From Spirosomataceae bacterium (GTDB lineage Bacteria > Bacteroidota > Bacteroidia > Cytophagales > Spirosomataceae): DNA of 34,172 nt. Shown here one piece after another: positions 1 to 34,172 of this stretch. Under the pieces are notes generated by a model, which made no database searches, was not told the DNA's origin, and worked only from the letters and a program-made list of their open reading frames with translations. Numbering within the stretch: position 1 is the stretch's first letter; each line of letters opens with the position of its first letter. The DNA is taken from the NCBI GenBank assembly GCA_022702045.1, contig JAKONH010000405.1:1-34172 (forward strand). The letters are read 5' to 3'. A program made the position numbers and the translations under genes.

Positions 1-438
1 GTCTATTATTTCTTGGATCAGGAATACGAAACACTGTATCGAAGCGAGACCCTAGCCAATACCCTTGTTCGCTATTTCGGTATTCTTGCAATTTTCATCG
101 CCTGTCTGGGTCTGTTCGGGCTCGCAACGTTCACAGCTAATCAGCGCACCAAAGAAATCGGCGTCCGCAAAGTGTTAGGAGCCAGCGTAACCAGCATCGT
201 GGCGTTACTATCGAAAGACTTTCTAAAGCTGGTTCTGATGGCGATTCTCATTGCCTCCCCAATTGCTTATTACGCCATGCATCAATGGCTTCAAGGCTTC
301 GCGTACCGCATCGACATCAGCTGGTGGATGTTCGCCCTGGCGGGAGGGCTCGCTATAAATGTCGCCCTGCTGACGGTCAGCTTCCAGAGCATCCGGGCGG
401 CCCTGGTCAATCCCGTTAAATCGCTTCGTTCCGAATAA
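1..438 (+). CDS. ABC transporter permease, FtsX/MacB type (C-terminal fragment)
   Basis: The reading frame is open from base 1, so the start lies outside the window; about 145 residues are visible. They cover the end of the second periplasmic domain and the whole second FtsX domain: a transmembrane helix with the motif CLGLFGLATFTA, the cytoplasmic coupling sequence KEIGVRKVLGAS, two further helices, and the end NPVKSLRSE. The last 97 residues align without gaps to the tails of the ten complete permeases in the window. It is the distal gene of an operon, because two hairpins follow, the second a strong terminator. By family knowledge it is an inner-membrane subunit coupling ATP hydrolysis by a separate ATPase to periplasmic conformational work. 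The substrate is unknown. Confidence 0.93.
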   Translation, partial: VYYFLDQEYETLYRSETLANTLVRYFGILAIFIACLGLFGLATFTANQRTKEIGVRKVLGASVTSIVALLSKDFLKLVLMAILIASPIAYYAMHQWLQGFAYRIDISWWMFALAGGLAINVALLTVSFQSIRAALVNPVKSLRSE

Positions 439-462
439 CCAGCAGCCTTCCATAGCACGCTT

Positions 463-492
463 CACCGACATCGCACGATGGTGCTGTCGGTG
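463..492 (+). other. Stem-loop after the upstream permease operon
   Basis: CACCGACA (463-470) pairs with TGTCGGTG (485-492), and the inner GCAC (473-476) pairs with GTGC (481-484) around a GATG loop, with TC bulged at 471-472. No T-run follows. It may protect the 3' end of the mRNA or work together with the terminator 31 bp downstream. Confidence 0.5.
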
Positions 493-522
493 ATGAAAGT
501 TCATCGCGTCGACACAACGAAT

Positions 523-558
523 CCCCGTACCAGACCGGTCTGGTACGGGGACTTTTTT
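523..558 (+). terminator. Rho-independent terminator
   Basis: A perfect 14-bp inverted repeat, CCCCGTACCAGACC followed directly by its complement (523-550), is followed by AC and six T residues (553-558). The real loop would open the central few bases. It closes the permease operon ending at 438 and separates it from the gene at 680. Confidence 0.9.
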
Positions 559-641
559 AGGATATGCTACCGGGAAACCAGCTTTTACAACTCCTTAACA
601 TCATTTTACACGCTATTTACCGTCAGCAATAGGTCGTCCGA

Positions 642-649
642 TACCTTTG
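642..649 (+). promoter_or_regulatory. Candidate Bacteroidota -7 element
   Basis: TACCTTTG fits TAnnTTTG, the -7 consensus of the Bacteroidota primary sigma factor, 30 bp before the ATG at 680. No good TTTG -33 box lies at the usual distance, so the promoter rests on one element. Confidence 0.45.
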
Positions 650-679
650 GTCAGGTATTCACTATTAGACACTTGAACC

Positions 680-1156
680 ATGAAATCGAACCGGATGTCC
701 TGGTACAGCGCACCGCTGATCGCGCTTTCTTTTGCTGCTCTGGCCCACACGCCGTACACTGGTCAGGTAGTTGTCGACCAGCAGCCGACAGCAACGCCAG
801 TCCATTCATCCGGGCCGCTGCTGGTCAATAATCAATCGCTGAACCCGGCGCTTCTGTCAACAGTCAGCCGGGGTTTGTTGACTGTTGTATCGACCAACTC
901 GGCCAACGAAACGAGGGGGCGGATTCCCTTCCGTGTGTACCTCAAGCGAGACGGCGACATCGTCGACAACCGTGTTCACCGTGCCGATCAGCCCGTAACT
1001 GAAATCGACTTAAAAGACGTTTTGGCCGTTGCCCGGCCGGGCGACTGGCTGATTGTCGAACCCATCCGGACAGACAATCATGTACCTCGCCATACGTTGC
1101 TGGTGAAATCTCCCGTGAACCTGTGGATCGCATTGTTGGGGCGGGATAACTGCTGA
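680..1156 (+). CDS. Small exported protein of unknown function
   Basis: 158 residues. The N-terminus (MKSNRMSWYSAPLIALSFAA) looks like a signal peptide or membrane anchor. The mature part is predicted mostly soluble, with a stretch rich in beta-branched residues around 60-145 and a single Cys at the C-terminus. I do not recognise a family. The gene begins soon after a -7-like box and lies just before the membrane-anchored winged-helix regulator (71 bp to its ATG at 1227, 35 bp to the alternative TTG). The two are probably co-transcribed, and this protein could modulate the regulator's periplasmic domain, by analogy with pairs such as ToxR/ToxS. That role is inferred from position only. The frame is preferred over the overlapping frame at 478-831 because of its signal peptide and operon fit. 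Confidence 0.65.
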   Translation: MKSNRMSWYSAPLIALSFAALAHTPYTGQVVVDQQPTATPVHSSGPLLVNNQSLNPALLSTVSRGLLTVVSTNSANETRGRIPFRVYLKRDGDIVDNRVHRADQPVTEIDLKDVLAVARPGDWLIVEPIRTDNHVPRHTLLVKSPVNLWIALLGRDNC

Positions 1157-1226
1157 TGCTGGCTCGACCAGCCATAAGCGGCTCTCCCTGTTGTTGCCTA
1201 CCTTAGCGTCGTTAGCTTGTACACGT

Positions 1227-2132
1227 ATGGTATTGATACGCCCGATCGCCGTTCTGCTTGTCCTGCTGGCAGTGGCTTTGTTGTTCAGTCAGTTTACGCG
1301 GCTATCCGTGGGCCACGGCGATACCACAAAGCCGCTGCCGGCGGAAAAAATAAACCTGGCCCTGCGCCGGACAGCGCATCAACTATTAACTCAGGCTGGC
1401 GACACGACCTCCCGTATTCGACCCGCGCAGCAGTTGGCCCCTACCCTGTTTCAGATTCGTCTGGACCGCCCGTTCGCCTACAAAACATTGCCCGCGCTGC
1501 TACAGCAATCGATGCAACGGCAGGGCATCGAGCGGCCATACGATGTATCGCTACTCGACTGCCGGAACGGTGAACTTCAGTTGGGCTATTCACTGCTCGA
1601 TTTTCGGGAAGACGGCACTGTTCCGTGCGCAGACCGCCAGCAGGTGAGCGGTTGCTATACCCTGCGCGTATCGTTTGACACCCCAACGCCGGCACGGCAT
1701 ACAGCGACGGATCGGCTGGGCTGGCTCGCTGGTTTTTTGCTGTTGGGGAGTGCCTGCGTACTCTGGACCAGCGCTGCGAAACCACCGGCCTCCGACGTGA
1801 CAGCAACGAATATCCGAGTTGACGTAGGGCAAACCTCATTCTGCCTGATCAATCAATCGGTAATTGTGGCAGGCCAATCCAGCGAGCTCACATACCGGGA
1901 AGCCAAATTGCTGAATCTCTTCATACAGCATCCCAATCAGTTACTCGAACGGACGTTTATTCTCAAGGCTGTCTGGGAAGATGAAGGCATTATCGTGGGG
2001 CGCAGCGTGGATGTGTTCGTGTCGCGACTCCGCAAATTGCTGCAACCCGACGCATCGCTACGTATCGTGACCATTCATGGCGTTGGCTACCGACTGGAGG
2101 TAATCGACCCGAAAGACAGGTTGGCATCATAG
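1227..2132 (+). CDS. Membrane-anchored winged-helix transcriptional regulator
   Basis: 301 residues from the ATG at 1227, which places the first helix at the N-terminus; an in-frame TTG at 1191 would add 12 residues. Order: transmembrane helix (about 3-21), presumed periplasmic domain (22-163) with Cys at 112, 134 and 143, second helix (164-181), short linker, then an OmpR/PhoB-type winged helix (about 205-292) with the sequences LTYREAKLLNLF, RSVDVFVSRLRKLL and VTIHGVGYRL. There is no receiver domain or phosphoacceptor Asp, so it is probably a one-component sensor that reads a periplasmic signal and binds DNA from the membrane. The order is the reverse of ToxR or CadC, whose winged helix is N-terminal. 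It lies upstream of the permease operon at 2340 and may control it, but this is not shown by sequence. Confidence 0.85.
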   Translation: MVLIRPIAVLLVLLAVALLFSQFTRLSVGHGDTTKPLPAEKINLALRRTAHQLLTQAGDTTSRIRPAQQLAPTLFQIRLDRPFAYKTLPALLQQSMQRQGIERPYDVSLLDCRNGELQLGYSLLDFREDGTVPCADRQQVSGCYTLRVSFDTPTPARHTATDRLGWLAGFLLLGSACVLWTSAAKPPASDVTATNIRVDVGQTSFCLINQSVIVAGQSSELTYREAKLLNLFIQHPNQLLERTFILKAVWEDEGIIVGRSVDVFVSRLRKLLQPDASLRIVTIHGVGYRLEVIDPKDRLAS

Positions 2133-2201
2133 TCAGCGTGACTCGCCACAGCCACCCATAGTCAGGCTGATTTACCGCGGCATGGCTAGTTGTAGCAGAC
2201 T

Positions 2202-2238
2202 TGTTCGGCACTGGACAAAACTTGTCCGCCAGCGGACA
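2202..2238. promoter_or_regulatory. Tandem palindromic operator/enhancer (site set 1)
   Basis: The proximal site at 2223-2238 is TGTCCGCCAGCGGACA, a perfect palindrome with 7-bp arms around CA. The distal site at 2202-2217 is TGTTCGGCACTGGACA, which keeps GTTC-N6-GGAC. Centres are 21 bp apart, two helical turns, so both would face the same side of DNA. The pair lies 102-138 bp before the permease start at 2340. The same arrangement occurs upstream of 12983 and 26061. Confidence 0.7.
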
Positions 2239-2290
2239 GTCAATCTAAAAAAAAGGCTTATTCTGACCACCAGAGGCCCTTTTCGGGGCG

Positions 2291-2306
2291 TGGCATAGTA
2301 GTTGAT
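2291..2306 (+). promoter_or_regulatory. Candidate sigma-54-type -24/-12 promoter
   Basis: TGGCATAGTAGTTGAT matches TGGCACG-N4-TTGCW with correct spacing, including GG at -24 and TTG at -15 to -13, but has A in place of the -12 C. The predicted start is near 2317, 23 bp before the ATG. An overlapping alternative is a Bacteroidota -33/-7 pair: TTG at 2302-2304, 20 bp, then TAACTTGG at 2325-2332. Confidence 0.4.
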
Positions 2307-2339
2307 CCCATAGCCGACACGTGCTAACTTGGCTCGACT

Positions 2340-4724
2340 ATGCTTTCAAATTACTTCAAAATCGCCTGGCGGAATCTGGTTCGCAACAAGGTCTATACGT
2401 CGATCAACGTGCTGGGGCTGGCCCTCAGCCTGACCTGTGCCATCCTGATTTTTACCCTAGTCAGCTACCACGTTGGGGTCGATCAGTTTCACACCAATGC
2501 CGACCGAATTTACCGCGTTGTGATGGAAACCCACAACGAAGGCGTCGACTACTCGTCGGGAGTGTATGCGCCGTTGGGCCGGGTAATTCGCGACGAACAA
2601 ACGTTTGCCGAAAAAACGGCGCGTGTACTATCCGTCAATGGTGCCGCTATCGTGGTGCCCAACGCCAGCCAAACCGACAAATATCGCGAAAACGTTGCCT
2701 TCGCCGAAGGTGATTTCTTTGCCATTCTCGACTTTCCTCTTCTTCAGGGCGATGCAAAAACAGCCCTCAGCGCCCCTAATACGGCAATCCTGACGGAGCA
2801 TATGGCCCGGAAGCTTTTCGGGACCGATAACCCGATTGGCAAGCCGTTTCGGCTCGACAACCGGATGGATTTCACCGTGACGGGAATCCTTCGGGACATA
2901 CCGGCCAACACCGACCGCCGGGAAGAAATATACCTTTCGTTTACTAGCGCAACGCAGTACGATAACTATTTCAACGAGCAAAACTGGGGCAACTATTCGA
3001 GTAGCCTCCAGGTATTTACGCTATTGAAACCAGCCACGTCCGTAGCGACGGCAGAGGGGGCCTTAGCCCGTATCCGGCAGAAATACGTGACCGATGCCAG
3101 CAACCGGAATAACATATTCAGGTTACAGCCCATTGCCGATATACACCTCAACACGAACTACAGCGGGCGCATCGACAAGATGAATCTGTGGGCTTTATCG
3201 CTGATCGGCTTCCTGCTGATTGTGGTGGCGTGTATCAATTTCATCAATCTGGCCACGGCACAAGCCCTCAAACGGGCCAAAGAGATTGGCGTTCGGAAAG
3301 TACTGGGCAGCCAGCCGGGGCAGCTTTTCTGGCAGTTCATGGCCGAGACAAGCCTGATTAGCGGGTTAGCCACGCTACTGGCCCTCGGCATCGCTTCGCT
3401 GACGTTACCCTGGCTCAGTCAGTTATTACAGACCGACCTGTCGATTAACCTATTCGGTAATTCAACCCTGCTTCTGTTTCTGCTGGTATCGACCCTACTC
3501 GTCACCTTCCTGTCGGGGGCCTATCCCGGCCTGATTCTGGCGGGATTCCGGCCAGCGCTGGCCCTGAGCGGGCGGCTATCGCAGCGGCAAGTGGGCGGGT
3601 TTCCACTCCGGCGGGTGCTGGTAGTGGGGCAGTTAGCGCTGTCGCAGATGCTTATCATCGGTACCCTAGTCATCACCAATCAGATGCGATACACCCGGCA
3701 GGCTGATCTGGGGTTTGTGAAAGAGGGCGTGGTGATGTTGCCGTTGCCGGTTCAGGATAAGGCTAAAATGAGTACGCTGAAGTCGCAGCTCTTGCAATTA
3801 CCGGGCGTTGACAGGGTGTCGTTTTGCTACCAAGCCCCCGCCGATTTTGGGGTCAACGCGACCACGGTTCGTTTAGGGGGCCGGGTGCAGGACGAGCCGT
3901 TTTTACTCAATACAAAAGATGCCGATGAGGAGTACATACCGACCTTCGGCATAACGCTGCTTGCCGGGCGCAACATTGTTCATTCCGATACGACCCGTGA
4001 GTTCATCCTGAACGAAGCCGCCCTGAAAGCCCTGAACCTGAAATCACCGCAGGAAGCCATTGGCCAGATGCTTTACACCAGCAAAGGCCGTCGAAATGGG
4101 CCTATCGTGGGGGTAATGAAGGACTTTCATAACGGCTCGTTCCGACAGTCGATTCCGCCCATCTGCATCCGGTCCGACGTTGGGGCGTATATGTCCTGCG
4201 CCGTGCGGATAAACCTGAGTTCGGCCCGGACCGCCCTGCCCGCCATGGAGAAAATCTGGACAGAGACCTTCCCCGAATTTATGTACGCACACCAGTTTCT
4301 GGACGAGCGGATTGCCGAATTCTACGCCCTCGACGCACTGGTACTAACCCTACTGACGGTGTTCGCGCTGATTGCCATTTTCATCGGCTGTCTGGGCCTG
4401 TTCGGTCTGGTGTCGTTTATGGTGACTCAGAAAACCAAAGAGATTGGCGTTCGGAAAGTGCTGGGAGCCAGTGTGCCTTCCATACTATGGTTGTTTGGTC
4501 AGGAGTTTGTCCGGCTCACCCTCGTTGCCATCGTCATTGCCAGTCCGATAGCGTGGTACGCCATGAATCGATGGCTACAGAATTTTCAGTACCGAATCGA
4601 CATCGAGTGGTGGGTCTTTGCGCTGGCCGGACTGCTGGCGGTATGCGTCGCCCTGCTGACAGTGAGTTTCCAAAGCATCCGGGCCGCCCTGATGAACCCC
4701 GTCAAATCGCTCCGCAGCGAATAA
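2340..4724 (+). CDS. ABC transporter permease, FtsX/MacB type (copy 2)
   Basis: 794 residues. The N-terminus MLSNYFKIAWRNLVRNK is the family signature and fixes the start. Order: helix 1 (about 21-45), first MacB-type periplasmic domain (46-280), first FtsX domain (about 283-405) with CINFINLATA and the coupling motif KRAKEIGVRKVLGS at 311-324, a fifth helix (424-445), second periplasmic domain (446-655), second FtsX domain (about 668-790) with KEIGVRKVLGAS from 700, ending NPVKSLRSE. There is no nucleotide-binding domain, unlike true MacB. First gene of a three-permease operon, with 12 bp to the next start, and preceded by the tandem palindromes and a -24/-12-like element. Substrate unknown. 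Confidence 0.95.
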   Translation: MLSNYFKIAWRNLVRNKVYTSINVLGLALSLTCAILIFTLVSYHVGVDQFHTNADRIYRVVMETHNEGVDYSSGVYAPLGRVIRDEQTFAEKTARVLSVNGAAIVVPNASQTDKYRENVAFAEGDFFAILDFPLLQGDAKTALSAPNTAILTEHMARKLFGTDNPIGKPFRLDNRMDFTVTGILRDIPANTDRREEIYLSFTSATQYDNYFNEQNWGNYSSSLQVFTLLKPATSVATAEGALARIRQKYVTDASNRNNIFRLQPIADIHLNTNYSGRIDKMNLWALSLIGFLLIVVACINFINLATAQALKRAKEIGVRKVLGSQPGQLFWQFMAETSLISGLATLLALGIASLTLPWLSQLLQTDLSINLFGNSTLLLFLLVSTLLVTFLSGAYPGLILAGFRPALALSGRLSQRQVGGFPLRRVLVVGQLALSQMLIIGTLVITNQMRYTRQADLGFVKEGVVMLPLPVQDKAKMSTLKSQLLQLPGVDRVSFCYQAPADFGVNATTVRLGGRVQDEPFLLNTKDADEEYIPTFGITLLAGRNIVHSDTTREFILNEAALKALNLKSPQEAIGQMLYTSKGRRNGPIVGVMKDFHNGSFRQSIPPICIRSDVGAYMSCAVRINLSSARTALPAMEKIWTETFPEFMYAHQFLDERIAEFYALDALVLTLLTVFALIAIFIGCLGLFGLVSFMVTQKTKEIGVRKVLGASVPSILWLFGQEFVRLTLVAIVIASPIAWYAMNRWLQNFQYRIDIEWWVFALAGLLAVCVALLTVSFQSIRAALMNPVKSLRSE

Positions 4725-4736
4725 ATCACTCAGACT

Positions 4737-7175
4737 ATGCTGACTAACTATCTCAAGATTGCCTGGCGGAATCTGCTGCGCAACAAAGCCTTCTCGGCCA
4801 TCAACATCGTCGGGCTGGCGATTGGGCTGGCCACCTGCCTGCTCATCAGTCTGTTTGTGCTGGACGAACTGAGCTACGACCGATTCAATACCAAAGCCGA
4901 CCGCATTGTCCGGGTTGTACTACGGGGGACTCTCAACGGCGAACAGGTTCGCGAAGCAAATGTGATGGCCCCCGTAGCCCAAGCCTTGCAAAGGCGTTTC
5001 CCGGAAATTCAGGCAACGGTACGCCTGCGAACTGCCGGAAAACCGCCTATTGCCTACGGCAACAAACTACTACGTGATAATCAGATTGCCTTCGCCGATT
5101 CAACACTCTTCCGGGTGTTCACCCTGCCCTTATTGAAGGGCGATGCACACACCGCACTTTCGCGTCCCAATACGCTCGTACTTACCGAGAGCATGGCCCG
5201 CAAATTTTTCGGCCGTGAAGACCCTATCGGCAAAGTACTGCTCGTATTTGGCGACAAAGTGGCCTACACAATTACGGGGGTAATGGCCGACGTGCCGGTT
5301 CATTCGCACTTTCGGTTCGACGCATTCGCGTCGATGACGGGAGAGGCAGAGGCCAGTCAGAACAACTGGTTACGATCTAATTTTTTCACGTATCTGTTAC
5401 TGTCTGATGACAACACGTACCAACGGCTGGAAGCTAAACTTCAGCCGGTTGTTGATGCTAATATGTTTCCTCCCCTGGAAAAGATGCTGGGTACTTCCAG
5501 CGCTGAATTCAGAAAAAAAGGCGGTCAGCTTGGCCTGTTTCTACAACCCCTGACAGAAATTCACCTACACTCAGACCTTAAGCCGGAGAGCGAACTGGAG
5601 CCGGGTGGCGACATCCGGTACGTATATCTATTCAGCGCGATTGCCGTATTTATGCTGTTGCTGGCCTGTATCAATTTTATAAACCTCAGCACGGCAGGTG
5701 CAGCGAAGCGAGCCAAAGAGGTAGGTATCCGCAAGGCGCTAGGATCAGAACGTAGCGCGCTGATCAGCCAATTCCTGGCTGAATCGGGCCTGCTTACAAT
5801 GCTGGCGATGGGGCTGGCGGTCGGACTAGTGCTTATACTGTTGCCAGCCTTTAACCACCTGGCTGGTAAAGCAATTCGCTTGACCTCAATCAGCCCGTAC
5901 AAGCTGTTGGCCGGGCTCGTGGCATTTAGCTTGCTTGTTAGTGTCGTAGCCGGGAGTTATCCAGCCTTTTTTCTGTCGTCGTTTCGGTCAATTTCCACAT
6001 TAAAGGGAGCTACTGTACTGCCGGGTAGCCAACGCATCAGCCTGCGGAGTGGACTGGTAGTCTTCCAGTTTTTCGTATCAATCAGCCTACTTATCGGTAC
6101 TACAGTCGTGTATCGACAGCTGCACTACATTCAAACCATAAAACTTGGCTACGATAAGGAGCAGGTACTGGTGCTGGAACATACCAGCGTACTAGGTAAG
6201 AACGAAGCGCTATGGCGAAAAACGCTCGCTCAGGATTCCCGTGTTATGAGGGCAAGCATGTCTGGTTTTTTGCCAAATACCACGCTCAATACAGGGCTTA
6301 TTTCCATGCATCCTACGGGTGAAAGCGCCCGGCTGACACGTCTATCCCTATTCGGTATAGACCAGCACTACGTACCTACGCTGGGCATGAAAGTGATAAC
6401 CGGACGTAACTTTTCGGATGCGTTTCCGAGCGATTCCTCTGCGGTGCTCATCAATGAAGCGACAGCCCGCCTTTTCAACTGGCGCAGCAACGCTATTGGC
6501 CAAACACTCAGCTACCCGGCCATGCCTGGCTCCGGCAATTTGGACAAAACTTTCCGGGTGATTGGTGTGGTACAGGATTTTCATTTCCGATCGTTACACG
6601 AGCCGATTGCGCCTGCCGTCTTAATGCTCAGCGATAATTCCGGCGGTATTCTTCTCAAAATCAGAACCGACAATGTAGCAGGCCTGCTGGCATCACTGAA
6701 AGAACAATGGGCTGCGTTTAAGACCGACACTCCATTTGCCTATTCTTTCCTGGACGAGAGTTACAAGGCGACATACCTGGCAGAGCAGAAGACGGGGCAG
6801 ATTCTGGGTTTATTCGCTGGTCTAACCATCTTCGTGGCCTGCCTGGGCTTGTTTGGCCTGGCCACGTTTACCGCCCAGCAACGTACCAAAGAGATTGGCG
6901 TACGCAAGGTATTAGGCGCATCCGTCACCAGTATCGTCGCCCTGCTCTCCCGCGACTTCCTTAAGCTGGTACTCGTCGCTATCGTCTTGGCCTCGCCCAT
7001 CGCCTACTACGCCATGCACCAATGGTTGCAGGACTTTGCTTATCGCATCGACATCAGCTGGTGGGTCTTTGCCCTGGCCGGATTATTGGCAATAGGTATC
7101 GCGCTACTAACGGTCAGTTTCCAGAGTATACGGGCTGCCCTGATCAATCCCGTGAAGTCACTACGGTCAGAGTAA
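4737..7175 (+). CDS. ABC transporter permease, FtsX/MacB type (copy 3)
   Basis: 812 residues, starting MLTNYLKIAWRNLLRNK. Helix 1 is at about 20-43, the first periplasmic domain follows to about 290, and the first FtsX domain has LLACINFINLSTAGAAKRAK then EVGIRKALGS ending at 337. The second FtsX domain carries FVACLGLFGLATFTAQQ and KEIGVRKVLGAS from 718. Twelve bases separate it from both neighbours, so the three genes are surely one transcript. Its tail is very close at DNA level to copy 4: 26 identical bases at 6939-6964 and 9396-9421. The second periplasmic domain (about 440-680) differs strongly from those of its neighbours, suggesting a different ligand or partner. Confidence 0.95.
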   Translation: MLTNYLKIAWRNLLRNKAFSAINIVGLAIGLATCLLISLFVLDELSYDRFNTKADRIVRVVLRGTLNGEQVREANVMAPVAQALQRRFPEIQATVRLRTAGKPPIAYGNKLLRDNQIAFADSTLFRVFTLPLLKGDAHTALSRPNTLVLTESMARKFFGREDPIGKVLLVFGDKVAYTITGVMADVPVHSHFRFDAFASMTGEAEASQNNWLRSNFFTYLLLSDDNTYQRLEAKLQPVVDANMFPPLEKMLGTSSAEFRKKGGQLGLFLQPLTEIHLHSDLKPESELEPGGDIRYVYLFSAIAVFMLLLACINFINLSTAGAAKRAKEVGIRKALGSERSALISQFLAESGLLTMLAMGLAVGLVLILLPAFNHLAGKAIRLTSISPYKLLAGLVAFSLLVSVVAGSYPAFFLSSFRSISTLKGATVLPGSQRISLRSGLVVFQFFVSISLLIGTTVVYRQLHYIQTIKLGYDKEQVLVLEHTSVLGKNEALWRKTLAQDSRVMRASMSGFLPNTTLNTGLISMHPTGESARLTRLSLFGIDQHYVPTLGMKVITGRNFSDAFPSDSSAVLINEATARLFNWRSNAIGQTLSYPAMPGSGNLDKTFRVIGVVQDFHFRSLHEPIAPAVLMLSDNSGGILLKIRTDNVAGLLASLKEQWAAFKTDTPFAYSFLDESYKATYLAEQKTGQILGLFAGLTIFVACLGLFGLATFTAQQRTKEIGVRKVLGASVTSIVALLSRDFLKLVLVAIVLASPIAYYAMHQWLQDFAYRIDISWWVFALAGLLAIGIALLTVSFQSIRAALINPVKSLRSE

Positions 7176-7187
7176 ACCCCTACGATT

Positions 7188-9632
7188 ATGCTATGCAACT
7201 ACATCAAAATCGCCTGGCGCAATCTGGTTCGCCATCGCCATTTTACCCTAATCAACGTACTGGGACTGAGTGTAGGCGTAGCCGCTGCACTGCTGCTGTT
7301 CATGGCTGTGCGCTATGAATTTAGCTTCGATACGTTTCACCCTAATGGCGACCGCATCTACCGCATCGCCCGGAAGCAGGTCTACAGCAACGGTAACGAA
7401 TCGTTTACCGCTGGCTCGCCCCTTCCGGTAGCAGTTGCGCTGAAAACGGACGTTCCTCAATTCGAGACCGTCGTTCCTGTTTATGCCACGCTCCGTCCGC
7501 AGGTAACGGTGCTGGGTCGAACGCCAGCCATGCGAACCAATGCGACTAAGTTTCTGGAAGAGCGCGAGGGGTTTCTGGCCGGGCCGGAGTTCTTTCAACT
7601 ATTCCACTTCCCCTGGCGCTTCGGAACGCCCGCGTCACTGGCCCGCCCCAACGTGGTCGCCCTTACCGAACGCTATGCCCGCAAATATTTCGGCAGCACA
7701 AAACAGGCAATGGGACAGTACCTGCGCATCAATAATCGATTCACGATGCAGGTGGTGGGCGTGCTGGCCGACCAACCCAAAAACACCAACTTCCCGCTGA
7801 ACCTGGTCATTTCGTACGAGACCAAGCGCCGGGATTTTACGGGTGCGTTTGGCGTGACGGCCTTCACTGACTGGGGGGCTTCCAGCAGTAACGACCAGAT
7901 TTTTGTGCGGCTCCCCCCCAACCTCTCTACGACACAGGCAGACGCGTTGCTGGCTAACTTCTCCCGTCGACATTACGACAGGCTCAACAGCAGCGATCGG
8001 AAGACGCATTTCCTCAACGCACTGGCCGACATGCATCACGACGTGCGCTTCGACGGATTTGCCCCTAACATTATATCGGTACCTCGGCAACGGCTGTGGA
8101 ATATGGTCGCTGTCGGGGCGCTGATTCTGCTGATGGCCTGTATCAATTTCGTCAACATTTCGTCGGCACTGGCCACGAAACGGGCCAAGGAGGTTAGCGT
8201 ACGGAAAGTGCTGGGTAGTCAGAAAAGTCAATTGGTAGCACAGTTTCTGGTCGAAACGGTATTGATGGTTGTGACGGCTATCGGTCTTGGTGCGTGGCTG
8301 GCCTACATGGCGCTGCCCCTGCTGGGGCCGTTGTTCGGTCTGCCTACCGATCCCGCCCTGTATTTCGGTCCCGATCTGGTGCTGGGTTTGCTACTATTGC
8401 TGGTACTGCTGACGGGTTTGGCGGGCCTGTATCCGGCCCTGGCGCTGTCGTCGTTTTCGCCGTTGGTGGCTTTCCGCAGCCGTATCGCATCCGGGTGGGG
8501 ACGTGGTTTGTCGCTGCGGCAGGGACTGATTGTGGTGCAGTTCACCGCTGCGCTTGTCCTGCTCATCGGCACGGTTATCAACCTGCAACAGCTGGATTTC
8601 CTGAACCGCATGGACCTTGGCTTTGCCAAAGACGGCATTTTCTATTTTAAGATGGATCGGGAATATGGCAGCCGCAACACAACCCTGCGCAACGAACTCC
8701 TACGCATTCCGGGGGTGAGCAGCGTTACGTTCTTCTCCGATTTACCGTCATCTGACGTCAAGTTTCAGAGCAGCTTCGCTTTCACCGACATGGCCAAGGA
8801 CGAAGAATTTCCCGTCTCGCTAAAAATGGTTGATGGCGACTATGTCAAGACCTACGGCATTCAGCTGGTGGCGGGGGCTTCCTACGCCACCAACGACACG
8901 ATTACGCAGTTTCTGGTTAATGAAACGCTGCTTAAAAAGCTGAACATCCGCAACCCAGCTTCCGTCATCGGACGCAGGCTACGGCTAGGCACTGAGCCCC
9001 CGGCGGAGATTGTGGGCGTCGTGAACGATTTTCAGACCAATTCCGCCCGCGATGGTGGTGTGCAGCCACTGGTGATGCTGTCGGACAAAAGTTTTTTCTA
9101 CGGGGGAAGCGTCAGCCTTCATTCGCCTAACCTGGTTCGGACCGTCGAACAAATCAAAGCCACGTATGCCCGCACCTTTCCCGAAGTAGCCTTTTGGGGG
9201 AAGTTTTACGACGACGAACTGAACACTTATTACGCAGCTGAACAGCAGATGGGCTTACTCTACCGCGTCTTTGCCGCACTCACCCTATTCATCGCCTGTC
9301 TGGGTCTGTTTGGCATAGCCACCTTCACGGCCGAACAACGCACCAAAGAGATTGGGGTCCGCAAAGTACTGGGCGCCAGCGTAGTGAGCATCGTTGCCCT
9401 GCTCTCCCGCGACTTCCTTAAACTGGTCATGATCGCTATCGCTCTGGCCTCACCCATCGCCTACTACACCATGTACCACTGGCTGCAGGACTTCGCCTAC
9501 AAGATCACGATTGAGTGGTGGGTCTTTGCACTAGCGGGGCTGTTGGCCGTCGGCGTTGCCTTACTAACAGTCAGTTTCCAGAGCATTCGGGCCGCGTTGG
9601 TCAACCCCGTCAAATCGCTACGTTCGGAGTAG
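7188..9632 (+). CDS. ABC transporter permease, FtsX/MacB type (copy 4)
   Basis: 814 residues, starting MLCNYIKIAWRNLVRHRHFT. The first FtsX domain holds LMACINFVNISSALATKRAK and a variant coupling sequence KEVSVRKVLGS (334-344), with Ser in place of the usual Gly. The second half has LFIACLGLFGIATFTAEQ and the standard KEIGVRKVLGAS from 720, ending NPVKSLRSE. Last gene of the 2340-9632 operon. The 134 bp after its stop carries a repeat shared with 15386-15413 and a weak hairpin with a short T-run. The frame of the downstream kinase is open back to 9515, inside this gene, but that extension is not used. Confidence 0.95.
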   Translation: MLCNYIKIAWRNLVRHRHFTLINVLGLSVGVAAALLLFMAVRYEFSFDTFHPNGDRIYRIARKQVYSNGNESFTAGSPLPVAVALKTDVPQFETVVPVYATLRPQVTVLGRTPAMRTNATKFLEEREGFLAGPEFFQLFHFPWRFGTPASLARPNVVALTERYARKYFGSTKQAMGQYLRINNRFTMQVVGVLADQPKNTNFPLNLVISYETKRRDFTGAFGVTAFTDWGASSSNDQIFVRLPPNLSTTQADALLANFSRRHYDRLNSSDRKTHFLNALADMHHDVRFDGFAPNIISVPRQRLWNMVAVGALILLMACINFVNISSALATKRAKEVSVRKVLGSQKSQLVAQFLVETVLMVVTAIGLGAWLAYMALPLLGPLFGLPTDPALYFGPDLVLGLLLLLVLLTGLAGLYPALALSSFSPLVAFRSRIASGWGRGLSLRQGLIVVQFTAALVLLIGTVINLQQLDFLNRMDLGFAKDGIFYFKMDREYGSRNTTLRNELLRIPGVSSVTFFSDLPSSDVKFQSSFAFTDMAKDEEFPVSLKMVDGDYVKTYGIQLVAGASYATNDTITQFLVNETLLKKLNIRNPASVIGRRLRLGTEPPAEIVGVVNDFQTNSARDGGVQPLVMLSDKSFFYGGSVSLHSPNLVRTVEQIKATYARTFPEVAFWGKFYDDELNTYYAAEQQMGLLYRVFAALTLFIACLGLFGIATFTAEQRTKEIGVRKVLGASVVSIVALLSRDFLKLVMIAIALASPIAYYTMYHWLQDFAYKITIEWWVFALAGLLAVGVALLTVSFQSIRAALVNPVKSLRSE

Positions 9633-9638
9633 AGCTGC

Positions 9639-9666
9639 AACCCTTTGCGGCTCAGCACCCGGATGG
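9639..9666 (+). repeat. Intergenic repeat, copy A (28 bp)
   Basis: These 28 bases, beginning AACCCTTTGCGGCTCAGCAC, are identical to 15386-15413. Both copies begin shortly after a permease stop codon (7 and 22 bp). The core resembles the shorter elements at 15472, 17945 and 23318. Confidence 0.75.
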
Positions 9667-9694
9667 ATCAGCACCCGGATTCGTCCCATTTTTC

Positions 9695-9714
9695 GGTTGG
9701 TTCAACCCATTTTT
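9695..9714 (+). terminator. Weak hairpin with T-run
   Basis: GGTTG (9695-9699) pairs with CAACC (9703-9707) over a 3-base loop, followed by C-A and five T residues. It is a possible end of the 2340-9632 operon, but the stem has only 5 bp. Confidence 0.3.
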
Positions 9715-9766
9715 CCCATGCACGTTTTGGCGCGCCCTAGCTTTGATCAAAAATCGAGCAATAGCT

Positions 9767-11320
9767 ATGTGGGAGCAGTCACGCACACGATATGTAGAAC
9801 CGTTATTTCTGATCGGCCTGGCGACGGTTTACGTCATCCGTCGACTGACAGCCGAGATTACTGAGTTCGACGGCATAATTGGCCTTTCTGCCAGTGGCGA
9901 TGGTATTCCGGCTGATATATACTGGCCAGAACTGGACAACTACGATTATATCCTAAACAACAATGTGCCACTTATTGCGGGCGTCAGCCTGTTTCTGGGA
10001 GCCTGTGCTGTATTCCGTTACCTCGCGTATCCCCGTCTGTCGGAGCGAACTGCTACTAGAGCGGGTTGGCTGTATGTCGGCCTAACGGTCATGCTGCTGC
10101 TGGCAAGCGCTTTCGTCTACCACTACCTGAAGTTATACGTACGCCATAAGCGTTTCGAATCAGGCGACATTTTCGGCCTCGAGGTTTATTCGCTTTACCG
10201 CAGACGAACTGTTCTGGCCGATGCCATCGGGCTGGGGATTCTGCTGGCCACCTATGAAATTATCCGGAGTTACTACGTCTATTTCTCCAACAAAACCAGT
10301 CAGGCACTGCCAGCCCATTTCCGAGTAGTCAGCTACTTATTACTCAGCGGAATTATGGTGCTGCTGGTTCGGTTTGCGTTTCTTGGTCGCTTACCGCCTA
10401 CGCTCTGGCAGGGCTCATTCCGCGATGTTCTACTGTATTTAGGATTAGGTGTTCAACTGCTTTTTTTTCAGTCGATTATCTACAGACACATACTTAGTAA
10501 GTCAGCCAGTCTTAACGAGATTTCGCCCTTTACAGTAGGCATCTTTGTGCTGGCAGTTCTTGTCGTGACGACCGTCATTTGGGAAGCAGGTACCCAGTTT
10601 TATTACCATTCCCTCGATCCGATTATTACATACAGTGCCATCATCGTGATCAGTTCGGTAGCGATTGCTTACGGACGTCGGGTGCTGAATCGCGAGCAAG
10701 CAGTGCTCCAAACGCAGGTGTCGGCCAAGTCGGCGGAGCTGTCTAGCCTGCGGGCGCAGATCAACCCACACTTTCTGTTCAATGCGCTGAATAGCCTATA
10801 CGCTACAGCACTCAAAGAAAACAGCGAAAAGACCGCCGATGGCATTCAGAAGCTGGGCGACATGATGCGGTTTATGCTGCAGGAAAATAACCGTGACCGC
10901 ATTCCGCTCGACAAGGAGATCGAATACCTGCACAACTACATCGACATCCAGCGAATGCGTGTCGATGAAACACACCCCATCGATATTCGGGTAACGATTC
11001 AGCAGCCCAACCGCGAGATCTACCTTGCCCCCATGCTGCTGACGCCCTTCGTGGAAAACGCATTTAAGCATGGCATCAGCCTGCGAAGTCCGTCCTGGAT
11101 TTTCATTACGCTCACACTGGACGCAACGACACTGTATTTCAAAGTGCACAATTCGCGCCACCCACGGCCGGCCGAATCAACCGATCCCGAACGAGCCCAA
11201 TCGGGCGTCGGGCTGGACAATGTTCGGAAGCGCCTGCAACTAATTTATCCGGGTCGACACACGCTCGACATTCAGCAGTCTGAACAGGACTATTTTGTTT
11301 CGCTGACGCTGGTATACTGA
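9767..11320 (+). CDS. Sensor histidine kinase, LytS/YpdA family
   Basis: 517 residues from the ATG at 9767. Seven or eight hydrophobic segments (about 12-26, 68-87, 101-120, 149-165, 187-207, 219-238, 255-273, 286-303) form a membrane sensor domain of no recognised type. A short coiled segment (305-328) leads into the His_kinase domain: LRAQINPHFLFNALNSLY with phosphoacceptor His335, then the N box PFVENAFKHG (427-436) and glycine box SGVGLDNVRKRL (479-490) of the ATP-binding domain. In this family the partner is a LytTR response regulator, and one lies 768 bp downstream, beyond two small genes. The frame extends upstream to 9515, but that part overlaps the permease and repeat DNA and lacks a membrane start, so 9767 is preferred. 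Confidence 0.92.
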   Translation: MWEQSRTRYVEPLFLIGLATVYVIRRLTAEITEFDGIIGLSASGDGIPADIYWPELDNYDYILNNNVPLIAGVSLFLGACAVFRYLAYPRLSERTATRAGWLYVGLTVMLLLASAFVYHYLKLYVRHKRFESGDIFGLEVYSLYRRRTVLADAIGLGILLATYEIIRSYYVYFSNKTSQALPAHFRVVSYLLLSGIMVLLVRFAFLGRLPPTLWQGSFRDVLLYLGLGVQLLFFQSIIYRHILSKSASLNEISPFTVGIFVLAVLVVTTVIWEAGTQFYYHSLDPIITYSAIIVISSVAIAYGRRVLNREQAVLQTQVSAKSAELSSLRAQINPHFLFNALNSLYATALKENSEKTADGIQKLGDMMRFMLQENNRDRIPLDKEIEYLHNYIDIQRMRVDETHPIDIRVTIQQPNREIYLAPMLLTPFVENAFKHGISLRSPSWIFITLTLDATTLYFKVHNSRHPRPAESTDPERAQSGVGLDNVRKRLQLIYPGRHTLDIQQSEQDYFVSLTLVY

Positions 11321-11323
11321 TAA

Positions 11324-11345
11324 GACGGCGCAACAAACCGGCGTC
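11324..11345. terminator. Possible terminator between convergent genes
   Basis: GACGGCG (11324-11330) and CGGCGTC (11339-11345) pair with one G-G mismatch around an 8-base loop. It lies in the 37-bp gap between the kinase stop and the stop of the opposing ExbD-like gene. There is no clear T-run. Confidence 0.3.
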
Positions 11346-11357
11346 GCTCAGATCATA

Positions 11358-11777
11358 CTAAAACACCAGCATATACGTAATCCGTCTGTTTCGTTGTAAG
11401 GCATCAACCACAGTCACGAGGTTTTTGATGCGGCTTTGTGCCGTTGGCTGAATGATCAGAACGGGATTTACGGACAACGCGACACGACGCAGTATGGCTC
11501 GTAGTTCGGGCATAGCACAGTGTGTCTCAACATAATCACCGTCACCACCAGCCCGGAACTGCCAGAACCCGATTCGGTCACTGTCCAGCAGTACCAGGCT
11601 AGCCGTGACAGGCTGACGATAATCCACTTTTCCCCTGGTTTGCGCGTACACAGAGATGATCTTATCCCGCTGTAGCTGCTTCATCCAGACGAAAAACGTA
11701 ATCAATACCAAGGCAACGCAGACAAATGGTGTCATATCTATCTGAGGAAGTTTGTATCGCTGACGGGTCGCTCTCAT
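11358..11777 (-). CDS. ExbD/TolR-like membrane protein lacking the membrane Asp
   Basis: 139 residues. The N-terminus has the ExbD/TolR pattern: a short basic cytoplasmic stretch, IDMTPFVCVALVLITFFVWM as the single membrane helix (about 15-32), and a periplasmic domain to residue 139. The periplasmic part ends like family members: PVLIIQPTAQSRIKNLVTVV, then DALQRNRRITYMLVF. In ExbD and TolR an essential Asp sits in this helix (TPFIDV in E. coli ExbD); here the aligned residue is Cys20, encoded TGC. That Asp is needed for proton-driven work with ExbB/TolQ, so this copy may not energise transport. No ExbB or TonB gene is in the window. It is transcribed against its neighbours, inside the two-component block. 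Confidence 0.7.
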   Translation of the reverse strand: MRATRQRYKLPQIDMTPFVCVALVLITFFVWMKQLQRDKIISVYAQTRGKVDYRQPVTASLVLLDSDRIGFWQFRAGGDGDYVETHCAMPELRAILRRVALSVNPVLIIQPTAQSRIKNLVTVVDALQRNRRITYMLVF

Positions 11778-11782
11778 CGGAA

Positions 11783-11808
11783 GATCATCGGTTTACAGAG
11801 AGATGATC
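11783..11808. promoter_or_regulatory. Inverted repeat between divergent genes
   Basis: GATCATC (11783-11789) and GATGATC (11802-11808) are perfect 7-bp arms around 12 bases. They lie 6 bp before the start of the ExbD-like gene and 44 bp before the opposite gene. It could be an operator or a leader stem-loop. Confidence 0.35.
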
Positions 11809-11851
11809 CCAACACCTGAAATTCATAAAGTCCACTTAACTTATCTTGCCC

Positions 11852-12076
11852 ATGAAACGCTTTTATCTTCCTCTGCTACTACTCTGGCTGATTCCAGTTG
11901 TGGTTGCTCAACTGCTGATAGGCTTCGTGTCATCCAGTCCAGCATCGACCGGCAGTACGCAGCCACGGCTACGTTTTTTATTACAGGCGAATGAGGCATC
12001 CTGTACCGTTGAGATTGCCGCCGACGGCACCGTTTCCGGCCTATTGACGTTGGGTGAAGATCATTGGACGAAGTAA
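11852..12076 (+). CDS. Short exported protein of unknown function
   Basis: 74 residues from the ATG at 11852; an in-frame TTG at 11846 is a poorer start. MKRFYLPLLLLWLIPVVVAQ is a good signal peptide with likely cleavage after VVA. The remaining 50 or so residues (QLLIGFVSSSP through EDHWTK) contain one Cys and show no motif I know. It ends 12 bp before the LytTR regulator, the same spacing seen between the permeases of the 2340 operon, so the two are probably co-transcribed. A role as accessory to the signalling block is possible but unsupported beyond position. It might be a truncated relic of a longer exported protein. Confidence 0.6.
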   Translation: MKRFYLPLLLLWLIPVVVAQLLIGFVSSSPASTGSTQPRLRFLLQANEASCTVEIAADGTVSGLLTLGEDHWTK

Positions 12077-12088
12077 CCCCAACTGCGC

Positions 12089-12781
12089 ATGGCCCTGACT
12101 GCTATTGCTATCGATGATGAACCGCAGGCACTGGACGTAATCCGGCTGCACGCTGCCAAGGTTTCGTTCCTGCAACTGGACGCTACATTCACCGATGCCT
12201 TTGAGGCCATTGCCTACCTGCAGACGCACCGTGTCGACCTGGTGTTTCTGGACATCAAGATGCCCGACATTTCGGGGGTCGATGTGGTGAAGTGCCTGCC
12301 CCGAAATCCGATGGTGATTTTCACGACGGCCTATTCCGATTATGCCGTACAGGGTTTCGAACTCGATGTGATCGACTACCTGCTAAAGCCGTTTTCACTG
12401 GCGCGCTTTCTCAAAGCCTGCACGAAGGCACTCGATAGTCAGTCAGCACGTACCGACGAAGAGCCGTTTATTTTCGTCAAGACGGGTTATGAAGAAGAGA
12501 AGGTCCGGGTCGATGATATTCTGTACCTCGAAGCCGATGGCAACTACCTGTCATTTGTGTTGCCAACCCGACGGCTTCTCAGTCGGCAAACCCTGGTCGA
12601 TGCCCTGCAGCTACTCCCGCCCGGCCTGTTCGTGCGGGTGCATCGATCGTACGCCATTGCCGTTCGGAAAATCGACCGGATCGCGCGGCAGGAGATTCGT
12701 ATCGCCGGCTTTACAATTCCCATCGGTGCTTCGTATGAACACACGCTGACCGACATCCGCACCGCGCTCAACCTGCGCTGA
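12089..12781 (+). CDS. LytTR-family response regulator
   Basis: 230 residues. The receiver domain (about 3-115) has the acidic pocket Asp9/Asp10, phosphoacceptor Asp55 in LVFLDIKMPDISG, Thr80 in FTTAYSDYA and Lys100 in YLLKPF. The LytTR DNA-binding domain occupies about 127-230, with VDDILYLEADGNYLSF and FVRVHRSYAIAVRKI. In this family, phosphorylation by a LytS/YpdA-type kinase promotes dimer binding to direct repeats in promoter DNA. The likely partner is the kinase at 9767. The gene is 202 bp before the permease block at 12983 and could regulate it, although the palindromes found there do not look like LytTR sites. Confidence 0.95.
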   Translation: MALTAIAIDDEPQALDVIRLHAAKVSFLQLDATFTDAFEAIAYLQTHRVDLVFLDIKMPDISGVDVVKCLPRNPMVIFTTAYSDYAVQGFELDVIDYLLKPFSLARFLKACTKALDSQSARTDEEPFIFVKTGYEEEKVRVDDILYLEADGNYLSFVLPTRRLLSRQTLVDALQLLPPGLFVRVHRSYAIAVRKIDRIARQEIRIAGFTIPIGASYEHTLTDIRTALNLR

Positions 12782-12831
12782 CACAGCAGAATCGCCAACC
12801 GGTCAGTCTGTTTTTTTCGAGCAATAAACCT

Positions 12832-12868
12832 TGTCCACAAGTGAACACGCCCCGTCCGTTTACGGACA
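12832..12868. promoter_or_regulatory. Tandem palindromic operator/enhancer (site set 2)
   Basis: The proximal site (12853-12868) is CGTCCGTTTACGGACA, with perfect GTCCGT/ACGGAC arms around TT. The distal site (12832-12847) is TGTCCACAAGTGAACA, one mismatch from a 7-bp-arm palindrome. Centres are 21 bp apart, exactly as at 2202-2238. The pair lies 115-151 bp before the ATG at 12983. Confidence 0.7.
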
Positions 12869-12920
12869 AAGACCGCACTTACGCCTACACAAACAGCTAT
12901 TTATCAGTCAGTTAATTAGT

Positions 12921-12935
12921 TGGTACAACTTTGGA
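12921..12935 (+). promoter_or_regulatory. Candidate -24/-12-like promoter
   Basis: TGGTACAACTTTGGA has GG at -24 but is one base short of ideal sigma-54 spacing and lacks the -12 C. Its GG is centred 62 bp from the proximal palindrome centre, as in set 1. CAACTTTG (12926-12933) is an alternative near-match to the primary -7 box TAnnTTTG. Confidence 0.35.
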
Positions 12936-12982
12936 CCAGTGCAACGCTGGTTGCTTTGTTGCGCCCACTAACCTGACCGATC

Positions 12983-15364
12983 ATGCTGCGTAACCACGTA
13001 AAAATCGCACTTCGGACCTTTTGGAAAAACAAGCTGTTCAGCGGGCTCAACATAATCGGGCTGGGCGTCGGCATGGCGGCCGTCTGGCTCATGGTTTTGT
13101 ACGTGGTCGAGGAACGCAGTTATGATCGCTTCCACACCAATGCCGACAGGATTGTCCGGGTTGTTCAGCACATGCAGTGGCCGGGCGGAGACCTTCACAT
13201 GGCAGCTACGTCGGCCCCCTTTGCGGAAGCCCTGCAACGTGATTACCCAGACGTGGAAAAGACGGTCCGGTTCAACGCGGAAGGCGGTGGGCTGATTACG
13301 TATGGCGACAAAAAAGTAGACGTTCCTGCCATCTTCTTCGCCGACTCGACGGTATTCGATGTGTTTACGTTTCCCTTTCTGTACGGCGACCCGCATACGG
13401 CTCTTCGTAGTCCGCAGCGTATCGTGCTGACGAAGCGTACTGCCGAAACGCTGTTTGGCACTGCCGGCAACGCAGTCGGCAAGGTCATCGAGTTCAGCAA
13501 TCATTTTCCGAATACGGTGACGGGCGTTATCGAAGATGTACCAACGAACTCGCATTTACAGTTCAGCGCCTTACGCTCCCTCCCCGACAACTACACGAGT
13601 GGCTGGCAACAGTCCGAACTGTACACGTATCTGTTGCTGGCAAAGGGTAGCGAGCCCGAAACATTATCGGAAAAGCTAACCGGTTTCTTTCCGAAATACC
13701 TGAGAAAGGAACTGGGAAACGTGACGTATCGGCTGGAGCTACAACCCCTGACGTCGATTCACCTGCACTCGCACCTCGACTATGAAATCGGTCCGAATGG
13801 CAACGCTCGCACGGTCACTATTTTTGCCGCCGTAGCCGCGCTGATCTTACTGATTGCCGGTATCAACTACGTAAACCTGAACACGGTTCGCGCCCTCAAA
13901 CGGACACGCGAGGTCGGGGTTCGGAAAGCGGTCGGTTCCTACCGCCAGCAACTGATCGGGCAATTCCTAACCGAATCGCTGCTTATGACATTCCTGGCGG
14001 GACTGGTCAGTACCGGGCTGGTCGTAATGGCGTTGCCCTATTTCAATCAGCTCGCCGATAAAGCCTTGTCGCTGGGCAGTTGGTCCAGTACATTGCTGAC
14101 GGTTGCGCTGTTCTCGGTACTGATCGGTACACTGAGTGGTTTGTACCCCGCCCTGCGTATGTCTGGTTTTCGACCGGTATCAGCCCTGCGTGGTCAACAG
14201 AACACCCGGCAAAACCCAGTCAGGCTCCGGCAGGCGCTGGTTGTCTTTCAGTTCGTTGCTACGGTAGCACTGATTGCCTGCTCGGGCGTTGTATATCGGC
14301 AGATGCAGTTTGTCGGCCAGGCGGATTTAGGGTTCAACAAAGAACAGGTACTTACATTTCACATTGACGACGAAGCTGTCCGGCAGCGTGTCGACGCACT
14401 CAAGGAAGCCCTGGTCCGCAACCCGCTAATCGAAGGCGCGGCTGCCGCCAGCAATCCGATTGGCAACAACAACATCGGCGGCACAAGTATGTTTTTCGAG
14501 CAACAGGGGGCGTTCAGTCCCAATCCGCAGCTGGTTCAACGATTCCTCGTCGACCCGGATTACCTGACTACGCTGGAGATCGGTCTGGAAAGCGGCCGTA
14601 ACTTTTCCGCATCCTTTAAAAGCGACGTATCGAACGCTGTATTGATCAACCAAACCCTGGCCCGGCAGCTTGGCCCGCAGCCAGTTGGCAAGCGGGTCCG
14701 CTACGTTATCGATCAGGCCAACCACACTGCCGAAGCCCGTATCATTGGCGTTGTCAAGGATTTTCACACCTATTCGCTTCAACACAAAGTCGAGCCACTG
14801 GTGCTACAGATGCCTACAGCGCCTGACAAAGACAATCTGTACGTTCGGATTCGTGCGGGCAACGTACCGGCAGCACTGGCCTGTATCCAGGCGGTTTACC
14901 GGACGTTCTCTCCCACAGCTACGCCTGATTTTCACTTTCTGGACGAAAACTTCTCGAAGCAATACCAGGCCGAGCAGAAACAGGGCGATGTGCTGCTGAC
15001 GTTTACCATACTGGCTATCTTCATTGCCTGTCTGGGTCTGTTCGGGCTGGTCGCGTTCGCGGCCGAACAGCGGACCAAAGAAATTGGCGTTCGGAAAGTC
15101 CTTGGCGCATCCGTCGCCAGTATTGTCGCCCTGCTTTCCAAAGACTTCCTCAAGCTGGTGCTTATCGCCATGGTCATCGCGTCGCCCGTTGCCTGGTACG
15201 CCATGCATCAGTGGCTCCAGAATTTCGCCTATACGATCGAGCTAAGCTGGTGGCTATTCGCACTGGCGGGTCTGCTGACGACACTCATCGCCTTACTGAC
15301 AGTATGCCTTCAGAGCATCCGGGCAGCCCTGGTCAACCCCGTCAAGTCATTACGATCCGAGTAG
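12983..15364 (+). CDS. ABC transporter permease, FtsX/MacB type (copy 5)
   Basis: 793 residues, starting MLRNHVKIALRTFWKNKLFS, a somewhat divergent version of the family signature. Helix 1 lies at about 20-43. The first FtsX domain has LLIAGINYVNLNTVRALKRT and TREVGVRKAVGS (308-319), so it belongs to the NYVNL subgroup rather than the CINF subgroup of copies 2-4. The second half has CLGLFGLVAFAAEQRTKEIG and ends TVCLQSIRAALVNPVKSLRS plus E, with Cys replacing the usual Ser-Phe pair. First gene of the 12983-22797 block, with the tandem palindromes upstream. A 154-bp gap with two repeat elements separates it from the next permease. Its tail shares 32 identical bases (15137-15168) with copy 9 (28278-28309). 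Confidence 0.95.
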   Translation: MLRNHVKIALRTFWKNKLFSGLNIIGLGVGMAAVWLMVLYVVEERSYDRFHTNADRIVRVVQHMQWPGGDLHMAATSAPFAEALQRDYPDVEKTVRFNAEGGGLITYGDKKVDVPAIFFADSTVFDVFTFPFLYGDPHTALRSPQRIVLTKRTAETLFGTAGNAVGKVIEFSNHFPNTVTGVIEDVPTNSHLQFSALRSLPDNYTSGWQQSELYTYLLLAKGSEPETLSEKLTGFFPKYLRKELGNVTYRLELQPLTSIHLHSHLDYEIGPNGNARTVTIFAAVAALILLIAGINYVNLNTVRALKRTREVGVRKAVGSYRQQLIGQFLTESLLMTFLAGLVSTGLVVMALPYFNQLADKALSLGSWSSTLLTVALFSVLIGTLSGLYPALRMSGFRPVSALRGQQNTRQNPVRLRQALVVFQFVATVALIACSGVVYRQMQFVGQADLGFNKEQVLTFHIDDEAVRQRVDALKEALVRNPLIEGAAAASNPIGNNNIGGTSMFFEQQGAFSPNPQLVQRFLVDPDYLTTLEIGLESGRNFSASFKSDVSNAVLINQTLARQLGPQPVGKRVRYVIDQANHTAEARIIGVVKDFHTYSLQHKVEPLVLQMPTAPDKDNLYVRIRAGNVPAALACIQAVYRTFSPTATPDFHFLDENFSKQYQAEQKQGDVLLTFTILAIFIACLGLFGLVAFAAEQRTKEIGVRKVLGASVASIVALLSKDFLKLVLIAMVIASPVAWYAMHQWLQNFAYTIELSWWLFALAGLLTTLIALLTVCLQSIRAALVNPVKSLRSE

Positions 15365-15385
15365 AGCCCGGTCCGTCGGTACGGT

Positions 15386-15413
15386 AACCCTTTGCGGCTC
15401 AGCACCCGGATGG
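15386..15413 (+). repeat. Intergenic repeat, copy B (28 bp)
   Basis: Identical to 9639-9666. It begins 22 bp after the stop of the permease at 12983. The 154-bp gap also contains the shorter related element at 15472-15498. Confidence 0.75.
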
Positions 15414-15471
15414 CTCAAGACCGAATAGATTAAATCCGACTAATACGCACAGACTGCACAATCCTCTTAAC

Positions 15472-15498
15472 ATAAGCCGCCAGATGTTGCGGCTCTAC
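15472..15498 (+). repeat. Short intergenic element, copy C (27 bp)
   Basis: Starts ATAAGCCGC and ends CGGCTCTAC, so GCCGC and GCGGC can form a small stem. The outer parts match 17945-17971 exactly and the inner AGATGTTGCGGCTCTAC (15482-15498) matches 23318-23334 exactly. It lies 20 bp before a permease start. Confidence 0.65.
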
Positions 15499-15518
15499 CT
15501 AACCAACCTACCACTACC

Positions 15519-17930
15519 ATGCTCAGCAATTACCTCAAAATCGCCTGGCGCAACCTAATCAGGCACAAAGGTTACTCAGCCATCAACATCGGCGGCCTGG
15601 CTGTCGGTATGGCGGTAGCTATGCTGATCGGGCTGTGGATTTACGACGAACTATCGTACAACAAGTCGTTTCGGCACTACGACCGGATTGCGCAGATCAT
15701 GCAACACCAAACCGTCAATGGCCATGTCCTGACGCAGCAGATGATACCGATTCCGCTGGATGCGGAACTGCGCACGAACTACGGCGACGCCTTTGCGCAT
15801 CTGGCCATGGCTTTCTGGCAGGAGGATCGCATTCTCTCCTATGGCGACAAACACGTAACCCGCTCGGGGAATTACATGGGGGCTGAAATGCCCGAAATAC
15901 TCTCGCTCCAGATGCAGCAGGGCAGTCGGGCTGGGCTGAGCGACGTGCATTCAATCCTGTTGTCAGCCTCGACAGCAAAGGCGCTTTTCGGTGATGCCAA
16001 CCCGATGGGTCAACTCATCGACATCGATAGCCGGGCTAACCTGACCGTAACGGGCGTTTACGACGACTTGCCAGCAAACAGTGAGTTTCATGGCCTGACA
16101 TTCATTGCTCCCTGGGACCTGTTTGTGGCGACTCAACCCTGGGTGAGGCAATCGCGGGACAAACGCCGGTGGGATGACAATTCATTCCAGTTGTTTGCCC
16201 AATTGGCCGACAACACTGACCTGGAAACGGTCAGTGCCCGGATAAAAAACGCCAAACTAAACAACCTGTCGGCCGACGAGAAGCGGTTCAAGGCAGAGAT
16301 TTTTCTCCATCCCATGAGCGACTGGCGATTGTACTCAAACTGGGAAGAAGGCGTAAAAAAGGGTGGCTACAGCCAATACGTCCGGTTGTTTGCTATCATC
16401 AGTGTATTTGTGCTGTTACTGGCCTGTATCAATTTCATGAACCTCAGCACGGCCCGCTCCGAAAAACGGGCTAAAGAAGTCGGAATTCGCAAAGCAGTTG
16501 GGTCGGAGCGTCGTCAGTTAGTCAATCAATTCTTCAGCGAGTCGTTTCTGGTCGTTGTGTTGGCGTTCGTTGGCGCTGTGCTGCTGGTGTTGCTCCTACT
16601 GCCCTGGTTCAACACGGTAGCCGACAAGCAGCTGACGTTTCCCTGGACAACCGTTGCGTTCTGGCTGGCCTGTCTGGGCTTCATTACCGTTACTGGCCTG
16701 CTGGCGGGCAGCTATCCGGCCTTTTATCTTTCCTCCTTTCAGCCCATAAAAGTCCTGAAAGGAACCGGTTCGGCACTGCGATTCGGGTCTGGGCGACTAG
16801 CGACCGTACCGCGCAAGATGCTGGTGGTCGTTCAGTTTACTGTGTCCATTACGCTCATTATCGGGACCATCATCGTATACCGGCAGATTCAGCATACGCA
16901 GGACAGACCCACTGGGTACAACCGCACTGGCTTGTTGACGATGCAGATGACAACCCCGGCATTCTATGGCAAATACGACGTGCTACGTACCGAGCTGAAA
17001 AACGCAGGGCTCATCGAGGAGATGGCCGAATCGTCGAGTCCAATAACGGGTGTCTTCTCGGATGCAGGTGCGTTTAGCTGGCCGGGACAAGATCCTGGTG
17101 TCAGCGGTCAATTCGGGACCGTTTGGGTAACGCACGACTTTGGTAAAACCGTGGGCTGGCACGTCAAGGAAGGCCGTGATTTCTCACGGACGTTTTCGAC
17201 CGATTCATCCGCAATTCTCATCAACGAAGCCGCCGTTACATTTATGGGCTTGAAAAACCCGGTCGGTACGCTTGTTCACTGGGGACTGAAGAACAAGCAG
17301 TACCGTATTGCGGGGGTTGTTGGAAACGTACTGGCCAATTCACCCTATGACCCGGTCACACCGGTCTTTTACTTCATGGACTACAACAATGTCAACTGGA
17401 TCACGCTCAAACTCAACCCAAACCGCAGCGCCAGTCAAGCCATTACGGGTATCGAAGCTACGTTCAAAAAACACATTCCATCGGCCCCGTTCGACTACAG
17501 ATTTATCGATCAGGAGTTCGGCAAAAAATTCGCGTCGGAAGAACGTATTGGAAAGTTGGCCGGCGTTTTCTCCATTCTGGCTATTCTTATCTCCTGCCTG
17601 GGTCTGTTCGGGCTGGCGTCGTTCACAGCCGAGCAACGCACCAAAGAAATCGGCGTGCGCAAAGTGCTGGGTGCATCGGTGCTGAATCTGTGGGGCCTGC
17701 TCTCGAAAGATTTTGTGAGCCTGGTGCTCATCGCCTGCTTCATTGCATCGCCCATTGCCTGGTACTATCTGAATGAGTGGCTGTCGGATTACGCCTATCG
17801 CACCGAGCTGTCGTGGTGGATTTTCGTCGTCGCGGGACTAGGCGCACTGCTCATCACGCTGCTGACAGTGAGTTTCCAAAGCATCAAAGCCGCCCTGATG
17901 AATCCGGTTAGATCGCTTCGCTCCGAGTAA
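15519..17930 (+). CDS. ABC transporter permease, FtsX/MacB type (copy 6)
   Basis: 803 residues, starting MLSNYLKIAWRNLIRHKGYS. Helix 1 is at about 20-43, with the first periplasmic domain to about 285. The first FtsX domain carries LLACINFMNLSTARSEKRAK and KEVGIRKAVGS (319-329). The second has CLGLFGLASFTAEQRTKEIG, then GASVLNLWGLLSKDF, where most paralogues read SIVALLSKDF. The end is NPVRSLRSE, Arg for the usual Lys. It is followed after 57 bp by the next permease, with a repeat element in the gap. Its second periplasmic domain (about 440-675) includes a Gly- and Ser-rich stretch near its start that I did not see in the neighbours. Confidence 0.95.
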   Translation: MLSNYLKIAWRNLIRHKGYSAINIGGLAVGMAVAMLIGLWIYDELSYNKSFRHYDRIAQIMQHQTVNGHVLTQQMIPIPLDAELRTNYGDAFAHLAMAFWQEDRILSYGDKHVTRSGNYMGAEMPEILSLQMQQGSRAGLSDVHSILLSASTAKALFGDANPMGQLIDIDSRANLTVTGVYDDLPANSEFHGLTFIAPWDLFVATQPWVRQSRDKRRWDDNSFQLFAQLADNTDLETVSARIKNAKLNNLSADEKRFKAEIFLHPMSDWRLYSNWEEGVKKGGYSQYVRLFAIISVFVLLLACINFMNLSTARSEKRAKEVGIRKAVGSERRQLVNQFFSESFLVVVLAFVGAVLLVLLLLPWFNTVADKQLTFPWTTVAFWLACLGFITVTGLLAGSYPAFYLSSFQPIKVLKGTGSALRFGSGRLATVPRKMLVVVQFTVSITLIIGTIIVYRQIQHTQDRPTGYNRTGLLTMQMTTPAFYGKYDVLRTELKNAGLIEEMAESSSPITGVFSDAGAFSWPGQDPGVSGQFGTVWVTHDFGKTVGWHVKEGRDFSRTFSTDSSAILINEAAVTFMGLKNPVGTLVHWGLKNKQYRIAGVVGNVLANSPYDPVTPVFYFMDYNNVNWITLKLNPNRSASQAITGIEATFKKHIPSAPFDYRFIDQEFGKKFASEERIGKLAGVFSILAILISCLGLFGLASFTAEQRTKEIGVRKVLGASVLNLWGLLSKDFVSLVLIACFIASPIAWYYLNEWLSDYAYRTELSWWIFVVAGLGALLITLLTVSFQSIKAALMNPVRSLRSE

Positions 17931-17944
17931 AGCTGCTCTCTCGT

Positions 17945-17971
17945 ATAAGCCGCAAACCCTTTCGGCTCTAC
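17945..17971 (+). repeat. Short intergenic element, copy D (27 bp)
   Basis: Same length and same ends (ATAAGCCGC, CGGCTCTAC) as 15472-15498, but with the interior AAACCCTTT, which links it to the 28-bp repeats at 9639 and 15386. It lies 16 bp before the permease start at 17988. Confidence 0.65.
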
Positions 17972-17987
17972 ATCAACCATCACGATC

Positions 17988-20411
17988 ATGCTAGCCAACT
18001 ATCTCAAAATCGCCTGGCGCACCCTCTGGAAAGACAAGACCTTTTCGCTGATCAACATTGGCGGGCTGGCGGTAGGGTTAGCAATAGCGCTGCTGATTAT
18101 TCAGTATGTACGGTTCGAACTGAGCTACGAACATGACAATCCGCAGGCAAGTCGGCTGGTGCGCCTGACCATGGATTACCTGAATGGTGACGCCGTGAAT
18201 GTACAGGACACCGAAACGCACCCACCGCTGGGGCCCAGAGCCAAACGCGAACTGAAAGAGGTTGTTAACTACACCCGCGCCTATCCAATCAGTGAGCCAA
18301 CAATAACCATTCAGGTTGGGAACACCTATCATCTGGTAGAGCGCGTTTTTGCGGTCGACTCGTCGTTCTTTTCGCTGTTCAACTATGCCCTGCTGCGTGG
18401 AAGCCGGACAGCGCTTTTCACCCGGCATCGTCAGGCTGTTCTGACGGAATCAATGGCGCGGACGTATTTCAACACGCTTGACGTGGTAGGCAAAACATTG
18501 ACGATTGCCCAATCAAAGGGAAACGTACTGATCGACATCGTAGGCGTAATACCCGACAGCCCGGTCAATACGCACCTGAAAGTCAACATGCTGCTCTCCT
18601 ACCCCACTATGCTGACTGAGTTTGGCGAAACGGAAAACAACTGGGACGGCAACAACACACTCACTTATGTACAGTTAGCGGAGAAGGTTCGGTATGAAGA
18701 TTTCGACCATTCGTTGGCAGCATTCAACAACCGGTTGCACGCGGAAAAACGACTGTTGCACGAGCGGATTATCGGTCAGCCAATACGTGACATTCATTTG
18801 TATTCGCACAAAACGTTTGAGGTAGACCCGAACGGCGACGCACGGTCGGTCTATTTCCTGCTGAGCGTAGCCCTGCTCGTCCTGTTCAGCGCGGTGGTCA
18901 ATTACGTTAACCTAACTACCGCCAAGGCACTCGACCGGGCGCGGGAGATGGGCCTGCGTAAAGTCGTGGGGTCGACCCAAACGCAGATCCGAACGCAGGT
19001 ATTTACCGAAACCATTCTGATCAATGTTACCGCTGGAGTCCTGTCACTTATCCTGATTGCTCTTCTGGAGCCCGTATTTGCGCAGGTGGCCGGCTTACCC
19101 GACGGATTCAGCGTATTTGGCGACGCCTTCTTCTGGCTTAGCACCGGGGCCTTTCTGCTGCTGAGCACGGCGTTATCGGGTTTTTATCCGGCGTTCGTTC
19201 TATCTTCGTTCAAACCGGTTACTGTGCTGAAGGGCAGTTTCGCCCGCTCCATTAACGGAGCAACGCTTCGTAAATCACTGGTTATTTTTCAGTTTACGAT
19301 TACCCTGATACTGTTGGTGCAGACGTTCGCCGTTTACCAGCAGGTAGCGTTTTTACGGAAGCAGGACTTGGGGGTCAGCCTCGACCGAACGCTGGTGGTA
19401 AGGGCTCCTGTAAAGAGTAGCGCTACCCATCATAGCCAGTTTCGGCAAACGTTGCTCAGTCAGGCGCGGGTAAAGGCGGTTTCGTTTTCCAGCACGGTAC
19501 CGGGCCTGGGTACCGTTCAGCTGAGTTCTACGACGGGCATCAACCTGACCGACACGCAGGAAAAAACAACCTATAATTATTACCTGACCGGCATTGATAC
19601 GTCGTTCATCGATCTGATGGGTCTTCGCTTACTGGCCGGCAGAAACTTCGATTCACTCATTCCGTCAGCCCTGACTGATACGACGGATCGACAACTGATT
19701 GTTAACGAAGAAGTCTTACGGTTGTGGGGTATTCCGTCACCCCGCGAGGCCATTGGCCGAAAAGTCACTCTCTGGGGCCGTCAGGCGATGATTCGCGGGG
19801 TAGTTACTAACTACCACTACGAATCGCCAAAAGCCAGTTACATCCCCATTATCCATTTGTATTCACCCGAGTTCGACTCGTTTGCCAGTGTGAAATTTTC
19901 GGGCGGGCAAGCGGACGAGCAACTGGCTATATTGAAGAAAGCCTACGAAGCCAGTTTTCCCCATTCGCCCTTCAGTTATTTTTTCATGGACAGCGAGTAC
20001 GATAAGCAGTACAAGGCGGACGACCGTTTTCAACAGGTATTTGGCGCGCTGACGGGTTTCGCCATGCTGATCTCCTGCCTGGGCCTGTTCGGACTGGCTA
20101 CGTTTACGGTGGCCAAGCGCACCAAGGAAATTGGCATTCGTAAGGTGATCGGTGCCAGTACTGCGAATCTGCTGGTGTTACTTTCGAAAGACTTTATCCG
20201 GACGGTATTGATCGCTATCCTGATTGGTCTGCCTGTCACGTATCTGCTGGTCAGAAACTGGCTGGCCGGTTATGCCGCCCGCATTGAGTTGAGCTGGTGG
20301 CTGTTTGCGGCCCCGTCTCTGTTCATCATGCTGCTGGTCATCGTGTCGATCAGTGGAAAAACAATGGCTACAGCGCTGATGAATCCGGTCAAGTCGTTAC
20401 GTTCCGAGTAG
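17988..20411 (+). CDS. ABC transporter permease, FtsX/MacB type (copy 7)
   Basis: 807 residues, starting MLANYLKIAWRTLWKDKTFS. The first FtsX domain has VVNYVNLTTAKALDRAREMG with REMGLRKVVGS (319-329). The second has CLGLFGLATFTVAKRTKEIG followed by IRKVIGASTANLLVLL. The final helix region is unusual: in place of the common SFQSIRAALVNP it reads SISGKTMATALMNPVKSLRS, although the 97-residue tail length is kept. It therefore escaped the sequence homogenisation seen in most tails. Gaps of 57 bp before and 25 bp after make co-transcription with both neighbours likely. Confidence 0.95.
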   Translation: MLANYLKIAWRTLWKDKTFSLINIGGLAVGLAIALLIIQYVRFELSYEHDNPQASRLVRLTMDYLNGDAVNVQDTETHPPLGPRAKRELKEVVNYTRAYPISEPTITIQVGNTYHLVERVFAVDSSFFSLFNYALLRGSRTALFTRHRQAVLTESMARTYFNTLDVVGKTLTIAQSKGNVLIDIVGVIPDSPVNTHLKVNMLLSYPTMLTEFGETENNWDGNNTLTYVQLAEKVRYEDFDHSLAAFNNRLHAEKRLLHERIIGQPIRDIHLYSHKTFEVDPNGDARSVYFLLSVALLVLFSAVVNYVNLTTAKALDRAREMGLRKVVGSTQTQIRTQVFTETILINVTAGVLSLILIALLEPVFAQVAGLPDGFSVFGDAFFWLSTGAFLLLSTALSGFYPAFVLSSFKPVTVLKGSFARSINGATLRKSLVIFQFTITLILLVQTFAVYQQVAFLRKQDLGVSLDRTLVVRAPVKSSATHHSQFRQTLLSQARVKAVSFSSTVPGLGTVQLSSTTGINLTDTQEKTTYNYYLTGIDTSFIDLMGLRLLAGRNFDSLIPSALTDTTDRQLIVNEEVLRLWGIPSPREAIGRKVTLWGRQAMIRGVVTNYHYESPKASYIPIIHLYSPEFDSFASVKFSGGQADEQLAILKKAYEASFPHSPFSYFFMDSEYDKQYKADDRFQQVFGALTGFAMLISCLGLFGLATFTVAKRTKEIGIRKVIGASTANLLVLLSKDFIRTVLIAILIGLPVTYLLVRNWLAGYAARIELSWWLFAAPSLFIMLLVIVSISGKTMATALMNPVKSLRSE

Positions 20412-20436
20412 AGCCCACCCATCAATTCTTACAATC

Positions 20437-22797
20437 ATGCTGACTAGCTACGTCAAGATTACCGTACGAAATTTGTGGCGCAACAAACTGTACTCCGCCC
20501 TGAACATCGGTGGACTGGCGCTGGGCATGGCCATCAGCATGCTGATGCTGCTTTACGTCGTACACGAGTACAATTACGACCGCTTTCACCCGAAGGCGCA
20601 GCAGACAGTTCGCATGACGATCGAGCAGGAACGCGATGGGATGCATCTTAACTCAGTAGCCGTATCGTTTACGGTGAGTGATCGGATCAAGCGTCAGGTA
20701 CCGCACGTGGAGCAAATGACCCGGCTGATTTCCAGCGACTGGCAGGGAAAAGACATTGTCCGTTATCAGAATCAGCAGTTCTTTATTAAAGACATTGTAT
20801 ACGCCGATTCGTCGTTCTTCGACTTTTTCGCTTTTCCGATGAAACAGGGCAACGGTCGGCTGGCCCTTTCCCAGCCTGGCTCTGTTATTCTGACCGAATC
20901 ACTGGCTCGTAAATTTTTCGGTCACGCCGATGCACTGGGCAAGACAATACTCTTCAACAACAAGCATCGGCTTACCGTGGCTGGTATTATGCATGATCTA
21001 CCATCGAACACGGCGTTCACATTTCCAATGCTGATTGCGACCAGCAGTTTCAGGCAGCTTGCCCCTGCCTGGCGATGGGAAACGGCCCCCGAAGGTGAGA
21101 CATACTTCCGACTGAGCCCTCAATTTACCAGTCAGCAGTTTGCGTCATTTCTTAATAAGCACGTCAAGCTTTCTGAGGATCCAAAAACGAAAACGTCTGC
21201 CCTCATTGACCCACTGACCAGTATGCACATTGGTGGTAATGTCACGAATTCTACGGTCGGCAGCTATGTTCAAACGTTTCTCTGGATCGGTATCAGCGTT
21301 TTGTTGCTGGCACTAATCAACTATATGAATCTGACCACAGCGCGCGCTACGGTGCGGGCTAAAGAAGTCAGTATGCGGAAAGTGTTGGGGGGCGATCAAG
21401 GGGCGCTCGTCAGCCAGTTCTTTATCGAATCGGCCTTCGTCAGTGTGCTATCGTTTTGCCTGGGCGTCGGTTTGATGCTCCTGCTCAAAGACCCATTCCT
21501 CAGCCTGATCGACGCCAAAATAGATCAGGATTTTCTTGTCAGTTCGTTCTCGCTGCTGACGCTGACGGGTATTCTGCTGATGAGTATTCTGGTATCAGGT
21601 AGCTATCCGGCCTTTGTGCTGTCCCGCTTTTCGCCGATTAACATACTGAAAGGTCAAATCAGTCTACCCGGAAACCTGTCTGTTCGGCAGGTACTGGTCG
21701 TCTTTCAGTTCGTGGTATCAATAACGCTGATCTTTTGTACGGTCGTGGCGCAGCGGCAACTCCGGTATATGCAGACCAAAGATTTAGGCCTGAATGTCGA
21801 TCAGGTGATAGGTATCTCATTAAGTAAATCGCTGGGAGTACATTATAGCAGCTTCCGGCAGGATATACTGGCGCAAAGCGGAGTCGAGCGAATTGCAACC
21901 AGTGCGATGGCTTTTTATAACGGCGGCTTTAACGTCTGGGCAGTGAAGACGAATAAGATGCAAAAACCCATCACACTAACAGGTTTGAGTGTCGACAGTT
22001 CTTTTGTACCGACGCTCAGGTTACGCTGGAAAAATCCACCGCAGGACGTGACAGCGGGGCAGGTGTTTATCAACGAAATGGCCGCCAAAGAGCTGGGCAT
22101 TGCCAAGAATCCACTGGGGCAGGTATTAACTATTGGTACTATGCAGCAAGAGGTGCGCGGGGTAGTTGAAGATTTTCACACGAGTTCGGTAAAGAACCCG
22201 ATCCAACCCACCTTACTGCTGGTTAGCCCCGATACCAGCCAAACATTCGCAGACTACAATGGTACTTTGTATGTCCGGTTTCGAAAAGGAACTGACCTGC
22301 AACAACAGGTCAAGGCTATTGACCAAATCGTTCAGAAACACGCACCTGATTCTCCTTTCGATTATTATTTTCTCGACGATGCCTTTAACCGCCTTTTTCA
22401 GACGGAACAGCGACTGGCTAATGTGCTGAACGTATTTACGACTGCGGGTATTCTGATTGCCTGTCTGGGTCTATTCGGTCTGGTCGCTTTTGCCGCCGAG
22501 CGCCGGACAAAAGAAATCGGGATTCGAAAAGTGCTGGGTGCGTCGGTTAGCAGCCTTGTCGGTATGCTGTCGAAAGACTTTCTGAAACTGGTAGCGCTGG
22601 CGATACTCATTGCCTGCCCAATAGCCTGGTACACAATGAATGAGTGGCTTCAAGCGTACGCGTACCGGATTACGATCGACTGGTGGCTGTTCGTACTTGT
22701 CGGAACGCTGGCCTTGGGCATCGCTTTCCTGACGGTCAGCTACCAAAGCATTCGAGCCGCGCTGGTTAACCCCATCAAGTCGTTGCGGAGCGAGTAG
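20437..22797 (+). CDS. ABC transporter permease, FtsX/MacB type (copy 8)
   Basis: 786 residues, the shortest complete copy. It begins MLTSYVKITVRNLWRNKLYS. The first FtsX domain has LALINYMNLTTARATVRAKE and KEVSMRKVLGG (309-319), with Ser in place of the central Gly as in copy 4. The second half has CLGLFGLVAFAAERRTKEIG and ends NPIKSLRSE. The first periplasmic domain (about 45-270) is shorter than in the others, which accounts for most of the length difference. Last gene of its block; a T-run and an inverted repeat follow directly. Confidence 0.95.
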   Translation: MLTSYVKITVRNLWRNKLYSALNIGGLALGMAISMLMLLYVVHEYNYDRFHPKAQQTVRMTIEQERDGMHLNSVAVSFTVSDRIKRQVPHVEQMTRLISSDWQGKDIVRYQNQQFFIKDIVYADSSFFDFFAFPMKQGNGRLALSQPGSVILTESLARKFFGHADALGKTILFNNKHRLTVAGIMHDLPSNTAFTFPMLIATSSFRQLAPAWRWETAPEGETYFRLSPQFTSQQFASFLNKHVKLSEDPKTKTSALIDPLTSMHIGGNVTNSTVGSYVQTFLWIGISVLLLALINYMNLTTARATVRAKEVSMRKVLGGDQGALVSQFFIESAFVSVLSFCLGVGLMLLLKDPFLSLIDAKIDQDFLVSSFSLLTLTGILLMSILVSGSYPAFVLSRFSPINILKGQISLPGNLSVRQVLVVFQFVVSITLIFCTVVAQRQLRYMQTKDLGLNVDQVIGISLSKSLGVHYSSFRQDILAQSGVERIATSAMAFYNGGFNVWAVKTNKMQKPITLTGLSVDSSFVPTLRLRWKNPPQDVTAGQVFINEMAAKELGIAKNPLGQVLTIGTMQQEVRGVVEDFHTSSVKNPIQPTLLLVSPDTSQTFADYNGTLYVRFRKGTDLQQQVKAIDQIVQKHAPDSPFDYYFLDDAFNRLFQTEQRLANVLNVFTTAGILIACLGLFGLVAFAAERRTKEIGIRKVLGASVSSLVGMLSKDFLKLVALAILIACPIAWYTMNEWLQAYAYRITIDWWLFVLVGTLALGIAFLTVSYQSIRAALVNPIKSLRSE

Positions 22798-22801
22798 CGC
22801 G

Positions 22802-22906
22802 TTTTTTTTGACAGGATTACAGGATAAACAGGATGCGCAACCAGACCAGTTAGCTTCGCTGGTAAAAGTAGCGTATCCGTAATCCTGAAAATCCTGTTCA
22901 TTCTGT
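22802..22906. repeat. Imperfect inverted repeat built from AATCCTGT units
   Basis: Eight T residues (22802-22809) are followed by ACAGGATTACAGGATAAACA and GGAT (22811-22834). The opposite orientation, AATCCTGAAAATCCTGTTCA then TTCTGT, is at 22881-22906. Inside the loop ACCAG and CTGGT form a smaller stem. The arms consist of short repeated ATCCTGT-like units. It may act as a terminator for the permease operon and resembles dispersed intergenic repeats seen in many Bacteroidota. Confidence 0.55.
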
Positions 22907-22933
22907 TGAAAAGTTAATAGCCCTGTAATTTTT

Positions 22934-22941
22934 TACTTTTG
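22934..22941 (+). promoter_or_regulatory. Candidate -7 element for the yjdM-like gene
   Basis: TACTTTTG fits TAnnTTTG exactly, 23 bp before the ATG at 22965. The nearest upstream TTG (22906-22908) is 25 bp away, longer than ideal. Confidence 0.45.
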
Positions 22942-22964
22942 CGGTCAATTAAACAAGCCCTATC

Positions 22965-23303
22965 ATGACCGTACTTGCTCCGTGCCCACTGTGCCAATCC
23001 ACCTATACATATGCCTTGGACAACCTGCTGGTGTGTCCCGAATGTGGCCACGAATGGAATCCGGCTGACGAGCAGACTGCCGACGATTCGCGCATCGTCA
23101 AAGACGCTAACGGCAATACGCTTCAAAATGGCGACACCGTAGTGACTATAAAGAATCTACCCGTAAAAGGGTCGGCGCAGGGTATCAAAGCAGGCACCAA
23201 AGTGAAAAACATTCGTCTGGTCGACAGCGACCACAACATCGACTGCAAGATTGATGGCTTCGGCGCCATGGCCCTCAAGTCAGAATTTGTTAAGAAAGCG
23301 TAA
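22965..23303 (+). CDS. yjdM: YjdM/PhnA-family zinc-ribbon protein
   Basis: 112 residues, the normal family length. An N-terminal zinc ribbon holds two Cys pairs, CPLC (about 7-10) and CPEC (about 24-27, followed by GHEW). The PhnA domain follows, with [20 protein letters not shown] and an end [16 protein letters not shown]. The family was once linked to phosphonate use, but YjdM itself has no established enzymatic role. It is cytosolic. It has its own -7-like box and a shared terminator with the converging katG, so it is a single-gene unit sitting between permease blocks with no obvious functional tie to them. Confidence 0.92.
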
Positions 23304-23317
23304 TCTGTAGATTCGCA

Positions 23318-23334
23318 AGATGTTGCGGCTCTAC
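23318..23334 (+). repeat. Short intergenic element, copy E (17 bp)
   Basis: AGATGTTGCGGCTCTAC is identical to 15482-15498. Here it lies 15 bp after the yjdM stop codon, away from any permease start. Confidence 0.6.
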
Positions 23335-23359
23335 ACATGGCAAATCACTAAAAATAGAT

Positions 23360-23385
23360 AAGGCCGCCCCAAACGGGGCGGCCTT
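23360..23385 (-). terminator. Strong terminator, probably bidirectional
   Basis: AAGGCCGCCCC (23360-23370) pairs perfectly with GGGGCGGCCTT (23375-23385) over an AAAC loop, an 11-bp GC-rich stem. On the minus strand a T-rich stretch follows after a few bases, so it terminates katG. It may also stop transcription from yjdM. Confidence 0.88.
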
Positions 23386-23409
23386 AATACTACCATCCAC
23401 ACTAGTTAA

Positions 23410-25800
<2,391 letters not shown>

Positions 25801-25906
25801 TTGATTTGTTTTATTATTACATATATAATATCTATATATTCAATTAGTAAGCTAACGATCCTACAGTACAGATGCGCTACCCGCTGACTACTAATCGGTT
25901 AGTTAC
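25801..25906. other. AT-rich part of the katG/permease divergent region
   Basis: The 356 bp between katG and the permease at 26061 has no gene I can support. Its middle (25801-25856) is strongly AT-rich, with runs such as TTTATTATTACATATATAAT, probably bendable or easily melted DNA. The katG promoter lies to its left, the palindromic operator sites and the permease promoter to its right. Confidence 0.6.
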
Positions 25907-25944
25907 TGTCCGCTTTAGCTAGCTACTTCGTCCATTAATGGACA
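25907..25944. promoter_or_regulatory. Palindromic operator/enhancer (site set 3)
   Basis: The proximal site (25929-25944) is CGTCCATTAATGGACA, with perfect GTCCAT/ATGGAC arms around TA. A degraded distal site (25907-25922) keeps TGTCC on one side only; its centre is 22 bp away, close to the 21 bp of the other two sets. The set lies 117-154 bp before the permease start at 26061. Confidence 0.6.
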
Positions 25945-25999
25945 TATTTCTGCATATGGAATACTAGCAACCTACTATCAATCAACAATTTAACTTTTT

Positions 26000-26015
26000 C
26001 GGTACACACTTTGGT
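26000..26015 (+). promoter_or_regulatory. Candidate -24/-12-like promoter
   Basis: CGGTACACACTTTGGT fits TGGCACG-N4-TTGCW spacing, with GG at -24 and TTG at -15 to -13, but has G at -12. Its GG is centred 65 bp from the proximal palindrome centre. The predicted start near 26026 gives a leader of about 35 bases. It resembles the element at 12921. Confidence 0.4.
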
Positions 26016-26060
26016 CACTATGCTTTCGATTTACCTGATCACGCTTAACCGACGATATGT

Positions 26061-28505
26061 ATGCTGCTCAATTACCTCAAGATCGCGCTACGGACACTGC
26101 GAAAAAACCGGGTGTTTTCGCTCATCAACATCGTCGGGCTGGCGTTGGGTATCACGGCATTCATTCTGATTCTGGAGTATGTAGCGTATGAACGAAGCTT
26201 CAACCAGTTTCACAAAAACCTGCCGACCTTATACCGGCTACTCAATCAGAATCAGTCGGGCGATGTCTGGTCAGATCTGTCTCCACCCATCGGACCACTG
26301 ATCAAAGAGAAGTGCCCCGAAGTGCGCGCGTTTTGCCGTATTGCCGAACATTCGGCCAATGGCATCGTCAGTTTTCCCAATGCACATACAGCTCGATCGT
26401 TTCGGGAGAGTAAACTGGCTTATGCCGACGCCAGCTTCTTCACTCTTTTTTCGTTTCCATTACTGAATGGAACGGCCCCGACGGCACTGACCCAACCCAA
26501 CACAGTAGCCCTGTCGCAGTCGCAGGCTCACAAGTATTTCGGCAATCGGAATTCGATTGGCCAACTCCTGACACTTAATAATCAGTTTGGGAAGACGCAG
26601 TATACGGTAACAGCCGTGTATGCCGACATGCCCCGGAACTCTGACGTATCGTTCGATGCGGTGTTTTCACTGCAAACACTGGCAAACTCCGCTAATTTGG
26701 GTGGCAACGACTGGGCGCGCCTGGACAGTTTTTACGGCACGTATCTGACCACGTTTCTGCAACTGACAGAGTCGAAGACGTCGGATGAGCTGGCTAGTTG
26801 TAGGACATTGGAAGAAAAAATTAACGCGCTTGCCAGGCAGTTAGCTCCCGGCAATAACGATCGGTTCATTGTTCAGCCAGCCACCACACTACATCTGGCG
26901 TCTTCTCTGAGCGACGTATACAAGACTAGTGGTAGTCTCGGTTTTGTGTATCTACTTAGCGGCATTGCCGGGTTAGTCTTGTTGATTGCCTGGTTCAACT
27001 ACGTCAACTTATCAACCGCCGGAGCCCTGAAACGGGCGAAAGAGGTAGGCGTTCGGAAAGTAATTGGCGCCGGGACAGGTCAGCTTATCGGACAGTTTCT
27101 GGGTGAGTCATTACTCCTGAACGGCCTTGGTTTCGGCTTGGCGTTATTAATAGTGGCCTTGCTGCAACCAGCTTTCAACGAATTCATTCAGAAAGACTTA
27201 TCACTCAGCGCACTTGGCACCGGCACATTCTGGCTGGCCGGAGCGGGTTTGCTCATCGCCGGGGCAGTCATGTCGGGTGGTTATGTAGCCTTTGCCATGA
27301 CTTCGTTTCAGCCCCTACAAATTATGAAAGGCACCTATCAGGGTGGAAAAAGTGGCCTATTACGCAAAGCGCTGGTCGTTGCTCAGTTCAGCACGTCGAT
27401 TGCTCTGGTCATTGCCACGCTGGTACTGTATCGACAGTTGCAGTATATGCAAACGAAAAACCTCGGTGTCAGTCTGACGCAGCGCGTCGTGATCAGGGGG
27501 CCTCAGCTGGCACAAACCGGCTCATTCAAGACCGCTACCACTGCCCTTGAAGATCAGCTCGGTCAACTCCCTTACGTGAAACGCTTTTGCCATACGAGTG
27601 TCGTACCGGGCAACTTCTATAATTTCACGGCAAACGGCATTACTACCCAGCATCCACGGCCGGGCGACGATAAGAAATCGTATTCAATGGGCATCGTAGA
27701 CGACCGTTTCCTGCCAACTTACGAAATTCGACTGGCGGCAGGCCGGAATTTTACGGCCCAGGAAGCGGAACTGGGTTACGAGAAAAGCAGTCGGGTAATG
27801 ATCAACGAAACGGCTGCACGTCAGCTGGGTTTTGCCTCGCCGAGTCAGGCCGTGGGGAAACGCGTCAACTGGGGGCAACCGTTTGAAATAGTTGGTGTTG
27901 TCGCTGATTACCATCATCAGGGTGTAAAATACGCTATCGAACCGGCCATTTTTCTGCCACGGCGGTCAGTGAGCGATCTGACGGTTCAGTTGACCACCGA
28001 TCAGGTACAGGATAAACTGGCTACGCTGGAGCAATTGTACAAAGCCGCCTATCCGGGTAATCCGTTCGAGTTTTTCTTCGCCGACGAGAATTACAACCGG
28101 CAATACCAGGCCGAGCAACAGTACGGTCAGGTATTCACCATTGGCTCCTCACTCGCCATTTTCATTGCCTGCCTGGGTTTATTTGGGCTGGCTACCTTCA
28201 CGACGCAGCAGCGCACCAAAGAGATTGGTGTCCGGAAGGTGCTGGGCGCATCCGTTACCAGTATCGTCGCCCTGCTCTCCAAAGACTTCCTCAAGCTGGT
28301 GCTTATCGCTATCCTGCTGGCCTCTCCCCTGGCCTGGTACGCTATGGATCGCTGGCTGCAGGACTTCGCCTATCGCGTCGACATCAGTTGGTGGGTGTTC
28401 GCTCTGGCGGGATCGCTGGCCGTAGGTATCGCCCTGCTAACGGTTAGTTTCCAAAGTATCCGGGCCGCGCTGGTTAACCCCGTCAAGTCATTACGAAGTG
28501 AGTAG
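26061..28505 (+). CDS. ABC transporter permease, FtsX/MacB type (copy 9)
   Basis: 814 residues, starting MLLNYLKIALRTLRKNRVFS. The first FtsX domain has LIAWFNYVNLSTAGALKRAK and KEVGVRKVIGAG (327-338). The second has CLGLFGLATFTTQQRTKEIG and ends NPVKSLRSE. Its last 97 residues are nearly the same as in copies 1, 3 and 10, including a 32-base identity with copy 5, while its periplasmic domains differ. Start chosen at 26061 because it restores the family N-terminus; the ATGs at 26020 and 26057 are out of frame. First gene of the last block and preceded by site set 3. The next permease starts 44 bp after its stop. Confidence 0.95.
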   Translation: MLLNYLKIALRTLRKNRVFSLINIVGLALGITAFILILEYVAYERSFNQFHKNLPTLYRLLNQNQSGDVWSDLSPPIGPLIKEKCPEVRAFCRIAEHSANGIVSFPNAHTARSFRESKLAYADASFFTLFSFPLLNGTAPTALTQPNTVALSQSQAHKYFGNRNSIGQLLTLNNQFGKTQYTVTAVYADMPRNSDVSFDAVFSLQTLANSANLGGNDWARLDSFYGTYLTTFLQLTESKTSDELASCRTLEEKINALARQLAPGNNDRFIVQPATTLHLASSLSDVYKTSGSLGFVYLLSGIAGLVLLIAWFNYVNLSTAGALKRAKEVGVRKVIGAGTGQLIGQFLGESLLLNGLGFGLALLIVALLQPAFNEFIQKDLSLSALGTGTFWLAGAGLLIAGAVMSGGYVAFAMTSFQPLQIMKGTYQGGKSGLLRKALVVAQFSTSIALVIATLVLYRQLQYMQTKNLGVSLTQRVVIRGPQLAQTGSFKTATTALEDQLGQLPYVKRFCHTSVVPGNFYNFTANGITTQHPRPGDDKKSYSMGIVDDRFLPTYEIRLAAGRNFTAQEAELGYEKSSRVMINETAARQLGFASPSQAVGKRVNWGQPFEIVGVVADYHHQGVKYAIEPAIFLPRRSVSDLTVQLTTDQVQDKLATLEQLYKAAYPGNPFEFFFADENYNRQYQAEQQYGQVFTIGSSLAIFIACLGLFGLATFTTQQRTKEIGVRKVLGASVTSIVALLSKDFLKLVLIAILLASPLAWYAMDRWLQDFAYRVDISWWVFALAGSLAVGIALLTVSFQSIRAALVNPVKSLRSE

Positions 28506-28549
28506 CGCTTCGTCTTCCGGCCCAAGTTCGATCTTAATTTATTTTACCC

Positions 28550-30967
28550 ATGTTGACAAACTACGTCAAAATTGCCTGGCGGAACCTCGCCAGGCAGAGC
28601 GGCTACACAGCAATCAATATTTTCGGTCTGGCGGTTGGTATGGCCGCTACCATGCTCATTTTTCAGTATGTCAACTTCGAACGGAGCTACGACCGTTTTC
28701 ACGAACGCGTTGATCGGATTGTTCGCGTAACGGCCCAACGCTACGAACACGGCGTTCTGTCGACCAACTGGGCCGGAGGGCCGTTTGCGGCAGGAAACCA
28801 GCTGAACGATGCATTTCCCGAAGTAGCCGACTATGTCAAGCTATTCGCCCGTCCCAAACTAGTACTGGAGGCCCATCAGCGGGAGTACCGGGTAGACAAC
28901 GGTTTTTTTGTTACGCCTTCCTTCTTCAAGGTCTTTTCATTTCCACTAACCGCAGGCGATACACGAACAGCACTGACGGAACCCAACACGGGGGTTATTT
29001 CAGCCTCACTGGCGAAGCGATTGTTTGGCATGGCAAATCCGGTTGGACAGTTGCTGAACGTTGAGCGTGAACTTCCCATTCGAGTAACCGGCGTCTATCC
29101 TGATTTCCCAAAGAACTCCCACCTGCAGGCGGATTACCTGATGTCGTTCAGCACGTTTCAGGCGTTAGCTAATCCCAAAAATGAACCTGACAGAAATTTC
29201 GACAATGTTTGGGACCAAGATGGTTGCTTAACGTATTTACTATTGAAACCGGGTACGGATGTACGGGCGCTGGAACGTAAGTTACCCGCCTTTACGGAGC
29301 GAAAAGATCAACGCGATCCGAAGACGGGCGATGGACTTTTGCTTCAGTTACAGCCGTTAACCGACATTCATTTATACTCGCACTTACTGTTTGAAGCGAG
29401 TCCAAATGGTGATGGCAACGCGGTGTACGTGTTACTATGCGTCGCCTTCTTCATTATCGGCATCGCCTGGATTAATTATATCAACCTGGCTACGGCACGG
29501 GCCATCGGCAGGGCAAAAGAAGTAGGGGTACGCAAGGCTATCGGTTCGTACCGTGACCAGCTGATCGGGCAGTTTCTGATTGAGTCGGCTTTGCTGAATG
29601 GGCTGTCGGTTGGCGCAGCATTCATACTGATCACGGCATCGCTACCCATTTTTAATCAGTTTACAGACCAGCAATTGACGTACGACTTTGTAAAGTCTAC
29701 TCGTTTCTGGCTCGGGCTGGGTGGCATGTACGTCGTGGGCACGCTACTCTCCGGTCTCTATCCTGCCTTCGTACTGTCTGGCTTCAAACCAGTGGCCGTT
29801 CTGAAGAATGGCATAGCTGGTTTCAGAGAGGGCGTTACACTCCGTAAATCACTGGTTGTCGTTCAGTTTGCGGCTTCCGTGTTCCTGCTGGTGGCCACCA
29901 TAACGGTGTTCCGCCAACTGGAATTTATGCGTGACCAGAACCTGGGGGTTACGATTGACCAGACAATGGTACTGGGCAAGCCCGTAAACGACTCGACGCG
30001 TGTGAGTAGAACGAAGGCGTTTAAAGAGTACTTGCTATCCCAATCAGGCATACAACGTGTGACGGTATCGGCAACTGTTCCGGGCGAAAAAGTGGAGTTC
30101 AACGCAGGTGGCATTCGTTTGGTCGGTGCACCCGATGATGCCGGAAAGCAATACCGGATTATTAGTACCGATTACGACTTCGTCGATGCATACGGATTAA
30201 AGCTACTGGCGGGTCGAAATTTCAATTCAGCACTGGGCGAGAAAGATGCAGTCATTTTTAACCGAACGGGTCTGTCGCAGCTAGGTTTCACTGACCCCGA
30301 TAAAGCGATCGGCCAACGAATCGATTTTTGGGGAGACAAACTCACCATTGTTGGGGTGATCGACAATTTTCATCAGCAATCACCCCGGGAAGCGTATGAG
30401 CCGCTTATTCTACGCCTTGACCCTGGTGTGCATGGTCCCATTTCAATCAAGATGACAGGGCGTGAGTCGGCCCACATGGTAACTATCGCTAAACAAGCGT
30501 GGCAGCAGTTTTTCCCCGGTGATCCTTTCGAGTTCACATTCCTAGATGAACAGTACGATAAGCAATACCGGGCCGATGACCGATTCGGGCAGGTGTTTGG
30601 CTTTTTCACAATTCTGGCTATAATCGTATCCTGCCTGGGATTATTAGGTCTGGCTACGTTCACGGCGCAGCAACGCACCAAAGAAATCGGCGTACGCAAG
30701 GTACTGGGCGCGTCGGTCGTCAGTATCGTCGCCCTGCTCTCCCGAGACTTCCTCAAACTAGTCCTTATCGCCATTCTGCTGGCCTCGCCCATTGCCTATT
30801 ACGCCATGCATCAGTGGTTGCAGGACTTCGCTTACCGAATCGACATTAGTTGGTGGGTCTTCACCTTGGCTGGACTGTTGGCGATCGGCATTGCGTTGCT
30901 GACGGTGAGTTTTCAGAGCATCCGGGCCGCTATGCTCAACCCAGTCAAGTCATTACGTAGCGAGTAG
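28550..30967 (+). CDS. ABC transporter permease, FtsX/MacB type (copy 10)
   Basis: 805 residues, starting MLTNYVKIAWRNLARQSGYT. The first FtsX domain has IGIAWINYINLATARAIGRA and KEVGVRKAIGS (323-333), closest to copy 5, which also reads SYRxQLIGQFL after it. The second domain has VSCLGLLGLATFTAQQRTKE, with Leu replacing the usual Phe in GLFGL, and ends AAMLNPVKSLRSE. Probably co-transcribed with copy 9 (44-bp gap). A strong terminator-like hairpin lies between its stop and the start of copy 11, so read-through to that gene is likely reduced or regulated. Confidence 0.95.
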   Translation: MLTNYVKIAWRNLARQSGYTAINIFGLAVGMAATMLIFQYVNFERSYDRFHERVDRIVRVTAQRYEHGVLSTNWAGGPFAAGNQLNDAFPEVADYVKLFARPKLVLEAHQREYRVDNGFFVTPSFFKVFSFPLTAGDTRTALTEPNTGVISASLAKRLFGMANPVGQLLNVERELPIRVTGVYPDFPKNSHLQADYLMSFSTFQALANPKNEPDRNFDNVWDQDGCLTYLLLKPGTDVRALERKLPAFTERKDQRDPKTGDGLLLQLQPLTDIHLYSHLLFEASPNGDGNAVYVLLCVAFFIIGIAWINYINLATARAIGRAKEVGVRKAIGSYRDQLIGQFLIESALLNGLSVGAAFILITASLPIFNQFTDQQLTYDFVKSTRFWLGLGGMYVVGTLLSGLYPAFVLSGFKPVAVLKNGIAGFREGVTLRKSLVVVQFAASVFLLVATITVFRQLEFMRDQNLGVTIDQTMVLGKPVNDSTRVSRTKAFKEYLLSQSGIQRVTVSATVPGEKVEFNAGGIRLVGAPDDAGKQYRIISTDYDFVDAYGLKLLAGRNFNSALGEKDAVIFNRTGLSQLGFTDPDKAIGQRIDFWGDKLTIVGVIDNFHQQSPREAYEPLILRLDPGVHGPISIKMTGRESAHMVTIAKQAWQQFFPGDPFEFTFLDEQYDKQYRADDRFGQVFGFFTILAIIVSCLGLLGLATFTAQQRTKEIGVRKVLGASVVSIVALLSRDFLKLVLIAILLASPIAYYAMHQWLQDFAYRIDISWWVFTLAGLLAIGIALLTVSFQSIRAAMLNPVKSLRSE

Positions 30968-30987
30968 CTGATTTGTTAAATAACGTT

Positions 30988-31049
30988 AAGGAACAGTCAA
31001 TGCATCAATGAGTTAGCTAACTTTCCGGTGTATTGACTGCTCCTTTTTT
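30988..31049 (+). terminator. Terminator or attenuator abutting the next start codon
   Basis: AGGAACAGTCAAT (30989-31001) pairs with ATTGACTGCTCCT (31032-31044) with a single mismatch, over a 30-base loop that itself holds the palindrome GTTAGCTAAC (31012-31021). The T-run 31044-31049 ends at the base before the ATG at 31050. Transcripts from upstream would end or be sequestered exactly at the ribosome-binding region of the next permease. TAACTTTC (31018-31025), inside the loop, is a near-match to a -7 box that would bypass the hairpin. Confidence 0.65.
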
Positions 31050-33455
31050 ATGTTCAAAAAATACCTGAAAATTGCCTGGCGGAATAGCGTCCGAAACAAG
31101 AAATATAGCCTGATCAATATCATCGGACTCTGGTCGGGAATCCTGTTTGTGCTACTGATCGGCCTGTACATCCGAACGGAGTGGCAGGTAAACCGCACCT
31201 TGCGTCATCCCGACCAGCAGTACATCCTGCTCAGCCATTGGAAAGACCCCAACATGGGGCCCGGCTTTACGACGCTGGCTCCGCTGGCGAAGCAATTGCA
31301 GCAGCAGTATTCGACCCTGGTGCGCAACTATTACCGCTGGGATGGACTGACGTCGGTCGTGTCCAGAAACAACAACCATTTTCGGGAGAGTATCGGCTTG
31401 GGCGACAGCACGCTACTGTCGATGTATGGGTTTCGGTTAGTACACGGCGACGCCCAGACAGCCTTAAAACAACCCTTCTCAGTGGTATTGACAGCTGAAA
31501 AAGCCCGCAAGTATTTCGGGCGCACCGACGTACTGGGGCAAACGGTGACTATTCAGAACTTCGTGGGCGACAACCAGCCATTTACAATCACGGCCATACT
31601 CGATGATTTGCCGACAAACTCCGTGACGCAGTTGAGCAGCGCTTCTACCAATTCGTTTTTTATTCCTGGCAGCGCAGCAACATACTTCAATCGGGGTGAT
31701 TTCGATTCGTGGCAAAACACAATCATCCCCTCCTACGTCGAACTACAGCCGGGCGTGACGGCGGCTGCGCTGGCGAAACCCATTCAACAGCTGATCAATC
31801 AGCATACGAGCGAGATTGTCCGTAAAAATCTGTGGGTCGAGCCGATTCTGCTGACCGATTACTACCGGCAGAAAGACAATCAGCTAGTCAATAGAATGCT
31901 GCTGACACTGGGCCTGGCGGGGCTGTTCATTCTACTTATGGCCGTCGTCAATTTTGTTAACCTGACCATCGGCCAATCACATACTCGTATTCGGGAGATC
32001 GGTGTGCGGAAGGTGTTGGGCAGTCCACGCAGCCAACTCATCGGGCAGTTGCTGACCGAGTCGCTCTTGCTGACGAGTCTCGCGACCAGCCTGGCCTTTG
32101 CAACGTATCCGTTTGCCAGGCCTTACTTCGAGGAAGTCGTCGGGAAAACGTTGCTCCCCCTGTCGAGCCTCCCCGTTGGTTTCGCCGTCGTGCCATTCCT
32201 GCTCGTGCTGCTGGTGGGTTTACTGGCCGGCTTTTATCCAGCCATCGTACTGTCGTCGCTGCGTATGGTCGATGCCGTCAAGGGACAGCTTCAGTCGGTA
32301 GCAGGCAAAACAAGCCTGCGTAAAGTCCTGATTGGCTTTCAATTCAGTGTGGCAGCCCTGGTACTGATTGCGGCCGTGCTGGTGACACAGCAGGTTCAGT
32401 TCTTTTTCGGGCAGAAGCTGGGCTACGACCGAACGTATGTTGTATCGGCACCGGTTCCCCGCGACTGGTCACCGGCGGGAGTGCAGCGTATGGAAGCCTT
32501 ACGCCGACAGTTTGCCCGATTGCCGCAGGTAGCCAGCGTAAGCTTATCCCATGAGATTCCGAATGGGAACCTGGGCACCCAACCCATGCTCTACCGGCAG
32601 GGTGTCGACTCAAGCCGGGCGACACCGATGCAGGCACTCATCACCGACGATCAGTACCTGAGTGCCTACCAGATTCCACTACGGGCGGGCCGCTTCTTCG
32701 ATGGCAGTATCAGCGACTCACTGGGCGTAGTGATCAACGAGAAAGCCGCGCGGGCGCTGGGGTACTCCAGTTTGCAGGCCGCCCTCGGCCAATCGGTGCG
32801 GGTTACCAATGATCCGCGGGTATTCACCGTCCGGGGCGTCACGGCCGATTTCCAGACGGGCTCGATGCATCAGGCCATTCAGCCCCTTGCCTTCTTCTCG
32901 GTTAGCAACGTGTCCATCTACCGCTATTTATCGTTTCGCCTACAGCCCGGCGCTATCGGCAAAACGCTCGACGCCATACAAGCCAGGTGGGCCATGCTGA
33001 TGCCCGGTAGTTCGTTCGAGTATACATTCATGGACGATACGCTGCGCAGCCTGTACGAAGCCGAATTTCAGTTGCAGCGGGCCACCTATCTGGCAACAGC
33101 TTTGGCGGCACTCATCGCTTTGCTGGGTATTCTGGGGCTAGTGTCTATTGCCGTTCAGCGGCAAACCAAAGCCATCGGTATCCGACGTGTACTGGGCGCG
33201 TCGATCAGCGATATCGTTGGTTTATTCGTGCGGGAGTTCATTCCGATTATGGGCATCGCGGGTGTCGTGTCGGCAGCGGTGGCTTACGGGCTAATGCAGC
33301 AATGGCTCGATCAGTACGCGTACCGCATCGACGTTTCACCCTGGGCGTTTGTGCTGCCCCTATCGATTCTGATGGCAAGCGCCATGGTCCTAACCGGCTC
33401 GCAGGCCGTCCGGGCCGCGCTGGTCAACCCCGTCAAGTCGCTCAAAAGCGAATAG
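31050..33455 (+). CDS. ABC transporter permease, FtsX/MacB type (copy 11, divergent)
   Basis: 801 residues, starting MFKKYLKIAWRNSVRNKKYS. The first FtsX domain has LLMAVVNFVNLTIGQSHTRI and REIGVRKVLGS (315-325). The second is the most divergent in the array: LLGILGLVSIAVQRQTKAIG then IRRVLGASISDIVGLFVREF, with Ala and Arg replacing Glu and Lys of KEIGVRKVLGAS, and SPWAFVLPLS where others have SWWVFALAG. It ends NPVKSLKSE. The 97-residue tail length is preserved. Divergence and the hairpin in front suggest a separately controlled, older paralogue. Two stem-loops follow its stop. Confidence 0.94.
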   Translation: MFKKYLKIAWRNSVRNKKYSLINIIGLWSGILFVLLIGLYIRTEWQVNRTLRHPDQQYILLSHWKDPNMGPGFTTLAPLAKQLQQQYSTLVRNYYRWDGLTSVVSRNNNHFRESIGLGDSTLLSMYGFRLVHGDAQTALKQPFSVVLTAEKARKYFGRTDVLGQTVTIQNFVGDNQPFTITAILDDLPTNSVTQLSSASTNSFFIPGSAATYFNRGDFDSWQNTIIPSYVELQPGVTAAALAKPIQQLINQHTSEIVRKNLWVEPILLTDYYRQKDNQLVNRMLLTLGLAGLFILLMAVVNFVNLTIGQSHTRIREIGVRKVLGSPRSQLIGQLLTESLLLTSLATSLAFATYPFARPYFEEVVGKTLLPLSSLPVGFAVVPFLLVLLVGLLAGFYPAIVLSSLRMVDAVKGQLQSVAGKTSLRKVLIGFQFSVAALVLIAAVLVTQQVQFFFGQKLGYDRTYVVSAPVPRDWSPAGVQRMEALRRQFARLPQVASVSLSHEIPNGNLGTQPMLYRQGVDSSRATPMQALITDDQYLSAYQIPLRAGRFFDGSISDSLGVVINEKAARALGYSSLQAALGQSVRVTNDPRVFTVRGVTADFQTGSMHQAIQPLAFFSVSNVSIYRYLSFRLQPGAIGKTLDAIQARWAMLMPGSSFEYTFMDDTLRSLYEAEFQLQRATYLATALAALIALLGILGLVSIAVQRQTKAIGIRRVLGASISDIVGLFVREFIPIMGIAGVVSAAVAYGLMQQWLDQYAYRIDVSPWAFVLPLSILMASAMVLTGSQAVRAALVNPVKSLKSE

Positions 33456-33479
33456 CGATTGTAAAAATAAGCCACAGCG

Positions 33480-33500
33480 CATCAGACAAGCGAGCTGATG
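33480..33500 (+). other. Small stem-loop after the last permease
   Basis: CATCAG (33480-33485) pairs with CTGATG (33495-33500) over nine bases. There is no T-run; it could be an mRNA 3'-end structure. Confidence 0.35.
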
Positions 33501-33519
33501 TGATTGAAAATCAAGCCTC

Positions 33520-33575
33520 ATGGCCCGTTTACGATGACAGGGTTTGACAGAATGTAGTAGTCGTAAACGGGCCAT
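33520..33575. repeat. Perfect 15-bp inverted repeat with 26-base loop
   Basis: ATGGCCCGTTTACGA (33520-33534) and TCGTAAACGGGCCAT (33561-33575) are perfect complements. No T-run follows on either strand. It lies in the 233-bp gap between the last permease and the next gene. It might be a terminator without a T-tract, a REP-like element or a regulator site. Confidence 0.7.
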
Positions 33576-33688
33576 AGCAATAACCGGGTCCGTTTATACG
33601 ATTTATCCACACCTATAGTGGCAATCTGTTGATAATAAGCTACTTTTTAGCTAATCAGCATTCATTGTTCAACCAACTTCTTCCTTTT

Positions 33689-34172
33689 ATGCGAACCCTT
33701 ATTCGTGTGCTGGTGCTGGTCCTGCTTATACTACCGCCCGCTGTCGCTCAATTCGATTCCCGCGCCTTGAAACTAACACCGGCTCAACCCGAACCTAGGC
33801 AGTCGGTAACCATCACCTACGATCCCAAAGTCACTAAACTGGCGACGGAGTCGACCGTCGAGGCTACCGCCTATGCGCTCACTGGCGATGAGGACGGCGT
33901 AACCGCCATGACCGTTCCGCTCACTAAAGACGGTGGTAGCTGGAAAGGCTCGTTTACCGTTCCCGCTAAAACGCTGGCACTGGCCTTTAGCTTCACCAAC
34001 GGCGCCAAACGGTCTGATACCAACGACGAGAAAGGGTACGCGTCGTATCTGTATAAAGACGGAACGGTTCTACCCGGCAGCCGGGCCACCCTGGGCGACT
34101 GGTACGGCGGTCAGGTTTATCTGGCCGGATTGGATTCCGACAGAGATCGGGCCAGAGCGTTCTTTCAGGACG
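33689..34172 (+). CDS. Exported protein, N-terminal part (family uncertain)
   Basis: The frame is open from the ATG at 33689 to the window end, 161 codons. MRTLIRVLVLVLLILPPAVA followed by QFDS is a clear signal peptide. The visible mature part looks like a beta-sandwich domain: an opening stretch LTPAQPEPRQSVTITYDP, a central region with alternating hydrophobic residues, and then GYASYLYKDGTVLPGSRATL. The ending AGLDSDRDRARAFFQD may begin a linker to a second domain. Similar N-terminal domains precede thioredoxin-like domains in some exported Bacteroidota proteins, but nothing seen here proves that. A TACTTTTT box at 33641 is a weak promoter candidate. Confidence 0.75.
   Translation, partial: MRTLIRVLVLVLLILPPAVAQFDSRALKLTPAQPEPRQSVTITYDPKVTKLATESTVEATAYALTGDEDGVTAMTVPLTKDGGSWKGSFTVPAKTLALAFSFTNGAKRSDTNDEKGYASYLYKDGTVLPGSRATLGDWYGGQVYLAGLDSDRDRARAFFQD

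Follow-up and report, generated by a model that had tools for sequence, protein, structure and literature searches.

A terminator-like hairpin around a predicted promoter ahead of the last FtsX/MacB-type permease in a Spirosomataceae array

Introduction

Related FtsX/MacB permease genes are numerous in Spirosoma genomes and commonly stand in tandem, and the question raised here is how the last member of one such array might be transcribed on its own. The locus lies in a 34,172-nucleotide stretch of a Spirosomataceae genome (contig JAKONH010000405.1), the whole of which is called the window. Only 82 bp separate its last two permease genes, 28550-30967 and 31050-33455, and the following features lie in or border on this gap.

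28550..30967, + strand: upstream FtsX/MacB-type permease, 805 aa, stop codon at 30965-30967
30975..30989, − strand: direct-repeat box TTAACGTTATTTAAC, in the opposite orientation to that in most relatives
30988..31006, + strand: hairpin 5′ arm
31007..31026, + strand: hairpin loop of 20 nt, with an inner 5-bp helix GAGTT/AACTT
31018..31025, + strand: −7-like element TAACTTTC, wholly within the hairpin loop (S. oryzae counterpart TACCTTTC)
31027..31045, + strand: hairpin 3′ arm
31044..31049, + strand: run of six T, the last being the base before the ATG (S. oryzae counterpart TTTATT)
31050..33455, + strand: last permease, FtsX/MacB-type, 801 aa (MacB_PCD + FtsX)

An earlier sequence-only reading had fixed the start of the last permease at ATG 31050 by its conserved N-terminus, and this held across the 30 regions compared, in which the motif M-[FLIV]-x-x-Y-x-x-[IV]-[AS] was seen. 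Our favoured reading, to which we give a probability of roughly 0.55, is that this gene has its own activator-dependent promoter, overlapped by a probable terminator that would block read-through; promoter activity, start point, activator and termination are what we infer from the DNA.

A hairpin far above chance ends at the start codon

The hairpin at 30988-31049 has the arms AAGGAACAGTCAAT and ATTGACTGCTCCTT, which form 13 Watson-Crick pairs and one A.C mismatch with 30 nt between them; with G-T pairs counted, 18 of the 19 stem positions pair, one is a mismatch, and the enclosed loop measures 20 nt. The sequence-only description of it, a 13-bp stem with one mismatch, a 30-base loop and six T before ATG 31050, proved exact and was even understated. 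The minimum free energy of the 62 nt is −27.6 kcal/mol, a value equalled by none of 1000 first-order Markov shuffles in either of two runs, and the 121-nt context gave a z of −3.03 with 0 of 200 shuffles as good. Under the settings used, it was the first of the nine inverted-repeat pairs listed for the window, and it was the longest of three window stems having at least 14 pairs followed by a T-rich stretch, with 0, 1, 0, 0 and 2 such stems found in five Markov shuffles of the window. The hairpin is real, lies at 30988-31049 and stands far above chance. Elsewhere in the window, a perfect 15-bp inverted repeat with a 26-nt spacer lies at 33520-33575, shortly 3′ of the last permease, and a 15-pair hairpin followed by a T run occupies 518-554 inside a listed 117-aa ORF (478-831), which hints that this ORF is not a gene.

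Two other identities for the hairpin block were tried and rejected. A repeat or mobile element (REP/MITE) was dismissed because the block is single-copy in its own genome (83% complete, 646 contigs), where no second copy was found and the other low-E-value match was the hairpin repeat on its own reverse strand and nothing else. A riboswitch or known cis-regulatory RNA was dismissed as well, since no Rfam family matched at gathering score and below it there were two chance-level matches (best E 0.86).

Like an intrinsic (Rho-independent) terminator, the hairpin has a stable stem-loop in RNA, a T-run directly after the stem and a place downstream of a stop codon. It differs from one in that its 20-nt loop holds a −7-like element, it ends directly at the ATG of the next gene and its stem shows no compensatory change in the one relative that shares it, although such compensation does not strictly define intrinsic terminators. 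By its shape, a terminator function would be plausible.

The hairpin block tracks the downstream gene

The sister species Spirosoma oryzae (NZ_PVTE01000006.1; genome G030, contig C6), of the same genus as the window and a 94% match, has the same hairpin block, and directly 5′ of it stands a relative of window 26061-28505. The alignments run from window 23348-28506 to 9007-14165 and from 30630-31546 to 13827-14743. The permease at 28550-30967 is a whole extra gene of the window, missing at the S. oryzae locus; its boundaries lie near paralogous 3′ ends, a pattern expected of recombination between tandem permeases. S. oryzae thus retains the block next to a different upstream neighbour, so that the hairpin and the predicted promoter are linked to the downstream permease.

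This bears on a very improbable alternative, namely that the hairpin is a plain 3′-end terminator of the upstream permease and that the −7-like match in its loop is accidental. In some related loci, such as L022 and L034 (read by eye), a terminator-like hairpin with a T-run does follow right after the upstream permease, upstream of the box. Nevertheless, S. oryzae has a different upstream permease and yet the same block, and the box-to-TA distance in the window fits the class described below.

The hairpin is shared with one sister only

The 62-base block is 53/62 identical between the window and S. oryzae, compared with 266/412 at the four-fold sites of the last-permease gene; the block as a whole is thus better kept than silent sites, and the stem is not singled out within it. 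Five of the 19 stem positions have changed, with four pairs broken, one gained and none compensatory, although two sequences give such a count little power. The S. oryzae stem keeps 15 of 19 positions paired, about what is expected after nine random substitutions (P = 0.41); it folds at −18.3 kcal/mol, which 29 of 1000 shuffles equalled, so that this weaker hairpin is only mildly special. Its T-run is broken to TTTATT, which places an A at −3 before the start codon, and A at −3 is said to favour translation in F. johnsoniae (PMC6847099).

Further relatives were compared in a set of 47 upstream regions (30 loci plus 17 of the 45 of a second set, omitting partial and distant loci as well as L038, a duplicate of the S. 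oryzae locus). Among the 46 regions other than the window, only S. oryzae shares the hairpin, in its weakened form; the same hairpin was found in none of the other 45, and the nearest in position was an 8-bp repeat in L031. A 461-base query against 36 genus genomes likewise returned the complete block from no genome but that of S. oryzae; a match of 75% identity to the right half alone came from genome G023. Palindromes around permease promoters in general showed a weak excess, with 7 of the 47 regions at p ≤ 0.05 versus about 2 expected; these seven include the L031 repeat, which lies at a window-like place (−56 to −8), and some upstream terminators and AT-rich repeats. A widespread terminator-at-ATG arrangement was rejected, since one other case was found (L039, lacking a T-run of six) in a scan of 137 loci, 899,178 bases and 439 gene starts, a redundant sample enriched for these permeases; the count is a lower bound, because the one-mismatch rule missed S. 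oryzae itself.

The earlier proposal that the hairpin stops transcription is plausible, in that the shape fits an intrinsic terminator; against it are the S. oryzae stem of 15/19 at P = 0.41 and the broken T-run. The proposed check on paired positions pointed both ways, with 15 of 19 paired in S. oryzae on one side, and no compensatory change and 45 regions devoid of the hairpin on the other.

These comparisons lend some weight to the idea, possible although rather unlikely in our judgement, that only the promoter matters: the box and the −7 element would be functional, and the inverted repeat would be a palindrome, accidental or short-lived, that hardly affects read-through. The stem changes between the window and S. 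oryzae do not preserve pairing, the hairpin is confined to these two among the 47 regions, and a paralogue in G023 keeps the −7 core without it. Moreover, perfect inverted repeats of other geometry, of 13 bp and 11 bp, respectively, stand around the −7 element upstream of the permease ATG in L025 and L039. Their 5′ arm includes the whole element or just its beginning, and part of the element thus recurs inverted a little downstream; palindromes may arise and vanish at this place. The same idea has to contend with how extreme the window hairpin is (0/1000 shuffles) and with a T6 run that ends exactly at the ATG.

A −7-like element lies in the loop

The Bacteroidota sigma-A promoter consists of −33 TTTG and −7 TAnnTTTG (PMC6847099, PMC9723704). 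The window element TAACTTTC has the TA-N2-TT core and a plausible leader of about 20 nt; both it and TACCTTTC are one base off the consensus TAnnTTTG, the last base being C instead of G in the window, and relatives read TTC or TTG. Its TA lies 43 bp from the box start and 32 bp from the ATG, exactly as in S. oryzae, and the TA-to-ATG distance in relatives is 31-67 bp. The −33 TTTG is usually found about 19-21 nt upstream of the −7 element. No such TTTG was seen by eye at the usual distance from TAACTTTC, and loci of this class instead have a direct-repeat box 38-59 bp upstream of the TA. Relatives with TACCTTGC fit, in addition, the SM5 motif TAnnTTGY of F. psychrophilum (PMC6847099, PMC9723704). 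A sigma-70 promoter scan of 20000-34172, tried and set aside, gave 13 matches versus 10.5 expected and is not informative for this phylum.

Because the published position of the T of the −7 element is −12 (PMC6847099, PMC9723704), the transcript is predicted to start near 31030, with a leader of about 20 nt, CTCCTTTTTT; the median leader in F. psychrophilum is 24 nt (PMC6847099, PMC9723704). The first 80 nt of an RNA from the predicted start fold at just −6.6 kcal/mol. Such an RNA could not form the hairpin, because it would lack the 5′ arm, whereas read-through RNA can, and the minimum-energy structure, the only structure considered, of a 300-nt read-through RNA keeps it.

The core is more widespread than the hairpin, since it occurs in G023 where the hairpin does not. 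The pattern GTTAGCTA[AC]CTTTC-N4-10-TTGAC[CT]G was found at three places in 36 genus genomes (window, S. oryzae and G023), with no control match. The G023 locus (L263, G023:C1:5089850-5090300) has GTTAGCTAACTTTC and then TTGACTG in the same order ahead of the ATG of a permease paralogue; in the window register no more than 8 of 19 positions pair, folding of the 62 nt yields −9.4 kcal/mol and a different shape, and the TTAAC box has decayed. The reading frame of this paralogue has early stops.

A promoter inside the loop, which had been offered as one option, is hence the best-supported part of the sequence-only reading, because TAACTTTC lies wholly in the loop at a class-typical distance. Its distances from the TTAAC box and the ATG are those of relatives, and the recurrence of GTTAGCTAACTTTC ahead of the G023 paralogue without a hairpin agrees with it. 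A second claim, that the hairpin hides the ribosome site, is unsupported in the usual sense, because the phylum is described as lacking Shine-Dalgarno sequences (PMC6847099) and the leader is CTCCTTTTTT; the start region would be folded in read-through RNA only.

Conditional expression through the stem or through read-through found no backing either, and a condition is suggested by the box, not by the stem. An attenuator, by which the permease would be made through conditional read-through from the upstream gene under antitermination or ligand control, has in its favour that a terminator-like structure immediately precedes a gene start; we regard it as quite improbable, given that the minimum-energy fold of the 300-nt RNA retains the hairpin, that Rfam offered only the two chance-level matches, and that the stem occurs in one sister only while a promoter module occupies the same place in many relatives. 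The pattern in relatives is the better explanation of the block.

A phased TTAAC box precedes a subset of permeases

Most Spirosoma relatives read have the direct repeat TTAAC-N5-TTAAC and then a TACCTT[CG] element ahead of the last-permease relative. The exact box, in either orientation and within 150 nt of the ATG, was found in 26 of the 47 upstream regions including the window, versus a mean of 0.02 and a largest count of 1 in 200 base-shuffled sets. In the genus, the forward module gave 36 matches in 27 of 36 genomes, against 2 control matches, and all 36 lie ahead of a superfamily permease (29 + 4 read, 3 by coordinates); these matches are not independent, because many are orthologues and G024 contributes three identical ones. 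The box-to-TA distances were 38 (21 matches), 48 (1), 49 (1) and 59 (13), with no other value although 35-63 was allowed, i.e. steps of about one helical turn. Outside the genus, 200 family genomes gave 33 matches versus 33 in the control, no excess; 25 of the 33 lie ahead of such a permease, all at distance 38, and the other eight have distances of 46 (3), 56 (2), 54, 38 and 37. Only gene context and distance set the non-genus matches apart from the control. The boxed permeases are a small subset of the FtsX/MacB genes (e.g. L117-L146, L189-L192 and L230-L262), and judged from these motifs the subset looks like one regulon with a single putative activator.

The box of the window, TTAACGTTATTTAAC, is inverted and lies within 23 nt (30974-30996) that S. 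oryzae shares without any change. An inverted box was also found in S. oryzae, L033, L050, L052 and L054, although in L050 the distance fits the class only if TAGCTTT is taken as the element. The inverted-box module gave 31 matches versus 13 in the control in 200 family genomes, under a stricter pattern that the window's own box does not match. Among the 30 matches read, six lie ahead of last-permease relatives, with box-to-TA distances of 53, 42, 43, 42, 43 and 53, one of them (L213) being the same locus as L033 and several looking like close relatives. The other 24 comprise 13 with a different ORF and 11 without an ORF by rule, at distances of 37-63, and five of these 24, lacking a permease by the ORF rule, are also at 42, 43 or 53. 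A looser inverted pattern gave 12 matches versus 10 in the control in the genus, not clearly above it. The inverted-box patterns are therefore specific only in part; the window itself has the combination seen in this class, an inverted box at 42, 43 or 53 bp from the TA and ahead of a last permease. In two places, G000:C170:15596 (L152) and G030:C4:106214 (L149), an inverted box plus TACCTTC is conserved at 39 bp spacing ahead of a 276-aa non-permease ORF; this may be coincidence or one more target.

At the start of the permease array, window 1191-2132 encodes a 313-aa protein (P0001) with a C-terminal OmpR-type winged helix (Trans_reg_C), no other Pfam domain and, by eye, hydrophobic stretches. 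A relative of it adjoins the box in G002 (L114). As a general box regulator, P0001 was rejected in a phyletic test, because G006, with three boxes, has a C-terminal match only and S. oryzae only a 34% match.

Discussion

In our favoured reading, a putative tandem DNA-binding activator would bind the TTAAC box at 30975-30989, an OmpR-type winged-helix protein being suggested by the 10-bp period of the direct repeat, and would help RNA polymerase to start at TAACTTTC in the hairpin loop. The new transcript from near 31030 would carry the 3′ arm alone and would not be terminated, while RNA reading in from the upstream permease would contain both arms and fold, so that it would end in the T-run or else present a folded start region. 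The hairpin would then most likely serve as insulation, stopping array transcription just before the last permease, because the 31030 transcript has only the 3′ arm while read-through RNA forms the hairpin; and expression of the last permease would depend on its own promoter alone, since read-through would be stopped or folded and the local start would not. As the hairpin surrounds the promoter, an upstream polymerase would cross it before stopping.

A bolder form of this arrangement, which we think unlikely, is a nested switch with terminator and promoter in the same 60 bp, in which read-through transcription would fold, stop and disturb the promoter on its way while local initiation would skip the 5′ arm, so that upstream transcription and the last permease might be mutually exclusive. 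A dedicated activator would then serve the permease subset, its box working in both orientations and at distances quantised in helical turns.

Terminators and promoters are known kinds of element, and an overlap of the two such as this one is a variant. Short direct repeats one helical turn apart are typical of tandem activator sites of the OmpR/PhoB type, such as the B. subtilis PhoP box, which lie upstream of weak promoters at distances differing by about one turn. The TTAAC box resembles them in its repeats one turn apart, its position upstream of a weak promoter and its turn-stepped distances, but is found in the opposite orientation too, where the distances are offset by roughly half a turn. 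A limited and phrase-bound literature search found no description of a promoter-terminator overlap of this arrangement, which does not show it to be unreported, and a limited search found none on control of single FtsX/MacB permease members in Spirosoma.

The window offers a case of how a gene in a permease array might be insulated within 82 bp, with the start signal inside the stop signal. Of wider reach than the hairpin is the phased box that precedes FtsX/MacB permeases, through which one regulator common to a subset of these genes could be approached experimentally.
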